A stretch of 64,000 nucleotides of DNA. Origin: a virus. The stretch lies in IMG/VR virus record IMGVR_UViG_3300037493_005685, positions 31,499-95,498 of that record. One strand, given 5' to 3'. This document shows, one piece after another, positions 1 to 64,000 of the stretch (positions are counted from its first letter, which is position 1; every line of letters begins with the position of its first letter). The notes below the pieces were generated by a model. It saw only the letters and a program-made list of their open reading frames with translations. It did no database searches and had not been told where the DNA came from. The translations under genes and the position numbers were made by a program.

Positions 1-45
1 GGCTGGAACGAGAAGCGTACCTGGAGGGTCTACTCGCAGCGAGGT

Positions 46-405
46 CTATTGGGCTAAACATTCTTCAACGGAAGGAGAAGGCGATTCAGTATTGCTCGGT
101 GTCTCCGTACTATCTGTGGATGTGGCCGTTTCCTCGGTCGGTGCGTCGATGGTTTGAGACGCAACTGGACATACGATCCCACAGTGCGCTTCGACCTTCT
201 CAAGACGCATAAAGATTTCGTTCAGGCAGCGCCCAATCTCATCCATCATAGCGTTCGTGTTCTTCTTCAAGCCCACGTTGATGTGCATGAGCTTATCGTT
301 CATCTCCTGCAGACCCTCAAGAGCCTCAGATAGCTTCTTCTCTTTGGCCTCTTTGGCGGCGTTGGTTTTGGGTTCGGACGTGCGGATAATTTTTCTTCTG
401 GTCAT
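46..405 (-). CDS. Coiled-coil hypothetical protein
   Basis: No family recognised. 119 residues: basic N-terminus, a charged Leu/Ala/Glu/Lys heptad-like stretch at about residues 15-75 (probable coiled coil), then a Ser/Thr/Pro/Glu tail. Last gene of the leftward block. Its ATG overlaps the stop of the gene upstream (ATGA), so it is probably translated by coupling. Confidence 0.75.
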   Translation of the reverse strand: MTRRKIIRTSEPKTNAAKEAKEKKLSEALEGLQEMNDKLMHINVGLKKNTNAMMDEIGRCLNEIFMRLEKVEAHCGIVCPVASQTIDAPTEETATSTDSTETPSNTESPSPSVEECLAQ

Positions 406-560
406 AGCTCCCTCATTCTGTTTGCTAGTTGTCTGTACCTAAAACTGTACATACCGTGTTGGTTGTAGAACCTAACAAGAAATTCGGATTGTGTGAATGG
501 GTACACCTTGCAATAAAGTATGGACGTCAGCCAGAATAGAATACTTTTGTCGTCATTCAT
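402..560 (-). CDS. Array A micro-gene 1 (52 aa)
   Basis: Small basic, aromatic-rich protein of unknown function. The ATG at 560 lies inside the stop of the gene upstream and the stop overlaps the next ATG, the tiling typical of array A. An upstream in-frame start (620) exists but would overlap far more. C-terminal half has the Arg/Tyr pattern of the array (RFYNQHG..SFRYRQ). Confidence 0.6.
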   Translation of the reverse strand: MNDDKSILFWLTSILYCKVYPFTQSEFLVRFYNQHGMYSFRYRQLANRMREL

Positions 561-702
561 TCTGATCTCTGTGCCGTAGCTCTTTGTATAACAAGTCTGC
601 CTCGATGCCAACCAGCCCAAACAATCTTTTCAACTCGAGCTTATCTTTGGTTCTATAACGGTTGATATGATAACGCAGGTGGTGCCTAACATGGAAGACC
701 AT
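553..702 (-). CDS. Array A micro-gene 2 (49 aa)
   Basis: Very basic, His/Arg/Tyr-rich 49-residue protein. I chose the ATG at 702, which overlaps the end of the preceding gene; the ribosome binding site is weak. The segment YHINRYRTKDKLELKRLF resembles the 'R-x-N-R-R..F' core of other array members such as 20995-21186. Function unknown. Confidence 0.55.
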   Translation of the reverse strand: MVFHVRHHLRYHINRYRTKDKLELKRLFGLVGIEADLLYKELRHRDQNE

Positions 703-928
703 GTTGGTTTTTCTGTAGCTCAAAAGCCCCTCGCTTGTTCCTGGCATAGTTAACTCCGTCATACAGATAGTTATGTAAGTGGCGCCTGCACGCCTCCATA
801 TACTCTGGGGCTTCAAAGGGATGTTTGGAACACTGGCCGAATAGCACGCGCACACCCAAGTAGATGCGGCAGTGATTGACACACATGTTTTTATTTTGGT
901 CGTGCACCATAACGTAGCTAGTCATCAT
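686..928 (-). CDS. Array A micro-gene 3 (80 aa)
   Basis: 80 residues. The ATGATG start at 928 follows AGAAGGTG at a good distance and overlaps the stop of the upstream gene. Cys/His/Tyr-rich, with core VNYARNKRGAFE near the C-terminus, matching the array motif A-M/A-R-x-N-R-R-x-V/A-F. Unknown function. Confidence 0.65.
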   Translation of the reverse strand: MMTSYVMVHDQNKNMCVNHCRIYLGVRVLFGQCSKHPFEAPEYMEACRRHLHNYLYDGVNYARNKRGAFELQKNQHGLPC

Positions 929-1082
929 AGAGCACCTTCTTGAACCAGTCGTTGCGGGAGTTGCGCCAAGAAGCAAGCATGGGAAATTGGTGTTTGTTAC
1001 CCACGTAAACGTACCTAGCAATCTTAAGCAACTCCCAGAACATCATATTGTGGGAGTATCTGACGTAGAAGAGGTTGCTCAT
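918..1082 (-). CDS. Array A micro-gene 4 (54 aa)
   Basis: 54 residues starting MSNLFYVRYSHN. The GGAGG overlaps the end of the upstream gene, somewhat far (13 nt) from the ATG. The C-terminal SRNDWFKKVLY resembles the Q-D-V/L-W/Y-x-F-K-T motif of array B members. Unknown function. Confidence 0.55.
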   Translation of the reverse strand: MSNLFYVRYSHNMMFWELLKIARYVYVGNKHQFPMLASWRNSRNDWFKKVLYDD

Positions 1083-1083
1083 C

Positions 1084-1269
1084 TTAGTGATACGCCTCCA
1101 AGTTATCAAAGCGGTACAAAGACCGAAGGCTTACAACTGCGTCCCTTAACAGGTACTTATGTCGCACATACCATTTAGACTGACTTCGAGGATGGCACCA
1201 CAAGTTTAACTGGTCCACATAAAAGTCCCTGCAAGCCAAAGCGGCGTTGTGTTGTAGGTTAATGCGCAC
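1084..1269 (-). CDS. Array A micro-gene 5 (61 aa, GTG start)
   Basis: I prefer the GTG start at 1269 (MRINLQHN...), preceded by GGAA at -6. An ATG at 1284 is also possible. The MRIN start is shared with array B member 19445-19588, and the C-terminal SLRSLYRF is shared with 21578-21748 and 23141-23332, so the two arrays contain paralogues. Confidence 0.6.
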   Translation of the reverse strand: MRINLQHNAALACRDFYVDQLNLWCHPRSQSKWYVRHKYLLRDAVVSLRSLYRFDNLEAYH

Positions 1270-1489
1270 GCGTTCCGTGTTCATAGATGTACCTGTAGTT
1301 GTGTTCGCACAGATAGAAGTTACGCTCGAAGATTGAACGGGGGGATTCTGTGTTGCTAGCTATCAAGAATTCATCGGCTTTAACATTGTGCCTATACCCC
1401 ACCCACCATAAGAACTGCTTGAAGGTCTCCATACGCAAGCGGCTGGTTGTGTACAGGAGTGAGTCAACGGCTACGAGATTGGTGGGCAT
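1259..1489 (-). CDS. Array A micro-gene 6 (76 aa)
   Basis: 76 residues, ATG at 1489 preceded by AGGAGAGCTAGT, overlapping the end of the upstream gene by about 19 nt. Aromatic and Arg rich. No domain recognised. Confidence 0.65.
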   Translation of the reverse strand: MPTNLVAVDSLLYTTSRLRMETFKQFLWWVGYRHNVKADEFLIASNTESPRSIFERNFYLCEHNYRYIYEHGTRAH

Positions 1490-1713
1490 ACTAGCTCTCC
1501 TAGCTCTCTGAGGGCCTTGGCTGCACTGTAGTTATGTAGACGTCTTACGTCGTAATTAGAGAATACTGTGCGGGGCCAGTTAAAGAACGCGTACCTACGT
1601 GAGTACTGAAGAGCGCTATATGCTGTGCATTTGTTCGTTAAGTCTTTTATTTTCTTGCCAGAGCTGCTGTGCAACATGGAAGAATACCCCGTAATTCCTT
1701 TCTGCCAGCCCAA
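1471..1713 (-). CDS. Array A micro-gene 7, start uncertain
   Basis: Open frame ending at 1471. The convincing part is the C-terminal ~55 residues (YSRRYAFFNWPRTVFSNYDV..), in the style of the array. No ATG/GTG/TTG lies near the expected junction at about 1640, so the start may be a rare codon or one of the internal ATGs at 1677-1713, which would overlap the upstream gene by up to 98 nt. Confidence 0.4.
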   Translation of the reverse strand: MGWQKGITGYSSMLHSSSGKKIKDLTNKCTAYSALQYSRRYAFFNWPRTVFSNYDVRRLHNYSAAKALRELGELVCPPIS

Positions 1714-1921
1714 AGTTTACAAGGGCGTTGGTGTAATCCTGCGCCTTATGGAATTTGAGGGCCATGCCACACTCGAGCTCAAGCTTGAACTTGAGGTCTT
1801 TGAGTACGGCCATGGCTGGTTCGTTGAGCTCTGCGATGGGAAGAATCTTCTCCCATCTCTCTTTGAAGAGCTCCTCGAGGTTGGTGATTTCTTGTTCGAA
1901 GGCTTGGGTGAAGCTGGTCAT
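1616..1921 (-). CDS. Acidic helical hypothetical protein
   Basis: 101 residues, ATG preceded by GGGAGGTTACG. Predicted to be largely helical with Glu/Leu-rich segments (FEQEITNLEELFKERWEK). Unlike its basic neighbours it is acidic and probably not a member of the micro-gene family. Its ATG overlaps the stop of the upstream TTG-start gene. Unknown function. Confidence 0.75.
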   Translation of the reverse strand: MTSFTQAFEQEITNLEELFKERWEKILPIAELNEPAMAVLKDLKFKLELECGMALKFHKAQDYTNALVNFGLAERNYGVFFHVAQQLWQENKRLNEQMHSI

Positions 1922-2160
1922 CGTAACCTCCCTGGGTTGTCGTTAAAACGCATAGCCAACGTAAAGAAGCACGTACGGCGCCAGATATAGGAGTTCTTAC
2001 CCCAGTAGCGCATAACGTTGCCTTTATACTTGTCAGCCTTTTCCCACATTATTTTATTGTACTCGAGCAAGAACTTAGCATCCTCATCAGCCGCCATTTG
2101 CGCGGCTACCTGGTTAAAGACGTGTGTGAGTATGTCCCCTGCATAGTCTAGTAATGACAA
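1918..2160 (-). CDS. Array A paralogue, TTG start (80 aa)
   Basis: 80 residues with a TTG start at 2160 preceded by GAGG. It is clearly related to the next gene: both have A-A-Q-x(3-5)-D-A-K/R, then E-Y/W, then A-D-K-[YC]-K-x-N-[VA]-M-R-[YF]. The motif ADKYKGNVMRYW is shared with 2148-2399 and 2380-2607, so these three are tandem duplicates. Function unknown. Confidence 0.7.
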   Translation of the reverse strand: MSLLDYAGDILTHVFNQVAAQMAADEDAKFLLEYNKIMWEKADKYKGNVMRYWGKNSYIWRRTCFFTLAMRFNDNPGRLR

Positions 2161-2399
2161 GCTAGCCTCGTTCTTATGTCGGCTGTTAGGGCGTGTTTCT
2201 TTATCTCATGGAAGTTAATGAGCTTGTAACCTCGTAGCGTATACTCAGAGAAAGCAAAGCGCATAGCGTTGCTCTTACACTTGTCTGCTTGAGAGAATGC
2301 AAAGGTTCGCCACTCACTTAGTATTCTAGCGTCCTCTGTGTCTTGGATTTGCTGGGCTGCATACCGTGACCACTCTTTGTTATGGATGCGTGTCAGCAT
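2148..2399 (-). CDS. Array A paralogue (83 aa)
   Basis: Starts MLTRIHNKEW with AGAGG upstream; an ATG two codons earlier is also possible. Core AADKCKSNAMRF-type motif (observed QADKCKSNAMRF) aligns with ADKYKGNVMRYW of the gene downstream and NVYKASAMRYRR of the gene upstream. Tandem paralogue of unknown function. Confidence 0.7.
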   Translation of the reverse strand: MLTRIHNKEWSRYAAQQIQDTEDARILSEWRTFAFSQADKCKSNAMRFAFSEYTLRGYKLINFHEIKKHALTADIRTRLACHY

Positions 2400-2607
2400 A
2401 GTCATACCTCTGAGTGCCATCAGCATAGTAGCGCAGAAAGATAAACAAACCCTTCATGTCTTCATAGTTACGCCGATAGCGCATGGCGCTGGCCTTGTAA
2501 ACGTTTGCGGTAAACCACATGTGACGCAGAGACATGTTCTTTTTGGGCTCGTCAGGAAACAAGGTGGCGTAAAGAGTGTGCTCTATGGAGAATGTTAGCG
2601 GGTCCAT
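2380..2607 (-). CDS. Array A paralogue (75 aa)
   Basis: Start chosen at ATG 2607 (MDPLTFSIEH) preceded by TGAGGA, overlapping the end of the membrane-protein gene upstream. Contains NVYKASAMRYRRNYED, the M-R-Y motif of the tandem family. Unknown function. Confidence 0.65.
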   Translation of the reverse strand: MDPLTFSIEHTLYATLFPDEPKKNMSLRHMWFTANVYKASAMRYRRNYEDMKGLFIFLRYYADGTQRYDYADTHP

Positions 2608-2810
2608 CTCAATGTCCTCAGCGCCTCTAGCTTGTCCACAGGATAAGACAACGCCACCCAAGAGACAAGACCAACTCCAGCTATAAGAGCCAACGAGAAG
2701 ATTGGGTCATCAAACAAGGTGGCACTGATGAGAGTCACAATCGTGATTGGCGGAAGCCAGCGCTGTCGGCGTTGGTGGGCACGGTTATATTCGCGCTCTA
2801 TGGATGTCAT
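2595..2810 (-). CDS. Small two-helix membrane protein
   Basis: 71 residues from the ATG at 2810 with an excellent AAAGGAGG. A basic N-terminus (REYNRAHQRRQRW) precedes two hydrophobic helices at about 20-35 and 40-58, suggesting an inner-membrane hairpin. First gene after a promoter-like motif at 2836-2850, so it probably heads the leftward array A transcript. Function unknown. Confidence 0.7.
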   Translation of the reverse strand: MTSIEREYNRAHQRRQRWLPPITIVTLISATLFDDPIFSLALIAGVGLVSWVALSYPVDKLEALRTLRWTR

Positions 2811-2835
2811 GAGTCCTCCTTTTTGTTGTTCGCTG

Positions 2836-2850
2836 ACTGATACCAAAAAG
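2836..2850 (-). promoter_or_regulatory. Promoter motif class 1
   Basis: Minus strand reads CTTTTTGGTATCAG, a version of the recurrent TTTGGTAWAAG motif (extended -10 type TGnTAtaaT). It lies about 26 nt upstream of the ATG at 2810. Confidence 0.45.
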
Positions 2851-2862
2851 AAGGAGAACGTT

Positions 2863-3045
2863 TTAGTCTTGGTCGATTGGGATGAGCTCGACGTAATTGA
2901 TGTGAGTAACGCGCACGGTGTGAGAGCCTATATCTGTATTGGTCACGCCAACGTCGATACGTCGCAGCTTCTTTGTCTTTACCTTGCCCGCGAGCTCTCT
3001 TAGATGCTTCAGCACCATCTTGATGCCAGCGTCACTCATGGCCAT
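2863..3045 (-). CDS. Hypothetical protein (60 aa)
   Basis: 60 residues, ATG at 3045 with ACGAGG upstream, overlapping the stop of the previous gene. Basic helical N-terminal half (KMVLKHLRELAGKVKTKKLRR), beta-type C-terminal half. No family recognised. Confidence 0.6.
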   Translation of the reverse strand: MAMSDAGIKMVLKHLRELAGKVKTKKLRRIDVGVTNTDIGSHTVRVTHINYVELIPIDQD

Positions 3046-3253
3046 CGTTGTCCTCGTAGCCTTCCATCTGGGTCTCCATATAATCAAACACGGCATTTAC
3101 GTAAGGATTCTCACCGTACCGTATCACAGGGAAGGACAGGGGTGGTGGGAGCATACACTCGCCCTGCCACAGCACGTGTCCGTTAAAGACCATGAGAGGA
3201 AAGATATATTGGCACTTTGTGTGGGCCAAGGGCTTGATTAAGAAACGCGGCAT
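3032..3253 (-). CDS. Hypothetical protein (73 aa)
   Basis: 73 residues rich in Pro and aromatic residues. No convincing ribosome binding site before the ATG at 3253, so the start is uncertain. No family recognised. Confidence 0.5.
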   Translation of the reverse strand: MPRFLIKPLAHTKCQYIFPLMVFNGHVLWQGECMLPPPLSFPVIRYGENPYVNAVFDYMETQMEGYEDNDGHE

Positions 3254-3284
3254 AGAGGGAGTTTAACGGCTGGAAGCTCAGGCA

Positions 3285-3659
3285 TCAAGGAATAACTGCA
3301 GCAGTCTCTCCATCATCTTTACCGAGTAAAATACGTACAGCCTCTTCACAAGTATTCGAGACTTTGTGAGCTTCTTCGTACTGCATATGCAAGCGCTTCA
3401 TCATCTCACGCTCTGAGAGCTCATGGACGATGATAGCGGAGAGATCCTTGCCAGACAAGCCAGCCTCAATCCAAATCTCATCTTCGGGGATGAACGGATA
3501 GATGTAATGATGCCCGCCCACTGAGAAGCTTTGGTCGTGAGCTCTAGCTTGGGCACCATCGATGGCGAGAATGCTTACAGAATCGAGAGGGCCTGTTAAG
3601 CCCTTAAGACTGCTAACAGCGTCGTGGACTACTGCGAGGGATGCTTGTTTATTATCCAT
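3285..3659 (-). CDS. Metallopeptidase-like protein (HELSE motif)
   Basis: About 124 residues from MDNKQASL; a TTG six codons upstream is an alternative start. The central region reads like small zinc-metallopeptidase-like phage proteins: an exposed strand (IWIEAGLSGKDLSAIIV), then HELSEREMMKRLHM, then YEEAHKV. The H-E-x-x-E with a later A-H could bind metal, but the classical HExxH is absent. A role in virion maturation or lysis is conceivable but unproven. It directly follows a glycine-zipper protein and overlaps it by 8 nt. Confidence 0.6.
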   Translation of the reverse strand: MDNKQASLAVVHDAVSSLKGLTGPLDSVSILAIDGAQARAHDQSFSVGGHHYIYPFIPEDEIWIEAGLSGKDLSAIIVHELSEREMMKRLHMQYEEAHKVSNTCEEAVRILLGKDDGETAAVIP

Positions 3660-4110
3660 TGTAGGTAAAATTACCAATCAAACCACCCGTAAGAGCGCCA
3701 CCTGCTGCGCCAGCTAAGCCACCTGCGCCAGCTCCGCGAACACGCGACATACCAAGCGGCTTAGACAGTGCAAGACCACCAAGAACACCCGCACCAGCAC
3801 CAATAGGTAGTCCCCACGTAAGGCCCTTAAGCTGGCCTCTATAACCGCGAGCTATCTCAGCGTCAAACTCAGCCTTAGTCATGCCAGTCTGTTGCTTGAG
3901 ATACCTATCCTCGAACTCGGCGTCTGACATCGCTATCTTCTCGAGCACAGTGTCAGCAATCTCAGCAGCAGTTTTGTTCATTTTATGCTCCGGTAACACC
4001 TTGATGTCAGGCGTATGCTCAGCCCAACGCTCTGCTGTGCCTCTGGGCAGCTCACCTTTTGATTCAGCCGAGAACATAAAGCGCTGTTGGGCTTTGGATT
4101 TGAATGGCAT
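3652..4110 (-). CDS. MPFKSKAQ-type glycine-zipper protein
   Basis: 152 residues from MPFKSKAQQRFMFSAESK, an N-terminal motif I recognise from many phage and bacterial proteins of unknown function (KSKAQRRFMF..). It is followed by ELPRGTAERWAEHTP, then KTAAEIADTVLEKIA, which ends in the K-x-A signature shared by many proteins here, then a Gly/Ala-zipper region from about residue 95 (AGAGVLGGLAL; GAGAGGLAGAAGGALTGG), probably membrane-inserting. The class 2 promoter motif CTATACTT sits just before the ATG, and no clear Shine-Dalgarno is visible. Confidence 0.8.
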   Translation of the reverse strand: MPFKSKAQQRFMFSAESKGELPRGTAERWAEHTPDIKVLPEHKMNKTAAEIADTVLEKIAMSDAEFEDRYLKQQTGMTKAEFDAEIARGYRGQLKGLTWGLPIGAGAGVLGGLALSKPLGMSRVRGAGAGGLAGAAGGALTGGLIGNFTYNG

Positions 4111-4115
4111 GCAAC

Positions 4116-4124
4116 AAGTATAGC
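4116..4124 (-). promoter_or_regulatory. Late-promoter motif class 2
   Basis: Minus strand GCTATACTT ends 5 nt before the ATG at 4110. The same nonamer precedes the gene at 5445. Confidence 0.45.
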
Positions 4125-4136
4125 AAAAAGAAAGAC

Positions 4137-4190
4137 GGCCCCCTAAACCTAAAAACTTTGGTGGTGCTGCTGGTCTTGGCCTAGGGGGCC
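4137..4190 (-). terminator. Hairpin terminator candidate
   Basis: Perfect 9-bp stem GGCCCCCTA / TAGGGGGCC with a ~36-nt loop, between the end of the 394-residue gene and the next promoter motif. No long T-run, so it may be an attenuator or RNA end-protector. Confidence 0.45.
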
Positions 4191-4260
4191 TGAGGTGTGA
4201 CAAGTACGAATATACGTATTCTGCGTCACAATGCAAGCAACTTATTTACGCCGGAAAGGT

Positions 4261-5445
4261 TCAGTCCATGTGATGGGCGAGGTAGGTGCCCACAGGTCTG
4301 CCGAGATAGGAGCCCATAACGTAGCCAGAGGGACCACCAAGCGTGAGCCCTGCAAGGCCACCAACGGCGTCACCGGCAAGACTACCTGCAAGAGTGCGCC
4401 CTAGCTGGTTTAGATGTTCACCAGGGTTAGCCGTAGCAGCTGAGCCTATTGAAGCACCAACAGGGTGAAGCATGGAAGCACCGTAGAGCAGCCCTTGGCG
4501 TACGTCGCTGTAGCCATCTGCAGCTGTCTCTGGGATATGCTCGTGGTGGGGGTAGTCCATGTAGCTGTACTCTTCGCTGGTCTTGGTTCCGTGGTAGGCA
4601 TCCACGATGGGCTGGGAGGCAAGCCACGCAGCAGAAGATGTAGCTAAAGGAACACCAGCGCGCACGCCTAAGTCCATGCCCTTGCTCGCTAAGCCCTTGA
4701 TACCCTTCTCAGCAGCCCAAGGCATCTTGAAGCGGTTGTGCAGCAATAGACCTGTACCGAGACCTACGCCGCCAGATAGCAAGCCAGGAATCAGTGTGGC
4801 GGTAGCTGGCTGACGACGAGCTAAGAAGTCACGAACGCCTTCTTCGCCGTCACGCTTATAAATCTCTTCCACAGCCGGACGAGATGTAACCGCTGATTGT
4901 CCGGCACCAAAAAGAGAGCCAGAAGCAGCTCCCATGTAAGCGCCTCCTGCACCAGCAAGCAAGCCTGCCTTAGGAGACTTCATTAGTATACCTAGAGGAA
5001 TGCCCGCAATACCACCACCTGTAACAGCTGAGCCCAAAGCATTCGAGAGTACTTTATAGCGCCTATCAGCAAGCACAGCTTCCTGCTGCAGGTCATGCTC
5101 AACAGGCACTTCAGCAGTCTTGGCACACAGCTCAGATAAGAACGTAGATATCTTGTCCAGGTCCATAGAAGCTAGCGCCTTATCCTCTGGTTTAGGAACG
5201 ACAGGCGCTCGCTTCAACTTCTCTTCTTGCTGCTGGCTCGTGTTGATGCCAGAGAGACAAGTAGGCCCAGAGATAGGAGGGAAGTTGGCGCCGCCAGCGG
5301 TCTTCTGCGCATCCTCAGCAGCCCACTGGGCCTCACGGTCTCGCTTAGTCTTCTCACGAAGCTTAGCCATGAAGAGCTGGTCTACGCCTTCTTCACCTAG
5401 TTCAGAGATGATGCGCCCGATTTGTCGTGAGGAGCTTGGGTCCAT
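4261..5445 (-). CDS. Glycine-zipper virion/membrane protein (394 aa)
   Basis: 394 residues. The N-terminal ~110 residues are polar and helical and include DLDKISTFLSELCAKTAEVP, a helix ending in K-x-A as in several neighbours. From residue 135 on there are repeated Gly/Ala-zipper segments (ALGSAVTGGGIAGIPLG, LLAGAGGAYMGAASGSLFG, LIPGLLSGGVGLGTGLLL, GLAGLTLGGPSGYVMGS). GEEGVRDFLARRQ recurs as EAGVRDFVSRHLG in the 694-residue protein at 11599. Possibly a membrane-active ejection or internal head protein; function not known. Promoter motif GGCTATACTT precedes the ATG. Confidence 0.75.
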   Translation of the reverse strand: MDPSSSRQIGRIISELGEEGVDQLFMAKLREKTKRDREAQWAAEDAQKTAGGANFPPISGPTCLSGINTSQQQEEKLKRAPVVPKPEDKALASMDLDKISTFLSELCAKTAEVPVEHDLQQEAVLADRRYKVLSNALGSAVTGGGIAGIPLGILMKSPKAGLLAGAGGAYMGAASGSLFGAGQSAVTSRPAVEEIYKRDGEEGVRDFLARRQPATATLIPGLLSGGVGLGTGLLLHNRFKMPWAAEKGIKGLASKGMDLGVRAGVPLATSSAAWLASQPIVDAYHGTKTSEEYSYMDYPHHEHIPETAADGYSDVRQGLLYGASMLHPVGASIGSAATANPGEHLNQLGRTLAGSLAGDAVGGLAGLTLGGPSGYVMGSYLGRPVGTYLAHHMD

Positions 5446-5450
5446 GAGGG

Positions 5451-5460
5451 AAGTATAGCC
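5451..5460 (-). promoter_or_regulatory. Late-promoter motif class 2
   Basis: Minus strand GGCTATACTT, 5 nt before the ATG at 5445. Identical core to 4116-4124. Confidence 0.45.
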
Positions 5461-5990
5461 TAATGGCTATCAGAACGTAACCAACCAGGAAGACCAGCGA
5501 GGCCACCAAGCGCACCGCCAGCAGCCATACCCATACCGGCACCAACAAGGCCACCACCAACGCGACCATGCCAGGGTTTAATGCCGTGCTCAGCCGCCTG
5601 GGCCAACAGTTTAGGCTCTTGTTTACCGATGGCACTAATAGCGGAATTACTACCTAAAGCGCCAGCAACACCGCCCAGACCAGCACCAATACCTGCGCCA
5701 TAAGCTGTGCCGCGCCCAGTGCTCTCAGGCGTTGCAAGGGCACCGATACCACCGCCAAGAGCAGTAGCTCCTAGACCAGCAGCTAAAGCAGCGCGTCCAT
5801 GCCCTCTAGAGGCAAGAGGAGCAGCTGCTAAGCTGCCTACCAAGCCACCTGCCGCAGTACCGCCAATGGCACCAGAATAACGGTCACCCGCTGAAGGGTC
5901 ACGCTCAGCAGCTTGCTTGGTGAGGCCCAGCTCTTCAAGGGCAACTTTGCACCCGTATTCATACGCCTGCTTAATCATTTCGTCGTGCAT
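5460..5990 (-). CDS. Glycine-zipper protein with YExG..LGLxKxA head
   Basis: 176 residues; AGGAAGAAG precedes the ATG. The N-terminal AYEYGCKVALEELGLTKQA is the clearest copy of a module found in at least five proteins of this window. The rest is almost wholly Gly/Ala zipper (GGTAAGGLVGSLAAAPL, AGLGATALGGGIGALA, GAGIGAGLGGVAGALG, GGGLVGAGMGMAAGGALGG), likely membrane-associating hairpins. Candidate virion-packaged membrane-active protein; no specific family recognised. Confidence 0.8.
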   Translation of the reverse strand: MHDEMIKQAYEYGCKVALEELGLTKQAAERDPSAGDRYSGAIGGTAAGGLVGSLAAAPLASRGHGRAALAAGLGATALGGGIGALATPESTGRGTAYGAGIGAGLGGVAGALGSNSAISAIGKQEPKLLAQAAEHGIKPWHGRVGGGLVGAGMGMAAGGALGGLAGLPGWLRSDSH

Positions 5991-6062
5991 CTTCTTCCTC
6001 GTAGATGGAGATGTGTAGTCTCTTTGACCACTGAGAAAGTTTAGGACGTGGGAGGGGGAGGG

Positions 6063-9000
6063 TCAATAGCGAGAGCGAGACGCGATAGCCTTGTTACCCA
6101 AGGATCTTTGTGAGGCAGCTAGACGAGCTTCTTCTAGCACACACTTAATTTGGACACTAACTCGTATTACAGGCAGCTTATCTAAGTCAGTTATTCCGTC
6201 TTCTTTTATCATCTTCATAGCTAATAAGTTAGCTCGGTTAGCAATAACAAACCAAGTGCGCCCAGGGCAGCATAACATAAGCTCGCGCCTATCATCCTCC
6301 GTTAGGTCCTTTCTATACAATCTAAGAATAGCCAAGTCTTCCTCGGTGCTGAAATGCAACCGCATTTTTTTGCCTTCAGAGTTACCGAGACGCTTGTTAA
6401 GCTCATAAGCAGCTTTATGGTCCTCTAATGCTTTTCTGCGACGAATAGCGGTGCTAGATTTAAAGGATAGTTTCTTAAATACAGAGAAGTCTAGATTTCG
6501 CCACTCGAGTAGAAAAGACTCAAAATCAGGTATGATGTCTTTAGGATTACCCTTACCTCCCCAATCCTGTGCCCCTAGAGTATCAAAGGCATCTAGGCTA
6601 AGAACAAAGCCTACACCTGAAAATAACCGCACAGCCTTGCAACTACCAATACGACGTCGTTCCTCTGTAAAGTCCTTCCCCCACCACTCAAGAAGGTCTT
6701 TCATGTCTGTGTACTTATCACGCTCTACCCAGTCATAAAAAGTCATGTAAAGCCAGCGGTTAGAAGTTTTTCTAGCGTCATCGGTGGCGAACTTAACTTT
6801 AAGTCTGTCTGATATTTTACGCGCGTAAACTACCGTAGGTTTGGGAGGTAGAATACCAAACCATTCATGTAGGTGCCGCCAAGGTAACGACACATAAGTC
6901 TGGTAACCTTTGTTTAGTACTTTAACAGGCATAACCAAACCATTACTACTCAAGGTGTGTTTGAGCTGGTAATGATTAAAACCAGAGCGAGTGTTAGGTT
7001 TTTTACCTGATTTAGGCACGGCGATAATTCTGTCTTTAACGGGCTGGAAAGTAGCTTTAGTACCGTTATGGCACTTACTGTATGCTCCCCTTACTAAAGA
7101 TAATACAGGCGAAATAGGCACACAGAAACATCTCTTCGTCTCTAATAGGTCAGACCCTCGTAAAATTGAGTTTTCATAATCAATCCAAATAGGGTGAAAC
7201 TTAGCCGCTAGTCCATCCGCCTCTAACTCCTCCAGCTCTGTGTAAAACATAGATTGCACCGGAATAGAACCGAACAGTAGGGGTACAATATTTCGGTTTA
7301 TTCTGTACAAGAACTCAGTGTAACGAAGCATAGAAACGCCGCTACCAGTAGCAGGATGCCACCCAAATAGCTCACACGCTTTTTCTGTTTTAAGTTTAAG
7401 TGCCCGTTTTACAGGGACCAAACCTTTAAGAAAAGTACCAAAATTACCGCAGTAAGAAAGAAAACGCATGTAGCGTGGAAGGTTAACGTACATATAAGGA
7501 CCCAGCTCAAAGATATCCTGGTACTTAGATTTCTTAACGACTTTAGTCTCTTTAGGTATGTTGTCATGCGCTACACCAATTTCTGCAGCTAATCTATACA
7601 AAGGAGTGGCGAAAAGAGACTCGTCATTCATACTGGTAGCACGAGGAACTCCTGGCCTAGATAGGTAGGAACCTAGCGCAGAAGCTAAGCTAGCAGTGTA
7701 AGCCATAAAGTATTCAGATGACTGCCTAGAACAACTGGGGGTGATGAGAGTTGAAGGCTCGTAGGCATCAGTACGCGCGTCATTTCCACTTAGTAACTTC
7801 CAAGTATTTGTAGCTAGGTAAGTAACAGCGGGTAATGTGCGTACAAAAGCACCTGAGGGCTCGCAGTGATTAGAAACACGACCAGTAAACTTATGGATAC
7901 TTACCGTAAAGTATAAACGATTAAAGGCATCCTCTAATGAGTCACTACCTACACAAGCCAAGTCACGTAAAACGTCAGCGGTCTCAGGAAACTCAACGAA
8001 ACTATCTTTCACTCTATTAAACAAGAAAGTGCGCGCGTCCTTTGACGAGCCTTGAGCATAACCAAAAATAGCCCCGAGGGATGTATAGATGTGACTCATG
8101 AATCTAACGTCACGTTTAAGTTTACGCAGAGCGGCGTATTCAGCTACGCCATACATTACGGCGTAACGTGTATGAGTAGTCACGTCTTCTGCGTACAAAC
8201 GGTCTACACCCTCACTCTCTATATGGACGTTGTTCCTACCAGGAAGAGCAGCTTTAGCACCGATAGAGGTAGCCCCTATATGGGATGGAATTTTTGCCTC
8301 TAAAGTACCCATAGAGTGGTCTAGGTAAGTACCAGCGTCGAACAGATAAGTACCAGACAAGAAGTCGTAACCATGGCGGGCAGAAGGAACAACACACATA
8401 AGTTGGTTCTTAATTAAGGAAGATAAACGAGACAGAGAAGTAGGGTCGTCTGATTTAAAGGTAAATCTCTCAGTGTGCAACCTGACCTTATTTAGATAGT
8501 CAGTTTGGGATGCCGAATAGTGAGAGACTAAACCAGGGTAATAAACATTGTATTTTTCAGCTTCAGATTGATAGACGCGGTAAAAGTTATGAGGAGTAAA
8601 GACACTGCGCTTATTGTGGTCGAACCACGCAGCAGAGTGTAGGTGCTTATTAGTAGCGAGGTAAGCGTATAACCGGGATAAGATACACTCATACGCAAAG
8701 GGATTGTAAGCCTTAACTAAAGGAAGCTGTAGCAGCAGTAGCCAACCCAGGGCAGAAGACGATGGGTAGGCGCAACTGACATCGGATTCCTCCGTAGCGT
8801 CAAACATCGCAGTTAGGTCCATCAGGGCATCTACAACAGAAAACGACATGGCAGGAGAACGGTCCACAGTGAAGAAGATACCTTCTGGGTGCAAGGAGCG
8901 CTTTACATATAGGGCGTTGTACCTATTCTTCGATCTCGCCCAATTCTGCAACGGATTCGTAGCAAAAACAGAGTCAAAGTAGGGGGCCTGCTCTCGGTAG

Positions 9001-9149
9001 GACCGTGTCAGGTAGGCTTCAAGTAACTGCAGAAGCTCTTCAGGATCGATGTTCGCTTGGATGTAGGCGTGCAGGGCCTCGGGGGACCGGCACGCCGCCT
9101 GGAGCAGTGAGGCCGCTTTGATATTCGAGATGAGTTCCACGTCGAACAA
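6063..9149 (-). CDS. Large orphan protein with SANT/Myb-like C-terminus (1028 aa)
   Basis: 1028 residues, the largest gene here, read away from the 9.15-11.18 kb noncoding region. No polymerase, helicase or nuclease motif seen. It is soluble-looking, Tyr/Leu/Arg rich and evenly charged. Near the C-terminus FSTEEDLAILRLYRKDL..GRTWFVIANRA resembles a SANT/Myb-type three-helix DNA-binding domain, and the tail is basic. It could be a DNA-binding or host-takeover protein acting at the adjacent region. Start ATG at 9149; the A/T-rich codon choice differs from the GC-richer virion genes. Confidence 0.8.
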   Translation of the reverse strand: MFDVELISNIKAASLLQAACRSPEALHAYIQANIDPEELLQLLEAYLTRSYREQAPYFDSVFATNPLQNWARSKNRYNALYVKRSLHPEGIFFTVDRSPAMSFSVVDALMDLTAMFDATEESDVSCAYPSSSALGWLLLLQLPLVKAYNPFAYECILSRLYAYLATNKHLHSAAWFDHNKRSVFTPHNFYRVYQSEAEKYNVYYPGLVSHYSASQTDYLNKVRLHTERFTFKSDDPTSLSRLSSLIKNQLMCVVPSARHGYDFLSGTYLFDAGTYLDHSMGTLEAKIPSHIGATSIGAKAALPGRNNVHIESEGVDRLYAEDVTTHTRYAVMYGVAEYAALRKLKRDVRFMSHIYTSLGAIFGYAQGSSKDARTFLFNRVKDSFVEFPETADVLRDLACVGSDSLEDAFNRLYFTVSIHKFTGRVSNHCEPSGAFVRTLPAVTYLATNTWKLLSGNDARTDAYEPSTLITPSCSRQSSEYFMAYTASLASALGSYLSRPGVPRATSMNDESLFATPLYRLAAEIGVAHDNIPKETKVVKKSKYQDIFELGPYMYVNLPRYMRFLSYCGNFGTFLKGLVPVKRALKLKTEKACELFGWHPATGSGVSMLRYTEFLYRINRNIVPLLFGSIPVQSMFYTELEELEADGLAAKFHPIWIDYENSILRGSDLLETKRCFCVPISPVLSLVRGAYSKCHNGTKATFQPVKDRIIAVPKSGKKPNTRSGFNHYQLKHTLSSNGLVMPVKVLNKGYQTYVSLPWRHLHEWFGILPPKPTVVYARKISDRLKVKFATDDARKTSNRWLYMTFYDWVERDKYTDMKDLLEWWGKDFTEERRRIGSCKAVRLFSGVGFVLSLDAFDTLGAQDWGGKGNPKDIIPDFESFLLEWRNLDFSVFKKLSFKSSTAIRRRKALEDHKAAYELNKRLGNSEGKKMRLHFSTEEDLAILRLYRKDLTEDDRRELMLCCPGRTWFVIANRANLLAMKMIKEDGITDLDKLPVIRVSVQIKCVLEEARLAASQRSLGNKAIASRSRY

Positions 9150-11182
9150 ACCTTTCTAGTATGTAGGCAGAAATACTACAGAACCATACTTGTAGGTACA
9201 CTGCCAAACCGGACCATTTTGTAGCTTGAAACTTGTACCAGATGCAACTAAATTTTTTAGGCTAAACAGGGGTAGAGGACATTAAGTTGTTTAGTACCCC
9301 TTAAAGAGTTAATAGATTTATGTCCATGTTATAGATTTAAAAGATACTCAAGTGTCACACGGTTATTAAAAAGTATGTGAGCTACAAGATACGATTAATA
9401 CAGGCTTAGCCAGTAAAAAAGAGGGCTTACAAACTTATTCTGTTAAAACGTGAAAAACAGACATCGGTACAAGCCGAATAAGTCGTTAAGGAGGCTAAAC
9501 AAGCAACAAAGAAAACGTAATGAAAACCAGAAAGGACAATGATTACGCTAAAGGGTAACGATTAATAAGGCGATACAAAAGGTACGATACAAACCGATTT
9601 AGTGGGTACGTTTGAGAAAGGGCCAGGTAGAAAAAAAAGAAGAACAAAAACAAGGCGAGAGGGAGCAAGCATCGTGTTTTGTAAGTATGAGACTAAGTAG
9701 TCAAGTAACAACAAAGCAACAACAAAATAACTAATAATTACAGTTAGTTAAAGGCCAAAAAGGGCGTACACGTCTTAGCAACGTAACCCCTTGTCTCTCG
9801 GTACATACATAAGGTCAACCAATAGAGGACGAACACGAACGCACCCCTCCGGACAGAATTCGCACCTACATGTAGGGACATGTCAGTACGATGTATGTAT
9901 GCAGAGCGTTTTTTTCGTGATTGGGGGGGCTTTGTTATGTAAAGAGGGAGTATTAAATAGATTGCCAAGATTTTTAGAGCAATTTCGCACCGTCTCCAAC
10001 CTTGAAAATAGGCCAAGGGAAGCCTTCCTTTTCCCAGGAAAACCCCAACAACCCAACGGCGCAACGGCTCTAGCGGCCCTTCAAAGAAGGGGGGCACCTG
10101 CTGAAGACTAACGAAGTACTCATAGCAAGATAAGGCCCGGAGAACCGACCCTACAAGAGTAGCCAACAGACTTATCCGAAGAAGCGTATCCAAGAGTACC
10201 TTTAAAAAGGGCCTAATAAGGGAAAACAGGGATACACAGTCAAATAGGAACAGTATGAGATACTAATGGATAACGAGAAATGAAAAACGAATTTATAGTG
10301 AACTAACCACTACTTACATACTATCTTATAGATTAAAAATAGTAGTAGTAGGGCTATCTGGCCTTTATCCCATCCACTCACGTTTCTCTTTGTTTCGCTG
10401 CATTTCCCTACCTTTTCTGTGGGCTGACAAGCCTTACCTACCATTCCAACACTGCTAACCTACAGCCCTCACTTATCTTCGACTACCTCTGTCTCTAGTT
10501 TTAGCTCTTCTTCGCCGGTTTTTTACCCTCACCCTCTACCTTCGTTATGCTCGTACTGTTCTAGGGCGACTTTGACCCTCGACAAACCTGGCAAATATCC
10601 CTTCGTATCCTCTTGACCCTTTCTCGTGCAATATCCTTGTCTTACCTTGCCTGTTTTTGTGCGGTACGAACTATTGTAGGTAAATAGGCAAAAGCTGCAT
10701 ACTTAAATTGAGGCTTACATTTTCGCTGAAACCTTTGTAATCCTGCACCTTTACGTGTTATGTACCTTTCATTTGTGCAATTTGTCTTATGCTCCTTCTG
10801 CATTTCGTGTGAGTGTCCTACTGCCTATATTCGAGTACACAGTTCTTTTAAGTCTTTATCTGCCGATACAGCGCCGTTATATAACTTTTTAGCCTCTGGC
10901 TCAGCTCCCTACTTTTCTTATAGCCTTGGTATGTTCGAGTAACATTTAGGTTGTTAGTCCCTACTTCGACTGGTCGGGCTCCATTACTTTCGTCCTACTT
11001 TTCGGTGTACCAATTATAACGGATAGCGCGTATGCATGGAATCCGGTTCCACTGTTCTTGCCTCTTTGGTTACTTGTTCGGTCCAATCCCCCTTGGCTCC
11101 CCCCTCTACCGTATATAATTTTTTGACTACCTATACTTACACGTAGGTTTATTCCCTCCCTTATCCTACTGTGTTACTTAGG
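9150..11182. other. 2-kb noncoding region with purine/pyrimidine switch
   Basis: No convincing gene over about 2 kb. On the + strand, 9.40-9.76 kb is purine and A rich with little T. From about 10.33 to 11.15 kb the + strand is strongly pyrimidine rich (long C/T tracts, few G). Transcripts leaving the centre (about 10.3 kb) in either direction would both be pyrimidine rich. Genes also diverge here (- to the left, + to the right). Candidate origin, divergent noncoding leaders or packaging signal; the sequence alone cannot decide. A CCCCAACAACCCAACGGC copy lies at 10043-10060. Confidence 0.6.
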
Positions 11183-11482
11183 TTATTTACGGCAAGCCTT
11201 GCAGACATTACGAACGCGGCTATCATCCAGAAGTACTTCGAGTGTCTCTATATCGAGCAGACCGTCTTCCAGGCGCTGCTTCATCACGCAGCCACATACC
11301 GCACATACCCATTGTGTGTAGAAGCACTTGTGACGGACGGAGTATCTCAGACGTGGTATGAGGGAGATTTGCTGTCGCACATAGTGTTCAAAGAGCATAC
11401 CATGTACGCCAATGTACAACAGGGCCAGCACAGATACCCCAAGAGCCCAGTAATCCACGTATGTCGCCACGTCAGCATCCAC
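11183..11482 (-). CDS. Membrane protein with zinc ribbon
   Basis: About 100 residues; likely a GTG start near 11482 after GGGGAG, with a TTG at 11542 as the longer option. One transmembrane helix (YWALGVSVLALLYIGVHGML) is followed by a zinc-ribbon-like tail with CAVCGC and, 30 residues later, CKAC. The opposite strand is also open (11171-11515), but it lacks such motifs. Function unknown. Confidence 0.55.
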   Translation of the reverse strand: MDADVATYVDYWALGVSVLALLYIGVHGMLFEHYVRQQISLIPRLRYSVRHKCFYTQWVCAVCGCVMKQRLEDGLLDIETLEVLLDDSRVRNVCKACRK

Positions 11483-11598
11483 ATCTCCCCGGATAGCCCC
11501 TTGAACAAAGCATAGTTCACCTTTGTGACCCCCACAGCCCAAACGGCCCTTACATCTCTTGTCTTCTACGTACGTCGTTTTCGACGTAGACTTTCTCT

Positions 11599-13683
11599 AT
11601 GCAAAGACATCAATCCCACAGAGACGACGAGCCGTTTGACCTCTTTACGAAGTTGGACCCTGAGAATCCTTTGCACGTGTGGAATGACGCTGCCAACGAC
11701 ACGACAGAGGGTCGTCAGCGTTTATTGATAGACGGCCCTTACGTTAAGCGCGCCTATGACTTTCAGGGAAACCTGCGTCGTTTCTTTAAGCCCAACCCTT
11801 ACAAGAAGATGCCCCTTGAGGCTCTGAGCGACATTAAGCCTTCCAGCTTCGAGGGCAAGCACCCTGACGACTTCTTGTTCTATAACAAGGCTCTTAACAA
11901 GAACATCGATGCTCTTAGTGAAGAGGACCTAGCTGCCTTCTATCACGGGCACAAGCAAAAGGTGCAGGCTGCCCAAGAAGCCGTTGACCAAGAGGCCGCT
12001 GAGCAAGCCGCAGCTGAAGAGGCAAGGGTACAGGCCCTCCTTCAAGAGCACATCACCAAGTCCAACAAGGCCACTCACAACGTTGGCACCGATGTGATGC
12101 TTGGCACAGGTGGTCTTGGTGCAGGTCTTTACGGCGGAAAGAAGGTCTATGACACTCTGAGAGAGAAGGGTGCGGCTGCTCCTCCCACTCCTACCGAGGC
12201 TGCTCTCTTCTTGAAAGACGCCATCAAGAAGCTGACGTTGTTTCATCCTGAGAAGTTAACAAGCCCAAGGGACCTAGATTCGCTTGGAGCCCATGTACGA
12301 GAGTACGTTGCAGCTCTTCCTCCTGAGGTTAAAGCTCAGATTAACCATCTTCACGGTGACTTTGAGGCTGGGCATGCTACTGCGCATGACATCTTAAAGG
12401 GCAACATTCCGGCTCCACCCATTAAGGCTGCTCCCCCACAACCCCAACAGCCCAAACAACATAACGACGCTAGCAGCTCATCCACCTCTAGCGACGCCGC
12501 CCCCTCCAAATCCAAGTGGCCCTTGTACACAGTTTTAGGTGTAGGCGGTGCTGGGCTTCTTGGGGGTGCGGGGGCTGTTGGGCATCACCTATACAAAGAA
12601 CGTGAGGCTGAGAATATGTTAAACAAAGAATCCGAGGAGCAACCCCTCAGCGAAGAGCAAATACAGACCCTACGCCTTATGTCTCTCACCCCAGAGCAGA
12701 GGGCTATGTACATGCAGGTTAACCCTGCTGGAGTACCAAAGATGGCAACCAATATGACGCCCGAGCATCTTAAGTCTCTTAGAGACGTGGATAAGAAGCA
12801 GGACAAGACCAAGTACCTACCCAAGAAGGTGCGGGGCATTCGGGAGGAATCCAAAGAAGCAGGCGTACGTGACTTCGTAAGCCGCCACCTAGGGCGCAAG
12901 AGCGAAGAGTTTATCCAAGGCCGCAAGGCTCTTGATGTGGCTGCCAAGGCTAAGAACGAAGAAGACCTCTTGGCCGCTTATGCCAAGAAGCGCGGTCTGC
13001 ATGTGGACGAGAAGGGTGTGATTGGTAACCCACCTGCCCCTAAGGAGCCAGGGTTCCTACAACGTAACAAATGGCCGCTAGGTATGGCGGCTGCTGGAGC
13101 TGGAGGTCTGTATATGCTCAACCAACAAGACAAGATGAGTTCCTACGACGAAACCCTATGCCGCCTGGGCCTAGCCAAGCTGGCTGCCAAGATGCCGCCG
13201 CCTATTCCATTGAAGGCAAAGGGGCCTGCCGCCTCGAAGGGCAAGCCCTTCTTCACTCCTTCTCAGTCCACCGCCGCTAAGAAGATGAGTGGTCCTGCTC
13301 CGGCTAAAGCTCCTTGGGAAGAAGCCCAAGATGTAAAGCTGTCCTTTGATAGGGGTTACGTTGACGCTCTTGCTTCTCTTAAGCTCGCTGGCGCTATGGC
13401 ACAGATGCTAAAGAAGGCGCCTATCCATAGTGGCGCAGCTCCCAAAGCGTATGCTGAAGGCTTTGGTGTGAGAGCTGCTAAGCCGGTGCAAGGGCCAGGA
13501 GCTGTGGATAAGGTTAAGGGTGCTGTGAGCGGTGCTGCTGATAAGGCTAAGAGCACCTGGGACAAGATGCCTACCTGGGGTAAGGGCATGGCTGCAGGTG
13601 GAGCGGGCCTAGGGCTGTTGGGAGCGGGTGCTGGCGTAGGCTCTGCTATGTCTTCTCCTGCTCCGGTTATCGTTAACCATTAA
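11599..13683 (+). CDS. Modular glycine-zipper polyprotein-like protein (694 aa)
   Basis: 694 residues made of repeated units: polar helical N-terminus (1-165); zipper (LGTGGLGAGLYGGKKV); linker and Pro/Gln stretch; KSKWPLYTVLGVGGAGLLGG zipper; charged helical part with EAGVRDFVSRHLG; RNKWPLGMAAAGAGGLYML zipper; then MSSYDETLCRLGLAKLAAKM and LSFDRGYVDALASLKLAGAM, two internal copies of the N-terminal module that starts other proteins; final PTWGKGMAAGGAGLGLLGAG zipper. It looks like several family members fused, perhaps cut by the head protease. Downstream gene begins 12 nt after the stop. Function inferred as virion/membrane only. Confidence 0.8.
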   Translation: MQRHQSHRDDEPFDLFTKLDPENPLHVWNDAANDTTEGRQRLLIDGPYVKRAYDFQGNLRRFFKPNPYKKMPLEALSDIKPSSFEGKHPDDFLFYNKALNKNIDALSEEDLAAFYHGHKQKVQAAQEAVDQEAAEQAAAEEARVQALLQEHITKSNKATHNVGTDVMLGTGGLGAGLYGGKKVYDTLREKGAAAPPTPTEAALFLKDAIKKLTLFHPEKLTSPRDLDSLGAHVREYVAALPPEVKAQINHLHGDFEAGHATAHDILKGNIPAPPIKAAPPQPQQPKQHNDASSSSTSSDAAPSKSKWPLYTVLGVGGAGLLGGAGAVGHHLYKEREAENMLNKESEEQPLSEEQIQTLRLMSLTPEQRAMYMQVNPAGVPKMATNMTPEHLKSLRDVDKKQDKTKYLPKKVRGIREESKEAGVRDFVSRHLGRKSEEFIQGRKALDVAAKAKNEEDLLAAYAKKRGLHVDEKGVIGNPPAPKEPGFLQRNKWPLGMAAAGAGGLYMLNQQDKMSSYDETLCRLGLAKLAAKMPPPIPLKAKGPAASKGKPFFTPSQSTAAKKMSGPAPAKAPWEEAQDVKLSFDRGYVDALASLKLAGAMAQMLKKAPIHSGAAPKAYAEGFGVRAAKPVQGPGAVDKVKGAVSGAADKAKSTWDKMPTWGKGMAAGGAGLGLLGAGAGVGSAMSSPAPVIVNH

Positions 13684-13695
13684 AGGATGACTACC

Positions 13696-14196
13696 ATGAC
13701 ACCCAACAACGTAAAACAGGCATACGAGCTCGGTTACAACGACGTGCTCGAGTCGCTCCATCTCAAAGAAGCTGGCTTCTTCATGAACATGGCTGGTAAG
13801 GCCCGAGATCTAGGGTCTCGTGCAATGGGCGCTAGCCCTGGACATGTGGCAGCCCGTAGAACAGCTATTAACGAAGGCCGGGCAGCTGTCCAAGGGGCAA
13901 AAGAGACGAGTCAGCTTGCTGCCACCAAGGGCAAGTTCGAGCAGAAGGTACAGAAGATTCAGGGCGGTGCTCCCACTACTCCCCCAGCTGCTGGTGCAAC
14001 GCCTACCCCGGCTGCTGGCGCTGAAGGCGCTGCCACTGGTGCGGCAGACAAAGCCAAGGGTTGGTGGGCGCAGCGTTCTCCGTGGGCTAAGGCAGGTATT
14101 GGAGCTGCTGTGGGTCTGCCCATTGCTGGTGGCCTCTACGCCGCTGGTGGTATGAATCCTCCCCGGCCTCAGCAGTATCCTCCGCAGCAGCAGTAA
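13696..14196 (+). CDS. Glycine-zipper protein, YELGY module
   Basis: 166 residues from the ATG at 13696; AAAGG lies 9 nt before it, and the ATG at 13687 is too close. The N-terminal VKQAYELGYNDVLESLHLKEA is the shared module. A Pro/Ala linker follows, then KGWWAQRSPWAKAGIGAA and a zipper (VGLPIAGGLYAAGG) close to the C-terminal units of the 694-residue protein. Ends in a Pro/Gln tail. Co-transcribed with 11599-13683. Confidence 0.8.
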   Translation: MTPNNVKQAYELGYNDVLESLHLKEAGFFMNMAGKARDLGSRAMGASPGHVAARRTAINEGRAAVQGAKETSQLAATKGKFEQKVQKIQGGAPTTPPAAGATPTPAAGAEGAATGAADKAKGWWAQRSPWAKAGIGAAVGLPIAGGLYAAGGMNPPRPQQYPPQQQ

Positions 14197-14218
14197 GCCT
14201 CAAAACAAAAAAAAGAAA

Positions 14219-14250
14219 GGGAACGCACACACCATTGTGTGGTTCCCCTT
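14219..14250. terminator. Bidirectional hairpin terminator
   Basis: GGGAAC...GTTCCC hairpin with inner CACAC/GTGTG pairs, preceded on + by an A-rich run that becomes a T-run on -. It separates the convergent genes ending at 14196 and 14276. Confidence 0.65.
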
Positions 14251-14275
14251 CTGCTAGGCAAGGAGGCGCGCGTTG

Positions 14276-14593
14276 TTACGCGGCCTTCTTCTCCTTGGCA
14301 GCCGCAGCCGCCGCCTTGTCGCGGGCTTCGGCTTCCTTCTCGAGGCGCTTGTTGAGGGCCTTGAGCTCGACCTTGTGGTTGGCGCTGTCCTCGATGTCCG
14401 CGAGTTCCAACTTCCTGATACGGGAGTTGGACTGCAGAATCTCTTCGAAGGCCAGTCTGTCCGCGAGGACTTCCTGCTTTGCCGACCTCTTGAAGATGCT
14501 GTTGCCTCCGATGAGGCCCAATTTCTTCGCGAGGTACATGGCGCCGACCGTGGACAGAGCGATTACGATAACCGTTGCGATTGTTTTGAACAT
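14276..14593 (-). CDS. Small membrane-anchored coiled-coil protein
   Basis: 105 residues from the ATG at 14593, with AAGGAGTCTCTC upstream. N-terminal transmembrane helix (TIATVIVIALSTVGAMYLA), then a charged helix ending in an Ala/Lys-rich tail (DKAAAAAAKEKKAA). An in-frame extension to 14692 is less likely. Preceded by a class 1 promoter motif. Unknown function. Confidence 0.75.
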   Translation of the reverse strand: MFKTIATVIVIALSTVGAMYLAKKLGLIGGNSIFKRSAKQEVLADRLAFEEILQSNSRIRKLELADIEDSANHKVELKALNKRLEKEAEARDKAAAAAAKEKKAA

Positions 14594-14673
14594 GAGAGAC
14601 TCCTTGATGTCCCCCCTAACCACGGCCTTAACCGGGGGAGGGACTGCAGGGGGATGTCTAATCCCCATTGTTT

Positions 14674-14694
14674 CTACATTATCTTTTACCAAGG
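14674..14694 (-). promoter_or_regulatory. Promoter motif class 1
   Basis: Minus strand CTTGGTAAAAGATAATGTAG, nearly the same as 15253-15276 (TTGGTAAAAGAGTATGTAG). About 80 nt before the ATG at 14593. Confidence 0.5.
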
Positions 14695-14782
14695 AATAGG
14701 GTCTGTTTCTGACGTTTAGGGGGGGAGGGGGGGGTACCCCCTCCCAGAGGCAAAAGCAGAGCCCTTTCGGGGTGCTTTAGGC

Positions 14783-14803
14783 TCTCTTACCTCCCGGTAA
14801 GAG
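14783..14803 (-). terminator. Hairpin terminator
   Basis: TCTCTTACC / GGTAAGAGA stem with a CCC-type loop, just past the stop of 14809-15198. The G/C-rich tract at 14720-14750 (GGGGGGGAGG... with CCCCCTCCC) is a further possible structure. Confidence 0.55.
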
Positions 14804-14808
14804 AACCC

Positions 14809-15198
14809 CTAGATTCCGTGGGAGACGAGGGGATTAACCTCGATCTCCAAAGAGGCAGGTGCCGTGGCGGCGGCCTTTTTGGCGGCTTTGGCAGCTGCCA
14901 TTCGGGCACTGAATTCTGCGTCTCTGGCCTTCGCAACTGCCTCTTCCGCCTCATCCTCAGCTTCTTCCACCGCCTCGCAAACCGCCGAGGAGACGGACTT
15001 CCCTAGGTTGGAGAATCCTTTCTTTACCTCGGCCACGATGGCCGGGAGGCATGCCGAGAAGTCCGCGACCTCTTCGGCCAGGTCACAACCGGAGATATCG
15101 CTGCCGAAGCGCAGCATCGCGTTCATGGAGCAGGAGCCCGGCGCCGTCTTCGGCAGCTGGGCCAATACGAACAGGATGGGGTTCGGGTTGTAACGCAT
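14809..15198 (-). CDS. Ala/Glu-rich hypothetical protein
   Basis: 129 residues; start ATG 15198 after GGAGGTGTAACC. N-terminal part contains four Cys and may be folded. Residues 75-115 form a long Ala/Glu/Lys helix (EEAEDEAEEAVAKARDAEF..AAAKAAKKAAA), like the tail of the next gene. Behind a class 1 promoter. No family recognised. Confidence 0.7.
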   Translation of the reverse strand: MRYNPNPILFVLAQLPKTAPGSCSMNAMLRFGSDISGCDLAEEVADFSACLPAIVAEVKKGFSNLGKSVSSAVCEAVEEAEDEAEEAVAKARDAEFSARMAAAKAAKKAAATAPASLEIEVNPLVSHGI

Positions 15199-15252
15199 GG
15201 TTACACCTCCAAGTAGGGACGCAGCTTTCAAGCCCCTATAGCTCGAAATGGT

Positions 15253-15276
15253 CCTACATACTCTTTTACCAAAAAA
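15253..15276 (-). promoter_or_regulatory. Promoter motif class 1
   Basis: Minus strand TTTTGGTAAAAGAGTATG, about 55 nt before the ATG at 15198. Confidence 0.5.
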
Positions 15277-15302
15277 GAGGCTCCTTTACGGTGTAAAGGA
15301 AC
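15275..15302 (-). terminator. Rho-independent terminator
   Basis: On the minus strand TCCTTTAC-ACC-GTAAAGGA is followed by GCCTCTTTTTT. It closes the small gene 15315-15476, and the promoter of the next gene starts in its T-run. Confidence 0.7.
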
Positions 15303-15314
15303 CCCTCCTAGGGC

Positions 15315-15476
15315 TTATAGCCCCATCCTGGTCATTGCGCGGTTTACATCATCGTTTACATCTTGGTTTACATCTGGTTGGGATAGTATCTCTGACGTTA
15401 CCTTGGACACAATAGTGCCAAGAGCTGCCATTGCTGCGGCCTTCAAGATACTCGTCACGAGTGCTTCCCAGTTCAT
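15315..15476 (-). CDS. Small protein with DVN repeats (53 aa)
   Basis: 53 residues, ATG at 15476 preceded by AAAGGACCGCAA. The N-terminal helix (MNWEALVTSILKAAAMAALG) is hydrophobic or amphipathic. The C-terminal half carries DVNQDVNDDVN, a triple DVN repeat. Placed between its own ribosome binding site and a good terminator, so likely a real short transcript. Unknown function. Confidence 0.65.
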   Translation of the reverse strand: MNWEALVTSILKAAAMAALGTIVSKVTSEILSQPDVNQDVNDDVNRAMTRMGL

Positions 15477-15561
15477 TTGCGGTCCTTTCTGTTGAGAGAA
15501 ATGACCAGAGGGGTACGTACAACCTCATACCAAGTAAGAGTCTTATTTTTAAACGTGTAGC

Positions 15562-16041
15562 CTAAGTGATGTGTTTCCAGTCTTTACGGAGTTTTACTCG
15601 TGATATCTGTACCTGGCTAACACCGTATATAATCCCTAATTCGGCTTGAGTAAGTTTGCTTACCCTTATTGCTGTAATATCTTCTGCTCGTAGCTTAGCG
15701 CGCGCATTTTTACCGTAGTTAATCCTTCCTTTATTCAACATATCTTGTATATTTTCCGCTGGTGTAGCTACAAATAAGTGCTCGGGGTTAATACACTGCG
15801 GATTATCACACTTATGAGCTATAACCTTTCCTTTAGGTATACGCCCCACAAACACTTCATAGCTAGCTCTGTGTGCTTGTAGTGTGTGCCGCTTGTGGGT
15901 TCTAGGGTGTATGACTTCTGTTCGACCGTAACCATCCCGGTCTCTATACCCCGTCCATTCCCAACAACCGGACTCAGTATTTGTATTGTAGTGTTTTATT
16001 AGTTTTTCTTTTAAAGGCATGTAGCCAGACGCTCTACACAT
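15562..16041 (-). CDS. HNH homing endonuclease
   Basis: 159 residues. An N-terminal GCWEWTGYRDRDGYGR-type strand pair is followed by the HNH core: HRASYEVFVG..., IAHKCDNPQCINPEHLF with the Cys-x-x-x-x-Cys and final N-x-x-H, then an NIQDM.KGR linker. The C-terminal ~50 residues (AEDITAIRVSKLTQAELGIIYGVSQVQISRV) form a helix-turn-helix for site binding. AT-richer than its neighbours, as expected for a selfish mobile gene inserted between virion-type genes. Ribosome binding site AAAGGA. Confidence 0.93.
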   Translation of the reverse strand: MCRASGYMPLKEKLIKHYNTNTESGCWEWTGYRDRDGYGRTEVIHPRTHKRHTLQAHRASYEVFVGRIPKGKVIAHKCDNPQCINPEHLFVATPAENIQDMLNKGRINYGKNARAKLRAEDITAIRVSKLTQAELGIIYGVSQVQISRVKLRKDWKHIT

Positions 16042-16091
16042 GTGTTGTGTCCTTTCGTCACAGTAAGTACTACGTATTTTTACCCAAGAAA

Positions 16092-16105
16092 CCTACAATT
16101 TTCGC
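16092..16105 (+). promoter_or_regulatory. Late-promoter motif class 2
   Basis: CCTACAATTTTCGC directly abuts the ATG at 16106. An identical 14-mer abuts the ATG at 17436. No Shine-Dalgarno is visible in either case. Confidence 0.55.
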
Positions 16106-17251
16106 ATGCAAAAGACAGCCCAAGACCTAGCCCAAGTAGTCTTTGAGAAGCTAGCCGTCTCCCGTTGGCGGGAAGCTATATATAGTGGGGAGTTGAACAC
16201 GCCTGAAGCCGAGAAACTAAAGGCGTACATGGGTAAAGACCCAACACAGTACTCTGAAGGTCTTAGGCAGGGTACAATTAACCGCTTAGCTGACCGGCAT
16301 ATGAGCTATGATGAACATGAGCGCTTTACCCCGAGAGAACATCTACGAAATATAAAGAATAAATATATACCAAGTGGTGCTTTACCTAAGAATTATTCTT
16401 CGACTGAGCTGGTTACAGGTAATGTAAATGTCGCTCACCCCGAAGCTAAGAATCTAGGTTATATGGGAGGGCTTAAGGATAATCCAGAGCACCACAAGCA
16501 GCTTGCTAATCTAATTACAGGACATGAAGGACGAGAATCGGACTTCTCGTTTAAGAATTTAGATCACCGAGCCAACAAGTTATGGAATCGGTCACCTAGA
16601 AATGAACCCATCTTCACGGACACTGAAGCCAAGAACCGAATGTCACCTCGTGACTATGCTAAAACACAGTTACGTGAGGACATAGCTAGGCAAGAAGTAA
16701 TTAGTAAATTTAAGCGAAGGCATTTTAAGGAGACCTCTAGAGACTTTGCTCCAACGCCAAAGACATTACTGCCTAGAGAGGAGAGAGCTGCAACTTATAA
16801 AGCGTTGCAACACGCTTCAAACATGGAGTACGGTTACGGCGCTCCTAGAGCAGAAGTGATGAAGAACTTAGAGAACACCGTTGTAAAGCCTTTGATACGT
16901 AGAGGAGCTCATTTTGACCCTGCTGTTTTGATAGACGAGGCACGGAACGCACGTATGATGTCGCCAGAAGTAGCCAAAGCTATGGAGAATGTACGCAAGG
17001 GTACAGGAGAACAATCCTTAGTACGTAGTGTAACTAACACGCCCGTTGGAGCAGACACCTATTTACCAGGTAAAGATGCTAAGTCGATTGCAAATAAGGT
17101 GATGGACGAGAGTAGTAACAGGATGAAAGCTCATGCGAGCAAAATTACAGGTAAAGTCGAAGAAAATTTAACTAAGCTTGACCCGTGGGTACAGCGTGGA
17201 AGGTGGGCAGTCGACAAACTAAAGCGCGGAGTAGGACTACTCAAGAGGTAA
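16106..17251 (+). CDS. Hypothetical virion-type protein with KxA head
   Basis: 381 residues. The N-terminal helix KTAQDLAQVVFEKLAVSR ends in K-x-A, as in 3652-4110 and 59825-60160. The rest is basic and polar without membrane segments, with a conserved-looking RLADRHMSYDEHERFTPREH region. The family is not known to me. The shared head and identical start-site motif suggest co-regulation and co-targeting with 17436-18083. Confidence 0.75.
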   Translation: MQKTAQDLAQVVFEKLAVSRWREAIYSGELNTPEAEKLKAYMGKDPTQYSEGLRQGTINRLADRHMSYDEHERFTPREHLRNIKNKYIPSGALPKNYSSTELVTGNVNVAHPEAKNLGYMGGLKDNPEHHKQLANLITGHEGRESDFSFKNLDHRANKLWNRSPRNEPIFTDTEAKNRMSPRDYAKTQLREDIARQEVISKFKRRHFKETSRDFAPTPKTLLPREERAATYKALQHASNMEYGYGAPRAEVMKNLENTVVKPLIRRGAHFDPAVLIDEARNARMMSPEVAKAMENVRKGTGEQSLVRSVTNTPVGADTYLPGKDAKSIANKVMDESSNRMKAHASKITGKVEENLTKLDPWVQRGRWAVDKLKRGVGLLKR

Positions 17252-17276
17252 AAAAGGGCCAGAGCCCTCTTTTCTT
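17251..17276 (+). terminator. Terminator
   Basis: AAAAAGGGC-CAGA-GCCCTCTTTTCTT immediately after the stop of 16106-17251. Confidence 0.7.
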
Positions 17277-17277
17277 G

Positions 17278-17370
17278 TCAGTGCCCCTCCTTTTTCTTCT
17301 TCAGCCAACTTAAAATACTTCGAACAGTACCTACGAATAGCTTGGCCCATATAGATGGTTCCAGAATCAT
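17278..17370 (-). CDS. Micropeptide, amphipathic (30 aa)
   Basis: 30 residues from the ATG at 17370 with a near-perfect GGAGGTAAAGCAC and a class 1 promoter motif (GAGGTATAAG, 17391-17400). Hydrophobic helix followed by KKKK (ILSWLKKKKEGH), so it may bind membrane. It overlaps no other gene and ends at the + terminator. Very short; judged by its signals. Confidence 0.5.
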   Translation of the reverse strand: MILEPSIWAKLFVGTVRSILSWLKKKKEGH

Positions 17371-17390
17371 GTGCTTTACCTCCTTGTTTA

Positions 17391-17400
17391 CTTATACCTC
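17391..17400 (-). promoter_or_regulatory. Promoter motif class 1
   Basis: Minus strand GAGGTATAAG, 21 nt before the ATG at 17370. Confidence 0.4.
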
Positions 17401-17410
17401 AATACTACCC

Positions 17411-17435
17411 TTGGTATTATTCCTACAATTTTCGC
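17411..17435 (+). promoter_or_regulatory. Promoter region with both motifs
   Basis: TTGGTATTAT (17411-17420) followed by CCTACAATTTTCGC abutting the ATG at 17436. Confidence 0.5.
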
Positions 17436-18083
17436 ATGCTAACACCCTACGAACAAGGCTACCAAGACCAGCTAGAGAAGCTAGGCTTCAGCTTTAACCC
17501 TATCAAGGGCTTAAAGAACATGTTTGGAGGGGCTAAACCAGCCGTAACCCCAACAGCCCAAGCCACCCAACTCCCCTTTGCGAAGACAAGAGTGAGTCTT
17601 AACCCAGGCCAACCATCTCCAAGTTCAGGTATGGGGCTACCTAGGCTAGCTGAACCAGGAAAAAGGACGCCTGGGTTGTTGGCCGAGGGTAAGCAGCTAC
17701 ACAAAGAACAACGCATCTACAATAAATCAGACGCTGCTATGCAGGGCTTCTACGCCCGGCACAACCCTGCCATGGTTGGGAAGCGTACAAACTGGAATCT
17801 CGATGCTGCGGAAGCTACCATACCTTACCCCGGTGATGCTGCGCACATCCAAAACCTCCAAGAAACCGACCGGCTTAACAAGGGTATCGAAGCTATTAAG
17901 GTAAAGAAGGCTCCGCAAGCAGGTGAAGTGGCCCTTAACACCCGTATGGTACGCCAGGGTAACCAGCTAGGCAGGGAAGCTGGTAATGAAATGCCTACCG
18001 CCATGAAGGTTGGCAGCTCTAACCAAAAAGAAGAACGCTTTGCAGCGTCCTTCTACGCGGGCCTCTACTCTTCAGTCGGCTGA
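17436..18083 (+). CDS. Hypothetical protein with YEQGY module
   Basis: 215 residues. The ATG at 17436 was chosen over the upstream frame start because it abuts the class 2 motif and gives the shared module LTPYEQGYQDQLEKLGF. Polar, Pro/Gly/Asn-rich body without membrane helices. Contains the CCCCAACAGCCCAAGCC repeat at 17548 (encoding TPTAQA). Convergently overlaps 18065-18250 by 19 nt. Unknown function, probably a virion component. Confidence 0.7.
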   Translation: MLTPYEQGYQDQLEKLGFSFNPIKGLKNMFGGAKPAVTPTAQATQLPFAKTRVSLNPGQPSPSSGMGLPRLAEPGKRTPGLLAEGKQLHKEQRIYNKSDAAMQGFYARHNPAMVGKRTNWNLDAAEATIPYPGDAAHIQNLQETDRLNKGIEAIKVKKAPQAGEVALNTRMVRQGNQLGREAGNEMPTAMKVGSSNQKEERFAASFYAGLYSSVG

Positions 18084-18250
18084 GAAAGCAAGCCCACAAC
18101 GCGCTCTATCTCGATGGGGTGGATGTCCATCGATTTGAGGGCAGCGCGTAGGCCCTCTTCACGGTTTGTGTACCTCTGACGAGCGGCCTCAATCCGCTTC
18201 TTGAGGAGTTCGTACTCCTCTTTCGTCAAGTCACTGATGCGCCTCCTCAT
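18065..18250 (-). CDS. Small helical charged protein (61 aa)
   Basis: 61 residues, ATG preceded by GGAAGGCAGAGG. Highly charged helix (KEEYELLKKRIEAARQRYTNREE) and a short C-terminal helix. No family recognised. Confidence 0.7.
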   Translation of the reverse strand: MRRRISDLTKEEYELLKKRIEAARQRYTNREEGLRAALKSMDIHPIEIERVVGLLSQPTEE

Positions 18251-18265
18251 CCTCTGCCTTCCTTT

Positions 18266-19081
18266 CTACGGTGCGATACTTCCCTCACAACACGTCTGCC
18301 CATCCGGGCAGGCACCAGGAAGTATGACAGCCATCCAACCGAGACAACTATTTACACAACCCCATGCTCTTTTGGGGTCCAGGAGTATAGGCCGCATATC
18401 CTCCCCACAATCCAAGTCCGTCTCCCACCCCGTATCAGATGACCACAAGGGTGGGTCGAGACACTGACCGAATGCGTCCCACGACGACCCGTCGTTACAG
18501 GTGTCAGGGCCGGTGTCTGTGTCCGCCGTATCCGTGCCGGGGTCGCTGCCCGTATCGACTGTGTCGGTGCCGGGGTCGCTGCCCGTATCGATGGCAGGTC
18601 CGGTGTCTAAGCCAGTGTCCGTTTCGATGGCAGGTCCGGTGTCCGTGCTGGAACCGGTGTCTGTTTCTACGGCAGGTCCGGTGTCTAAGCCAGTGTCAGT
18701 CTCTATGGCAGGGCCGGTATCCATGCTGGAACCGGTGTCAGTTTCGATGGCAGGGCCGGTATCCATGCTGGAACCGGTGTCAGTTTCGATGGCAGGGCCG
18801 GTGTCCATGTTGGAACCGGTGTCTGTTTCGATAGCAGGGCCGGTGTCCATGTTGGAACCGGTGTCAGTTTCGATGGCAGGGCCGGTGTCCATGTTGGAAC
18901 CGGTGTCTGTTTCGATAGCAGGGCCGGTGTCAGCTGCCGTGTAAGAGGGGTAGTACGGGCTCTTCTTGCCCGTGTCGGTGGCAGGGATAGTGTCCACACT
19001 AGTGTCAGAGCCCGAGGGCTCGTCTACCAGCAAGGAACAGCCCATAAAGAACGCACAAAACACGATTGCTAGAGTTTTCAT
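18266..19081 (-). CDS. Repeat lipoprotein, DTGPAIETDTG repeats
   Basis: 271 residues; strong AAGGAGG. Signal peptide MKTLAIVFCAFFMGC with a lipobox-like F-M-G-C ending (lipidation Cys15). Residues ~51-175 are tandem DTGPAIETDTG units, then DTGSDPGTDT spacers. The last ~80 residues are Cys-rich (at least 7 Cys: GWETDLDCGED, RAWGCVNSCLGW, CPDGQTCCEG), probably disulphide-bonded. Likely exported to the envelope surface on an acidic extended stalk. Such DTG-rich lipoproteins are typical of delta-group bacteria rather than phages, so it may be host-derived. Possible superinfection or adhesion role (inference). Confidence 0.8.
   Translation of the reverse strand: MKTLAIVFCAFFMGCSLLVDEPSGSDTSVDTIPATDTGKKSPYYPSYTAADTGPAIETDTGSNMDTGPAIETDTGSNMDTGPAIETDTGSNMDTGPAIETDTGSSMDTGPAIETDTGSSMDTGPAIETDTGLDTGPAVETDTGSSTDTGPAIETDTGLDTGPAIDTGSDPGTDTVDTGSDPGTDTADTDTGPDTCNDGSSWDAFGQCLDPPLWSSDTGWETDLDCGEDMRPILLDPKRAWGCVNSCLGWMAVILPGACPDGQTCCEGSIAP
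18585..18931 (-). repeat. Tandem 42-nt coding repeats
   Basis: Eight full and one truncated copies of an 11-residue core DTGPA[IV]ETDTG, mostly in a 14-residue (42-nt) period; two periods are shortened to 12 residues. DNA copies differ only by a few substitutions, so copy number is probably unstable. Confidence 0.9.
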
Positions 19082-19113
19082 GACTTGGCCTCCTTAAAGG
19101 CTGGGTTGGTTGT

Positions 19114-19135
19114 ACTACTAGCTTATACCCAATAA
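19114..19135 (-). promoter_or_regulatory. Promoter motif class 1
   Basis: Minus strand CTTATTGGGTATAAGCTAG, about 35 nt before the ATG of the lipoprotein at 19081. Confidence 0.5.
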
Positions 19136-19156
19136 GCTCCTCTAAACCTCAAAAGC

Positions 19157-19176
19157 AAAAGGGGAAGACCCCCTTT
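19157..19176 (-). terminator. Terminator
   Basis: Minus strand AAAGGGGGTCTTCCCCTTTTG then CTTTT, just downstream of the 18-codon ORF at 19184-19240. Confidence 0.6.
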
Positions 19177-19183
19177 ATACCCC

Positions 19184-19240
19184 TCATGCCAGCTTATCCA
19201 GCTGGAGCATGAGGAGTACTAGCGCACATGCTGTCAGCAT
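19184..19240 (-). CDS. Hydrophobic micropeptide (18 aa)
   Basis: 18 codons, MLTACALVLLMLQLDKLA, with AAGGAGGCACCC at ideal distance and a terminator right after. Sequence also forms a large stem (CTCATGC..GCATGAG). It could be a tiny membrane peptide, a leader peptide or a chance ORF within a structured RNA. The class 1 motif at 19270-19294 lies upstream. Confidence 0.35.
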   Translation of the reverse strand: MLTACALVLLMLQLDKLA

Positions 19241-19268
19241 GGGTGCCTCCTTGATGTTAAAGAGTTGT

Positions 19269-19454
19269 CTACTTTCTTATACCCTTAATAACCAGCGGTT
19301 CTCGAGCAAACCCCAACAGCGCATGAAACGCCACGTCGTTTTTATGTACCCAACCGCCTATTAGGCAGTCAAGTCGTAATCCTGGCTTTGCTAGGTTTTT
19401 GGGCAGAAGGAAGATATCCATAAAGATGTCACGCTTTTCCCACCTCAGGTACAT
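19269..19454 (-). CDS. Array B micro-gene 1 (61 aa)
   Basis: Last gene of array B. The ATG at 19454 overlaps the stop of the TTG-start gene upstream; AAGGAACAGG serves as ribosome binding site. Hydrophobic middle (LDCLIGGWVHKND). Its end carries the class 1 promoter motif of the next unit. Unknown function. Confidence 0.6.
   Translation of the reverse strand: MYLRWEKRDIFMDIFLLPKNLAKPGLRLDCLIGGWVHKNDVAFHALLGFAREPLVIKGIRK
19270..19294 (-). promoter_or_regulatory. Promoter motif class 1
   Basis: Minus strand TTAAGGGTATAAGAAAGTAG at the end of array B, positioned to drive the 18-codon ORF. Confidence 0.45.
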
Positions 19455-19588
19455 GTTTCCTGTTCCTTAGCTAGGTCCCACAGCTTCAGGTACGCGTAGA
19501 AACGACAGTGATACAGCGCATCTACAGGTAGAACTCTTTCTTTACCCCAATCAGTAACCATCTCGAATATGCGGCGGTTTATTCGCAA
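19445..19588 (-). CDS. Array B micro-gene 2 (47 aa, TTG start)
   Basis: MRINRRIFEMVTDWG...; TTG at 19588 with AGAGGAGGTACC upstream. The R-I-N-R-R start matches R-L-N-R-R inside 20995-21186 and R-I-N-R in 22833-23012. Contains DALYHCRFYAYLKLW. Confidence 0.65.
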   Translation of the reverse strand: MRINRRIFEMVTDWGKERVLPVDALYHCRFYAYLKLWDLAKEQETCT

Positions 19589-19730
19589 GGTACCTCCTCT
19601 GTGCGTTTAGCAGTATCCTGAATGTCTGGGTCTTGAATATGTACAGGTCTTGCATGAAGGGCCTGGAGCCTGATGTATGCAGGTGCTTTATGTAAGTGCA
19701 GATGAGCCGAAACGAGCCTTTATCCAGCAT
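19551..19730 (-). CDS. Array B micro-gene 3 (59 aa)
   Basis: ATG at 19730 with AAAGGACTCAAG. Core Y-I-K-H-L-H..R-P-F-M-Q-D-L-Y-I-F-K-T-x(4)-I-L aligns with 20272-20445 (KYLHNPRRNRQDVWFFKT..IIL), so the two are paralogues. Confidence 0.7.
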   Translation of the reverse strand: MLDKGSFRLICTYIKHLHTSGSRPFMQDLYIFKTQTFRILLNAQRRYLANKPPHIRDGY

Positions 19731-19867
19731 CTTATCTTGAGTCCTTTTACATACAGCCTAGAGAATTCGTCACGCTTTAGGCCGTACATGTTGAGCTCCA
19801 CATTGGTAGCCATGCCCCGATGGGCGTAGCCGCTTATAACGGCAAAGATGTAGGGGCTAATTAGCAT
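19688..19867 (-). CDS. Array B micro-gene 4 (59 aa)
   Basis: MLISPYIFAVISGYAHRG..., overlapping both neighbours by 11-43 nt. Aromatic N-terminus, basic C-terminus (SRLYVKGLKIRCWIKARFG). No clear ribosome binding site, so coupling with the upstream gene is likely. Confidence 0.6.
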   Translation of the reverse strand: MLISPYIFAVISGYAHRGMATNVELNMYGLKRDEFSRLYVKGLKIRCWIKARFGSSALT

Positions 19868-20018
19868 GTTGAAGCGAGAATGAAGCGTGCTGGTGTAATA
19901 GACGTAGAAAGGAGTTTACTATTACTCCATTAATGTTTATCCCTACCGACCTCCTGTGAATGTACCTTCTATCAGCCCTGTCGGCTATTAGCCAAAACGT
20001 TCCTTGTGAGATTTTCAT
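19857..20018 (-). CDS. Array B micro-gene 5 (53 aa)
   Basis: MKISQGTFWLIADRADRRYI..., ATG at 20018 with AAGGTGGTGATATA. Basic, with YIHRRS and an LRLLHQH tail. Unknown function. Confidence 0.65.
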   Translation of the reverse strand: MKISQGTFWLIADRADRRYIHRRSVGININGVIVNSFLRLLHQHASFSLQHAN

Positions 20019-20022
20019 TATA

Positions 20023-20271
20023 TCACCACCTTAAGGCGTCGCAGTATCCAGAGAAAGGGCCAGGTTCTAGCTGCGTAGGTGGACCTTTGGATTCCTTTGT
20101 CTGGATAGTGCCGCTGGAATGAGCCTTTATTAACGTACATCTTGCACACCCACACTGCTCAACCTGGAGCCAATAGCGTAATTGTTCATATGGAAACACC
20201 CTGCGCTTGAAGTTCTCCTCAATATTCACGCCCTCCCCGGCCAGCTTAAAGCTGAATTTGTTTATGAGCAT
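20023..20271 (-). CDS. Array B micro-gene 6 (82 aa)
   Basis: ATG at 20271 preceded by GGAGTGGTAG. The longest member. Contains CGCARC (possible metal pair) in the middle and a polar Pro/Gly tail, so it may differ in function from the basic micro-genes around it. Confidence 0.6.
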   Translation of the reverse strand: MLINKFSFKLAGEGVNIEENFKRRVFPYEQLRYWLQVEQCGCARCTLIKAHSSGTIQTKESKGPPTQLEPGPFSGYCDALRW

Positions 20272-20445
20272 CTACCACTCCAACATCAAAGGCCACGCCC
20301 ACGGCTCTAGCCCGTCTCTGTCCGCGTAGTGGTCCATTAAGATGATTATGTTGATTGTCTTGAAGAACCAGACATCCTGCCTGTTCCTTCTAGGGTTGTG
20401 TAAATACTTGTGAACTACGTGGAAGGCGTCTTCTTTGGGGGACAT
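20272..20445 (-). CDS. Array B micro-gene 7 (57 aa)
   Basis: MSPKEDAFHVVHKYLH..., ATG at 20445 with CAGGAGGTACTG. QDVWFFKT motif shared with 19551-19730. Overlaps the upstream stop as TGATG. Confidence 0.75.
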   Translation of the reverse strand: MSPKEDAFHVVHKYLHNPRRNRQDVWFFKTINIIILMDHYADRDGLEPWAWPLMLEW

Positions 20446-20678
20446 CAGTACCTCCTGAGGTCAATCCCAGGCAACCACTCGAGGTGTTCTGGCGTTTGCT
20501 CCATTAACCACAAACCCAAACAACCCCACGGCCCTTGTATCTCCAGCCCCCTCTGCCTCTCAAGCAGCATTACGGCGTATTCCAGCCATGCCTCCCTCCT
20601 TGTCTCAGCGCCTTCGCCGGTTAAGGATGTAATCAATACTTGCAATTCCCCCAAGTTCTCTTTTACGTAGTAGCTCAT
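20445..20678 (-). CDS. Array B micro-gene 8 (77 aa)
   Basis: 77 residues, MSYYVKENLGELQVLITSL..., more acidic and Leu rich than other members. Weak ribosome binding site, overlap of 74 nt with the upstream gene. A CCCAAACAACCCCACGGCCC repeat copy lies inside at about 20515. Confidence 0.6.
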   Translation of the reverse strand: MSYYVKENLGELQVLITSLTGEGAETRREAWLEYAVMLLERQRGLEIQGPWGCLGLWLMEQTPEHLEWLPGIDLRRY

Positions 20679-20811
20679 TGTACAATAATTCTAACCTAGT
20701 TGAGCAGCGGTCGAAGTAGGCGAGCATAGCCCACCTATTCTCACCCATCTGAGAGCCATCTTTAACGCCGTAGAGCATGCCCCACATCATGGGGCTTGGT
20801 TTTTCCCACAT
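20605..20811 (-). CDS. Array B micro-gene 9 (68 aa)
   Basis: ATG at 20811 after AAGGTGAAAT. Met/Trp-rich N-terminus and Arg-rich C-terminus (YILNRRRR). Unknown function. Confidence 0.65.
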   Translation of the reverse strand: MWEKPSPMMWGMLYGVKDGSQMGENRWAMLAYFDRCSTRLELLYNELLRKRELGGIASIDYILNRRRR

Positions 20812-20814
20812 ATT

Positions 20815-20991
20815 TCACCTTAAGCGCTCTCGTATGTGTCTTGTTTCCAGCCGCATATACTTAAGCTTCAAAGCTTTTATTACGTCTTCCCAGTGGAAGA
20901 CCATGCCTATACTCACATGCGCGCTAGGTGAGAAGTAGTTACGCTTGTAGAGCAAGCGCATATTATATACAGCCTCATCTGTGAAGTACAT
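20815..20991 (-). CDS. Array B micro-gene 10 (58 aa)
   Basis: MYFTDEAVYNMRLLYKRNYF..., ATG at 20991 with GGGAGGTAAGCC. Basic C-terminal helix KALKLKYMRLETRHIRERLR. Unknown function. Confidence 0.7.
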   Translation of the reverse strand: MYFTDEAVYNMRLLYKRNYFSPSAHVSIGMVFHWEDVIKALKLKYMRLETRHIRERLR

Positions 20992-20994
20992 GGC

Positions 20995-21186
20995 TTACCT
21001 CCCAAACCAAATTGGATGTGGGTGAACGTACATTTTCGCTAGCTCTCTGGCTGCTTCTCGGGTGTTGTAGGGGATTACCCCCACAAAGTAATCAAACACT
21101 TCTGTACTTTGTCTTTTAAATACCTCGCGCCTGTTCAGTCGCATGGCCCGGACGTGCAGGACTGGGCGGATGTTGCTTATTCGCAT
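20995..21186 (-). CDS. Array B micro-gene 11 (63 aa)
   Basis: ATG at 21186 with GGGAGCAAT. Core HVRAMRLNRREVFKRQ is the best single example of the A-M-R-x-N-R-R-x-V-F motif that links arrays A and B. Confidence 0.7.
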   Translation of the reverse strand: MRISNIRPVLHVRAMRLNRREVFKRQSTEVFDYFVGVIPYNTREAARELAKMYVHPHPIWFGR

Positions 21187-21316
21187 ATTGCTCCCTCATC
21201 AGCGAAGCCCCCTCTAGTATGAACCAACGTTCAAACATACCGTGGTGGCTGAGGTCCCAATAAGACGCAGAGATTAGTCCTATCCGCGCCTTAGCGTAGT
21301 AGTCTACATCGAGCAT
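21116..21316 (-). CDS. Array B micro-gene 12 (66 aa)
   Basis: MLDVDYYAKARIGL..., GAAGGGGC before the ATG. YYAKARIG..SYWDLSHHGMFERWF aligns loosely with DYARIEFG..FDWHIGYYFRES of 22012-22206. Long 3' overlap (71 nt) with the next gene. Confidence 0.6.
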   Translation of the reverse strand: MLDVDYYAKARIGLISASYWDLSHHGMFERWFILEGASLMREQYANKQHPPSPARPGHATEQARGI

Positions 21317-21449
21317 GCCCCTTCATTGCCTCCTTAAATGTCATTCTTATGTAAAAGCGGCTACACGCAGTCTGCATCCACTCATGGTCCTGTATTACAT
21401 GCTGCTGAACTGCGACCCTAAACATCCGCATAGTTTCTGAGTACATCAT
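21291..21449 (-). CDS. Array B micro-gene 13 (52 aa)
   Basis: MMYSETMRMFRVAVQQHV..., ATGATG at 21449 with GGGAGATTT. Ends GHARCRLLR. Overlaps both neighbours. Confidence 0.65.
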   Translation of the reverse strand: MMYSETMRMFRVAVQQHVIQDHEWMQTACSRFYIRMTFKEAMKGHARCRLLR

Positions 21450-21615
21450 AAATCTCCCAGAAGTCCTTGCGCTTTTGGCGGTACATCCATGAGTGGCCAG
21501 CGTAACTAGGGTTAAAGACTACTTGGCGCTTAAAGAACGTTCCGTAGAACTTAAAGATGTTCCGGCGAAAGTCTTTGTTACATATCACGGCAGCGCTCCG
21601 GGTAGGAGACCCCAT
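21418..21615 (-). CDS. Array B micro-gene 14 (65 aa)
   Basis: ATG at 21615; the nearest GGAG is 20 nt away, so translation may be coupled. Contains YRQKRKDFWEIYDVLRNYAD, with the R-K-D-F-W variant of the Q-D-V-W motif. Confidence 0.55.
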   Translation of the reverse strand: MGSPTRSAAVICNKDFRRNIFKFYGTFFKRQVVFNPSYAGHSWMYRQKRKDFWEIYDVLRNYADV

Positions 21616-21748
21616 ACCTAGCCCAGCTATAGAGGCTCCTTATGTTAATAACGCGTCTTTCAAATTGAAAGTTTAGTTCCCATATGTACTCTGCAGGTGT
21701 TATAGGCATAGGCGCATTGCGAATTGTTTCTGCTAACAGGTGATGCAC
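21578..21748 (-). CDS. Array B micro-gene 15 (56 aa, GTG start)
   Basis: GTG at 21748 with GAAGGAGAAATATCC. Core RRVINIRSLYSWARYG is shared with 23141-23332 (RRLINQGISNLRSLY) and with array A 1084-1269 (SLRSLY). Confidence 0.7.
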   Translation of the reverse strand: MHHLLAETIRNAPMPITPAEYIWELNFQFERRVINIRSLYSWARYGVSYPERCRDM

Positions 21749-21900
21749 GGATATTTCTCCTTCAGGATTCTAATCCAGGTAGTAAAGTACTGCCGCCTGT
21801 CTACCTTGGCTACGTCTAGGTGGTGGCGGGCGTACACGAAGGCGGGTATGGAGGCGCATATGATTCTAAGACGGTGTTTCTTTCCGATGGTGCCATACAT
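21733..21900 (-). CDS. Array B micro-gene 16 (55 aa)
   Basis: MYGTIGKKHRLRIICASIP..., ATG at 21900 with GGAGTAACCTGC. Contains FVYARHHLDVAKVDRRQYF. Unknown function. Confidence 0.65.
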   Translation of the reverse strand: MYGTIGKKHRLRIICASIPAFVYARHHLDVAKVDRRQYFTTWIRILKEKYPCITC

Positions 21901-22018
21901 GCAGGTTACTCCATACCGCTCTTTTTGTGGGGTATATGCGGGCTAACGGTATGTCTAGGTACACGGTACCCATGTACTTGACGTAATACCTAAACAGGCT
22001 AGACGTAGCGGTTAACAT
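21866..22018 (-). CDS. Array B micro-gene 17 (50 aa)
   Basis: MLTATSSLFRYYVKYMGTVY..., ATG overlaps the stop of the gene upstream; weak ribosome binding site. Aromatic and basic. Confidence 0.55.
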   Translation of the reverse strand: MLTATSSLFRYYVKYMGTVYLDIPLARIYPTKRAVWSNLHVWHHRKETPS

Positions 22019-22206
22019 TTTTGTATCTGTTTCTGCCTTAGGCGCATGCTTTCTCGGAAGTAGTAGCCGATGTGCCAGTCGAAGCCACTTAGGTTTTCGC
22101 TGAACACCCAGGGGCCAAACTCAATCCGCGCATAGTCGAGGTATAGCGCATCCTCCACACACCCAAAGCAGTATTTATGGTTGAATTGCCGTAAGTAGAA
22201 GCTCAT
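22012..22206 (-). CDS. Array B micro-gene 18 (64 aa)
   Basis: MSFYLRQFNHKYCFGCVEDA..., ATG at 22206 with AAAGGAG at a longer distance. Contains EDALYLDYARIEFG and ends in a basic helix. Confidence 0.65.
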   Translation of the reverse strand: MSFYLRQFNHKYCFGCVEDALYLDYARIEFGPWVFSENLSGFDWHIGYYFRESMRLRQKQIQKC

Positions 22207-22336
22207 GGAAGTCGCGCTCCTTTACGCGTAGGTATTCTTCTAGGTAGAAAAACGGGTCAAAGTTCCAGAACGACCTGTGGTTACCTAGGCACATATTGAT
22301 TACTTGGATGATTTGGCGTAGGTCTGACTTGTTCAT
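22175..22336 (-). CDS. Array B micro-gene 19 (53 aa)
   Basis: MNKSDLRQIIQVINMCLG..., ATG overlaps the stop of the upstream gene (CTATGA). Contains HRSFWNFDPFFYLEEYLR. Weak ribosome binding site. Confidence 0.6.
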   Translation of the reverse strand: MNKSDLRQIIQVINMCLGNHRSFWNFDPFFYLEEYLRVKERDFHELLLTAIQP

Positions 22337-22494
22337 AGCCGTATAAACTCTGCAAACATAAGCCGGTTGTACTCGACTAGTTTGTTCATTATGTGCCTCC
22401 TCGTAGTAAAGGTATGCCAGTCGTCGTTAACGTCGCTGATTAGGTTTGTTATCAAGGTGAACTTTCCCATACATTTCCCTGTAAGTTTGAGCAT
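22333..22494 (-). CDS. Array B micro-gene 20 (53 aa)
   Basis: MLKLTGKCMGKFTLITNL..., ATG at 22494 after GGAGTGTGGAG. A second in-frame ATG at 22389 has its own perfect AGGAGG (CGAGGAGGCACATA), so an 18-residue C-terminal peptide may also be made. Confidence 0.6.
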   Translation of the reverse strand: MLKLTGKCMGKFTLITNLISDVNDDWHTFTTRRHIMNKLVEYNRLMFAEFIRL

Positions 22495-22601
22495 CTCCAC
22501 ACTCCTGCGTGAAATTTTAGGAACCCAATGTTGCGAAAGTAGGCTGTGCGGTCATGAGCCCAGCGGAGGTCATTAGCGCGGACGTATGATATAACCATCA
22601 T
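22452..22601 (-). CDS. Array B micro-gene 21 (49 aa)
   Basis: MMVISYVRANDLRWAHDR..., weak ribosome binding site. AYFRN and NDLRWAHD resemble pieces of 22573-22752 and 22833-23012. Confidence 0.55.
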   Translation of the reverse strand: MMVISYVRANDLRWAHDRTAYFRNIGFLKFHAGVWRCSNLQGNVWESSP

Positions 22602-22752
22602 CCAGCCATATTGATGGACTTTTAACATAGAGTTGGTGCCACCTCTGTATTTTTAGAGTGCGCAGGTCGTTCATACCGCGCACAGCCCATATACGAGCAT
22701 TATCGCGTACGTCGTCTAAAACAGACGCCCATATTTGTTTGTAGTTAATCAT
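22573..22752 (-). CDS. Array B micro-gene 22 (59 aa)
   Basis: MINYKQIWASVLDDVRDNAR...; clear paralogue of 22833-23012: both have Y-x(4)-W-x-S-V-[LI]-D-D-V-R, then W-A-V, L-R and R-W-H-x-L at matching spacing. Best evidence for duplication inside the array. Confidence 0.7.
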   Translation of the reverse strand: MINYKQIWASVLDDVRDNARIWAVRGMNDLRTLKIQRWHQLYVKSPSIWLDDGYIIRPR

Positions 22753-22879
22753 GCTTGAAATGTAGCCTCATGACCTCTCTTTCGTACTTCATTCTTTTTA
22801 TTGCGAGATCATTGTTGCCGTAACTCAAATGCTTAATAACCCACCATAGAGCTATACGTATTTCCCTTAATCGAGTCAT
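22745..22879 (-). CDS. Array B micro-gene 23 (44 aa)
   Basis: MTRLREIRIALWWVIKHL..., ATG at 22879 with AAAGGTGG upstream (long spacing). Smallest member, strongly basic. Confidence 0.6.
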   Translation of the reverse strand: MTRLREIRIALWWVIKHLSYGNNDLAIKRMKYEREVMRLHFKHD

Positions 22880-23012
22880 GTAGAATGTGCCACCTTTCTG
22901 CGCGATTTATCCTAAGGCAACGTGCGCCATGCACGGCCCAGTTTTGTCCGAAGCTAAACTGGGTTCTGACATCATCTATTACGGACTCCCAGGTAGGTAT
23001 GTACCTAGTCAT
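22833..23012 (-). CDS. Array B micro-gene 24 (59 aa)
   Basis: MTRYIPTWESVIDDVRTQ..., paralogue of 22573-22752 as described there. Also carries ARCLRINRAERWH, linking it to the R-I/L-N-R members. Confidence 0.7.
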   Translation of the reverse strand: MTRYIPTWESVIDDVRTQFSFGQNWAVHGARCLRINRAERWHILHDSIKGNTYSSMVGY

Positions 23013-23169
23013 GGCACGCGTTGTCCCATATCAACTTCTTTCGCGAGTAGAGGTCCCGCATGTAGAATTCGGGGGGCACAATCTGCGCCCATACGCTGCT
23101 CCGCAAACTCCACCAAAGGGGCAGGGAATTTACCGTGGCCCTAAAATGGATGTGCAGGTGCTCGTGCAT
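23005..23169 (-). CDS. Array B micro-gene 25 (54 aa)
   Basis: MHEHLHIHFRATVNSLPL..., ATG at 23169 with GCGGAG upstream. His-rich N-terminus, FYMRDLYSRKKLIWDN C-terminus. Confidence 0.6.
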   Translation of the reverse strand: MHEHLHIHFRATVNSLPLWWSLRSSVWAQIVPPEFYMRDLYSRKKLIWDNACHD

Positions 23170-23332
23170 ATAAACTCCGCAAGTTACTTATTCCTTGGTT
23201 AATAAGCCTTCGCCGTACATCTATAAGCACAAAGAAGTCACGAATAGCTATATGTCTGTACTCAGGCTTAAAGAAGATACTGCTCACCATTCCCGCTGTG
23301 CTGGCTATCCCACACTGTAAGGTCAGAAACAT
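23141..23332 (-). CDS. Array B micro-gene 26 (63 aa)
   Basis: First gene of array B. RDFFVLIDVRRRLINQG and NLRSLYARAP; the L-R-S-L-Y motif is shared with 21578-21748 and 1084-1269. Start ATG overlaps the stop of the membrane-protein gene upstream; no separate ribosome binding site. Confidence 0.6.
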   Translation of the reverse strand: MFLTLQCGIASTAGMVSSIFFKPEYRHIAIRDFFVLIDVRRRLINQGISNLRSLYARAPAHPF

Positions 23333-23622
23333 CCCAGTCTACCAGCCAGAAAGTAAGCCATAGCCATAATACACACCATGTTGATTACTAACATAACGGT
23401 GTCGAAGATGGCATAACGGCGATGCTTCATCAGACCGTGTATGCGGCGCAGTAGCTCTTCACGCTGGTCGTCATCCAACAAGGCGCCTTCTTCGTGGTAA
23501 ATACGGCAGCCCTCCTCGAAAAGTTCAATACCGCGCGTGTTGTGCTTGAGATGCTTGATTCCTATCTTCAAGAAATAAGCATTAAAGACGATAACAAGAA
23601 CGTTACCTATGATGGGCCACAT
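23323..23622 (-). CDS. Two-helix membrane protein
   Basis: 99 residues, AAAGGAGAAAACA before the ATG. Transmembrane helices at about 4-22 (IIGNVLVIVFNAYFLKIGI) and 77-95 (VMLVINMVCIMAMAYFLAG), with a charged, Arg/Glu/His-rich loop between. Heads the array B transcript behind a class 1 promoter. Unknown function. Confidence 0.75.
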   Translation of the reverse strand: MWPIIGNVLVIVFNAYFLKIGIKHLKHNTRGIELFEEGCRIYHEEGALLDDDQREELLRRIHGLMKHRRYAIFDTVMLVINMVCIMAMAYFLAGRLGCF

Positions 23623-23646
23623 TGTTTTCTCCTTTGTTTGGGTTTG

Positions 23647-23670
23647 TTACCCACTTTTACCAAGTAAATA
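23647..23670 (-). promoter_or_regulatory. Promoter motif class 1
   Basis: Minus strand ACTTGGTAAAAGTGGGTAA, about 30 nt before the ATG at 23622; probable promoter of array B. Confidence 0.5.
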
Positions 23671-23690
23671 ACTCAGATTGTAAGAGGTAC

Positions 23691-23720
23691 TTGACTCCCC
23701 AATCCCCCTTAAGCTATGCT
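23691..23720 (+). promoter_or_regulatory. Sigma70-like promoter
   Basis: TTGACT, 18-nt spacer, TATGCT, about 50 nt before the ATG at 23773. Confidence 0.5.
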
Positions 23721-23772
23721 CCCCTTGCTGTTCGGTTTACACAACCACTACAACGAAAGGAGCCAAACAGCC

Positions 23773-24258
23773 ATGCGTCACTACCATATCGATTGGGATG
23801 AAATCACCGGTAATTTTGACCAGGAACAAGCAGCGAGCGGCCTCTGGGCAATCTGCGATGCCCTCCAAAAGATTGAGACGGTCTATAACTCCGACACCGA
23901 GTTAAAGGGCCTCAATCTCCCACTGTATTCGTTTGTGAATACCTCCTACAGCTTAGACACTGAAAAAGGTGCAGCCCGCATTTGCTGTGGCTGGAAGACA
24001 GCTGTACTTCCTCTCAAAAAGATAGGGGTGCTTCAAGAAGTCATACCTTGTCACCGAGCACACGCGGTTACTACAGCGGTCTTAAAGGCAGAGAACGCAA
24101 AGCTCGATAACTCAGAGGCGAGCTCCACAGACAAATACAATCTTCAGCTGCGCCACATCTCTATCTCGCTGGAACATGGACTCGGTAATTACGAGGTAAT
24201 CACCACCTACGTCAGTTACCGAAGCCTCGAAGCCGCCTGGCTCCTCGCTATCCGCTAA
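23773..24258 (+). CDS. Hypothetical protein (161 aa)
   Basis: 161 residues; start ATG 23773 chosen for its AAAGGAG. Soluble alpha/beta-looking protein with DNFDQEQAASGLWAI-like acidic start and two Cys (ICCGWK). Only + strand gene between 18.1 and 35.8 kb, with its own promoter and terminator. No family recognised. Confidence 0.7.
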   Translation: MRHYHIDWDEITGNFDQEQAASGLWAICDALQKIETVYNSDTELKGLNLPLYSFVNTSYSLDTEKGAARICCGWKTAVLPLKKIGVLQEVIPCHRAHAVTTAVLKAENAKLDNSEASSTDKYNLQLRHISISLEHGLGNYEVITTYVSYRSLEAAWLLAIR

Positions 24259-24261
24259 CCA

Positions 24262-24300
24262 AAAGAAAACCCCAACAGCATTAGTGCCATTGGGGCCTTC
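24262..24300 (+). terminator. Terminator with CCCCAACA repeat
   Basis: CCCCAA...TTGGGG stem right after the stop of 23773-24258, built from a CCCCAACAGC copy of the interspersed motif. Confidence 0.55.
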
Positions 24301-24322
24301 TAGGCTACATACGAGAGGCCAA

Positions 24323-24406
24323 TACGAGGAGCGGGGGTCGAACCCGCACGCCTTTACAGGCAAGAGATCTTAAATCTCCTGAGACTTCCAATTCCTCCAT
24401 CCTCGC
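24323..24406 (-). tRNA. tRNA-Leu(UAA)
   Basis: 84-nt cloverleaf: acceptor GCGAGGA / TCCTCGT, D-arm region GGAGGAATTGG, anticodon loop TTTAAGA (anticodon UAA, reads UUA), a class II long variable arm, T-arm CGGGTTCGACCCCCG. CCA not encoded. Confidence 0.93.
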
Positions 24407-24505
24407 AAAAACCCCAACAACCCCCGCACCGCTCAAAGTAAAGGGGCCATTGGAGCAAGCAGTTTAGTGCGTCATACTCAGGACGCTTGACCAGCTGCCA
24501 ACTGG

Positions 24506-24982
24506 TTACTCACGAATGGTGACGTTCCCATCCAACATGTAGATATGCGCGCGAGGGATGAAGGTCAGCGCCTCGGCGACTTCATTACCCTGCTGGGTGC
24601 TCACCTGGACAAGGACGCCGAGCCCTTCGATGTTCATGGCCTTGGTGCTCTTCATCCAGCCTTGCTCTTTGGAGCTGGCTTTGCACACGCACACCCAGGC
24701 ACCGGGGTCGCCGTGGAGTTGAACGTCCGAGACGTTGGCTTTGAGCTGGTCCATATTGGTGTTGTCGAGGGTCTTTTCGGTCATCTGGTTCTCCTTGTAA
24801 TGCCCCGACGCCCGGAAGAAGGCGACGAAGGCGTTGTACAACTCTTTGTCTTCTGTGACTTCGCGACCGTGGACAAAGAACTTCCCGTCATAGCTCAGCT
24901 TGATGGCGGGTTCGCCGGGTTCGCTATTAACCCTAAAGGTGATAGCGTTGTCGCGATTGGTTTCTGTTTTGAGTTCTTCCAT
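24506..24982 (-). CDS. Hypothetical protein with internal in-frame start
   Basis: 158 residues, AAAGGAGACACC before the ATG. Two halves: residues 1-66 (beta-type, LSYDGKFFVHGREVTEDKEL) resembling small phage proteins, and residues 67-158 from an internal ATG preceded by a perfect AAGGAGAACCAG with no stop between. Either one fused protein or a full-length protein plus a separately started 92-residue product (MTEKTLDNTNMDQLK..). Function unknown. Confidence 0.75.
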   Translation of the reverse strand: MEELKTETNRDNAITFRVNSEPGEPAIKLSYDGKFFVHGREVTEDKELYNAFVAFFRASGHYKENQMTEKTLDNTNMDQLKANVSDVQLHGDPGAWVCVCKASSKEQGWMKSTKAMNIEGLGVLVQVSTQQGNEVAEALTFIPRAHIYMLDGNVTIRE

Positions 24983-25012
24983 GGTGTCTCCTTTGATTGT
25001 CCATTACTTTAG

Positions 25013-25354
25013 TGGAGCTGCCGGTAATCGAAACCGGGTCCGATACATCGTCTTCTACACCCTCGTCCACACGCTTGGTGGCATCTCTCTTGGTACGCTA
25101 CCTGCCACGATAGCGTATCAGTTTTCTCTCGTATCTTAGCCAACCATACTGAGAGCCTTTGGTTGAAGCGCCCTGGTTAATTACGCCACGTCAGCCCCTA
25201 CAGGGGGAAGAGACTGGGTGACGGAGAACGGCTCACGCCGCTTTCAGGTACTCTTGCGGTTCGGCATTTGTACGTTGACACTTCTTTACCCAGTAAGCGT
25301 CATCTGGGGCGTGCGAGCATAACTTCAGTTGTACCGTCAAAACCTTTCAGCCCC
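25013..25354 (-). ncRNA. ssrA: Phage-encoded tmRNA (ssrA-like)
   Basis: Minus strand starts GGGGCTGAAAGGTTTTGACGG and ends CCGGTTTCGATTACCGG then CAGCTCCA. The 5' GGGGCTG pairs over 7 bp with 3' CAGCTCC (one G-U). The 3' part is a perfect tmRNA T-arm and acceptor, and the 5' part matches the GGGGCTGATTCTGGATTCGAC type of bacterial tmRNA. About 80 nt in, an open stretch ending ..GCGGCGTGA would encode a tag ending NAEPQEYLKAA. Canonical tags end LAA; here it is KAA. 342 nt, no encoded CCA. Expected to rescue stalled ribosomes and tag peptides during infection. Confidence 0.9.
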
Positions 25355-25362
25355 ATAAAAAC

Positions 25363-25436
25363 TGGTCCCTGCTGTGTGATTCGAACACACATATTAACCT
25401 GCAGGTCTTTGCCTTCCAATCGGCCAAGCAGGGACC
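25363..25436 (-). tRNA. Irregular tRNA-like gene (Cys-GCA-like)
   Basis: 9-bp acceptor-like stem GGTCCCTGC / GCAGGGACC with discriminator A, D-arm-like GGCCGATTGGAAGGC, T-arm GTGTGTTCGAATCACAC. The expected anticodon position reads CTGCAGG (GCA, Cys), but the anticodon stem pairs badly, and the long acceptor is abnormal. It could be a degenerate tRNA or a tRNA-like structure next to the tmRNA. Confidence 0.5.
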
Positions 25437-25445
25437 TCGAAAACC

Positions 25446-25631
25446 TTAACCGTTATTCTTAAGCGCGTCAATAAGCCCGTCGTAGAACTTAACCCGTTCT
25501 TCCCGGACCTCTGCCAGCCCACGCCATAAGCAGCCCAGGCTGCGAGCCTCGTCAGCCTTCGCCTTAGCAATAGCGCGCTGTTCTTGTAGGCTATACAGGA
25601 TTAAAGACACGCCTTTTGCGTACTGTGACAC
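25446..25631 (-). CDS. Small helical protein (61 aa, GTG start)
   Basis: GTG at 25631 with GAAGGGAGTAAGACA. Helical, charged (QEQRAIAKAKADEARSLG..). The frame is open further upstream, but that would overlap the zinc protein gene. Unknown function. Confidence 0.65.
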   Translation of the reverse strand: MSQYAKGVSLILYSLQEQRAIAKAKADEARSLGCLWRGLAEVREERVKFYDGLIDALKNNG

Positions 25632-25654
25632 TGTCTTACTCCCTTCAGCCGGTA

Positions 25655-25849
25655 CTAGGCCCTTATGAAACCCTGTACCCGGCTCAGCTTGGTGATGGCC
25701 GCTTTGCAGCTGCGGCAGGTTACTTCGTCGAACTTTAACGTCAGAGTATACTTGATGTTCTCGGCGTTGAGTCTCTGGCTGTCGCACACACATAACGGGA
25801 GTCCTCCCTTACTTAAGTGTATACGCGTAGACCTACTCCTCTCTTTCAT
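25655..25849 (-). CDS. Small zinc-binding protein
   Basis: 64 residues, or about 45 from a GTG near 25790 behind GGGAGG. Cys pairs CVC (start) and CRSC (later) flank a beta segment (KYTLTLKFDEVTC), a likely zinc ribbon. First of several zinc-ribbon genes in this operon. Confidence 0.55.
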   Translation of the reverse strand: MKERSRSTRIHLSKGGLPLCVCDSQRLNAENIKYTLTLKFDEVTCRSCKAAITKLSRVQGFIRA

Positions 25850-26153
25850 CTTTAGCCGTCTCCTCTGCTTCTTTTATGGACAGCAGGAACTCTTTATCCA
25901 CCCGTACGCCCTTCGCTGTCTTGGCTACTTCCGAGGCCCCTTTTGTGAAGTATACCTCGGGTATGTAGTCTGACTGTGGCTCGATTCTGTTCGCGAGCTT
26001 GGCCTGCCTGAGCCCCAGGTTCGCCAGCTGAATCTGGCAGCGCATAAGCGCAACGGCGCTACGTATGTCGTCTTTCTTAACTTCCCCACTTAGCAGCTGG
26101 GTCATGTACTTATCTTGCAGGGTCATCAATTGACTGAGTCTGTTGCGTTTCAT
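25833..26153 (-). CDS. Helical hypothetical protein (106 aa)
   Basis: GGAAGG before the ATG at 26153. Mostly helical with basic N-terminus and acidic C-terminus (EAEETAKDEREE). It overlaps the end of the HTH protein by 44 nt. No family recognised. Confidence 0.65.
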   Translation of the reverse strand: MKRNRLSQLMTLQDKYMTQLLSGEVKKDDIRSAVALMRCQIQLANLGLRQAKLANRIEPQSDYIPEVYFTKGASEVAKTAKGVRVDKEFLLSIKEAEETAKDEREE

Positions 26154-27117
26154 TTGTCATTCCTTCCTTTTTTCGGTAGCGCAATTTTAAACTTCTGATG
26201 TGAGATTCTGAAATATCATAACGACGACTGAGTTCCCTTGTGCTATCTTTTAAAAGCTCCGTTACCTTCTCTTCCCATCTTATAGTTTTTATAAGCGTGC
26301 TTAAACGCTGGTTTAGGCTTATGAACATCTTAAATATTTCAGCGTTAACCTCCTCATTTTTGTCTGAACACTTAAGTCGCAACAACTCTTTATACGCCCT
26401 ACTACATTCTTCACTGCAATATTTCTGGTGTTTTATGGCCGTTTTATACCTCTTTCCGCACAAACACGTGCGCTCTTCTTTGTACCAAAGTAAACCTTGT
26501 TCTTGCCTTTTACAGACCATAGCTCTAATTTGCGCACCGTACTTTTTATCTAACTTTGTATTACTGTTAGCTACAGACTCAGCATGTTGTTTTCGGGCAT
26601 AACGTACTTGGTGTCTCGGTACACCAAATTCTCTTTCTATCTCTACGTCACTTTTTTCGAGCGATATTAAGCCACCGTCAAATATATTGGGAGACTTATA
26701 CTCGGGTATACCTAATCTCGTTCTAGCTCTGAGTACGGACTGTTTACTGCACCCCCATTTTTTTGCTACTTCAACATCATACATTTTTCCTAAGTCCGTA
26801 ACCGAATCCCAGTCTACTCTTCTATGTCTAGTGAGACCCTTACGCGACCCAGGTATATGTCTACTTCGGGCATCTTTTACGGTCAGGGGGGAACATCCGA
26901 GTCTTTCTGCTATTATTGAGATATCTCCAGTTAAGAAGTCAGGTACACTATCCCAATCAATATGTGTAAATTGGGACGCATGTGACGGAATACCTCTAGC
27001 TTTCCTTACTTTATGTATCCATTTTGGATTACATCCTAAGCGCGCCGCTATTACCTTATCCGGAACCTTTCCTAGATCCTCAATGCTATTGGGATCTATG
27101 TCTAATTTCTTAGACAT
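26110..27117 (-). CDS. Tandem helix-turn-helix DNA-binding protein
   Basis: 335 residues. At least four ~40-residue repeats at about 5-45, 50-90, 98-138 and 147-185: D-x-S-[VI]-x-D-[LF]-x..D-x-x-[IV]-A-x-[RK]-[LW]-G-C-[SN]-x(3)-[VI]-x(2)-[AV]-R-x(3)-[GH]-I-P, each an HTH. Then a zinc-finger-like CLCGKRY...KYCSEECSR and a C-terminal HTH (RELSRRYDISESHIRSL). AT-richer than its neighbours, like the HNH gene, so possibly acquired. Could be a repressor/activator or the DNA-binding part of a mobile element; no nuclease motif seen. Confidence 0.8.
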   Translation of the reverse strand: MSKKLDIDPNSIEDLGKVPDKVIAARLGCNPKWIHKVRKARGIPSHASQFTHIDWDSVPDFLTGDISIIAERLGCSPLTVKDARSRHIPGSRKGLTRHRRVDWDSVTDLGKMYDVEVAKKWGCSKQSVLRARTRLGIPEYKSPNIFDGGLISLEKSDVEIEREFGVPRHQVRYARKQHAESVANSNTKLDKKYGAQIRAMVCKRQEQGLLWYKEERTCLCGKRYKTAIKHQKYCSEECSRAYKELLRLKCSDKNEEVNAEIFKMFISLNQRLSTLIKTIRWEEKVTELLKDSTRELSRRYDISESHIRSLKLRYRKKEGMTNETQQTQSIDDPAR

Positions 27118-27446
27118 TACGCCCCCCTTTCTTTTGTCCTCCTCATGATGGTGTACAGCGACACCAACAAGTGCACCTGCTGCTCAAACACCCTATTTCT
27201 GTTTGGTTCTTTTTCCTCCCAAACCCGGACAGAAGAGTCCTCTATTACCTTCGATATATCGAACGTTGTATCCATTGAATTACGCCGTAACATCTCCATA
27301 GCGACACCCTTAGGCAACACTATCGACTTGTTTACGTCTGAGGACCGACAACAGCTACAGACGTCTGCCTTACCGATGAAGGTGTCCTCAGTTACCCAAA
27401 CGTTGTCACAGCGATTACAGCGGTAGAGGCGGTAGTCCCTGGCCAT
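27117..27446 (-). CDS. Zinc-ribbon protein (109 aa)
   Basis: N-terminal zinc ribbon YRCNRCDNVW..CSCCRSSDV, then a helical part (VFEQQVHLLVSLYTIMRR). Overlaps both neighbours. Possible nucleic-acid-binding regulator; family not recognised. Confidence 0.75.
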   Translation of the reverse strand: MARDYRLYRCNRCDNVWVTEDTFIGKADVCSCCRSSDVNKSIVLPKGVAMEMLRRNSMDTTFDISKVIEDSSVRVWEEKEPNRNRVFEQQVHLLVSLYTIMRRTKERGA

Positions 27447-27843
27447 CGACCTTGGTTTCCTCCTCTGTCTGAGTTGCTTGTTCGACCGCGATAGCTCTCA
27501 GCCACCGCGCGATTTCTTTCAAAGGCGCGGTATCATCAGCTAGCTCCGCTGCAGCCACCGAGGCGCTGCAGAGGTCTAACCCCCTCTTTATGAGCTCGAT
27601 AACCTTTAGCTTGTTCTTGAGGGCTCCGTGCATGAGTCGGAACTCCCGGCGCAGCGGAAGCTCCGAAAGCTTTCTGGCGTTGGCGTGGTACACGGTCTTG
27701 TACGCCACGAGCTCTTTGCTGCCGCAGGTACAACCATCCTTTTCGTACCGCGCCATGGTGTCTTCTACGGAACGGTACACGCTTTCTTTTAGTACGCGCT
27801 TGCCACAGTCTAGACAGGTAATGACGATGTGGATGTACCTCAT
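27415..27843 (-). CDS. Zinc-ribbon protein (142 aa)
   Basis: N-terminal ITCLDCGKRV and, 25 residues later, GCTCGSKELV give a zinc ribbon; a long helical C-terminal part and an acidic tail follow. ATG at 27843 overlaps the end of the next zinc protein (ATGA type). Confidence 0.75.
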   Translation of the reverse strand: MRYIHIVITCLDCGKRVLKESVYRSVEDTMARYEKDGCTCGSKELVAYKTVYHANARKLSELPLRREFRLMHGALKNKLKVIELIKRGLDLCSASVAAAELADDTAPLKEIARWLRAIAVEQATQTEEETKVDGQGLPPLPL

Positions 27844-28955
27844 CTCTTAACCTTCTTCACGACCTTTACGTCGTAACCGAGGCTGAGCTCCTCTATCTCG
27901 ATAGGAGCTGTTGATGCTAGACGGAACATTTTGCACGCAGACATGTTGTGTGTCCCCAAGATACGCAGAGCGTCTTCCTGTGACCTAAACTCTTGCATAT
28001 ACGTAGTTGTCCATGAGCCACAGCTGCGCCCCTCAACGACAAGGAAGCGCTCGTGGATGGGGGTTTCGGTGACAACCTCTCCTAGTGGCTTTATGTATGT
28101 AAGCTTCCCATTCACTAGAATAAAGGAGACGCGGCAACTGGTACAGCGCCGTGGGGCGTCGGGGAAATTTCTGATTTTGTTCGACTCCTCAGTAGAGAAT
28201 TTGAGATGACAACCAGGGCACTCAAGACGATTATCCTCTTTCATGTCGCGCACGCACGTCTCACACAGGTAAAACTCCTTACCTGGAACGCGGTAGCGAT
28301 GTCCCTGCTGGGATTTAAAGCACACGCCACACGTGAATTTTGCGGGTTCAACCCTGGCAAAGGACATCACGGTGGGCCTGTCTTTCTTCAGGCTCTCTAG
28401 GCACCGATAACACACAAAGCCCTCTATGCCAGGGACTTTGTACGCGGTGACGTGGTCGCTCTCGCCACACTCAGAGCACGTGAAGTTGGCTGGCGCAGGC
28501 TTCTCCTCCTTCTTCCTGCAGCTAAAACACACCGGCTCAGCCCCACCCTTAACAGCCAGGGTGGTTTTGAACTTGCGGCCGCAGTTGACGCAGACCACGC
28601 GTTTGGGTACCTCGGCAACTGGTGACTTCGGCTGCCCTACCTGCAGCTCGTGGCAGCGGGGAATCTTGAGGCTTTCATAGAAGCGACAGCCCTTTACAAA
28701 GCTAGCTTCCCCTACGTTCATTTTCGTCTTTGCACATGTCTTACCTGACTTAGCCTTGGGTAAGAAGTGCAGGCACTTACCACACTCGTGTGCCACTTTC
28801 TTTTCCTTCCTTTTGCGCGCATAGAACATGCACGCATCCGAAGTCGGCATGGTGTTGTACCCAGGTGGCCTGGTGCACCTACCATCTCCTCCAGCTCCGG
28901 GTGTTGTTTGTTTGTGGGATTCGAAGAAGGTGCAGGAGCTGCAGCGTGCTGTCAT
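27840..28955 (-). CDS. Multi-zinc-ribbon protein (371 aa)
   Basis: About eight Cys-x2-Cys-type pairs in series: ARCSSCTFF..CTRP..C, ECGKCLHF..CAKT..C, VCVNCGRKF..CFSC, FTCSECGES..CYRC, FTCGVCFKS..CETC, LECPGCHLKF..CTSC. The last ~100 residues are beta-type without Cys pairs. Such arrays of treble-clef or rubredoxin-like ribbons bind nucleic acid or protein partners. Unusual for a phage. Overlaps the wHTH-prepilin gene by 4 nt. Confidence 0.8.
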   Translation of the reverse strand: MTARCSSCTFFESHKQTTPGAGGDGRCTRPPGYNTMPTSDACMFYARKRKEKKVAHECGKCLHFLPKAKSGKTCAKTKMNVGEASFVKGCRFYESLKIPRCHELQVGQPKSPVAEVPKRVVCVNCGRKFKTTLAVKGGAEPVCFSCRKKEEKPAPANFTCSECGESDHVTAYKVPGIEGFVCYRCLESLKKDRPTVMSFARVEPAKFTCGVCFKSQQGHRYRVPGKEFYLCETCVRDMKEDNRLECPGCHLKFSTEESNKIRNFPDAPRRCTSCRVSFILVNGKLTYIKPLGEVVTETPIHERFLVVEGRSCGSWTTTYMQEFRSQEDALRILGTHNMSACKMFRLASTAPIEIEELSLGYDVKVVKKVKR

Positions 28956-29542
28956 GGCTTCTCCGCTGGCTTCTTAACCCCAGTGTTAATAACCCGGCAC
29001 TTCCATTCTCCAAACGAGAACGGCCGAATGCACTCGGATGTCTCACCCGTCACAGGGTTGGAGATGAGCTTGACGTCCTTGTCCTGTGTCATGGCGAAGG
29101 CGATGTCGTCGTTGGCGCAGCCCTTAAAGCTCATGAACACGCCTCCTATCACTACCGCCGCAATTGCTACGATGATCATGAGCTCGATGAGGGTGAAACC
29201 TCTCTCACCTTCCACACAGCGCTGTACTTCCGCCTGCCTCTTTCCCTTCTCAGTCAATTTCCACACCGTTATCTCCACGCCGTGGGACCCCTTCCTTGAC
29301 CCGCACTCACAAATCAAACCTTGGTCTATGAGTTCTGCCACGCGTGGTCGGATAGAGTGTTCCTGTATGCGCGGATTATCGTTGTACAGGTCTTCATTCG
29401 TCGCGCCTTTATCTCCTGCGCGGACGAACGTGTTAAACGCAATTTGCCTTAACCTCGGCCGGTGGGTCTGTATTGCCGCTGCCCCCGAGTGGCTAGCGGT
29501 GTTGTCTGTATTTCTCACTGGAACTTTTGTTTCGTCTCTCAT
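28952..29542 (-). CDS. Winged-helix protein fused to a prepilin-like segment
   Basis: 196 residues. Residues 30-105 form a winged helix (RLRQIAFNTFVRAGDKG..EDLYNDNPRIQ..RPRVAELIDQGLI..VWKLTEKGKRQ). Residues 112-140 are a textbook type IV prepilin N-terminus: GERG then FTLIELMIIVAIAAVVIGG, with Glu at +5 after the G/F cleavage site. An in-frame GTG gives MEGERG-FTLIEL, a leader of typical length, so a separate pilin-like protein may be started inside. C-terminal ~55 residues are a small domain with Cys. Role unknown; interference with host pili is one idea. Confidence 0.8.
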   Translation of the reverse strand: MRDETKVPVRNTDNTASHSGAAAIQTHRPRLRQIAFNTFVRAGDKGATNEDLYNDNPRIQEHSIRPRVAELIDQGLICECGSRKGSHGVEITVWKLTEKGKRQAEVQRCVEGERGFTLIELMIIVAIAAVVIGGVFMSFKGCANDDIAFAMTQDKDVKLISNPVTGETSECIRPFSFGEWKCRVINTGVKKPAEKP

Positions 29543-29766
29543 GTTGCCTCCTCCACATCGTTTTCGATGTTCTGCACGCTCTCATTGAAGCGCTTTACTG
29601 CCTCGTCAGCATCCTCTTCATCGACATCAATGTATCTGGCGCTGAGCAGCTGCGAGGATGCCTTGCGGTATCCCCGTAGCGCGTTAATAACTTGTACGAC
29701 CGCGAAGCGATTACCCGTCAGGGCACGGCGCTCGAGGTCCTGGAGGGGTGTACGTTCTTCAGGCAT
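29539..29766 (-). CDS. Acidic helical protein (75 aa)
   Basis: MPEERTPLQDLERRALTGNR..., overlapping the next start (ATGA). Helical, acidic C-terminus (VDEEDADEAVKRFNESV). No family recognised. Confidence 0.65.
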   Translation of the reverse strand: MPEERTPLQDLERRALTGNRFAVVQVINALRGYRKASSQLLSARYIDVDEEDADEAVKRFNESVQNIENDVEEAT

Positions 29767-29769
29767 TCT

Positions 29770-30078
29770 TTACTCCTTGCAGTCAGCGGCGACCTCGCGC
29801 CAATTGTGGATGTCGTCTCTTTCGTCAGTAAGCACCTCTAGGTGCCTGCTTACTTCCTCCATATGTGACCCGTTTACACTCTCGTCCTTTATGCGCTTCC
29901 AGATGATGTGACACCGGGAGTTCACCACGCCCTCGTAGTGGCTGTCGTTGAACTGCACCACAAACCACGTGTACACCGTAATGGCGGCGGCTAGAGCGCA
30001 CAGCCAACCAATAATGACGACGGGGGAGAGTGACGGGCGGACGTAGAGAGGGAGGAACACCTTCTCGTCTTCTGTCAT
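29770..30078 (-). CDS. Single-span membrane protein (102 aa)
   Basis: One transmembrane helix at about 18-40 (LSPVVIIGWLCALAAAITVYTW), then a periplasmic charged domain with two Cys. Overlaps the upstream gene by 4 nt. Unknown function. Confidence 0.7.
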   Translation of the reverse strand: MTEDEKVFLPLYVRPSLSPVVIIGWLCALAAAITVYTWFVVQFNDSHYEGVVNSRCHIIWKRIKDESVNGSHMEEVSRHLEVLTDERDDIHNWREVAADCKE

Positions 30079-30293
30079 GGCTTTTCTTTCTTCCTTATGA
30101 GTTTTTCGAGACGCGCAATCTCCATTTTTATTAGGCGAGCTCGATTAAGATATCCGGTTTGAGATAGTTTCAAAGAATCGATGTCTCGTTGTACCCGGTT
30201 AACCTCTCCCTCAGCCACGGCTAAACGCCTTCTCTCAGCGATTAGGGCGCGCTCGGGGTCCTCGTCGTTGGAGTGTACTTTGGGCTCCTTCAT
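30075..30293 (-). CDS. Coiled-coil protein (72 aa)
   Basis: Start at ATG 30293 (MKEPKVHSNDED), preceded by AAGGAGAAGTA inside the end of the upstream gene. Long coiled coil (AERRRLAVAEGEVNRVQRDI..). Unknown function. Confidence 0.7.
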   Translation of the reverse strand: MKEPKVHSNDEDPERALIAERRRLAVAEGEVNRVQRDIDSLKLSQTGYLNRARLIKMEIARLEKLIRKKEKP

Positions 30294-30679
30294 TACTTCT
30301 CCTTCGCCATCGCCGAAAGCTCGTTTACACCCTTCACGCACTTGTTGGCGAGCTCTACGTAAATGGCACACCTAATCCCGCATGCTTCCTGTACCCAGTT
30401 GTTTTGCTTCTCTTCGCACTCCTTGAGGCGCTTATCCCAAACGCCCCTGGAGACCTTAGAGAGGACTAAGCAGTCTTGCTTATCCCGCGTCTGCGTCTTT
30501 ACTAGCGCGTTCAGGCTGTCGTTGCTCTTTTGCATCTCGGCTACGCGCGCCTGCAGTGCGATGTTCTCTTCTTTAATGCGTCCGTAGTCAGCATTCTTAG
30601 CTAGCATCAAGATTCCTATTACTAATAACGTAACAATCTCGACGGTGAGAAGTGCCACCATTGGTGTGGTCTTGTTCAC
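30293..30679 (-). CDS. Membrane-anchored coiled-coil protein, i-spanin-like
   Basis: 128 residues: N-terminal helix (VALLTVEIVTLLVIGILMLA) then a coiled coil (ENIALQARVAEMQKSNDSL) and a Cys-containing C-terminus. Length and layout fit Rz-type inner-membrane spanins, but also generic phage membrane proteins; no Rz1-like lipoprotein overlaps it. Confidence 0.65.
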   Translation of the reverse strand: MNKTTPMVALLTVEIVTLLVIGILMLAKNADYGRIKEENIALQARVAEMQKSNDSLNALVKTQTRDKQDCLVLSKVSRGVWDKRLKECEEKQNNWVQEACGIRCAIYVELANKCVKGVNELSAMAKEK

Positions 30680-30987
30680 GGATTCTCCTTTGCTCTATGC
30701 AGCAGCATCGCCCGCATGGCTTGCCACTCGTAGTTTCTATAGCCGCTGTCCACGTAGATGCGCGTCTCATTCATCCTGTGGCTATTGGCTGTGATATAGG
30801 CTTCTGCTGCGGCCTCAGTGAAGAACGGCTGAACGAACTCCCACTGGTCCACGTAGCCGGTGCGGTGGTACTTCGAGGGGACCGTAAAGGTTTCCTGATA
30901 CATCTCCTCGAGCCGGGCGCGCTCCTCGGCCTCTACTTCCTGGCAGTCATTCTCCTCATCCAACCAGACGACCTCGCTGTCGTCCAC
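30676..30987 (-). CDS. Conserved phage hypothetical, C-terminal part
   Basis: 103 residues: acidic start then YVDQWEFVQPFFTEAAAEAY and RIYVDSGYRNYEWQAMRAML. I recognise this region as the C-terminal part of a common phage/prophage protein of unknown function, normally one chain with the 54 residues encoded just upstream in another frame (see 30956-31120). A GTG start at 30987 is possible. Confidence 0.75.
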   Translation of the reverse strand: MDDSEVVWLDEENDCQEVEAEERARLEEMYQETFTVPSKYHRTGYVDQWEFVQPFFTEAAAEAYITANSHRMNETRIYVDSGYRNYEWQAMRAMLLHRAKENP

Positions 30988-31120
30988 GATGTCGGGGGTC
31001 CACGCCGTATAAGCGCTTTTTCTGCTGAACCAGATAAATGGGCTCAGCGGTGCAGCGGTTGTCCTGGCCCACTATGTCTTTGGCGGACTGGGCGAGGACT
31101 TCTCTGTAGTCGGTTATCAC
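30956..31120 (-). CDS. Conserved phage hypothetical, N-terminal part (frameshifted)
   Basis: GTG at 31120 with AAAGGAGCTCAA; reads ..DNRCTAEPIYLVQQKKRLYGVDP.., the usual N-terminal half of the family whose C-terminal half is 30676-30987. After GVDP the frame becomes Arg-rich nonsense. Removing one C from the C5 run (30994-30998 on +) would restore one ~145-residue protein (..GVDPDIVDDSEVV..). True frameshift mutation, programmed frameshift or sequencing error. Confidence 0.65.
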   Translation of the reverse strand: MITDYREVLAQSAKDIVGQDNRCTAEPIYLVQQKKRLYGVDPRHRGRQRGRLVG

Positions 31121-31347
31121 TTGAGCTCCTTTAGGTTGTACGTCTCCACCCCCGCGTCTTCCTTGGTGCGGTACTGCATGGACCACCTCGAACCGAAGCG
31201 GTTAAACATCTCTTCACGGGCCGCATCAAAGGTCCCGTGGATTACGCAGTAACGTCCTGCGTACGCCTGGCCGCACCCGAAGGTGAATATCCAGTCCTGG
31301 GCTTCTTCTGTTTCGGGTACGAGCTCGACCTGTGTGTTACTTGACAT
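31117..31347 (-). CDS. Conserved small phage protein (WIFTFG..HGTFDEAR family)
   Basis: 76 residues. Contains WIFTFGCGQAYAGRYCVIHG, then TFDAAREEMFNRFGSRWSMQY, which I recognise from many phages (proteins with WxFTFGxGQ...GTFxEAREkMFxxyGxKWaFQY). Function unknown. AGGAGACATGA before the ATG. Confidence 0.85.
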   Translation of the reverse strand: MSSNTQVELVPETEEAQDWIFTFGCGQAYAGRYCVIHGTFDAAREEMFNRFGSRWSMQYRTKEDAGVETYNLKELK

Positions 31348-31711
31348 TCATGTCTCCTATTTCGGTTGTGGTCTTTCCGTACTTACGGATGAGACCGTCT
31401 GTTGTGGCAATTTCGATACGTAGCTTCAGCTCAAGCTCTTGTACCTTATACGCCATGCGTTTGTGCTCGGCCTTACGCGAGACCCTAGCAGCCCAAGCCA
31501 GCATCTCGTGCGTCGCGTTTTCTTGGGTGCTTGTGCGGCCACGCATGTTGGCGAATGCCCGCTGGCACCGCTTGCACATTAGGGGCTGTTCTACCTTTCC
31601 TTTGATGTCGTACTCCTTGAGTATCCAGTGGTCCCACACGGGCATGAACCCTGCGGCATCTTTGCAGATGCAGCACTTGTGACAATCTCTGAGGGGTTTA
31701 TCTGTGTTCAT
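31337..31711 (-). CDS. Zinc-binding hypothetical protein (124 aa)
   Basis: Start ATG 31711 after GGAAGAAACAAA. N-terminal HKCCICKDAAG and CKRCQRAF give a probable zinc site; the rest is helical (KRMAYKVQELELKLRIEI). HNH-like spacing is not evident. Overlaps both neighbours. Confidence 0.7.
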   Translation of the reverse strand: MNTDKPLRDCHKCCICKDAAGFMPVWDHWILKEYDIKGKVEQPLMCKRCQRAFANMRGRTSTQENATHEMLAWAARVSRKAEHKRMAYKVQELELKLRIEIATTDGLIRKYGKTTTEIGDMNVK

Positions 31712-32022
31712 TTTGTTTCTTCCCACACCCAATCACCTTGTCGCGCTATGTTCCTGGCGTACCTGTGTTTAGTGGGATATTTAACATATTCAAGTCTGTA
31801 CGTGCCCCGTGCGCAGCTCCACCTCTCCCATACAACACACACGACGTCGTCTTCGTGACACACCTTTTCTGGCTTAACGCGAACGTCCGCTGCAACAAAA
31901 CCTCCAGCAGCGTTCATCGTGACTGTAATACTTTTTGTGTTTATCTTTTTTACGGTCCCACGCTCTAGGTTGTAGTCACGTAGCATGCAAACTCTGTCTC
32001 CTATTTGAAGCTGTTTCTTCAT
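31708..32022 (-). CDS. SH3/KOW-like small protein (104 aa)
   Basis: AAGGTGAAGAG before the ATG. The N-terminal half IGDRVCMLRDYNLERGTVKK has the look of an SH3-like/KOW barrel, a common nucleic-acid or protein binding fold. C-terminal half beta-type with Trp/Tyr. No specific family. Confidence 0.6.
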   Translation of the reverse strand: MKKQLQIGDRVCMLRDYNLERGTVKKINTKSITVTMNAAGGFVAADVRVKPEKVCHEDDVVCVVWERWSCARGTYRLEYVKYPTKHRYARNIARQGDWVWEETK

Positions 32023-32300
32023 CTCTTCACCTTCAAGATGTTATTGACGTCCTCCACCGACATCGACTCATCCGGTGGAATACTGAGCTGGCACTCCCGC
32101 AGCCAGTCGTACACCTGACAGAATTCAGCGTAGAGGTCTGTGTTTCGTCTCTCGAGCTCATTGACCCTCTCCTGCAGCAGCCCGGCCTCAGCGCGTGTCT
32201 CGTTGATTCGATAGAGCATGAGGGCGTAAATGCCGAGCAGCGCGGCCCAGCAGACGACCATCCATGCCCAGCTGATAATGCGTTCTTTGCGGGTTCTCAT
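32019..32300 (-). CDS. Membrane-anchored coiled-coil protein (93 aa)
   Basis: AAGGAGCTGGG before the ATG. Basic N-terminus, one transmembrane helix (AWMVVCWAALLGIYALMLY), coiled coil (AGLLQERVNELERRNTDLYA) and short acidic end. i-spanin-like topology but no partner seen. Confidence 0.65.
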   Translation of the reverse strand: MRTRKERIISWAWMVVCWAALLGIYALMLYRINETRAEAGLLQERVNELERRNTDLYAEFCQVYDWLRECQLSIPPDESMSVEDVNNILKVKR

Positions 32301-33004
32301 CCCAGCTCCTTCGCGCGGTTAGCAATATCTAGGTGCGTGTCCTCACGGTATAGACGCTTTGCTGTGGCTCGGGCTTCCCATCCTTGCTCATTTGCGCGCA
32401 TCATGAATACGCGTTTCCACTTAGGTGCGTATAAAAAGCACCACTCCCAAGGGTGGTATTCTCTCGGTTGGTAAAGCGTGAAGTGTGCGCACTTATCCAA
32501 CTGATTAGGGTAGTGTTGCCCTTTGTTGTTGTACGTGGTCGTACATGAAAATACGGCGGGTATTTTTTCACGGTGCGTATTTGTATAAACGAAGCAGTCA
32601 CAGAATTTAAGCTTACGCGGATTAACCAACTCAAGGTATACGCCGTTAGCCAACATAATGTCGCCCAACTCCTCTATGGCTTTTGCACGTTCTCTTCCAT
32701 CCATCATTCTCTTTTTTGGCGGAACAACGGTGTTATGTGTTCGTACTGGCGTTGTATCAAAGGTACTTTTAGCTGGTGGGACTATGAGTATAGGGACAGG
32801 AGCAGGGTTCTGGATAAGCACAGGCGGTGGAATATGGATAGGGGTAGGTGTGTTTGACTCAGGCTTATTCAAAGATATGACAAGACTTCTCTCGTCGAAT
32901 TCACCTGCTTTAAGGTCCATTGGGACCTTTAGTTCGTGTAGCTCGATTACCATCTCGAGCTCACTCTTGTCCATGAAGGCTGCGAACTCTGCTATCTTTT
33001 TCAT
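32297..33004 (-). CDS. Hypothetical protein with Pro-rich linker (235 aa)
   Basis: N-terminal helical domain (1-50), Pro/Val/Ile-rich linker (60-95, TPIHIPPPVLIQNPAPVPIL), then a soluble C-terminal domain rich in aromatic and Cys residues (KFCDCFVYTN.., YHPWEWCFLYAPKWKR). No family recognised. Overlaps 33001 gene (ATGA). Confidence 0.7.
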   Translation of the reverse strand: MKKIAEFAAFMDKSELEMVIELHELKVPMDLKAGEFDERSLVISLNKPESNTPTPIHIPPPVLIQNPAPVPILIVPPAKSTFDTTPVRTHNTVVPPKKRMMDGRERAKAIEELGDIMLANGVYLELVNPRKLKFCDCFVYTNTHREKIPAVFSCTTTYNNKGQHYPNQLDKCAHFTLYQPREYHPWEWCFLYAPKWKRVFMMRANEQGWEARATAKRLYREDTHLDIANRAKELG

Positions 33005-34341
33005 TTCACAATTGCTCTTTTCTCTGTGAGAGGCGCAGCCTCAGGGCCGCGCCAGAATGGTTCAATCCAAATGGTCTTGTGCTCGAGCCTGCCTGTGCCA
33101 CACACCTGGTTGCGCCAGTGGCCGGACACCAGTGTCCGCACGGTGATGTGGCGTCCTTCCCCTGGCGACTGTGCCGCTGTTTTGTCGTCCCAGCGTTTGA
33201 TGGTGTAGTTCTTACCGAGAAGAACACGTACACCCGAGTTCATACCGCGCATACGTAGCTTCAACTCTTCTCGCTTCTTACCTTGGGCCTTTAGCATGCG
33301 CTCTTTGTAGCTTTCATACTCAGGGGACACATGTACGAATGAAGCGTCTGCGTCGCTACGTGTTACGTAAAGCACAACGTTCATTAAGAATTTGAATAGC
33401 TCTTTGGAGCTATCAATGATACACTTATCCCAACACACGTTCCCTGGATTACCCGCACCAATTGTGCTTTCACCTGCGCCATACGGTAGGGTAATCACGC
33501 ACGTCTCTTCTCCCCGCATCATCTTTTCAGCTGAGTTAATGCACTGATTAATTGATTCGTTTTGACGCAGAGGAATATAAAAATGCGTGATATGCGCGTT
33601 AGGTAATGCCTTATTAGCGTTTGTACAAACAACTACAACGCGCCAAAGTCTGAGCCCCACAGGGCTTGTATCTTCTAGAATATACGCGCCTTCTACAGGC
33701 AATGTCATATGTCCAGTACTAGCAGGAATGATGCTGTCCGAATACGTGGTAAACGTAAACTTCTCTGGGGGAAATTCCACGTAAATAGCCGGTGCAGGTG
33801 AGCGTAAGTTATCTGCAGGATACTGGCTGAGCTTTGTAGCTTTAAGGGCCTCAGCTAGTTTAGGTGTAACCGTGTACGTTTTCTTTCCGGCTTTTTCCCA
33901 TGTTATAGCTGAAAAAGACGCTATGAACTGCGTGTGCAGCGCGTTCATGAGTAAACTGTCTGTGTTGGCCTTATCAAATGCTTGTAGTATAACGTACGCC
34001 ATATCTGTGAATTCTTTAGTACGCGTTAACATGTTGTAGGAGTATGGATGCGCAAACGCGTTAACCATTGTTTTAAACGGCGGGATAAATGACGCGGACA
34101 AGTGTGCAATCATAGCCTCTTGCGTCATTTTTTGTTTTGCTACAAAGTTTTTCATCCAACCAAAGAACATGGCAAGTTGCCCTAGCCACACCTTATCTGG
34201 GTCTTGGTCTCCTGTCTTAATACCTACTTTAGTACCGTAAATCTCCAACAATTCACCCGCGCACACTTTTTCCCAGGTACGGGCTACATCACTTGTGACG
34301 CAACCTAACTTAATCAAAACTTCAGGATGAATGTCCCTCAT
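33001..34341 (-). CDS. Conserved phage hypothetical, AcrVA2-like C-terminus
   Basis: 446 residues from the ATG at 34341 (AAGGAGGCTTTGGTT). Helical N-terminal 180 residues, then alpha/beta region. The C-terminal ITVRTLVSGHWRNQVCGTG and IWIEPFWRGP resemble the H-x-R-x-G-H-W/Y-R...W-I-x-P-x-x-x-G end of a broad phage/bacterial family that includes AcrVA2-like proteins. I infer only distant relation; no evidence of anti-CRISPR activity. Heads a leftward unit after a class 1 promoter. Confidence 0.65.
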   Translation of the reverse strand: MRDIHPEVLIKLGCVTSDVARTWEKVCAGELLEIYGTKVGIKTGDQDPDKVWLGQLAMFFGWMKNFVAKQKMTQEAMIAHLSASFIPPFKTMVNAFAHPYSYNMLTRTKEFTDMAYVILQAFDKANTDSLLMNALHTQFIASFSAITWEKAGKKTYTVTPKLAEALKATKLSQYPADNLRSPAPAIYVEFPPEKFTFTTYSDSIIPASTGHMTLPVEGAYILEDTSPVGLRLWRVVVVCTNANKALPNAHITHFYIPLRQNESINQCINSAEKMMRGEETCVITLPYGAGESTIGAGNPGNVCWDKCIIDSSKELFKFLMNVVLYVTRSDADASFVHVSPEYESYKERMLKAQGKKREELKLRMRGMNSGVRVLLGKNYTIKRWDDKTAAQSPGEGRHITVRTLVSGHWRNQVCGTGRLEHKTIWIEPFWRGPEAAPLTEKRAIVK

Positions 34342-34371
34342 AACCAAAGCCTCCTTGTTTGTTGTTGCCTT

Positions 34372-34396
34372 CAGACACTTATAACAAAAAAAGAGG
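34372..34396 (-). promoter_or_regulatory. Promoter motif class 1
   Basis: Minus strand TTTTTTTGTTATAAGTGTC, about 30 nt before the ATG at 34341. It begins in the T-run of the upstream terminator. Confidence 0.45.
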
Positions 34397-34427
34397 CCAA
34401 CTTCGAAGAGCAAGTTGACCTCTTATG
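34384..34427 (-). terminator. Rho-independent terminator
   Basis: Minus strand AGAGGTCAACTT-loop-AAGTTGGCCTCT followed by TTTTTTT, just after the stop of 34446-34889. Confidence 0.9.
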
Positions 34428-34445
34428 CGGACATATTTCTATTTT

Positions 34446-34889
34446 TTACAGCTGCACGTTCTCACCGAACATACGCTTATACTGCGCAATGAGGTCGTTA
34501 CGACTATTCTCGAAGGCTTCCAACTTATCGCTCTTTACCTTTTTGGACAGGGCCTTCTCGAAGCGCTCATGCGCCAGCTTGATGCGCGCCAGCATGACCT
34601 TCTTAACGTGCGCAACTTTGTCGGCATCAACGGAGTTGCCAACTGGTTTTACCTCTGTGGTGATCAGCATCACCGGCTCGTCGATGGGATCGAGGTGCGC
34701 GATAACGTCACTGGGCGTGTTAAGCACCGCCTCATCCGCCTCCACCTTCAGTTGGTACTCGTACTGTTTGAGAGCCAGCTCGATAACCCACTCAGTATTC
34801 TCACCGCTGAGAATCTGAGCCAGGCCCTCGAGGACTTCCGGGCGGTGCGCGTGTTCACGGATGAAATTCGCTACGATTTTGCTTTGCAT
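34446..34889 (-). CDS. Helical hypothetical protein (147 aa)
   Basis: GGGAGTAAGAA before the ATG. Helical N- and C-terminal parts, charged; LARIKLAHERFEKALSKKVK near the end. Single gene between the previous gene and a strong terminator. No family recognised. Confidence 0.75.
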   Translation of the reverse strand: MQSKIVANFIREHAHRPEVLEGLAQILSGENTEWVIELALKQYEYQLKVEADEAVLNTPSDVIAHLDPIDEPVMLITTEVKPVGNSVDADKVAHVKKVMLARIKLAHERFEKALSKKVKSDKLEAFENSRNDLIAQYKRMFGENVQL

Positions 34890-34892
34890 TTC

Positions 34893-35240
34893 TTACTCCC
34901 AAATTCTGTAGGCGGACGGGTCGTCTAAAAGCCACTCTTGCTTACCGAGAATCATTCCCCGGATAAACTCTTTCAGGTCCACGTATACGGATACTTGCTT
35001 CTTTTCTTTGCTATCATACAAGGTCAATCCAAGGCGCTCATCCGTCGTAATCTCTGCACGTATCCGCCAGTTAAGTCGTATCTTAGCGGACTCACCTACC
35101 ATGACAGATGCTCCTGCTCCTTCACCTTCTAGTAGATTCTTTCCCTTACACACGTGCATGAACGCCTCGTGGTTAGGGAAACAAAACACTGTGTACTTTG
35201 GTACCTTGTTGATTGCGAACCGGGGTTTCTTAGCTGACAT
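34893..35240 (-). CDS. Hypothetical protein (115 aa)
   Basis: AAAGGAGGATAA before the ATG. Beta-rich, basic N-terminus, with KEFIRGMILGKQEWLLDDPS at the C-terminus. Behind a class 1 motif. No family recognised. Confidence 0.75.
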   Translation of the reverse strand: MSAKKPRFAINKVPKYTVFCFPNHEAFMHVCKGKNLLEGEGAGASVMVGESAKIRLNWRIRAEITTDERLGLTLYDSKEKKQVSVYVDLKEFIRGMILGKQEWLLDDPSAYRIWE

Positions 35241-35385
35241 TTATCCTCCTTTGTTTCAGATACCAAAAAAGACGTTCACCTTTTGCATAGCAATAGGTGA
35301 CGGTCTTTTTCGCGATGCACACGGTGTAAGGACCTGGCGGAAGTGTTGGAGTCCCACTATCACCTGGCTGATTCTCCACGTGCAT
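35230..35385 (-). CDS. Possible small protein (51 aa)
   Basis: MHVENQPGDSGTPTLPPG... continuing PYTVCIAKKTVTYCYAKGER. Reads like protein and overlaps the next start as neighbours do, but it lacks a ribosome binding site and a terminator hairpin lies inside it, so doubtful. Confidence 0.3.
   Translation of the reverse strand: MHVENQPGDSGTPTLPPGPYTVCIAKKTVTYCYAKGERLFWYLKQRRINVS
35255..35270 (-). promoter_or_regulatory. Promoter motif class 1
   Basis: Minus strand TTTTTTGGTATCTGAAAC, 15-20 nt before the ATG at 35240; overlaps the terminator T-run. Confidence 0.45.
35262..35308 (-). terminator. Rho-independent terminator
   Basis: Minus strand AAAGACCGTCACC-loop-GGTGAACGTCTTTTTT, about 150 nt downstream of the stop of 35457-35951. 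Confidence 0.7.
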
Positions 35386-35456
35386 GGCTAAAGAGAAGAA
35401 CGCAGAATCCGACTTTCGACTCTCTGTAAACTTATACCTTTATACTGAGGTTTTTC

Positions 35457-35951
35457 TTAATGAATGTGAGAGTTCTGTTCGTCTATCATCTTCTTGAAAG
35501 TTTCCTCTGAGAGGTCATCGAAAGTCTCAACTAGCACCTGACGGATTTCATCTTTGGTTTTTCCTCCAGCAATACCCATCTGCATAGCCAGAGCACACAG
35601 CGTCATCATGATTTCCCCAGCGGGAATCTCTCCAATCCTATCCATGTAGAAGGCCATGGTCTTATCGTTGTCATCTGAGACGTACTTGATAATTAGCGCG
35701 CGACTCACCTTCATTTTTTCCTCCTGATGGTTGAGCAAAACAGCATAACAATGTTTGCAACCTTGTGCTACTCTCTTATGCATGTGGAATAAACCAAACG
35801 CCAACAAGCCCCACATCGTAAACCAGCTAAGTAAGATCACGTACTTAACTACGAAGCTTGTACGCTTGTTACTCCAGGAACGTTTGACCCGTATGGATTC
35901 CCAGCTCAAAGCGCAGGGCATACCATCCTCTAACGTTTCACATGAGTACAA
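35457..35951 (-). CDS. Membrane protein with strong internal start
   Basis: Open frame of 164 residues (TTG at 35951, ATG at 35921). Residues 35-58 are a transmembrane helix. An internal ATG at 35714 has a perfect GGAGGAAAAA and would give an 85-residue soluble protein (MKVSRALIIKYVSDD..), which may be the main product. Same pattern of in-frame internal start as 24506-24982. Confidence 0.6.
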   Translation of the reverse strand: MYSCETLEDGMPCALSWESIRVKRSWSNKRTSFVVKYVILLSWFTMWGLLAFGLFHMHKRVAQGCKHCYAVLLNHQEEKMKVSRALIIKYVSDDNDKTMAFYMDRIGEIPAGEIMMTLCALAMQMGIAGGKTKDEIRQVLVETFDDLSEETFKKMIDEQNSHIH

Positions 35952-36045
35952 TCTTTACGCTGTAAAAGCGGACAAAGAATATGCGAGCGCCTTAGGGGTG
36001 AAAACTCCTCCGCTGGTGGTGCATGAGGACAAAGGCGATTTCTAA
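35893..36045 (+). CDS. Possible small protein (50 aa)
   Basis: MDSQLKAQGIPSSNVSHEYN...VKTPPLVVHEDKGDF, ending 5 nt before the late-promoter motif of 36065. Protein-like composition but no clear ribosome binding site, and it overlaps the N-terminal frame of 35457-35951 on the other strand. Confidence 0.35.
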   Translation: MDSQLKAQGIPSSNVSHEYNLYAVKADKEYASALGVKTPPLVVHEDKGDF

Positions 36046-36050
36046 CCTCT

Positions 36051-36064
36051 CCTATATTTGAACC
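36051..36064 (+). promoter_or_regulatory. Late-promoter motif class 2
   Basis: CCTATATTTGAACC abuts the ATG at 36065. Confidence 0.5.
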
Positions 36065-36751
36065 ATGGCACACACGATAGCTACCGGCCTCTCTGCAGCC
36101 AAGGCCCTTGTCACCCACAACGGCGCTCGCTACGCCATGGCGCGTAGGCGCTATATTGGCTTGGCTGGGCAGTACTGTAACGACATACCGCAGTCCCTTC
36201 TGTTCGCGCATATCACAAGGGTGAACCCCTCGTTTGATGTAGCCCCAACAGCGCCAACGGCGCAAGAAAACCCCCTCATAGCGAACACTGCTGGGCTACT
36301 CCGAGTACCCATCACCTATCTGAAAGACGCGGGAATCACGCCACGTTTAGCCAACGATGTGGAGATGTGTACTTGGGTATGGTGCAAGTCCTTCAACGAA
36401 GACGCCAAGTACCTGTACCGGACGTACCCTGGGTTGTTTCCGGAAGCCAACGAAGACTTCTGGCGCTGTGCCTATGCCCGGACATCTCTGGGTGATGTGT
36501 ATTTTGATTACCTGTGGACAGAGAGCCGCTTAACGTCTCTGCACACAGGAAAGGTATGGAGTCACATACAGGCTCTACTAGAACTGCGTAACAAAGCTCT
36601 CGGTAACATGACCGCATCGCAGTTAAAAAACTACGTGTTCTATGAGTTCGAGTATGTGTTCCAGTTGGCTAAGACCAAAGGGCACGTGCACTCAACGGGC
36701 TTTGGCTCCGAGCCTGCGCTATCCCAACGACTCACTGCGTTCTTTAAATAG
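36065..36751 (+). CDS. Virion-type hypothetical protein (228 aa)
   Basis: 228 residues without membrane helices or motifs I know. A linker VAPTAPTAQENP encodes the CCCCAACAGCGCCAACGGC repeat. Translationally followed after 9 nt by the 613-residue gene. Placed in a late-type unit, so probably virion-associated. Confidence 0.7.
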   Translation: MAHTIATGLSAAKALVTHNGARYAMARRRYIGLAGQYCNDIPQSLLFAHITRVNPSFDVAPTAPTAQENPLIANTAGLLRVPITYLKDAGITPRLANDVEMCTWVWCKSFNEDAKYLYRTYPGLFPEANEDFWRCAYARTSLGDVYFDYLWTESRLTSLHTGKVWSHIQALLELRNKALGNMTASQLKNYVFYEFEYVFQLAKTKGHVHSTGFGSEPALSQRLTAFFK

Positions 36752-36759
36752 AGGTCAGC

Positions 36760-38601
36760 ATGGCAACAGACGCACTAATAGAGACTCAAGGTGACGGCCG
36801 AACGCCATGGCGCAGCCTCTCCATTCCTGTCCCTAACTTAGAACCTATCCTGACCAAGATTAAGGACTTCGTAGACAAGCTGAAGGCTGTCATCTCTTTG
36901 GTGGTGGGGCTCGTTGATATGATTCTGTCTTTCATATCAGCGCTCGCAGACCCCTTGGCAGCTTTGATACGTGCGCTCCTAGACCAAATACGCGCCCTGC
37001 TAAACCAATACCTGGAAGATGCGGGGTTGTATGCGCTGTTTGTGCCGTTTGGTAAACGCATGATGTACAACACCTTTACCCCTATCTCCAGCCAGACGAG
37101 AGACGCTACACCTGACGCTACAGCTGAGATGCGTAAGCCAATGTTAGGCAGCTCGGAAGGTACCTCCGTCTCTCTGTTCACATCAACCAACGACCCCAAC
37201 AAGCCAAGCCTCACGGCGCAGCAGCGCAAGTTCATGGCTAACGCCAACCAGTTCTCCGGGGGCAACGCGGGGTTTTATCGCACAGTATGCGAGTCACTCG
37301 CTGACTCCAGAGACCATTGCAGGCCCCAGTTTCTAAGCCCGGACGACTACGTTGCTGGCGGCGTTATGCTGTTTGGCTCTGACTTCGACCCGTTTGGATT
37401 CTTGAACAGCTTCTTTAAGTTCTCTGGCATGTTCGGTGACATCTTTGCGGCCTCTTCTGGTATCCCGGACTTGCCCAAGCCCAGGAATTTACGCGGTGAA
37501 GTTGTGCTAGGCCCGCACTCACGCCCACACGGAGAAGAGGGCAAGTTCATGGCTCTCTTGCAGTGGGACAGCATGAACCTCCCCGTGCACAGCCTTCCAG
37601 ACCTAGGTGGCGTTATTGTCATGCCCATACGCATGGCTGTGATTGCCGTCAGGAATAACCTAGCCTCTTCCGCAGCCAGCAACGTTATGGACTTGTTCGG
37701 TACCAAAGCTCTGACCAAGGGCATGCACGTAGGCGACGCTTGGGTGATTGAAGAGAAGATATTTGTGCCTGGCGAGACCATGTACCTCACAGAAGAGCTC
37801 CAGTCTTATCGCTCAGATGTGTGGACCTTCTTTGTGGCGTGGTCTCTTTATGGCTTCAACAAAAAAGACAACCCGGCTAAAGCTAAGCCCAGCGACATTG
37901 GCTACTGGTATCTATCCAACGCCGTGCGCCTCACGCCCATGCAGACAGCATCAGCGGGTACGCCTCCTGATTGGATTCGTACGCCTTCAGTGTCTGAGCT
38001 ACTTCCTCCGTTGGCTTGGTTCATGCGCAGGCTGGTTATCGTAATCGAGACCTTAGCTAGTTATGTACCCAGCGCCATTGAGCACCTAAGAAAGTACGTG
38101 GACTTCATGAGGCGAGAGATTCTTCGCTATGAATCCATAATACAGAACATCCTGACTGAGTTTAAGAAGCTACTGGATTTGCTCAACATACAAACATTGG
38201 GCGGCATATACACGAAGATGTTTAGCGGTAAGGGAGGAAACGCTTTCTTTACCTCTAGCTTGGCTGAGTCTCTGGCAGAGGGATACCCAAACGCTCCGCC
38301 TTTCCACAATGGAGACGAGTATGTGACGGGGTTGATTTTGTTGGCGGGCGGTGCGCAGCCCAAGGTAGCTGCAGCGCAACCTTTGCTCGAGCTCATGTTT
38401 GGAGATGCGACTACGGGTGAAGGCGGCATTGCCAACGACACGGCTGACCTCATGGATAGCCTGGGTGCGCAGGTAGATTTGATTCAAGAGACCTGGAGTC
38501 CCACACCAAAAGAAGAGAGCTTAGAAGGGCTGGTCTTATGTAACCGCCCAGAACCTAAAGTTGTGCCGTTTGGCGCAGACTTAAACCCCATTGTACCTTA
38601 A
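36760..38601 (+). CDS. Virion-type protein with amphipathic helices (613 aa)
   Basis: 613 residues, GAGGTCAGC before the ATG. The start GRTPWRSLSIPVPNLEPIL and following helix-rich hydrophobic region (KIKDFVDKLKAVISLVVGLV, MILSFISALADPL) resemble tail or baseplate-associated proteins of large phages; the later part is mixed with a second long helix pair around 440-500. Candidate tail/baseplate structural protein; not assigned. Confidence 0.65.
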   Translation: MATDALIETQGDGRTPWRSLSIPVPNLEPILTKIKDFVDKLKAVISLVVGLVDMILSFISALADPLAALIRALLDQIRALLNQYLEDAGLYALFVPFGKRMMYNTFTPISSQTRDATPDATAEMRKPMLGSSEGTSVSLFTSTNDPNKPSLTAQQRKFMANANQFSGGNAGFYRTVCESLADSRDHCRPQFLSPDDYVAGGVMLFGSDFDPFGFLNSFFKFSGMFGDIFAASSGIPDLPKPRNLRGEVVLGPHSRPHGEEGKFMALLQWDSMNLPVHSLPDLGGVIVMPIRMAVIAVRNNLASSAASNVMDLFGTKALTKGMHVGDAWVIEEKIFVPGETMYLTEELQSYRSDVWTFFVAWSLYGFNKKDNPAKAKPSDIGYWYLSNAVRLTPMQTASAGTPPDWIRTPSVSELLPPLAWFMRRLVIVIETLASYVPSAIEHLRKYVDFMRREILRYESIIQNILTEFKKLLDLLNIQTLGGIYTKMFSGKGGNAFFTSSLAESLAEGYPNAPPFHNGDEYVTGLILLAGGAQPKVAAAQPLLELMFGDATTGEGGIANDTADLMDSLGAQVDLIQETWSPTPKEESLEGLVLCNRPEPKVVPFGADLNPIVP

Positions 38602-38698
38602 CGAGCAAAACATCTCCTCCTCCCTTACGGGAAGAGGATGACCCAGGTTGCTTTTTTTCTTCAAGGCATAAGTCCCAAACGGTAGTCTCAGAGTCCAT
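38555..38698 (-). CDS. Small hypothetical protein (47 aa)
   Basis: MDSETTVWDLCLEEKKQPG..., ATG at 38698 with AAGGAGGTAAATT and a class 1 promoter at 38731-38750. The 3' end overlaps the convergent 613-residue gene by 47 nt. Its strong signals support translation. Confidence 0.6.
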   Translation of the reverse strand: MDSETTVWDLCLEEKKQPGSSSSRKGGGDVLLVKVQWGLSLRQTAQL

Positions 38699-38730
38699 AA
38701 TTTACCTCCTTCAAGGTGTAAAGGTTCTCT

Positions 38731-38750
38731 ACCCTCTTTTACCAAATAAC
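38731..38750 (-). promoter_or_regulatory. Promoter motif class 1
   Basis: Minus strand GTTATTTGGTAAAAGAGGGT, about 33 nt before the ATG at 38698. Confidence 0.5.
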
Positions 38751-38758
38751 ATTTTGAG

Positions 38759-38768
38759 TTATGCTTAA
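38759..38768 (+). promoter_or_regulatory. Possible class 2 motif
   Basis: GTTATGCTTA, 28 nt upstream of the ATG at 38796; weaker match. Confidence 0.3.
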
Positions 38769-38795
38769 TGCCGAAAACACATGAAAGGAATCGCC

Positions 38796-39074
38796 ATGGT
38801 GATGTATGACTTCTTCTGCACAAGCTGCGAAAAAAACTTCGAGGACCTCGTCGAAAATGGAACAGCGAACCTCCAATGTCCGGTCTGTGGAGAGCTCTCC
38901 GAGCGCGTATGGCTCAAAACTGCAACAACCTTTAGCACCATTGTTCCAAACTATCCTGGAAGCAGCGCTCGCACAGCCGGGGGATGCGAAGAAGCCCACA
39001 GGCCCGCGACGAAAATTATGTCAGGACCAGCAGGCTGCACCACGCCTAAGCCAAAAACAATCTTCTCTCCCTGA
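38796..39074 (+). CDS. FmdB-type zinc-ribbon protein
   Basis: 92 residues, AAAGGAATCGCC before the ATG. MYDFFCTSCEKNFEDLV... and LQCPVCGELSERVW form the typical FmdB-family zinc ribbon (CxxC...CxxC). The C-terminal part is Gly/Pro/Thr rich with two further Cys. See 39049-39300 for an overlapping second zinc ribbon in the +1 frame. Confidence 0.8.
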   Translation: MVMYDFFCTSCEKNFEDLVENGTANLQCPVCGELSERVWLKTATTFSTIVPNYPGSSARTAGGCEEAHRPATKIMSGPAGCTTPKPKTIFSP

Positions 39075-39300
39075 TGCCGAGTGGCAGTGTTTGGACTGCG
39101 GAGAAAAAGAAAAGCTTTTTATTATTATAGAGAAGACTCGTTCTACTTGTAAGCGTCTTCTCCAGGCGGATTTGGTTGTGTGCGAGACCTGCGGCTTTCG
39201 TATGTACGGCAAAACTATGGCTGCTTGGTACGCAGGAAAAAACATACCAAGAAAAAAAAGAGGCGGTAAAGCTAGAGCTCTAACTCTACCGCCTCGATGA
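39049..39300 (+). CDS. Second zinc ribbon, +1 frame, start unclear
   Basis: Open frame ending at 39300 with AEWQCLDCGEKEKLF, LVVCETCGFRMYGK and a basic tail (NIPRKKRGGKAR). The zinc ribbon is convincing, but there is no ATG in frame after the upstream gene. It may be joined to 38796-39074 by a +1 frameshift near 39055-39070 (CCAAAAACAAT) or use a TTG/GTG. Confidence 0.5.
   Translation, partial: SQKQSSLPDAEWQCLDCGEKEKLFIIIEKTRSTCKRLLQADLVVCETCGFRMYGKTMAAWYAGKNIPRKKRGGKARALTLPPR
39262..39297. terminator. Hairpin terminator
   Basis: AGGCGGTA...TACCGCCT stem across the end of the zinc-ribbon frame, between convergent genes; flanked by an A-run on the left that gives a T-run on the minus strand. 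Confidence 0.6.
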
Positions 39301-39301
39301 G

Positions 39302-39673
39302 TCACACGTTGTCTTCTACGATTACACCTGTTCCGAGTTTTGCGATAACCACCCCGATAATGTCTGGAAGAGACCAGTAATACTTCATTATTGGGTTGTA
39401 CTCTTCTAAGTACGCCTGTGCTTTTTTCTTGGTTGGGGGGTTCCAGTACCAAGGCATAGCGTACAGCATTTTGTAAGACTTATAGGAATTTCCGCTATCA
39501 TCTATCAGGTCCATGCGGCCTTCGGACCTCATCCAGTCTGCTGCAATGTCTATGTTAAAGAAACGATTTACCGTGGTCTGTGGTGCGTCATACTTAGTAA
39601 ACTTCTCAATTCCGTACCACATGGACTTTATTTTTTGAACTTTATAGGTGAGAGGGCTCTTCTTGGTTTGCAT
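39302..39673 (-). CDS. Hypothetical protein (123 aa)
   Basis: 123 residues, rich in Tyr, Lys and Trp (YKMLYAMPWYWNPPTKKK). Soluble. ATG lies inside the end of the upstream small gene. No family recognised. Confidence 0.7.
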   Translation of the reverse strand: MQTKKSPLTYKVQKIKSMWYGIEKFTKYDAPQTTVNRFFNIDIAADWMRSEGRMDLIDDSGNSYKSYKMLYAMPWYWNPPTKKKAQAYLEEYNPIMKYYWSLPDIIGVVIAKLGTGVIVEDNV

Positions 39674-39818
39674 CTTGTTTTAGTTTTTCTAGAAGCGCTG
39701 CATACACAGCAGCGGCTTCATGCTTTAGGAGACAAGCTCCTTGGTTGTTCTCAAAAGCTTTTCGTAGCTTTGCGAGAGCTTTCTCTAAGTCACGCGAAGA
39801 TTGTCTTGGAACTGGCAT
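39642..39818 (-). CDS. Small helical protein (58 aa)
   Basis: MPVPRQSSRDLEKALAKLRK..., one long charged helix. ATG at 39818 with TTGGGGATAC. Overlaps the next gene by 32 nt. Located just after a terminator. Confidence 0.6.
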   Translation of the reverse strand: MPVPRQSSRDLEKALAKLRKAFENNQGACLLKHEAAAVYAALLEKLKQDANQEEPSHL

Positions 39819-39828
39819 GTATCCCCAA

Positions 39829-39867
39829 AAAGACAGAAGGGAGAACCGTTGCGTCGGTCCTCCCTTC
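39829..39867 (-). terminator. Rho-independent terminator
   Basis: Minus strand GAAGGGAGGACC-loop-GGTTCTCCCTTC then TGTCTTTTT, after the stop of 39909-40727. Confidence 0.85.
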
Positions 39868-39908
39868 CGGATGAGGGTGATGAGGTAGGTGCCTGAAGTT
39901 TACGCCGT

Positions 39909-40727
39909 TTATTTTTTCTTGGCGTTGGCTTCGGACAACATCGTGCAGATTTGCACGTGTAGGTCGATGCTGCCCGTACGCAGGGAATCCTTCACCACGC
40001 AGGTGGCGTACTCGCCGTTCGACAGGATGAACTCCTTGACGTGCGGGAGCAGGTACCGAGCTACCTCACGAGCGTGGCCTTCAAGCGCCATGCGGAACCA
40101 CGTGGGCAGGCACTGGTCCGTGTACTCCTGCCAGCGGTCAGGAAGGTTCACAGCGCGGTCCATGATGTCCACGTTGTCGTGGAAGACAGCACCCGTTACG
40201 TACGCCGGGATGAACTCCTTGTCCTTCCCCGTATGAGTCTTGGTCTTCTCGTCATACTGGGTTGGTATGGGAAACAGCTCTCGCATGGCCCACATCGTGT
40301 TGGCGAACTGCCAGTTCTCATGGATGGCAGCTTCCTGTACAAACTCACGCATGCAGCGAGCCGAGAAAGTGTCAGCGTCCTTGCGCGTCTTGAAGAACTC
40401 TGTTGTGAGGTCGAGCAGCAGCTTTCCCATTTCAGGTCTGTCGCTTTGCTCGATGACGCTCTGAGCACACGGGAAGAAAACGTCATCCACCTTCGGGTGC
40501 TTGAAGATGACCTCTTTGAACAGGAAGGAGAGGATGTCCCCGCTGCGCTTGAACGCTGCCATGTAGCACATGGCTTTGTACGGGCTGTTATCCCCGGACT
40601 CTTCATTGTTACCCTCTTTACCAAACATACCAGCGGTAAAGGTAAACTTAACGGAGTCCAGTGACCCGGCTTCGATGCCCTGCAATACGGTGATAAGATT
40701 CTGGTCAAATTCTACTGACGGCGCCAT
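39909..40727 (-). CDS. Helical repeat-like hypothetical protein (272 aa)
   Basis: 272 residues, all-helical look with repeated ~35-residue helix pairs (KAMCYMAAFKRSGDILSFLF, GHAREVARYLLPHVKEFIL) that recall ankyrin/TPR-type solenoids, without clear consensus. Possibly a protein-interaction scaffold. Overlaps upstream zinc protein by 23 nt. Confidence 0.7.
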   Translation of the reverse strand: MAPSVEFDQNLITVLQGIEAGSLDSVKFTFTAGMFGKEGNNEESGDNSPYKAMCYMAAFKRSGDILSFLFKEVIFKHPKVDDVFFPCAQSVIEQSDRPEMGKLLLDLTTEFFKTRKDADTFSARCMREFVQEAAIHENWQFANTMWAMRELFPIPTQYDEKTKTHTGKDKEFIPAYVTGAVFHDNVDIMDRAVNLPDRWQEYTDQCLPTWFRMALEGHAREVARYLLPHVKEFILSNGEYATCVVKDSLRTGSIDLHVQICTMLSEANAKKK

Positions 40728-40941
40728 TTTCTTTCTTCTCCTTGATTTTAGCTTCGAAGGTGTCTGCGCACCCTACACATAGCGGGTTTGCTAGAATGCG
40801 TTCAATCTTTTTGAACCTGTCTTCTGACTTTATGTGGCGTTCCCAGTGAGACCAGCAGTCTGTCTGGCACACAGGACAACGCCACATTAGGAACTTTCCC
40901 CAGATATGCAGCAAGGCCGAGCGCTGTACTTTAGCGCCCAT
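40705..40941 (-). CDS. Small zinc-ribbon protein (78 aa)
   Basis: GAGGTATCCG before the ATG, overlapping the upstream stop. WRCPVCQTDCWSHWERH and PLCVGCADTFEAK give a CxxC..CxxC zinc site. Unknown partner. Confidence 0.7.
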   Translation of the reverse strand: MGAKVQRSALLHIWGKFLMWRCPVCQTDCWSHWERHIKSEDRFKKIERILANPLCVGCADTFEAKIKEKKENGAVSRI

Positions 40942-41266
40942 CGGATACCTCGAACGTGTTGATGACTTTTACCTTAAACGGATGGTCATGAAAACATCCA
41001 AACGAACTCGTCTCCTCTTCCGTGTCTGTTGAAATTAGGAATACGTACTCGGTGCACTCAAGTGGCTCTACTTTTTTACAGAGACTATTCAGTTGTTTTT
41101 CCTGGTGGCCGTTGCAAGGTCTCCCTTTCCACCAGAAAGCTTGTGCGCCTTTCTCATGGTTGTTTAGCACCATGTTGCAAGAGAGCAGCTCCTGATGCCC
41201 GCCCTTCGTACGCTTCAGCGCCTTAAACGCCGCGTCGGTCAAAATGAGAACAGCTTCGTGTATCAC
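40931..41266 (-). CDS. Hypothetical protein (111 aa, GTG start)
   Basis: GTG at 41266 with AAGGAGTGACCC. Mixed alpha/beta, four Cys and several His (FWWKGRPCNGHQEKQ, FGCFHDHPFKV). No family recognised. Confidence 0.7.
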   Translation of the reverse strand: MIHEAVLILTDAAFKALKRTKGGHQELLSCNMVLNNHEKGAQAFWWKGRPCNGHQEKQLNSLCKKVEPLECTEYVFLISTDTEEETSSFGCFHDHPFKVKVINTFEVSDGR

Positions 41267-41325
41267 GGGTCACTCCTTGGTCTGTAAAACGATGTATCTG
41301 CGACGTAGACTCATACCACGTGAAA

Positions 41326-41340
41326 GCCTATATTTTTGAC
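41326..41340 (+). promoter_or_regulatory. Late-promoter motif class 2
   Basis: GCCTATATTTTTGAC abuts the ATG at 41341. Confidence 0.5.
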
Positions 41341-41997
41341 ATGGAAAAGCAGCGTGAAGGTCTCCTCAAGAATGCGTTCTTCCCCATCTGGACTAGGGTC
41401 CCTGGCACACCGTTCAGCCTGCCTGGAAACATGGACCCCGAAGAGCGCTTGCCCGGCATGGATACATGGGCTCCTAGAGAGCGCATGGAGCGTGTCTCTG
41501 CGGGCATGCATGCGGGCGTTCCCGTCGATGTGATGATGAAGGCCGAGGGCGAGAGTGACAAGGCACGCAACGTGCTCACGAGTGCTGGCGCTGGCGCTCT
41601 CGGTGGAGGTCTTGTTGGGCGTGGCCTCCTAGGCGAGAAAGCCACGGCTCCTTTTCACAACATCATCCGTGAAGGTGGGCATGATGTGCTCAAGCATCTC
41701 GCTGGAATCCCCTCAGGTATGAAGGCCCTCATCGGCGCTGGAGCTCTTGGCGGTGCGTATTACGGCGCAGACCGTTGGGCCGAACGCAAGCCTATCCGGG
41801 AACACCAAGCATATGAGACGGCGCGTGCTATGCGTAATGAGCAGCTCTTAAACGACGTTAAGCTTATGCAAGGTAATGACTACCTACAGTCCAAAGCGCG
41901 ACAGCAGCCATCCCTGCTTAACGTGCATCCACACAGAACCAAAAGCCCAACGGCGTCAGAGCCCATCCCCCACGTGGTCTCTTCCGGGGAGGAATGA
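41341..41997 (+). CDS. Glycine-zipper virion-type protein (218 aa)
   Basis: 218 residues; ATG at 41341 chosen because it abuts the class 2 motif. Polar N-terminus, two zipper segments (AGAGALGGGLVGRGLLG; LIGAGALGGAYYGADRWA) and a basic, polar C-terminus. Similar in plan to the proteins at 4261-5990. Followed by an overlapping-type partner after a GGGGAGG. Confidence 0.75.
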   Translation: MEKQREGLLKNAFFPIWTRVPGTPFSLPGNMDPEERLPGMDTWAPRERMERVSAGMHAGVPVDVMMKAEGESDKARNVLTSAGAGALGGGLVGRGLLGEKATAPFHNIIREGGHDVLKHLAGIPSGMKALIGAGALGGAYYGADRWAERKPIREHQAYETARAMRNEQLLNDVKLMQGNDYLQSKARQQPSLLNVHPHRTKSPTASEPIPHVVSSGEE

Positions 41998-42000
41998 AAT

Positions 42001-42546
42001 ATGATTACAACTTTTGATATCCTCGTGAAGATGGCAGGTGTTCCTGTTGCGGCAAAGGCTCCAGCCTCGCCCATGGGTGTAAATGCCCCTAACGCCACTA
42101 CAACCCCCGCACCGGCAGCCCAACCGAGTATGCCACCTACGGCCGCGCTTAAACCGCCAAATCCAGCTAAGCCCATGAAACCGCTTAGCCCAACACCTAA
42201 GTTAGCCTTTGATGCCCAAGCAGCGTTACTGGGTATGGGCGGTGGCTTAGGTGGCTTCGCTCTTGGTAAGGCTTTCTTGGAGCCTTCGATGCAGTCAGCG
42301 GCCAAAGCTTCTCCTTGGATTCTCGGAGCACTCACCGCTCTCGTTGTTGGGTCGCTTGCTGCGAAGTCCGCACGTAAAGACGAGAACCAAAAAGTACACC
42401 TAGAGCACGCTCTCTCTAACCTGTCTCCCGCCGAGAGACAGATTTTGCTTGAGCAAGGAAACCAAACAGACCTACGCGACGTTGGGTTCCATGGCGGGCC
42501 AGCTATGCACCCGGCTGACAACATGTCTGGAAGGCGGTTCTTCTAA
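42001..42546 (+). CDS. Pro/Ala linker plus glycine-zipper protein (181 aa)
   Basis: GGGGAGGAATGAAAT before the ATG. The N-terminal helix TTFDILVKMAGVP ends in K-M-A, matching the K-x-A heads. A Pro/Ala/Thr linker (20-70) follows, then zipper helices (AALLGMGGGLGGFALGKAF; WILGALTALVVGSLAA), then a polar C-terminus. Same operon as 41341. Confidence 0.75.
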   Translation: MITTFDILVKMAGVPVAAKAPASPMGVNAPNATTTPAPAAQPSMPPTAALKPPNPAKPMKPLSPTPKLAFDAQAALLGMGGGLGGFALGKAFLEPSMQSAAKASPWILGALTALVVGSLAAKSARKDENQKVHLEHALSNLSPAERQILLEQGNQTDLRDVGFHGGPAMHPADNMSGRRFF

Positions 42547-42677
42547 TGGGCAAGCCTTCTGTCTATGGTGTGCCGGGGACTGCCCTCCCTCCTGTAAAGG
42601 GGCAGCCCCGCGACGAAGAGCGCTATAAGCGCGTACACAAAGCTCCTCCCAAGTCTCCCACTAAAAAAACCAAGTAG
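42546..42677 (+). CDS. Small basic Pro-rich protein (43 aa)
   Basis: MGKPSVYGVPGTALPPVKG... ending KSPTKKTK. Starts at TAATG overlap with the gene upstream. Lys/Pro rich, perhaps nucleic-acid binding or an internal virion peptide. Confidence 0.6.
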   Translation: MGKPSVYGVPGTALPPVKGQPRDEERYKRVHKAPPKSPTKKTK

Positions 42678-42680
42678 CCC

Positions 42681-42693
42681 TTGGTATAACTAC
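42681..42693 (+). promoter_or_regulatory. Promoter motif class 1/2
   Basis: TTGGTATAACTAC abuts the ATG at 42694; the + strand copy of the TTGGTATAA motif. Confidence 0.5.
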
Positions 42694-42891
42694 ATGTCCA
42701 TAAAATCTGTCTCTCCGAGACTCATGCTCGCTGTTCTTGATAGCGCTAAGCACAAGGACACCTTTCAAAAGACCATGCTTAAAACTATGCGCCGAAGAAT
42801 GGAGAATGGACGCTTAACCGACGCAGACCTTTTGTGGATACACTCGTCATACGTGCTAGAGCTTCAGGCTGTACCTAGAAAAACGAAGTAA
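42694..42891 (+). CDS. Small basic helical protein (65 aa)
   Basis: MSIKSVSPRLMLAVLDSAKH..., basic helices (KTMLKTMRRRMENGR). No Shine-Dalgarno; ATG abuts a promoter motif, suggesting a leaderless transcript. Unknown function. Confidence 0.65.
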   Translation: MSIKSVSPRLMLAVLDSAKHKDTFQKTMLKTMRRRMENGRLTDADLLWIHSSYVLELQAVPRKTK

Positions 42892-43160
42892 CTTCGTTAT
42901 CAAACAACGCTTCACCCATTGAGGACATCTGGTTACCGCTGGTCTAACCAGCTGCCCGATCACAGTGAAGCTCTAGCACTCTTTAAAAGTCTCACACGTA
43001 TTTCCTCAACGACCAGAGGGCGACGCAGTAACTGCGTTGTTTCTGAATGAAGGAACTGGAATGAGCAGATTTGCTGAAGCCACGGCTCTTCGGCAAAGCC
43101 TGTCATAGGTGTGAGTGCAGAGGTTGGGGTACGGGGAAAAAAGACTTCCCCGTGCTCTGA
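42884..43160. other. Hairpin-rich noncoding segment
   Basis: About 300 nt without a convincing gene. Hairpins: ACGAAGTAACTTCGT (42885), CTGGTTA..TAACCAG (~42932), ACGCAGTAACTGCGT (~43023, same design as the first), and ACGGGGAA-loop-TTCCCCGT (43131-43153). GCTTCAC (42910) and GTGAAGC (~42966) also pair. Possible small RNA or multiple terminators. Confidence 0.4.
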
Positions 43161-43207
43161 CCGATGCTTATACTCCTCTTCTGGCATCTACTACAGAAAG
43201 AGGACAC

Positions 43208-43588
43208 ATGACTGAGACAATGTTGGACACCTGGTATATCCGCCTAACCACGTGGTACCTCGCAAAGCCTTGGTACATTCGCCTTGCGTGCATCGGATTG
43301 GTCGTTGTAATCGTTATCCTTTTTTTGCTGCGCTTTGTTGCTAAAGGGGTACCAGAAGAGTACGCGCAAACTGCGAACGTATCTCCTGTACTAGCAGACC
43401 CCACAAGCGCAAACGAGGAAGAAGAGGCTACCAACGCCGAGACGACCATCGCTATGAAAAAGAAGATGATTGAACAGCTTAAGGAACGTAAAGAGGAACA
43501 GGATAAGTTTGCACAACAGGCATCAGAAATCACAAACGCAGAACATATGGGAGACTTGCATGAACTTCGTAAGAAATTTAATCTTTAG
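43208..43588 (+). CDS. Inner-membrane coiled-coil protein, i-spanin-like
   Basis: 126 residues. N-terminal transmembrane helix (LACIGLVVVIVILFLLRFV) then an acidic, coiled-coil periplasmic part (MKKKMIEQLKERKEEQDKFA). Its 3' end overlaps the exported protein 43560-44063 by 29 nt. Topology and overlap fit an i-spanin/partner arrangement for outer-membrane disruption at lysis. AAAGAGGACAC before the ATG. Confidence 0.65.
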   Translation: MTETMLDTWYIRLTTWYLAKPWYIRLACIGLVVVIVILFLLRFVAKGVPEEYAQTANVSPVLADPTSANEEEEATNAETTIAMKKKMIEQLKERKEEQDKFAQQASEITNAEHMGDLHELRKKFNL

Positions 43589-44063
43589 TCTAGGTGTAAC
43601 ACTGGTATGTTCTTCGGCATATTCTCAGGAGATGCCGTTGGAAGAGTGGTCGGATTACCCGAGTCAGATTCCTATTGGACCCATGCAGAATCTGCCCGAG
43701 GGTACGGTACAGACTATCAACAAGGTGGAGTACACCTGTTACAACATCCAAGAGTACAAGGACATCTTACTCTTGGCCAATGACTACCAGTCTTTGTACG
43801 ACTGGCGCGTAAAGACGGATGCGCTTGTTCTCTCATGGCAGAACCTAGACAAGGTATACCTAGAGAGACTAGCAAACAGGAAAGAACAAATTGACACGTT
43901 TAAGGTGGATAGAATCTACATCCTTAAGCAGCTTGATGACAACCGTAAGTACATTCTGGACCTCCAGAGTCGTAAAGAAACCACAGTACTCGGTTGGAAA
44001 ATAGTGTCAGCGATAGAGTTGGTGGGGATAGTCGCTCTGTCTATAACTGCGGCAGTTAAATGA
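43560..44063 (+). CDS. Exported protein with C-terminal membrane helix, u-spanin-like
   Basis: 167 residues from the ATG at 43560 (GGGAGACTTGC). Signal peptide MNFVRNLIFSLGVTLVC-SSAYS, with a Cys that could be lipidated although the lipobox (T-L-V-C) is poor. Central coiled coil (LERLANRKEQIDTFKVDRI) and a C-terminal transmembrane helix (VSAIELVGIVALSITAAVK). Outer-membrane lipid anchor plus inner-membrane helix is the plan of unimolecular spanins, but it overlaps an i-spanin-like gene too. Confidence 0.65.
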   Translation: MNFVRNLIFSLGVTLVCSSAYSQEMPLEEWSDYPSQIPIGPMQNLPEGTVQTINKVEYTCYNIQEYKDILLLANDYQSLYDWRVKTDALVLSWQNLDKVYLERLANRKEQIDTFKVDRIYILKQLDDNRKYILDLQSRKETTVLGWKIVSAIELVGIVALSITAAVK

Positions 44064-44187
44064 CGCGGCCGTGCTATTCAAACACCGAGGGCCATACAAC
44101 AGAAATAAATTGCGCGGAATATACTGGGAGGCTATCCCCACGTTTCCTCCCGAAATGCGCTTCGTTAAGGGTCAAGGAATAATCACC

Positions 44188-45030
44188 ATGCCAGAGATTA
44201 AATACGCCGTAACCCACCCAGGGCCAGCGCACAGGGACGATACCCTGGCCATTGCGCTTGCCTTGAGTCTAGAGGGAGACATCCCGGTGTTCAGACGACT
44301 GCCCACAGAGGAAGAGCTGTCCTCTCCCTGTGTGCTCGTACTAGACACCGGAGAGAGGTATGAACCGGAGCTCAATAACTTTGACCACCACCAATTTGAC
44401 GAGGACGCCGAAGAACCCAACTGCGCCATGTCCCTGTACTTGAAGTCGCGTGGCTTAGAAGAAATCTTTGACCTGCAGCGTTGGTACCTACCGACTATTC
44501 TTCTGGATGACCGGGGACCATATGCGACAGCCAAGATTCTGAACATCAACCGTTTTCCCTACGAGCTTGTTGACCCCATTGGTACAGCCATCGTTAACTT
44601 GTTCGGCTCTTACTTCGGACAAGTTCTTCCCGAGACACTCTTGATACTCAGAACAATTGGTGAACAGATTCTATCCGCTACAAAGAAGTTTGCCGACCAA
44701 ATCTTCCATCTTGAACGTGTCTGCGAAGTCATCCAGATTGACGGGTATAAGGTTCTAGTTCTACGTACTTCGGATATTACAGCCTCACAAGAGTTTAGGA
44801 ACCGTAGTCATCCGGATGCTATCGCCTCCATCTCTTGGGACAACCGTGGTTCAGGCTGGTCTATGTACCGGTTCAGCCAACACTGTCCCGTCAATTTTGG
44901 AAAGCTTACGGGTAATCCAGAAGTACTGTTCACCCACCGGGATGGCTCTCTCGCCAAAACCCAACGGCGCCTGCCTATTGAAGAAGTTCTCGACCTCGTA
45001 TCTCAGAGCCTTGAAAGACCCGCAGCATAA
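44188..45030 (+). CDS. MYG1/UPF0160-family DHH-type protein
   Basis: 280 residues from the ATG at 44188 (AAGGAATAATCACC). Reads as MYG1 family: THPGPAHRDDTLAIALAL (H-x(4)-H-x-D-D type metal motif), V-F-R-R, CVLVLDTGERYEPELNNFDHHQF (the DHHQ motif), LLDDRGPY, and VLRTSD near the end. MYG1 proteins are DHH-superfamily phosphoesterases/exonucleases acting on RNA or nucleotides. Unusual as a phage gene; may process RNA or nucleotides during infection. Confidence 0.8.
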   Translation: MPEIKYAVTHPGPAHRDDTLAIALALSLEGDIPVFRRLPTEEELSSPCVLVLDTGERYEPELNNFDHHQFDEDAEEPNCAMSLYLKSRGLEEIFDLQRWYLPTILLDDRGPYATAKILNINRFPYELVDPIGTAIVNLFGSYFGQVLPETLLILRTIGEQILSATKKFADQIFHLERVCEVIQIDGYKVLVLRTSDITASQEFRNRSHPDAIASISWDNRGSGWSMYRFSQHCPVNFGKLTGNPEVLFTHRDGSLAKTQRRLPIEEVLDLVSQSLERPAA

Positions 45031-45094
45031 AAGATTTTGACTTTAGTGTAAAAGTCTGCTAGGGCTGGAATACACCATTGAAGGAGGGAATTCC

Positions 45095-45811
45095 ATGGAG
45101 TTGTGTTTGGTTCCGCTGACACTGGACAAGTTCGAGGTTTGCTGCGTACCTACAGAAAAGTCACATCACGCATGTTGGCGTGACGCCTCTGAGGAAGTCG
45201 TAGCGGAGTTCAAAGACGGCAGCGCCTACTATCTGCCGGTCTGCAACGACCCCGAGCATGTCCGCCTCGCACAAGAAGCCAAAAAGAAACTGTTGAAAGG
45301 AGTGAGTCTAGCCGAGCTCGAGAAATACGTCGTAAAGATGCAGGTGTTCGTGAAGCCCACCGAGATGCAGACCACAAAGGTGAAAGTCATCCAGTGGGAA
45401 AACTTCAAGAAGATGCGAATGACCCTGCCCACAATCCCAACAACCCCACAGCCCAAACAGCCCAAGTATGCTAAGCAAGAACTACAGCCAGAAGTAAAAG
45501 AACCGACCGTAATTCATACTGCGTGTAAGAAGTGGCAATGGATTAACGATATTGGACAGTGGATGGACATGAAGGGTAACACCGTGTCTTTCTCCAAGCT
45601 GTCCGATAAAGAGCTCAAGCATACTGCTATCGCTATCCGTGACGCGAACTTCCAAAACCTCACCGCAAAGACCAAGTGGACTAAAGCTCTCGTGTTGGAT
45701 AGCACCGAGAGTTTTAAGTTCTCGGAAGAAGCGCTTAAAGTGGGCGCTAAGATTGCAGCTGAGAAGCTGGAAGATTTTCGCATTGAGTGCAAGCGTCGCG
45801 GCTACATCTGA
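45095..45811 (+). CDS. Hypothetical protein (238 aa)
   Basis: GAAGGAGGGAATTCC before the ATG. N-terminal Cys-rich segment (CLVPLTLDKFEVCCVPTEKS), Pro/Gln linker at ~110-140 encoding two CCCAACA/CCCACAGCCCAAACAGCCC repeat copies, C-terminal helical domain. Single-gene unit ending in a strong terminator. No family recognised. Confidence 0.7.
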   Translation: MELCLVPLTLDKFEVCCVPTEKSHHACWRDASEEVVAEFKDGSAYYLPVCNDPEHVRLAQEAKKKLLKGVSLAELEKYVVKMQVFVKPTEMQTTKVKVIQWENFKKMRMTLPTIPTTPQPKQPKYAKQELQPEVKEPTVIHTACKKWQWINDIGQWMDMKGNTVSFSKLSDKELKHTAIAIRDANFQNLTAKTKWTKALVLDSTESFKFSEEALKVGAKIAAEKLEDFRIECKRRGYI

Positions 45812-45825
45812 CCGTACGGTACGTA

Positions 45826-45893
45826 GACCCCTTCCACCAATCCTCAGGAGGTGAGGGAACCATCTAACGATTGGTGGTTGGGGTCTTTTTTTG
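45826..45893 (+). terminator. Rho-independent terminator
   Basis: ACCCC..ACCAATC...GATTGGT..GGGGT stem followed by CTTTTTTT, after 45095-45811. Confidence 0.85.
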
Positions 45894-45909
45894 CCCTGAG
45901 GGCGAATCT

Positions 45910-47355
45910 TTAGAACATGTTGCCAACGAGGCGAAGGGCGACCGTCATCACGGTAGCTACGGCCTCAGGCGTCTGTACGTTGAAGTATACCAGCGCGTTT
46001 CCGGCGATGTTGAGCGTAGCCGCCGACAGAGGAATCTGCCGGGTGTCACCCACAACCAGAAGTCCCGTCAGTGCAATGGCTGAAGCAATCTGCGCACCAT
46101 CAGTAGCAGTACCAACATTGATTGTCGCAGGAGTACCAGGAGTACCCGTGACAGTCAGCACCTTGGCGATGAGGTGTGTGGGAGCGAAGCGCTTACCGAC
46201 ATCACCTGTGAGCTGGACGGATAACTCCGTTTCTCCCACGATGGTGTTGAGGCCACTGACCTCGGCCGTCATCGTCGAGTCGTTTACGCGAGCAATGGTG
46301 GTAGCCTGCGTAGCCGTAAGGAAGCCCGAGCTAACGCCAGCGACGGCATCAGCGTGGAGCGTCCCGCCGAGCTGATTGCCGTGCGCGTGGGCGTGGTCGT
46401 CGTTCGACGGACGGTCACTCGTACCAGCCGCCGCAGTGCCAATGGCCGCTGGGGTAGCCGCAGAAGGAGCGTGATGGATGATGTACCAGGCGCTCGAATA
46501 CCAAACGATGATGTCACCGGTCAGGAAGACCTGCGCTGTATTGGTGCGCGTGGCGTTGTTGTCCGTGCAGCCGGTAGTCACGCGGTAGACATGACCCGTC
46601 TTAACGAGACCGACGAGCGGGAAGTCCGTAGCCGCCGCAATGTTTCCACGGAACTGGTACGCCATCTGCGGAGCAAGAATGGTCCAGCCAGTACCGTTCC
46701 ACTGAATGGTGTCACCGTTCGTGTAGATGCCGCTCGTGTTGGTCTTCGTAGCATCGTTGTCGATAACTGCTGCCGTCACGAGATAGCAGTGCCCGCTCTT
46801 AACGCCCGTCGAACCCGTGGGAGCCGGGAAGTCTGCAGCGACTGCGATGGTGCCCTTGTACTGCAGAGGATTCGTGAGGGTGTTGCCCGTCTTAATCCAC
46901 GCCGCACCATCCCACACAACCTCGTCCCCGGCTAAGAAGGAGACGCCCGTATTGGTGTAGGTAGCCCCCGCGTTGTCCGTCACATCGGCAGTGATGTGAT
47001 ACATCCAGCCAGCGGTAACAAGAGCAACCAAAGGAAAGCTGGTGTTAACCGCAATCGCGCCCTTGTACTGAAGCGGTGAGGTCAGACCAGGCACGCCCGA
47101 GATGGTCGTGCTGAGCGCGGCTACTAATGGGTCAGCCACGGTCGTGACGACAGTGTAAGAACAGGCACCAGATGCGACAAGTGCGGCTAGGTCCGTCTGG
47201 ATACGTCCAAACTGATTGTCGGTGATAACAACCGTACCCGTGGCGCCAGAAGCCACCGTTAAGATAAACGGCCCTTCGGCCGGAAAGTTATCCTGAAGAA
47301 TCAACGTCCCTTTATTGCTGGGGACAGTAACAGCGAGCGTAAACATCGTAGACAT
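45910..47355 (-). CDS. Tail-fibre/adhesin-like protein with three repeats (481 aa)
   Basis: 481 residues, AAGGAGGCTGC upstream. The N-terminal ~90 residues (LAVTVPSNKGTLILQDNFP..GRIQTDLAALV) are homologous to the start of the next gene. Then three ~68-residue repeats (LQYKGAIAVNTSFP.., LQYKGTIAVAADFP.., YQFRGNIAAATDFP.., each ending G-D-x-[IV]-x-W-x(4)-W). Then DHAHAHGNQLGGTLHADAVAG, an H-x-H trimer motif as in fibre tips, and a beta-type C-terminal domain. Likely trimeric and host-recognising. Confidence 0.75.
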   Translation of the reverse strand: MSTMFTLAVTVPSNKGTLILQDNFPAEGPFILTVASGATGTVVITDNQFGRIQTDLAALVASGACSYTVVTTVADPLVAALSTTISGVPGLTSPLQYKGAIAVNTSFPLVALVTAGWMYHITADVTDNAGATYTNTGVSFLAGDEVVWDGAAWIKTGNTLTNPLQYKGTIAVAADFPAPTGSTGVKSGHCYLVTAAVIDNDATKTNTSGIYTNGDTIQWNGTGWTILAPQMAYQFRGNIAAATDFPLVGLVKTGHVYRVTTGCTDNNATRTNTAQVFLTGDIIVWYSSAWYIIHHAPSAATPAAIGTAAAGTSDRPSNDDHAHAHGNQLGGTLHADAVAGVSSGFLTATQATTIARVNDSTMTAEVSGLNTIVGETELSVQLTGDVGKRFAPTHLIAKVLTVTGTPGTPATINVGTATDGAQIASAIALTGLLVVGDTRQIPLSAATLNIAGNALVYFNVQTPEAVATVMTVALRLVGNMF

Positions 47356-47387
47356 GCAGCCTCCTTAGGAGTTTGTTTTTCTACACG

Positions 47388-47397
47388 AATTGTAGGG
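47388..47397 (-). promoter_or_regulatory. Late-promoter motif class 2
   Basis: Minus strand CCCTACAATT, 33 nt before the ATG at 47355. Confidence 0.45.
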
Positions 47398-47423
47398 TAG
47401 GTTTACTGCGTAAGGAAGGAGAA

Positions 47424-48275
47424 TTAGGCGGAGGTCGTCACGACGGTGATATCAGAGGTCTTCTCGCCTGACCGAAGCTTAATCTTCGCGTAGCCGTTGT
47501 TGGCAGCGAGAGTACCGAGGTCCGGGGTGGTGATGGTCAGCTTGTCAATCGGGCTCGCGGAGATATCAAGCGCCGTGACGGTGCAGGCGATGCCACAGCA
47601 AGAGACCGACAGACCCGAGCCGGTGCCGCCAGCGAGCTGCGTCTCAGCCTGGACAGCGACGTTACCCGCGCCGCTGCCGCCAGCCGTAGCGATGAACACC
47701 GGGCTGGCCGTAACGCTGCCGTTGATGGCCGCAGCGACAAGAGTCGCCGTGTGGGCAGCCCCACCGAAGTCAACGACGAGGTCACTGCCCGTGAGGACAG
47801 CAGAGAGACCACCCGAGGTGGTATCAACGGCCGTAACGGTGTAGGCGTTTCCGTCCTGGCCGGGGAGAATCGAGCGAACCACAACACCCGTGTTCGCAGC
47901 AGCGCCCGTGACAAAGAGGTCAGCGTGGGCACACACCTGGCCAGCGACGAGGTTGTAGCCGTAGAGAACGGTACCAGTCTCGCCCCCGATAGTGATGGAC
48001 TCACTTGCGGAGTAGATATCAGGAAGGCCAGCGAGGTCCGACTCCTGAATCCAAGTCTGATTGCCGCTGATAGCAGTCAGCGTGAAGGTAATATTGCCAG
48101 CCTCCAAGAGGCTCTGAATCTGAGCAGCGATACGGCCGAGCTGCGTGAAGGACAAGTTTACCGTAGCGGTGGAGTTCGTAGCGACTTCCAGAATGAGCAG
48201 ACCCTCAGTGGGGAATGCATCTTGGATGACAACGGGGGCACCACCAGACGGGACAGTAACGGAAAGCTTCAACAT
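47424..48275 (-). CDS. Tail-fibre/adhesin-like protein (283 aa)
   Basis: GAAGAGGTAAAACA before the ATG. Same N-terminal module as the neighbour (LSVTVPSGGAPVVIQDAFP..GRIAAQIQSLL), then a different beta-rich body with Gly/Ala/Thr repeats and CCGIAC. The shared N-module probably attaches both proteins to the same tail or capsid site. Confidence 0.7.
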   Translation of the reverse strand: MLKLSVTVPSGGAPVVIQDAFPTEGLLILEVATNSTATVNLSFTQLGRIAAQIQSLLEAGNITFTLTAISGNQTWIQESDLAGLPDIYSASESITIGGETGTVLYGYNLVAGQVCAHADLFVTGAAANTGVVVRSILPGQDGNAYTVTAVDTTSGGLSAVLTGSDLVVDFGGAAHTATLVAAAINGSVTASPVFIATAGGSGAGNVAVQAETQLAGGTGSGLSVSCCGIACTVTALDISASPIDKLTITTPDLGTLAANNGYAKIKLRSGEKTSDITVVTTSA

Positions 48276-48340
48276 TGTTTTACCTCTTCATTTTGCTATC
48301 GGGAACACACTGTCCCGAGATGTACACATGTGTCGAAGAA

Positions 48341-48352
48341 ATTATAGGTTGC
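48341..48352 (-). promoter_or_regulatory. Late-promoter motif class 2
   Basis: Minus strand GCAACCTATAAT, about 65 nt before the ATG at 48275. Confidence 0.45.
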
Positions 48353-48368
48353 CTAGGAGCAAAAAGAA

Positions 48369-48386
48369 AGGCACCTCACGGTGCCT
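48369..48386 (-). terminator. Rho-independent terminator
   Basis: Minus strand AGGCACCGTGAGGTGCCT then TTCTTTTT, after 48395-48604. Confidence 0.8.
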
Positions 48387-48394
48387 CTCCTAAC

Positions 48395-48604
48395 CTACGA
48401 AGCGTCCTCTACGAGGCGCTTGTAGGTTTCTTCCGCCTCGATCAGGACTTCGAGTGTGATGACGCATGGCGCATTACGCTCAAGGAAATCCTCCACAATC
48501 CGGAAGGCGTTGGCAGCCTTCATTGCGGCGTCTCGGTCTTCTTTAGACATAGTCTCCAGCCGAGAAGACTGGAGCAATGAGGCTGCCATTACGGCGTACT
48601 TCAT
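48395..48604 (-). CDS. Small helical protein (69 aa)
   Basis: Start ATG 48604 with CAAGGAGGATACACC. Helical, with a central basic/acidic stretch (SRLETMSKEDRDAAMKAANA). Own class 1 promoter and terminator, so an independent unit inside the virion operon. Confidence 0.75.
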   Translation of the reverse strand: MKYAVMAASLLQSSRLETMSKEDRDAAMKAANAFRIVEDFLERNAPCVITLEVLIEAEETYKRLVEDAS

Positions 48605-48623
48605 GGTGTATCCTCCTTGTAGT

Positions 48624-48634
48624 CTTATACCAAG
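48624..48634 (-). promoter_or_regulatory. Promoter motif class 1
   Basis: Minus strand CTTGGTATAAG, 19 nt before the ATG at 48604. Confidence 0.5.
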
Positions 48635-48635
48635 A

Positions 48636-50171
48636 TTAAGCGCCAATACAGACCCGGAGACTCTTCGCTGTCACGAGGGTACCAGCTATCGCGGTGTTGA
48701 ATCCACCTACAGCTGGCGCCATTGCAGGACCAGAAGGACCCCACGCCGTTGAGTGCGTATGGGAATCAAGGAGCGTGATGAGGCTCTGCATAATAGCCAG
48801 CCACTTTGTGTACAGCATGGCGTAGTCCGTAGGCGGATTAGTAGGAGTCCCAGCAGCCCAAGGTCCGGGAACAGTGCAGCCAAGCCCAATAGAGTTCGGG
48901 AGCAGCGTGTTCAAAGAGATGGCACACTGCGTTGCTGGCATCATGGGGTTGGAGCCCAGCGTTATCATCCCGTTGTAGGCGTAGATGTTAAACCCAGGAA
49001 GCGCTGTGGGCACCGAGCCATCTCGAGGGTCTCCAACATGGAAGCTAGCACTCCCATTAACCATGTGCATCTCGTAAGAAACATTCGTAGGTAGCGCCGT
49101 TAAGGGAGAGCCACCGGAAATAATTTGCTTAAAGACACCGCCAATATTTACAATCTTGTCTCGGTTAATGAGCTCTACCGAGTCTACTCCAACAGTCTTT
49201 GAGCTAGTCCCTGACACCTCAGAAGTTTCGCTACCCTCTACCGTGTTGTAAGTGTTACTGGCAACAAACTGTTCCACGTCGCCTTCGTACCGGTAAATCT
49301 GGTTACCGCCTACAGCGTGCATAGAGCTACCACATGTGATGGTACTAAAGCCCTTAAGCCCGAAGAACTCTATGTTGCCATCACTTGTGAACTTGGCCTG
49401 AGACATAAGCTTGTTATCTATGGACGACACCCGCATGTCGAACATGTTACCCACATCGCCTATGTCCACACTGAAGGTATAGTTCTTAAGGGGTCCACCA
49501 TTCTGAGTCAGCTGGTCCGACGCCCCCTTAAAGGACATGAAATTTCTACCGTTGTTGTTCCCTACCTTAAGAACCCCAAAGGCGTTTAGGTTCTCGTAGT
49601 TCTCAGACACAATGCGCACCAAGTTGTGGTTTCCTGATGCGAGTATCTGCGCGCATTCTGAGCCGTAAATCTGGGCCAGTTTACCGCGTAACACACCAAC
49701 GTAAGAACCGTCAGGACACACCATGGCCATGTCCCCAGGTTGCATGCCCTTTGGGGTTGTTGGCGTTGTGGCGTCTGCTCCAGTGTCTGAACGAGAAGTA
49801 GTTCTTCCTGTATCCAGGGTAGAAAACACAGGCGCATTAGGCGTAGGTACGCCTGCGGTGCCAAGAGCATGAACCCCAGTAATGCAAGGATGCCCAAGGC
49901 TAAAGTCTAGCTCAACTTTTACAGAGCCATCGATGACAGCATGGAAACCACCCATCATTCTAGCCGGTACACCGCTGTAGTACCTGGGGCCTTTGGTGTT
50001 ACCCACCGCCTGGCCTTCTGCGGCTACCATATAAGTGTTCGTCTTGGCGTCGTAGCGGATAACACGCCCGTATGCCTTGCCCGTAGTGTACAAGGGCATG
50101 GACGGTCCTGAGCCGTTAAGAAGGGCCTGCTGTCTGGGGGATACTATTGGGAAAGGGAATCTACGTGGCAT
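48636..50171 (-). CDS. Baseplate spike/hub-like protein (511 aa)
   Basis: 511 residues. N-terminal strand-rich domain with KAYGRVIRYDAKTNTY and VELDFSLGHPCITGVHALG, an OB-fold type hub seen in gp5/gpV/VgrG-like spikes. A long beta-helix-like middle follows (NGRNFMSFKGAS.., SSIDNKLMSQAKF). Near the C-terminus LLDSHTHSTAWGPSGPAMAP is the S-H-T-H...T-x-x-G-P-S/T-G-P motif common in baseplate spike proteins. Predicted cell-puncturing tail tip. The class 2 motif lies 7 nt before the ATG. Confidence 0.8.
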   Translation of the reverse strand: MPRRFPFPIVSPRQQALLNGSGPSMPLYTTGKAYGRVIRYDAKTNTYMVAAEGQAVGNTKGPRYYSGVPARMMGGFHAVIDGSVKVELDFSLGHPCITGVHALGTAGVPTPNAPVFSTLDTGRTTSRSDTGADATTPTTPKGMQPGDMAMVCPDGSYVGVLRGKLAQIYGSECAQILASGNHNLVRIVSENYENLNAFGVLKVGNNNGRNFMSFKGASDQLTQNGGPLKNYTFSVDIGDVGNMFDMRVSSIDNKLMSQAKFTSDGNIEFFGLKGFSTITCGSSMHAVGGNQIYRYEGDVEQFVASNTYNTVEGSETSEVSGTSSKTVGVDSVELINRDKIVNIGGVFKQIISGGSPLTALPTNVSYEMHMVNGSASFHVGDPRDGSVPTALPGFNIYAYNGMITLGSNPMMPATQCAISLNTLLPNSIGLGCTVPGPWAAGTPTNPPTDYAMLYTKWLAIMQSLITLLDSHTHSTAWGPSGPAMAPAVGGFNTAIAGTLVTAKSLRVCIGA

Positions 50172-50177
50172 GCACTA

Positions 50178-50186
50178 AGCATAGCG
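50178..50186 (-). promoter_or_regulatory. Late-promoter motif class 2
   Basis: Minus strand GCTATGCTT, 6 nt before the ATG at 50171. Confidence 0.4.
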
Positions 50187-50193
50187 CGTAATC

Positions 50194-50973
50194 TCAGTCA
50201 CCGAAACCGGTATTCCAGTCGTCGTCGTCTCCAGAGAGAACGCCTGTGTCGGTTACGCCGCCCGTAAAGCCGATGACCAGGTCCATGGAGGAGCGCGGAA
50301 CGTGCACGCCACCACCGGTAACCATCGTGGAGGTGTAGAAAGGAACCAAACGGTCGCACATACCGCCGACATCCTCAAGGACCATATTCTGGCCAGAGGT
50401 GAAGCCGATGGTGTACGTGCTAATCATCGCGAGCTCCACATAGAACGAGCCGAGAGCCTGGCTGGTCTTGTCCTTGAACAAGACGCCCAGGCCGAAGGGC
50501 ACGTAGAAGAGTTCGGAGTCCAAGTTACAGAAGAACAAGGTGCTCGAGCTACCCGGAGAGTTTTGCGGGACTACCGGGTCATCAAAGTTCTCTACCTGTA
50601 CGCCACCGGCAACGGCATTGTGGTAGAGAACGCGCAGCAGGTTTCGGCCGTTCGTGAGCAGACGCCCGATACGCCACGTGGTCATGCTCTTGCCCGAGAC
50701 AAAGAACGCACGACCGGAGCCAATGGCCTGCATGGGCTGTGTGGGCTTTTGGCTGGAGATTTGGAACGTCTGCAGCATGCCGATAGCGAGCATGGTTCTC
50801 CAGGCGCTCGTAGTCGCGTTCTCCGAGAGGTCCACGTTGTTGAAGCGCGGAGGCCCCGCGAGAACGAGAGTGTCGTCTGGATGCGCAGAGGTATACGCCG
50901 AGTTGTCCATAAGACGCTCGACGTTGTTGTTCTGCGTATTCCAGGTGCTAATTCCTTTAGTAACTCCGAGCAT
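50194..50973 (-). CDS. Tail tube candidate (259 aa)
   Basis: GAGGAGTTTAAAAG before the ATG. Beta-rich protein (AFFVSGKSMTTWRIGRLL, LDSELFYVPFGLGVLFKD, YTIGFTSGQNMVLEDV) with an acidic end. Position right after the sheath and the size fit a tail tube or tube-associated protein of large myoviruses; assigned mainly on context. Confidence 0.6.
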   Translation of the reverse strand: MLGVTKGISTWNTQNNNVERLMDNSAYTSAHPDDTLVLAGPPRFNNVDLSENATTSAWRTMLAIGMLQTFQISSQKPTQPMQAIGSGRAFFVSGKSMTTWRIGRLLTNGRNLLRVLYHNAVAGGVQVENFDDPVVPQNSPGSSSTLFFCNLDSELFYVPFGLGVLFKDKTSQALGSFYVELAMISTYTIGFTSGQNMVLEDVGGMCDRLVPFYTSTMVTGGGVHVPRSSMDLVIGFTGGVTDTGVLSGDDDDWNTGFGD

Positions 50974-51008
50974 CTTTTAAACTCCTCTACTCACTACAGA
51001 GGTGACAG

Positions 51009-51284
51009 TTAGGCTGTTGCGCCAGTAACGGCTTTGTTTACACCAGCATCTAATGCGCCCGCACCGAGTTGCGCTGGCACGCCGCCTGCGACATCCATCG
51101 TTTTACCGGCTACGCCAGTGAATTTACGCTGGCCTGCTTTGGCTATTTGCTGCCCACCCCAGCGGACACCCTTCATAGCGAGCTGGCCAGCAGCGCCTAC
51201 GAAAGCCCGTTTCTCAAGACCGAGAGCTACGAGAACACTCTCGTAGCCCTGGTCGTAAGAAAGCTTTATAAGCTGCTGACTCAT
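51009..51284 (-). CDS. Small YDQGY-module protein (91 aa)
   Basis: ATG overlaps the sheath stop (TGATG). Starts QQLIKLSYDQGYESVLVALG followed by LEKRAF, the shared module with K-x-A, then Gly/Ala-rich amphipathic segments. Shows the module is used inside the virion operon too. Confidence 0.75.
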   Translation of the reverse strand: MSQQLIKLSYDQGYESVLVALGLEKRAFVGAAGQLAMKGVRWGGQQIAKAGQRKFTGVAGKTMDVAGGVPAQLGAGALDAGVNKAVTGATA

Positions 51285-53995
51285 CAGGCCACCAAGTGCA
51301 GACCGATAACGTTGAGGGTCATCGGCTGAACCACGCTGATGTACGCTTCGATACGGTCATCGCTAATGTCGCTCTGCTCAACAGAGTCAACAGAAGACGA
51401 GATGAGAGGCGAACCAATCTTCGGAACGTACCTGGACCTCAGGTTTGTGCCGACAGAGTCACAGGCAGACTTGATAGTCCGGATGGTGTTGTCGTTGATG
51501 TTCCACGTACCAATGAACGGCCGCAGCGTATCGAGATACGTCATCGAGATGAAGTCGAGATTCTTCACGGCCATGTACTCGCCCGTCTCCAGTGAAACCA
51601 CATCAGTAGTGACCTCATGGATAGTATAGGGGAGGCCGGAAGGGGTATCCTGTACGAACACGTAGATACCGCCATTGGACAGGTCAGTGAGCTGCTCCTC
51701 GGTGAAGTAGTCACTCGAGCCATATACACGAGAGATTCCGTTAATCGGGAAGTTCGTGAAGCCCTGCTGAGAAGGCTGACCCGCAGTCTGGCCACCGACG
51801 CAGCAGCTCAGGTAGTAACCGGGCTGGTGACCCGCAGCAGTCGGCACGGTAGAAACAGCGCGAACCAAGCTACCATCGGTCAGACCATCCACGTCTACCG
51901 AGGACGGGTAGGCAAGGAGCAAGCGCTTTGAAGCGAAGCCCTGCGCAACCGACAGCATGTTGGTAACCTGCTCCGACTTCGTCATGCTGCGCACGACGCG
52001 CATGAACACCTGACCGCCGGTAACGGCGCGGTCAGTCGCGGCAGTGCGCTTAGTGAGATGCGGAAGCTCGTTCGCGACAGTCGAAGAGTCCGTACCCTCG
52101 TTCACAACGCGGAGACGCGTGGTGCTCTCCACGAGCGAAACAACCCAAGAGTCGTAGGTGGTCCAGAGGTTGGTCTCTGGGTCCGAGGGAATCTGGATGA
52201 CATCACCGGGGATGACATCACTGAAGTCCGCAGTCGGCACCGAGATGATGTTGTAGAGGTCGTCGAGCGCACTGTTCGCCAGAGAGAACGTGGTGCCCGT
52301 ACCAGGATTGGTGATGGGGCTCGTAACAAGCCGGGACACACCAGCCGGGCTCTTGACGTCGAAAGTGCTGGACGCATTCAGCGTGGTGTAAGCCGACGTA
52401 AGAAGCTCGTCCACTTCCAAGACTAAAGCACTGTTAACGTGGGCCACAGTCAGGGTAGCGGTACCCGTGGTGTGCACGATTGTCACGATATCGCCAGGAA
52501 GAACTGAGGTGGTGAAGTCCGCAGTCTGCCCCGCGTCTTTCGTGAGGGTCAGCGTATGCAGCGTTCCCGGAGAGCTGCTAACCTGCACGCTGGTGGTACC
52601 GCCACCAATCACAGGCACAACGTCCATACTCGTCACGAGCTCAACCGCGCCAGCGACGTGCCGGAACTTCTGCTTGATGCCGTGGTCCAGAACGTAGTTC
52701 GGGTCGGAGTAGCTGGTTGTCATAACGTTCAACACACCCAGGATGGTCGTGTTGTAGGTCAGAGGAACCAGCGAGTAGAAGTCTTTGTCCGTGCTCACCG
52801 TATCCAGGAAGTCCTGGTAGCCAGCGAGGTCATCGGACGCCAGGCCGTAAGCGCGGACTTTCGTCGTGGTGTTGGCCTTCGCCAGAGACACACCGACATG
52901 CAGAGGGTTACGGGCATCGTACTTACCGAGGTAGGTAGTCAGGTCCGTCTGCGTCTCGATGTCCACAATGCGCTGCAGGTCCTGGCGCAGGGCCAAGTAC
53001 TGCATGTAAACCTTGGCGTAGCTGATGCGCTTCGACACCGGGGCACCAGCGATTGTCACAGGCGCCGTCAGCGCGCCAGCAACCGTAGTCGCCTTGGTCT
53101 CGGAGTCCACGGTGACAGAACCGGCAGGCACTTCGTAGTCGTTGAGCTGCCGCTCGACGCGCCAGAGACGGTTACCTACACTGGAGCTATTCGCAGCAGT
53201 GAAGTCAGCCGTCGTGCGCAGGTAGCACTCATCAGCCAGGCCCGTAACGCTTGTCGGGCCATCAATCACCGTGCCGTTGGCACTAGTAATCGTGACCGTG
53301 GCATCGTTAACGGCGCCAACCCAGGCAGAAGTACCGGTGGATTCCACTTCGATACGCTGCGCCACGGAGGAGCCGTTCTCGACGTACTTCTTCTTGACCG
53401 TGTACGTGCCGTTACGCGGGACAGCTGCGGCGTCACCTGTGATGGTGATGATGTCGCCTGCCTGCACACCGAGCGTGTTGAAGTTCGGCCCGGCAGCAGA
53501 GTACAACACGAACACGAGCTCTTTGACCGTCATCACATAGTCAGAAGCACCATCGTTCTTTACGATGAGCGTGTCGCCAGCTTGGACACCGCGCTCTTGC
53601 ATCGTATCCACACCAGCGCCTGGCGTAGCAGGACGGAAGATGTTGTCATTCGCCCAGTACGTTGCGAGGTTAGCGGAATCACTACCGGCGATGACTTCAC
53701 TCAAGATGACGCGGTAATCGTCGAAGAAGATTTTCGCGCTTGCGTCTTCAAGAATCGCACCGGCCTCAAGATTCGGCGGAGTAACGATACTCAAAGCGGT
53801 GACAGTAGCCACTGGATTGGCGGCGTTAACCGCGCTACCGTACGTCGTGGAATAGCAGTCTGTCTTGTCGTCCAGGTAGTCGAGAATTTGCTTACACGGA
53901 CCAACCACGAGGACATTCAAGTCAGCGATATCAGGTGAAACGGTGAACTCCCGGTACTCCTGAAAAACGATCACATTGGGTCGAGTGAGGGCCAT
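51284..53995 (-). CDS. Tail sheath protein (903 aa)
   Basis: 903 residues, AAAGGAGCTGCAA before the ATG. N-terminus MALTRPNVIVFQEYREFT then PDIADLNVLVVGPCKQI is characteristic of contractile-tail sheath proteins of large phages. A variable surface region of beta domains (150-650) follows. The conserved C-terminal part (GQPSQQGFTNFPINGISRVY, YMAVKNLDFISMTYLDTLRP, NIRTIKSACDSVG-type end) interlocks neighbouring subunits. Forms the contractile cylinder around the tube. About 1.5 times longer than T4-type sheaths because of insertions. Confidence 0.9.
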   Translation of the reverse strand: MALTRPNVIVFQEYREFTVSPDIADLNVLVVGPCKQILDYLDDKTDCYSTTYGSAVNAANPVATVTALSIVTPPNLEAGAILEDASAKIFFDDYRVILSEVIAGSDSANLATYWANDNIFRPATPGAGVDTMQERGVQAGDTLIVKNDGASDYVMTVKELVFVLYSAAGPNFNTLGVQAGDIITITGDAAAVPRNGTYTVKKKYVENGSSVAQRIEVESTGTSAWVGAVNDATVTITSANGTVIDGPTSVTGLADECYLRTTADFTAANSSSVGNRLWRVERQLNDYEVPAGSVTVDSETKATTVAGALTAPVTIAGAPVSKRISYAKVYMQYLALRQDLQRIVDIETQTDLTTYLGKYDARNPLHVGVSLAKANTTTKVRAYGLASDDLAGYQDFLDTVSTDKDFYSLVPLTYNTTILGVLNVMTTSYSDPNYVLDHGIKQKFRHVAGAVELVTSMDVVPVIGGGTTSVQVSSSPGTLHTLTLTKDAGQTADFTTSVLPGDIVTIVHTTGTATLTVAHVNSALVLEVDELLTSAYTTLNASSTFDVKSPAGVSRLVTSPITNPGTGTTFSLANSALDDLYNIISVPTADFSDVIPGDVIQIPSDPETNLWTTYDSWVVSLVESTTRLRVVNEGTDSSTVANELPHLTKRTAATDRAVTGGQVFMRVVRSMTKSEQVTNMLSVAQGFASKRLLLAYPSSVDVDGLTDGSLVRAVSTVPTAAGHQPGYYLSCCVGGQTAGQPSQQGFTNFPINGISRVYGSSDYFTEEQLTDLSNGGIYVFVQDTPSGLPYTIHEVTTDVVSLETGEYMAVKNLDFISMTYLDTLRPFIGTWNINDNTIRTIKSACDSVGTNLRSRYVPKIGSPLISSSVDSVEQSDISDDRIEAYISVVQPMTLNVIGLHLVA

Positions 53996-54031
53996 TTGCA
54001 GCTCCTTTATAGGTCACACATCGGTTCAGAA

Positions 54032-54064
54032 GAAGTGTACGTTTTTTCTAATCCCGTACACTTC
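54032..54064 (-). terminator. Hairpin terminator
   Basis: Perfect 10-bp stem GAAGTGTACG / CGTACACTTC overlapping the stop of 54048-54863; TTCTTCTG follows on the minus strand. Confidence 0.55.
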
Positions 54065-54863
54065 GGCGTAACACTAGTCGTTGGTAGTAAGCGTCAGGCG
54101 TTACCCCTTCTTTTCGAATAGCTAACGCGATGTCGTTGACTAGAGGCGCTATGGGACGCACTGCCCAGCGCATCTCGGTAGTGACCGAGAAGTGTATCTG
54201 CGTTTTCCAGATATCCTTCTCCTCCTCATCAACCACTGTTTTTCCTAAGATAGGCTCGGTGATGTCATAGATACCGAAGTCGTGTCGGAAGATATCTCGA
54301 GTGGCTAGGAGAAAAAAGAAAACCGTGTCGCCTAAGATAGATGACTCTCCAGGCGTCTCAGAAGAACACGAAATCATCATGTCCGTTTGCGCGAGGCAGT
54401 AGTATGCCTTGAGGCCACTTGGAAGACGCTCTCCCGCCCGGTTATCCACCACTACCTTTTGCGCTACTGTGTTCCCGTGGTCCACGTAAATAGCTGGGCG
54501 GTAGTTGTGTGTTCCACGGTGTACGTTGAACGCAGAGTCTATGAGTATCTTCGTTCGAATCTCATCTGGGTTCTCTGGCTCTGGGCATTCTGCTTGGGGA
54601 CGAAGACTGTTGTCCCATACCCAAGGAAGGTCCTCACGTGCTTCAGGAGCTCCTTCTGAGTAGGCATGTTCATCTTCAGAATCCATGGCCCCACCACCAA
54701 AAACACTGCCGCCGATGGCGTTGTATCCAAACCTCTCGCGTATGGCGAGCATGAATAACCCCACCAACGCTAACGGCGTTCCCGGCGCAACACGTCTGGA
54801 CTCGTCCACAGACCTAGGAAGATGGCTGCCTTCGTATATCTGATTTGTAAGTATGATGCTCAT
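54048..54863 (-). CDS. Neck/tail-terminator candidate (271 aa)
   Basis: Start MSIILTNQIY at ATG 54863 overlapping the upstream stop (TAATG). The C-terminal half (VVDEEEKDIWKTQIHFSVTTE..PLVNDIALAIRKEGVTPDAYY) has the alpha/beta plan of neck or tail-completion proteins. Location between connectors and sheath supports this; not assigned to a named family. Confidence 0.55.
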   Translation of the reverse strand: MSIILTNQIYEGSHLPRSVDESRRVAPGTPLALVGLFMLAIRERFGYNAIGGSVFGGGAMDSEDEHAYSEGAPEAREDLPWVWDNSLRPQAECPEPENPDEIRTKILIDSAFNVHRGTHNYRPAIYVDHGNTVAQKVVVDNRAGERLPSGLKAYYCLAQTDMMISCSSETPGESSILGDTVFFFLLATRDIFRHDFGIYDITEPILGKTVVDEEEKDIWKTQIHFSVTTEMRWAVRPIAPLVNDIALAIRKEGVTPDAYYQRLVLRRSVRD

Positions 54864-55804
54864 TACGGCGTAACCCACCAGCATGGCTCACGCCACGGCT
54901 CTACGTTTATCTCGTACTCAACCGACCCAGGAGTGAGCTCACTAACTACGAGCTCTTGGTGAACGTCCGTGTCCTGAATAGTTGTCGGAAGAACACTCTT
55001 CACAATAAACCGTTTTCCACTGCGAAGAAAAACGACGATGTCGTCTACGTCCATGTGAGGGACGTTAGCCATAATAATTTGTCGCTGACGAATGTCTGTT
55101 TGACCTTCTAGACGCGTACTGACATTCGTTGCATTGGATGAGATCGTACAGTACCCATACACAGGGTTCATGTATCCCCCTGTGATAGTGGTTCCGTAAC
55201 AAGTTGGGCACGTAGTCCTAGTGCTCTTGTTGGACACAGATACGCACAGAGGACAGCGAACGCCCCAGGTCTTCTTCTTAAGAATGGCGGTCTCAGTGCC
55301 TATCCGCTTCAAAGCTATCAGGGCATCTCGGATAAGCTTCCTGGAGATGCCGGTACGCCTGTTATCCAACCACGGGTCAAGATGCTCCATAGCTGTTGCC
55401 AGCAATATTGGAGGGTCAGGCGGCGTAGGAGGAATCGTTACCGGCGGAGGTGGTGCCTCTATGAGAGCTTCAATTTTGTAGTTCAACGACACGTGCATGT
55501 TTAGTAACGTGCCCTGCGTGTTGTCTACTGTCGCTCCCCAGCTCTCATCTACGTAGTGGTAGACGTTATCCAATCCTGTAGCCAAGGTAGTCCAGGGGCC
55601 AGTTGGACTCTCTGACTTGTAGATGTTGAACAAGTAGTCCGGTGTACCCTGAGGTACATTGCGCAGTACCCACTGGATGAACACGCGTCTCGGCCAGATA
55701 GGATAGACGCGCGTGACCTCAATCTTAAGGTCGTTCGACGTCCTCATAGGAGGACGCTGAACTCCTTGTCGTTCTGAAAGAGGTACCGTGTTGTTGCTTG
55801 TCAT
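54863..55804 (-). CDS. Neck protein with zinc ribbon (313 aa)
   Basis: N-terminal ~110 residues resemble a fibronectin-III-like domain (YPIWPRRVFIQWVLRNVPQG.., FNIYKSESPTGPW), then Pro linker, helical part (RLIRDALIALKRIGTETAIL-type), then VRCPLCVSVSN..TTCPTCYGTTITGGY, a zinc site common in a phage neck/connector family, then a beta C-terminal domain. ATGA overlap with upstream gene. Confidence 0.7.
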   Translation of the reverse strand: MTSNNTVPLSERQGVQRPPMRTSNDLKIEVTRVYPIWPRRVFIQWVLRNVPQGTPDYLFNIYKSESPTGPWTTLATGLDNVYHYVDESWGATVDNTQGTLLNMHVSLNYKIEALIEAPPPPVTIPPTPPDPPILLATAMEHLDPWLDNRRTGISRKLIRDALIALKRIGTETAILKKKTWGVRCPLCVSVSNKSTRTTCPTCYGTTITGGYMNPVYGYCTISSNATNVSTRLEGQTDIRQRQIIMANVPHMDVDDIVVFLRSGKRFIVKSVLPTTIQDTDVHQELVVSELTPGSVEYEINVEPWREPCWWVTP

Positions 55805-56268
55805 ATGGTGTAGCGCCCAATGTAGCGATAGCCAGACGAAATCTTACCGTACATTGACTCCATGTTTTGCTGCGTCTTGATGTTGCGCGCATGGAAGTCA
55901 AATTCTTGCTGCATACGGTCGGCCCAGTTCGCATACTGGGCTTGCTTCTCGTCGAGATTAACCGGCGCAATGTTCCCGTCTTGTGCACGGAGCTCGTTGC
56001 GATTTTGGCGGATACCTTCTGAGCGCAACAAGATGGCACACACTCCACAGAGGAGCATGTACTCGTTAAGAGAGGATGATGGGTCCACAGAGACAGGTGT
56101 TAACGCGTTGTACTTAGACGTAGCAAAACGTACCGCCCGTTGAATGTCGTCGTCAGAGAACTCAACTCCGTCAGGAAGAAGGATGTTGTGTTGCGGGGTA
56201 TCCCGCAAGAACCAACGGATATCTTCAGTGGAAAGCGGGAGTCTATTTGCCTGTACGACAACAGTCAT
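55801..56268 (-). CDS. Head-tail connector candidate (155 aa)
   Basis: GAGAGGTTACT before the ATG. Mostly helical: LSTEDIRWFLRDTPQHN, DDDIQRAVRFATSKYNALTP, then a longer helix set. Size, fold look and position next to neck genes fit a head-completion/connector protein. Confidence 0.6.
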   Translation of the reverse strand: MTVVVQANRLPLSTEDIRWFLRDTPQHNILLPDGVEFSDDDIQRAVRFATSKYNALTPVSVDPSSSLNEYMLLCGVCAILLRSEGIRQNRNELRAQDGNIAPVNLDEKQAQYANWADRMQQEFDFHARNIKTQQNMESMYGKISSGYRYIGRYTI

Positions 56269-56277
56269 AGTAACCTC

Positions 56278-56754
56278 TCAGACGAAAGAGCTAGCGGCAG
56301 CCCTGGTAAGAATCAGCGTGATGGCCCCAGCGGCGCTAGTGACGATTTTCAACTGCTGGAAAGGCATGACGATAAGGGGCGTCGAGAGACACTTTCGGGT
56401 AAGGTTTCCCGCCTCAGTAGTCAGAACAGCAACATCCCTAGTCCCGTCTGTAGCAGTCATGTCATGGAGCGTAATCGTGTACGTTCCACCAGAACCCACA
56501 GCAGCTTGAATCTCTCGGACAATAACCGGGTCCGTGTCCGACAATTGAATCAGCCCGCCGTCCGTAAGAACTTCTTCAGTGGTGGGAGTAGCTGCGAGAG
56601 CGTAGCCCTGAAGACCACCAAAGTAGTACGTGGGGTAGCAGAGAGTCGGGGTAGCGATAACAGTCTTAGTCGCGGCAACGCCTGTCATAGCGCCCACGCT
56701 GCGCATACGAAGAGCAGTGGGAACCGGGCCTGTACAGATAGTATTGATACTCAT
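56278..56754 (-). CDS. Virion beta-sandwich protein (158 aa)
   Basis: AAAGGTGCACCA before the ATG, which overlaps the upstream stop (ATGA). Beta-rich Thr/Val/Ala protein (TYTITLHDMTATDGTRDVAV). Small head- or neck-decorating protein by context. Confidence 0.6.
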   Translation of the reverse strand: MSINTICTGPVPTALRMRSVGAMTGVAATKTVIATPTLCYPTYYFGGLQGYALAATPTTEEVLTDGGLIQLSDTDPVIVREIQAAVGSGGTYTITLHDMTATDGTRDVAVLTTEAGNLTRKCLSTPLIVMPFQQLKIVTSAAGAITLILTRAAASSFV

Positions 56755-57479
56755 TGGTGCACCTTTGTGAGAGACTTTATCTCGTCTTTTATGCCAGCGA
56801 TTTCATCTGCAGGAACTTTAGACCATGAGCCATATTGCTTAATGAGCTGTTGTTTACGCTCTTGATAATAGGCGTCAGGCGAGGGTTGGTCTAACTTCTG
56901 TCCTTGGGACATGCTAGACACTGCGGACAAAATTCTAAACTCAATCTGGCCGAAGCGCGCATCTAGTTCTTTTTGCTGGGTCAGCGCATTCTCAAGAGAC
57001 GCTTCCTTATGTGTCTGTATTTCTACGCGGACACTTCTAACATCAGAGGACAGCTCCTTAACGGCACTACTCGTGTCCGACACTGTCTCGGTTAACGTGT
57101 AGTACTGCCAAAGCCACCCACCTATGACCATCAAGCCACTGAGGGCACCTATGGCCACTGTGTTACGGAAAAAATTCCGCCAACCGTCAATTGAACGTTT
57201 CATGTCCTCGAACTCCTCGTGACGGCTACAGCCCTTTAGGCTGTCTACCTTGTCCTCGATGATTCGAAATTTTGCTGTGTTCGACGCTTCACGTTCTTCG
57301 AAAATGGCATGGTCGAGTTTCTTCTCTTCTATCTTTCGAAGGTCCTCACGCAGCCATTCACTCCTTGACACATTTGCAGGGTAAGTCCCTGAATCAAGCA
57401 ACTGTTGTGGTTTATGCGTCACCCCGTAAGGTGGCATCAAAGAGTCAATTACTTTAGGCTGACTCGCGTCCTTAGGCAT
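56751..57479 (-). CDS. Membrane coiled-coil protein in virion operon (242 aa)
   Basis: AAGAGGTGAGGG before the ATG. Polar N-terminus, coiled coil, one transmembrane helix at about 112-132 (AIGALSGLMVIGGWLWQYY), second coiled coil (VKELSSDVRSVRVEIQTHKE). Reminiscent of membrane proteins encoded near phage lysis or tail genes; role unknown. Confidence 0.65.
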   Translation of the reverse strand: MPKDASQPKVIDSLMPPYGVTHKPQQLLDSGTYPANVSRSEWLREDLRKIEEKKLDHAIFEEREASNTAKFRIIEDKVDSLKGCSRHEEFEDMKRSIDGWRNFFRNTVAIGALSGLMVIGGWLWQYYTLTETVSDTSSAVKELSSDVRSVRVEIQTHKEASLENALTQQKELDARFGQIEFRILSAVSSMSQGQKLDQPSPDAYYQERKQQLIKQYGSWSKVPADEIAGIKDEIKSLTKVHQ

Positions 57480-57493
57480 CCCTCACCTCTTAT

Positions 57494-57763
57494 TTACGTC
57501 GTAACTTCAACCGTCGTAGGTCCGTACTCCGAGATTTTCTCAAAATGAATAACGTAGGTAGATGCCTCATCAAGGTCGATGGGTTCATTCCAACGTCCGT
57601 TTACATCTGTGTCGGTCTGCCCCACCCAAGTATCCACAATACCTGCCGCATAATTAGCGAGAGTGAACACGGTGATAACTACGCCTTCAACCGGCTCATT
57701 TGCGATATCCAACACCTGGAGGTCATCGGTGTCCGGATAATTATGGTTCACCATCACAGCCAT
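57494..57763 (-). CDS. Ig-like/carboxypeptidase-regulatory-like virion protein (89 aa)
   Basis: GAGGAAGGACGTTTCTC before the ATG. A single beta-sandwich: NEPVEGVVITVFTLANYAAG, TDTDVNGRWNEPIDL, YVIHFEK, typical of small decorating domains on phage heads and tails. Confidence 0.65.
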   Translation of the reverse strand: MAVMVNHNYPDTDDLQVLDIANEPVEGVVITVFTLANYAAGIVDTWVGQTDTDVNGRWNEPIDLDEASTYVIHFEKISEYGPTTVEVTT

Positions 57764-57799
57764 GAGAAACGTCCTTCCTCACGAGAACAATCCAACTAC

Positions 57800-57812
57800 T
57801 TAAATAGTAGGC
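57800..57812 (-). promoter_or_regulatory. Late-promoter motif class 2
   Basis: Minus strand GCCTACTATTTAA, 37 nt before the ATG at 57763. Also within a CCAACTA/TAGTTGG inverted repeat that may end the upstream gene. Confidence 0.4.
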
Positions 57813-57830
57813 TAGTTGGGTAAGGCGAGA

Positions 57831-58226
57831 TTAACGGCGGCCCTTGCGGGGCTTGAAGACATTCGACGAAGAGGGGGGCGGGGTAACTGAAGGGGCTGAG
57901 ACAGTCACAGGAGTCGGCTCGTCATCGTACACCTCTTCACTGTTGACCAGCTCTTCCCCTGCATCAATCATCGGCTCTTCCATGATAACCACTGGAGGAG
58001 CGGCAGGCGCAGGCTGAACGGGCTTAGGCGCTACCTGGATTTCTTGGCCGGTTACGATAATCACTTTGGTGCCGATCATCGCACGTAAAGAAGGCTGGGT
58101 AGCCACGGACGGGTACACGTCCTTCTCTTCACCGGCTTCAAGAGTAAGCGGCATGTCGCCCGCCTCACGAACAGCAGAAAACACCAGCTTACTCTGACTG
58201 ATGTTTTTGATTCTTACGAGTGACAT
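57831..58226 (-). CDS. Virion protein with beta domain and Pro-rich tail (131 aa)
   Basis: AAAGGAGCTGCAG before the ATG. Residues 1-60 are a small beta domain (LVRIKNISQSKLVFSAV); the rest is Pro/Glu/Val-rich and disordered with a basic end (KPRKGRR). Directly downstream of the capsid gene. Function not known. Confidence 0.65.
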   Translation of the reverse strand: MSLVRIKNISQSKLVFSAVREAGDMPLTLEAGEEKDVYPSVATQPSLRAMIGTKVIIVTGQEIQVAPKPVQPAPAAPPVVIMEEPMIDAGEELVNSEEVYDDEPTPVTVSAPSVTPPPSSSNVFKPRKGRR

Positions 58227-58254
58227 CTGCAGCTCCTTTAGGGGGAAGAGAGAA

Positions 58255-58300
58255 AGCCTACCGAATAGGGGAGCAAAAGAGAGAGACTACTCGGCAGGCT
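58255..58300 (-). terminator. Terminator after capsid gene
   Basis: Minus strand AGCCTGCCGA-loop-TCGGTAGGCT then TTCTCTCTT. Confidence 0.65.
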
Positions 58301-58318
58301 TCTCAGGTCCTCAGTTCA

Positions 58319-59239
58319 TCACGGGAAGATGATCTGCTGGATGGACAGCGAGTTGCCGATGCCCAGACCCAGGGCTTCATACGTCCAGAACATGATGACG
58401 TCTGCCTTCTGCTCGATGTACAGAGTCGCATCTTGCAGCAGGTAGAAGTTGCCGAGGAAGTTGTTCGGGCTCTGGGGCGCGAAGATGAACGCGTGGTTGA
58501 TCGGATAGACCTGGGGTTTCACAGTCGTCACGACCGGGAGGCCCCACAGCTTCTGCGAGGATTCGATACCCTCGTCGAAGTGGCGCTTGGCGATCTCATG
58601 ACCAACGGACGTCGCCGGGAGGTCCAGGGCGTCAAGATACTTGGCCTTCGCCATGAGCATCTTGCCGACCGGCCTACGACGCTCGAGCAGGGCGCGCATG
58701 CCCAGCTTGAAGGTGCCGCTCTGGAAGCCGCCGTTAGTCTGCTGAACGCTCGGGTTCGCAGTCGTGATGGCGAGGATGGTCTCGTAGAATTTGCGGTCTT
58801 CTTCGTCCGCCATGTCCTTCACGGAGTTGTCCGACAGAATCTGCCGGATGTCGCTCGTGTAGGTCATGAGCTCGAACTTCGACTTCGTGAACCGCTGGCT
58901 CTCGATTTTGCCGAACTTCACGGCATAGCGCTTGCCACGGAACCACGTGCGCTGACCGGTGCCCTGGAAGTTCACGAAGGTCGCCACCGAGTCGGGCTCC
59001 TTGTCGATGATCTTCACCGGCTGGTCGCTGTCGAGCGTGCGGTCGATCTGGTCTTCGGTGATGCCCTGAGGAACGATGATCTCACGGACAGCCGCTTCCT
59101 GGCGGAGTTTCTCGCGGATAAACGCGGAACCTTCGACCTGGGCTTCCTTTGACATCCCGTTCTCGATTTTGCGGATGAAGTTGCTATTGAGGAACTGCGC
59201 AGTGATTTGCGGGTTCTCAATCTGGTAGGTGCTGCTCAT
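58319..59239 (-). CDS. Major capsid protein (HK97 fold)
   Basis: 306 residues, AAGAGGAAATACG before the ATG. Helical N-arm (RKIENGMSKEAQVEGSAFIR) with a K-E-A that fits the K-x-A pattern. E-loop/P-domain region follows (WFRGKRYAVKFGKIES), then AFIFAPQSPNNFLGNFYLLQ, DATLYIEQKADVIMFW and LGIGNSLSIQQIIF, typical of major capsid proteins of large myoviruses. Flanked by decoration and scaffold-like genes. GC-rich and strongly codon-biased, as expected of the most expressed gene; its own terminator lies downstream. Confidence 0.88.
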   Translation of the reverse strand: MSSTYQIENPQITAQFLNSNFIRKIENGMSKEAQVEGSAFIREKLRQEAAVREIIVPQGITEDQIDRTLDSDQPVKIIDKEPDSVATFVNFQGTGQRTWFRGKRYAVKFGKIESQRFTKSKFELMTYTSDIRQILSDNSVKDMADEEDRKFYETILAITTANPSVQQTNGGFQSGTFKLGMRALLERRRPVGKMLMAKAKYLDALDLPATSVGHEIAKRHFDEGIESSQKLWGLPVVTTVKPQVYPINHAFIFAPQSPNNFLGNFYLLQDATLYIEQKADVIMFWTYEALGLGIGNSLSIQQIIFP

Positions 59240-59279
59240 CGTATTTCCTCTTTCCTAGTGAAAAGGTTACTTACCCGGT

Positions 59280-59789
59280 TTACGGGTGGCCCATAGAGAT
59301 GCCCTGCGGAATGATGACGTCCAACACGAGGTTGGTGGCATCGAGACCGTTGGGACCAACAACTCCGTAACAGGATTCGCCCTGAGCCGCAGCGCGGAAG
59401 GAGCCGCCCGTGGTGTTATCACAGGTGAGGATGTCACCGATGGTGTACGACGTGGAGACGTAGTACGGGGCTTTGATACGAACGCCGCCCTGGATGAACG
59501 TGCACTTGCCGGTGAGGCTACCGTCGTAGTCGGCGTTGCCGTCCACGGCGATGAACATCAGGCAAGGAGCATTCGTGAGGGAGTCGTCGTTGTCGGCGAC
59601 GATGGCTTTGCCCGTGTGAGCAGCGTCCATCACGCAAATCATGCCCGCCTGGATGGAGCCAGCACGCGGCGTACCCTCGGAATCCGGACCCAGAGCGCCG
59701 TAGACATCGAGGGTCAGGCCCAGCGAAGCCAGCGCCGCAGGATGCGGGTCACAAGTGACGATGTCGAATTTCGAAGCAAGAAGAGTCAT
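59280..59789 (-). CDS. Head decoration/stabilisation protein (169 aa)
   Basis: AAAGGACAAAACG before the ATG. Beta-rich, Gly/Asp/Thr-rich (GMICVMDAAHTGKAIVADND, YDGSLTGKCTFIQGGVRI). Immediately upstream of the capsid gene, the usual place of a gpD-like decoration protein. Assigned on context and composition. Confidence 0.7.
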   Translation of the reverse strand: MTLLASKFDIVTCDPHPAALASLGLTLDVYGALGPDSEGTPRAGSIQAGMICVMDAAHTGKAIVADNDDSLTNAPCLMFIAVDGNADYDGSLTGKCTFIQGGVRIKAPYYVSTSYTIGDILTCDNTTGGSFRAAAQGESCYGVVGPNGLDATNLVLDVIIPQGISMGHP

Positions 59790-59824
59790 CGTTTTGTCCT
59801 TTCAACCTACCTGCCCGCTTTGGG

Positions 59825-60160
59825 TCAGGACATTAGCCAGTTTGTGAACCGTTCGTCAGCTCTGCCCTCATTGGACGAAGCCGTCTTCACGGTGTCATTT
59901 CCTGCGGGGCCACCCATGTTATCCACACGAGTTGAACCGGCAATCTTTTCGATCAGGCTCGCAACCTCGGGGCCAGCAGACGCGAGTTTATGAAGAACAG
60001 ACGCGTCAATGTTCTCCCCCAAGAAGGACGACAGCTTCTCTTGAAGATGTGCTGCGTCCTTTTCGTGAGCTTCTTTGACCCGGCTCTCTTGCTCACGGCT
60101 GACCTCGTCGAAGTACGACGCCGCCTTTTCGAGAACATCTGCTACGAGGTGCTTATCCAT
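59825..60160 (-). CDS. Helical virion protein with LEKAA head (111 aa)
   Basis: AAAGGACTGAAAT before the ATG. Starts DKHLVADVLEKAASYFDEVS, a K-x-A-type helix that I associate with small phage head-operon proteins, then SSFLGENIDASVLHKLASAG and TVKTASSNEG. Possibly a scaffold component or internal head protein processed at K-x-A sites. Confidence 0.65.
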   Translation of the reverse strand: MDKHLVADVLEKAASYFDEVSREQESRVKEAHEKDAAHLQEKLSSFLGENIDASVLHKLASAGPEVASLIEKIAGSTRVDNMGGPAGNDTVKTASSNEGRADERFTNWLMS

Positions 60161-60171
60161 ATTTCAGTCCT

Positions 60172-60345
60172 TTACTCTCCAACCGTCTCACTGGAAAGTA
60201 TACGCTTGAGTTCGGAAAGTCCGCGAGCAGCAACTAAAATTTTTGCGATTTTTTCTGTCTTCGCTTTTTCAGTTGTCGCTGCTCTGCCGCGTAAATCAGC
60301 GGCCACTTTCCGGAGCTCATCTGCAAGCTGCTTCGGGTTCATCAT
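60172..60345 (-). CDS. Small helical KxA protein (57 aa)
   Basis: ATGATG at 60345 with GGAAGGGGTTAACA. MMNPKQLADELRKVAADLRG..., with K-V-A and E-K-I-A-K repeats of the same signature as the scaffold-like protein. A class 2 motif (GTATACTTTCC) sits at its 3' end before the next gene. Confidence 0.65.
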   Translation of the reverse strand: MMNPKQLADELRKVAADLRGRAATTEKAKTEKIAKILVAARGLSELKRILSSETVGE

Positions 60346-60347
60346 TG

Positions 60348-60575
60348 TTAACCCCTTCCGAAGCGGCTCGTGAAGTCGAGCACGTCATCGAGAGTTACAC
60401 GCTCATCGTCCGAGTTACGGAGCTCCTCAGCTAATTTGCGAAGGAGACGACCGGTGTCGGTCATTGAGCTCTCGACAGCTGCGCGCTTCTCCATCGCAAC
60501 CTTCTGCTGTTCAGCAGAAGCTTGACGGTGGATGTTCGCTACCAGCGTGTCAATGTTTGGTAGACTTGGCCGCAT
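60348..60575 (-). CDS. Small helical KxA protein (75 aa)
   Basis: AGAAGGACGACAAAG before the ATG, overlapping the upstream stop. Contains QQKVAMEKRAAVESS and GRLLRKLAEELRN, three K-x-A sites. Probably part of the core/scaffold set. Confidence 0.65.
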   Translation of the reverse strand: MRPSLPNIDTLVANIHRQASAEQQKVAMEKRAAVESSMTDTGRLLRKLAEELRNSDDERVTLDDVLDFTSRFGRG

Positions 60576-60714
60576 CTTTGTCGTCCTTCTTCATCGGCTT
60601 CTCACAACATCTGAACTCTTCGGGTTTCTTTACGCCGTAAGAGCTACTCAGTGTGCTAGCCGCTTGCTTGAAGAGCATCTCGTATTCTGTCCGCGTATTG
60701 GCGTCAAAGAACAT
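60550..60714 (-). CDS. Small KxA protein with Cys pair (54 aa)
   Basis: Start ATG 60714 with GAGGAAGGTGTGACA. EYEMLFKQAASTLSSSYG carries the signature; FRCCEKP and a Lys-rich tail follow. Confidence 0.6.
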   Translation of the reverse strand: MFFDANTRTEYEMLFKQAASTLSSSYGVKKPEEFRCCEKPMKKDDKDAAKSTKH

Positions 60715-60733
60715 TGTCACACCTTCCTCGACG

Positions 60734-61336
60734 TTACTGCGCGTTGTTTTGAGAGATGAGGACTTCCACTTCCTGGGCACCCTTCATGAACTCTTGGGCG
60801 GCGGCGTTACGAACGTCTTCGAGAGCGGACGCCTGACCGGCGTTGTATTGCTCGGCAGCGACCTTCTGCATCGTGTCGGCATAGCCCTGCTCGGCAGCGA
60901 CCTTCTGCATCACATCGATGTAGCCCTGCTCGGCAGCGACCTTCTGCATCGTATCGATGTAGCCTTGCTCTGCGGCTTGCTTCTGCATCAGGTCCTCGTT
61001 GCTGGTATTCTGCTGCGACGCAACCTTCTGGTTCTGTGAAGCCCAAGCTTCGCCAGCGGCGTCAGCAAACGCGCGGCCACAGTTACGAGCATGGATGACT
61101 TCGGCTGTCTTCTCGTCTTCAGCCAGTCTCTGGGCTTCTTTGATGAGGGCTTCGACCGGGTCCGCCCCGTGAACGGAAGCGGTCTTCTCGTTCTGGACAG
61201 CCTGCTTCAGAGTGGCTTCAAGGGACTCCTTAGCGGTCTCGGCAGCGGACTTAACCGGAGCCTGGTTAGTGTTGTCACTGGCGGTCTTCTCCGAATCAGA
61301 GGAGATGATACCTTGGAGCAATTGGCTGTAATTCAT
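60734..61336 (-). CDS. Scaffold-like protein with KxA and 13-residue repeats (200 aa)
   Basis: CAAGAGGTAATC before the ATG. Helical, Ala/Glu/Gln-rich, with at least eight [E/Q]-K-x-A sites (SEKTAS, NEKTAS, DEKTAE, QKVAS, QKQAA, three QKVAA). Residues 115-163 are four tandem D-x-M-Q-K-V-A-A-E-Q-G-Y-[IA] units. Position before decoration and capsid genes and composition fit a scaffold/core protein destroyed during head maturation. Inference from context. Confidence 0.65.
   Translation of the reverse strand: MNYSQLLQGIISSDSEKTASDNTNQAPVKSAAETAKESLEATLKQAVQNEKTASVHGADPVEALIKEAQRLAEDEKTAEVIHARNCGRAFADAAGEAWASQNQKVASQQNTSNEDLMQKQAAEQGYIDTMQKVAAEQGYIDVMQKVAAEQGYADTMQKVAAEQYNAGQASALEDVRNAAAQEFMKGAQEVEVLISQNNAQ
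60848..60994 (-). repeat. 39-nt tandem coding repeats
   Basis: Four tandem 39-nt units encoding D-[TVL]-M-Q-K-[VQ]-A-A-E-Q-G-Y-[IA] (last unit diverges after Q). Confidence 0.9.
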
Positions 61337-61403
61337 GATTACCTCTTGTGTGTTTCTGATGCCAAACCAATATTAGGTCGGCATTCGGTTACTATCAAGG
61401 AGC

Positions 61404-64000
61404 TCAGCCCTCGACGATTAGTTGCCCAATCTTTTCCGCAATTTTGTCGATATCCAGTCTGGGAAGTACAACAGTATCTGACGCTTGTGGCAAGAGGTCT
61501 TCCAGCACAGAGGAAAGTTTTGCTGTACCTTCAGCCATTCGCTTAAGCCAACCTTGAGACGTTTGAAGCCCTTTACCTAGTCCGGATATACCGGGCTCTA
61601 AAAGCTGCTTATGCAACGCTCTACCTGCTAGGCTATTACCTACGGCACTTAGGCCCAAAGTACCGATACCCGCTGATAACAACGGATGCTCATTGGTAAA
61701 CTGCCCAGCTTGGTCCAGTAAGCGCCTACCCATAGGAAGCCCAGGGTGTCCAACTGGCTCTCCGCGCGCTAAGCGAGAGTTATAGTCACTGCTTAGCATC
61801 GTCATAAGACCCAGAGTCCCAAACAACGGAAGGGCCAAAGAAGAGACCTTAGCCATCTCGGTGTAAGTAGGGATAGGTACTCCCTGGTCAGTCATGTAGT
61901 GGGGACCCATATCAGGCAGGTGTGTGGCACCGGCAACAGCAAGGGTACCGCCCACAACAGGCTTAAGCGCTCCCAGCCCACGCCGGGTAAGAGCCGAGCC
62001 CATCATCTTGTACGCGCCCCCAAGAAGAGCAGCACCACCAAGAGTTTTGTACACGTTCTTCTTTGCGATTTCGTCATGGGCACGGATAGCCGCACCGCGC
62101 GTTGTCGCATACTGCTGACCTGTGGCAGGGTCCGTAACAGATAATGGCGTACCGAACGCACTCTCATCTCTGTATTTTTCAGGGACGATATTGCGCTTTA
62201 GGTACTCGCCCATTCCGGCGGTCTTACTAGCATAGGGACGCAGTAGCTCTGCAATCTTGGGGTCCACAGCATCTCTGTGAATGTTGAAGACATCGGAGCC
62301 TTCAAGGTCATCGAGAATCTGTGGGTTCTCAGAGATAAGGTCCATGATTGGACCCTGCAACCCAACGGCCCTATCAACCCAAGCTTCGTCCATGCCCTGG
62401 CCGGGATGAGACTTAAAGAATATCAGCTTCGTGAATTCTGGCGTCTTCAGCATCATCCCGCCAGAGAACGCCGTGGACAGCGTTTTGTTTAGCGGGAACT
62501 TTGAAAGCTGCTGCAGTGTGCCATCATCAATAGTCGGGATACTCTTGCTGCCCTCAAGAACTGTTGGGCGCATATTCTGGATGTTGCGTAGCTCTGTAGG
62601 GTCAACGTTCTCGGTCTTGGCGTCGAGCGGCACGCCTTGGATGACTTTGTCGATGACGGCAATCTTGTGCGCGGCGAGCTTGCGCTCGTCCATGAGGTCA
62701 AGATACTCACCAGCCTCAGCACCAGAGATTACGTAGGGCTGCTCGTAAGCAACCTTCTTCATCATGTACGCTGTGGGGTCTGCTGGCCTGATAACCCAAG
62801 AGATGTCGAAGAACTTAGGACTTGGGTTGAGCGCAGCAACCTTTACGCCGTTAATCACGTCGCGCATCTGGAAGCGCAGGTGGTCGCAGTACTGGGCGCG
62901 GGTGGGAGCGCGGTTACCGCAGATGGTGCAGTTGTGGCTGCAGATACCCTCAGCCAAGTAACTCTCATCATCCTCTACAGCCAGGTTGTGTACTATGTTC
63001 GTGGTGTCGGAGGAGTTCTCTATTTTTTTGACCGGTGTACACCAGTAGGAGCTCCAGAAGAAACTTTGGGGGCTTCCGTGCTGAGGTACTTTTTGAGTCC
63101 AGGATGCCTTCACTGAATACGTCTTTAGTTTTTGGAGGTCATGTGCTGTTATGTGCGCAAAGTAGCTAGGTATACACGTAAGCCTATCGAAGCTCATAGG
63201 ATGTCCTGCATTTCCCACAGATACGCATAACCCTGCAGACAAACCAAGGCGCTGTGTGTCGATGAGTAACGCGGGGTTAGTAGACAAAATTCTGCCTACA
63301 CCCTTAGTAGCGTCTACAGAACCGTCAGTGTCTAAATACCCACCAAGAACGCTTAGCTTCTCGTTGACGCTCCAGCTAAAAACGCTCTCGTGTATCTTCT
63401 TCTCCTTTGATTTAGACCCACCTAGCTCCAAAATAGTAGCCGCTAACTCAGGGCTATTTACGTGAATAGCCGCTTCTGTTTTGTCTGGGTTATCGTACCT
63501 GTTCCAACCATTAGGAAGCGCAAGTTCGTCAAGAGCGTCACAAAGGTGTTTAATACAATCCTCTTGAGTCAAGTTCATACTGAACTGAACCCCACGAGGA
63601 AACTTAATCCTGGGTGTGCTGGTGTCGTACGCTATTTCGTGCCTTTCGCTCCAGATAACGGAACCGTTACCCAGGTAGAAACCAAATACCGTAGCTAAAG
63701 CAGTACCCACAGTGTCTTTAGGATTGCAGGTATCTACAGGAATAAGAGCGTAGTCACCCACTCGAATGTCTTCAGCGGGAGTCCACTCAGGTGTTAATTC
63801 GACAGCACGATTACAACGAGGGCACGTAGGCTCTGCGTCTTTTTGGAACTTGTGGCGAAGACGTTCACCGTTCGCTGACCCCGTACAGGTTCGTACATCT
63901 TCCTTCTTCAGGATTAAGAAGGGATGTTTTCCTGTGGCCGTAATAGGGTGAGCTACGCCACTCGCTGTTACGGTGTAAAGGTCTTCGTCTGTCTCGTGAA
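61404..64000 (-). CDS. Intein-interrupted head-operon protein (partial at right edge)
   Basis: Frame stays open to the window edge, so the true start is beyond 64000; an internal GTG at 63761 is not the start. The intein (62931 to beyond 64000) ends HN before Cys. The C-extein (508 residues) begins CTICGNRAP..QYCDHLRFQM, a zinc-type motif, then FFDISWVIRPADPTAYM, as in large-phage head-region proteins of unknown role. Later it has K-x-A sites (KKVAYEQ, SKTAGMG), glycine-zipper helices (LGGAALLGGAYKMMG, VVGGTLAVAGATH) and a last helix DIDKIAEKIGQLIVEG. First gene of the visible virion operon. Confidence 0.85.
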   Translation of the reverse strand, partial: HETDEDLYTVTASGVAHPITATGKHPFLILKKEDVRTCTGSANGERLRHKFQKDAEPTCPRCNRAVELTPEWTPAEDIRVGDYALIPVDTCNPKDTVGTALATVFGFYLGNGSVIWSERHEIAYDTSTPRIKFPRGVQFSMNLTQEDCIKHLCDALDELALPNGWNRYDNPDKTEAAIHVNSPELAATILELGGSKSKEKKIHESVFSWSVNEKLSVLGGYLDTDGSVDATKGVGRILSTNPALLIDTQRLGLSAGLCVSVGNAGHPMSFDRLTCIPSYFAHITAHDLQKLKTYSVKASWTQKVPQHGSPQSFFWSSYWCTPVKKIENSSDTTNIVHNLAVEDDESYLAEGICSHNCTICGNRAPTRAQYCDHLRFQMRDVINGVKVAALNPSPKFFDISWVIRPADPTAYMMKKVAYEQPYVISGAEAGEYLDLMDERKLAAHKIAVIDKVIQGVPLDAKTENVDPTELRNIQNMRPTVLEGSKSIPTIDDGTLQQLSKFPLNKTLSTAFSGGMMLKTPEFTKLIFFKSHPGQGMDEAWVDRAVGLQGPIMDLISENPQILDDLEGSDVFNIHRDAVDPKIAELLRPYASKTAGMGEYLKRNIVPEKYRDESAFGTPLSVTDPATGQQYATTRGAAIRAHDEIAKKNVYKTLGGAALLGGAYKMMGSALTRRGLGALKPVVGGTLAVAGATHLPDMGPHYMTDQGVPIPTYTEMAKVSSLALPLFGTLGLMTMLSSDYNSRLARGEPVGHPGLPMGRRLLDQAGQFTNEHPLLSAGIGTLGLSAVGNSLAGRALHKQLLEPGISGLGKGLQTSQGWLKRMAEGTAKLSSVLEDLLPQASDTVVLPRLDIDKIAEKIGQLIVEG
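62931..64000 (-). mobile_element. Intein with LAGLIDADG endonuclease (partial)
   Basis: Block B TATGKHPFLI (T-x-x-H), two LAGLIDADG motifs (VFGFYLGNGSV and VLGGYLDTDGSV), block F/G VHNLAVEDDESYLAEG and the terminal SHN before Cys+1. Extra CPRC near block B. N-terminal splice block A lies outside the window. A full splicing and probably homing-competent element. Confidence 0.93.

Follow-up and report, generated by a model that had tools for sequence, protein, structure and literature searches.

Positions 19269–23332 of the window, a 64,000-nt stretch of viral DNA (IMG/VR record IMGVR_UViG_3300037493_005685, positions 31,499 to 95,498), carry on the minus strand 26 open reading frames (ORFs) of 44–82 amino acids that form one continuous chain of 4.06 kb, here called array B (Table 1). 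A prior sequence-only reading had placed about 26 minus-strand frames of 44–82 codons at this locus, and its coordinates proved exact. ORFs covered 99.5% of array B versus a mean of 33% in 300 dinucleotide shuffles, and the chain of 26 far exceeded the longest chain obtained in any of these shuffles (≤5); on the plus strand of the same locus the chain length was 1. Neighbouring ORFs overlapped by –4 to +74 nt (median 26), part of the junctions being free of any overlap. The stop codons TAA, TAG and TGA were in even use, which spoke against an alternative code. Recoding or a single frameshifted polyprotein was a poor fit as well, since stops were evenly used and some junctions did not overlap. 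No Rfam family was found within array B, and a tmRNA gene is located some 2 kb from it.

Table 1 Features of the array B operon (window coordinates)
Feature	Position	Strand	Basis
Operon leader (CTCTTACAAT ... GGTAAAAG ... AAACAAAGGAG), putative promoter	23624..23690	-	by-eye likeness to operon leader of relative G001
First operon gene, 99 aa, hydrophobic, probable membrane protein	23323..23622	-	hydropathy peak 2.2; overlaps member 1
Member 1, 63 aa	23141..23332	-	ORF list, shuffle chain, composition score
Member 2, 54 aa	23005..23169	-	ORF list, shuffle chain, composition score
Member 3, 59 aa, paralog of 22573-22752	22833..23012	-	phmmer 7e-9
Member 4, 44 aa	22745..22879	-	ORF list, shuffle chain, composition score
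Member 5, 59 aa, paralog of 22833-23012	22573..22752	-	phmmer 7e-9
Member 6, 58 aa	22452..22628	-	ORF list, shuffle chain, composition score
Member 7, 55 aa; GTG start, ATG two codons on	22333..22500	-	
Member 8, 53 aa; ATGA junction	22175..22336	-	
Member 9, 64 aa	22012..22206	-	ORF list, shuffle chain, composition score
Member 10, 50 aa; composition score about zero	21866..22018	-	
Member 11, 55 aa; outscored by one reverse frame	21733..21900	-	
Member 12, 56 aa; GTG start	21578..21748	-	
Member 13, 65 aa; true start may be GTG 10th codon, GGAG ahead	21418..21615	-	
Member 14, 52 aa	21291..21449	-	ORF list, shuffle chain, composition score
Member 15, 66 aa	21116..21316	-	ORF list, shuffle chain, composition score
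Member 16, 63 aa; 71-nt overlap with member 15	20995..21186	-	
Member 17, 58 aa; frame of member 16, 3-nt gap	20815..20991	-	
Member 18, 68 aa; frame of member 17, 3-nt gap	20605..20811	-	
Member 19, 77 aa; uncertain start (weak SD), composition score about zero	20445..20678	-	
Member 20, 57 aa, probable paralog of 19551-19730	20272..20445	-	E 0.003
Member 21, 82 aa	20023..20271	-	codons 1-45 protein-like (+2.8 bits), remainder not (-5.7)
Possible 27th member, nested (MYVNKGSFQ...)	20018..20140	-	composition +2.1 bits; 18-nt repeat with 19706-19723
Member 22, 53 aa	19857..20018	-	ORF list, shuffle chain, composition score
Member 23, 59 aa; without SD	19688..19867	-	
Member 24, 59 aa	19551..19730	-	AlphaFold2 model; probable paralog of 20272-20445
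Member 25, 47 aa; TTG start, strongest SD in set	19445..19588	-	
Member 26, 61 aa	19269..19454	-	ORF list, shuffle chain, composition score
Hydrophobic ORF past array, 18 aa; AAGGAGG ahead of ATG	19184..19240	-	sequence reading
Terminator-like hairpin, then T-rich stretch	19158..19176	-	

Twenty-three of the 26 ORFs begin with ATG (p = 5e-5). Predicted pairing with the anti-SD averaged –6.9 kcal/mol at array B starts versus –3.7 kcal/mol at other ATGs of the region (p = 5e-6), the mean at well-supported genes being –6.5 kcal/mol. SD strength equals that of real genes. The earlier description of nearly all sites as AGGAGG-type was nevertheless overstated, as about 60% of the starts reach –6 kcal/mol. 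Compared with chance ORFs, the second codon position was depleted in C (–8.3 sd) and enriched in A (+5.3 sd), and the products showed an excess of Phe (+7.6 sd) and a deficit of Thr (–6.6 sd). Departures from random translation comprised higher Phe, Tyr, Trp, Glu, Ile and Met and lower Thr, Ser, Gly, Cys and Pro, with Arg, Val, Asn and Lys close to random expectation. The products are indeed basic (237 Lys + Arg versus 143 Asp + Glu) and aromatic, as had been noted from the sequence, although the high arginine content (10.1%) is mostly at the level of random translation of the same DNA (8.8%). A leave-one-out composition score was positive in 23 of the 26 ORFs, the actual reading frame was the best of six for nearly all of them, and codon usage differed from that of the other genes of the phage. 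The compositions stand part of the way towards random translation, so a fraction of the members may be young ORFs under weak constraint.

The proposal of about 26 paralogous genes arisen by tandem duplication was borne out in part: one pair is certain and one probable, but most members showed no detectable kinship. Among the three duplicate pairs that had been named, 22573/22833 is beyond doubt (phmmer 7e-9), with whole genes aligning from their starts. The pair 19551/20272 reached an E of 0.003, a value that shuffled controls sometimes attain, while the kinship of 21578/23141 was not significant. The nested ORF at 20018–20140 and positions 19706–19723 have an 18-nt repeat in common. Paralogy across the whole set, assessed by start-aligned composition (p 0.08–0.25) and motif sampling (16-residue blocks about 3 sd, 12-residue blocks nothing), was too weak to claim. 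In the duplicate pair, pN was 0.44 and pS 0.80; dS was saturated, with pN well under pS.

Two relatives, G001 and G006, cover neighbouring genes; since gene order is rearranged, neither is a clean test. Queries with five flanking genes (23323–23622, 24506–24982, 16106–17251, 23773–24258 and 11599–13683) retrieved contigs of rearranged gene order only, and in none of them did an array occupy this locus. G001 has kept a homolog of the first operon gene (L007:4035–4322, 33% identity, E 2e-5), with ordinary genes in place of array B, and its operon leader resembles that of array B by eye. The single long intact gene that would have marked the block as a decayed gene was not seen in either relative, G001 and G006 having ordinary small genes or none. 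A third relative, G003, has no sequence over this locus. Among G001–G005 and the named phages, comparable chains were found only in Arash and G003. An 11-ORF chain in G006 (L086 16210–18485) was not counted, as its products look unlike those of array B. Judged from these genomes, array B is apparently lineage-specific.

G003 (IMGVR_UViG_3300037042_003932), a phage of the same group with 92% identity in the major capsid, carries an array on the minus strand at L023 9171–15741 with about 23 tiled genes, and 28 ORFs of at least 55 aa cover 99% of its 6.6 kb. The longest continuous chain was 12 versus ≤4 in shuffles, overlaps extended to about 50 nt, and the tiling was broken around 11.2–11.9 kb. 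Its tandem paralogs reached E values down to 3e-32, and one unsaturated pair yielded dN 0.24 and dS 0.63 (dN/dS about 0.38–0.4), well below the value near 1 that would have spoken against selected genes. Like array B, the G003 array consists of tiled minus-strand small genes with tandem paralogs and a similar amino-acid skew (correlation 0.83), which partly reflects compositions lying partway to random translation. Unlike array B, it has genes of 60–103 aa and stands at a locus whose colinear counterpart in the window is the small array A and not array B; the flanks of array A and the G003 array are orthologous, whereas the content between them differs. No homology between array B and the G003 array was detected, and G003 and array A profiles scored within the decoy range on array B. 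The G003 array is of the same style, duplicated separately. This comparison suggests that close relatives acquire and remodel such arrays, which would make it possible to watch how very small genes arise and diverge.

No array B member matched Pfam, PHROGs or NCBIfam above chance or resembled known counter-defence or takeover proteins, and an HTH regulator associated with anti-defence clusters was not recognised in the operon. No match was returned by a nucleotide search of annotated phages, by searches of phage genomes with members 22573 and 20445, of viral contigs with the paralog-pair profile, or of bacterial genomes with member 20605. AlphaFold2 predicted, at low confidence, a helix at residues 4–44 of member 5 (pLDDT 65) and helices at 4–19 and 24–49 of member 24 (pLDDT 67), and a fold search with these low-confidence models gave nothing better than E 4. 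The open-access literature, weak as evidence of absence, yielded no description of such arrays.

We favour, with a probability of about one half, a lineage-specific, partly duplicated operon whose 26 or possibly 27 micro-genes are translated and probably serve as a host-targeting kit. The operon would begin with the gene of the probable membrane protein, continue through the micro-genes and end at the terminator-like hairpin. Since most starts sit inside or just past the end of the preceding gene, translation of each gene probably opens the next start, and the proteins would be made together. Copies from tandem duplication would diverge fast yet remain protein-like. The products, small, basic-aromatic and presumably helical proteins, would bind host targets, most likely in counter-defence or takeover, with each member replaceable. 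As a whole, array B is probably a set of micro-proteins with fast turnover, directed at the host or its defences. Against this reading stand the lack of matches to known counter-defence or takeover proteins, the missing kinship of most members, the divergent codon usage, the compositions close to random in part and the low confidence of the structure models.

A single long gene interrupted by many frameshifts, whether through decay or sequencing error, or a polyprotein made by programmed frameshifting, would also give a frame-switching chain on one strand, a pattern that the shuffles alone do not discriminate. We regard this as very improbable, given that SD-bearing start codons recur at the ORF starts, ATG predominating, which is unexpected in decay; that 22573 and 22833 align as whole genes; that members 16, 17 and 18 share one frame, with a stop codon and a short intervening gap between them; that the composition of array B is unlike that of the phage's genes; and that no long gene occupies this locus in the relatives examined. 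Array B consists of real protein-coding genes and is not one decayed gene. Equally long odds apply to the idea that what counts is the RNA or initiation itself, for example as a ribosome sink, rather than the proteins: the protein-level signals, the dN/dS of the G003 pair and the lack of an Rfam family inside array B argue against it, even if 26 initiation sites within 4 kb and the tmRNA gene nearby would suit such a role.

A gene nursery, in which mostly young, weakly constrained ORFs are translated and individually near-neutral, with few functional members, would explain why most members are without homologs or paralogs, why Arg, Val, Asn and Lys stay near random expectation and why the array is missing from the relatives examined. 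We nevertheless think it unlikely, as the continuous 26-link tiling with SD sites suggests block-wide selection, the second-position and Phe/Thr signals are strong and the G003 pair is under purifying selection. Similarly doubtful is a module like that of phage SPO1, whose small early proteins would halt replication, transcription or division of the host; many small uncharacterised one-strand genes with basic products fit this idea, but SPO1 genes are larger on average, mostly gapped and found on both strands.

Beyond the micro-gene operon itself, it is possible, and we propose this tentatively, that deeply tiled micro-gene arrays are a class of phage locus in their own right. They would serve diversification, since overlapping starts would allow new small proteins to join, duplicate or be exchanged while the set stays co-expressed. 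A genome would hold such arrays at more than one site, and they would turn over between close relatives. Gene callers penalising overlaps and short ORFs would tend to overlook such blocks or label them non-coding. Should host defences be what the proteins target, every array would offer a ready set of small inhibitors for screening.

The statement that no phage system with this many tiny related genes has been described needs qualification, because Salmonella phage Arash and Bacillus phage SPO1 are comparable, yet neither matches array B in tiling depth or number. In Arash, a distant relative (capsid 42%), gp73c–gp81c (OQ632216, 47003–48743) are nine tandem paralogs of 59–70 aa, likewise small genes of similar size on one strand. 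They differ in forming one family with weak sub-threshold Pfam similarity and a D..G.P...GD.V core, which was not seen in array B, in overlaps of ≤8 nt and in the tRNAs on their flanks. The SPO1 host-takeover module (FJ230960) also clusters many small genes, some annotated as host-acting, but these range from roughly 17 to 350 aa and show no tiling. No PHROGs family above chance and no phage-genome match of members 22573 and 20445 linked the module to array B. Anti-CRISPR and anti-defence loci hold small, lineage-specific ORFs at variable accessory sites. Array B shares the small size and lineage specificity of these ORFs, although without a known family or recognised regulator gene. As a phage small-gene cluster, array B is out of the ordinary in tiling depth and size.

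On the minus strand of window positions 19261-23340, 27 ORFs of at least 44 aa covered 99.5% of the sequence, and a single chain held 26 of them (array B; members are named by left coordinate). In dinucleotide shuffles of this region there were 8.3 ORFs covering 33% of the sequence, and no chain exceeded five, while the plus strand contained 8 ORFs (33% coverage, chain 1). Predicted anti-SD pairing averaged -6.9 kcal/mol at array B starts, compared with -3.7 at the region's other ATGs and -6.5 at well-supported genes, and ATG was the start codon in 23 of 26 ORFs. Chain length and SD pairing thus bore out the sequence-only reading of about 26 tiled one-strand micro-genes. Against a background of chance ORFs from this DNA, array B had less C (-8.3 sd) and more A and T at second codon positions, and its products contained more Phe, Trp, Tyr, Glu, Ile and Met and less Thr, Ser, Gly, Cys and Pro. 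Leave-one-out composition scoring placed 23 of 26 members above zero in their own frame, which was the best frame for nearly all. Codon usage was unlike that of the phage's long genes. The chain, SD, start-codon and composition tests are independent of homology. Array B was shown to consist of coding, ordered, overlapping genes, some of them duplicated.

Paralogy, which the sequence-only reading gave for the whole array, was detected in two pairs: 22573/22833 are certain duplicates (7e-9) and 19551/20272 probable ones (0.003), but all other pairs stayed within the range of shuffled controls. Very fast divergence could mask kinship of the remaining members. An 18-nt repeat occurs both at the start of 19551 and in a nested ORF (20018-20140). 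Several late members open, by eye, with M-x-[IVL]-x-x-x-[STI]-F; a profile built from them matched just those members and is circular. Stop-codon recoding was ruled out by the even use of TAA (10), TAG (8) and TGA (8). Frameshifting into a polyprotein could not join the ORFs, because at several junctions the ORFs do not overlap and because members 16, 17 and 18 share a single frame with stops between them. A decayed gene would neither acquire a ribosome site wherever the frame changes nor be copied one whole gene at a time.

The uncultured virus contig is 95.5 kb long, and its right-hand 64 kb form the window. A window-encoded protein matched the Salmonella phage Arash major capsid protein (42%), and the virus is therefore a tailed phage. 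A tmRNA and tRNAs are encoded close to array B, where Rfam gave nothing else above its thresholds.

Coordinates of the arrays and neighbouring features
Feature	Location	Strand	Description
Array B	window 19269-23332	minus	26 tiled genes, 44-82 aa
Array A	window 918-3253	minus	tiled genes, 63-101 aa; outer genes orthologous to G003 genes
G003 array	L023 9171-15741 (IMGVR_UViG_3300037042_003932, ~127971-134541)	minus	~23 tiled genes, mostly 60-103 aa; tandem paralogs
Arash array	L061 3504-5244 (Salmonella phage Arash 47003-48743)		nine tandem paralogs, all annotated hypothetical
tmRNA	window 25010-25354	minus	phage-encoded; tag AEPQEYLKAA
tRNA-like	window 25366-25433		beside tmRNA; tRNA-like by Rfam, unreported by ARAGORN
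Possible secreted lipoprotein	window 18266-19081	minus	Thr/Asp-rich 14-residue repeats (42-nt unit)
HNH homing-endonuclease-like gene	window 15562-16041	minus	
Small-ORF runs	L009 10258-15033, left of window	minus	several with array-like composition; some ORFs with ~40% identical counterparts in G003

Relatives comprised the contigs G001 (88.6 kb), G002 (39 kb), G003 (143.9 kb), G004, G005 and G006 and the named phages Arash and Vibrio D69. G003, whose capsid protein is 92% identical to the window's, is colinear across much of its length, but apparently lacks sequence for window ~10.8-47 kb and is therefore uninformative on the array B locus. G001 encodes a homolog (33%) of the 99-aa first gene of the presumed array B operon, with a leader of similar appearance upstream of the preceding gene; 51-aa, 82-aa and 448-aa genes follow, and no array. 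In G006 the tmRNA and neighbouring orthologs are present in rearranged order with no array adjoining. Array B was absent from the relatives examined and, within the reach of this comparison, is therefore lineage-specific.

Scanning 1.75 Mb of retrieved sequence for chains of 40-95-aa ORFs gave array B (26), G006 (11), Arash (9) and G003 (9). For ORFs of at least 55 aa, the G003 array reached 99% coverage versus 27% in shuffles and a chain of 12 versus at most 4. Its genes overlap by up to ~50 nt (a few larger overlaps possibly reflect misassigned starts), with one break in tiling at ~11.2-11.9 kb of L023. Paralogy is clear: a five-gene family, a three-gene family and one further pair. Within the five-gene family, dN of 0.24 and dS of 0.63 indicate that a 66%-identical neighbour pair is under purifying selection. 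Measured against ordinary phage genes, the amino-acid skew of this array correlated at 0.83 with that of array B, although both are nearer random translation. The G003 array occupies the locus of array A. Window genes 3032, 2595 and 1616 are orthologous to G003 16754, 16128 and 15766; between 2595 and 1616 the window has three interrelated genes (1918, 2148, 2380) and G003 none, while the long array lies beyond 15766. From these orthologous flanks with differing content, such arrays seem to be acquired and remodelled among closely related phages.

A single transcript would run from a leader at ~23650 to a terminator-like hairpin at 19158-19176. Because most starts fall inside the upstream gene, translation would be coupled along array B, and its small proteins would be made together. 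Low-confidence structure models predicted helices or helical hairpins. Non-conservation, duplication and turnover fit proteins that would meet changing host targets; counter-defence or host takeover would thus be the most likely role.

A search of the accessible literature found no description of such a tiled micro-gene array. The nine Arash paralogs, one family sharing D..G.P...GD.V between two tRNA clusters, have normal junctions, whereas array B is deeply tiled with 26 members; genes of the host-takeover module of Bacillus phage SPO1 are larger and spaced, without such tiling or number. We therefore call array B a variant of the phage small-gene cluster, differing from both in tiling depth and number, and there is a real chance that tiled arrays merit a name of their own.
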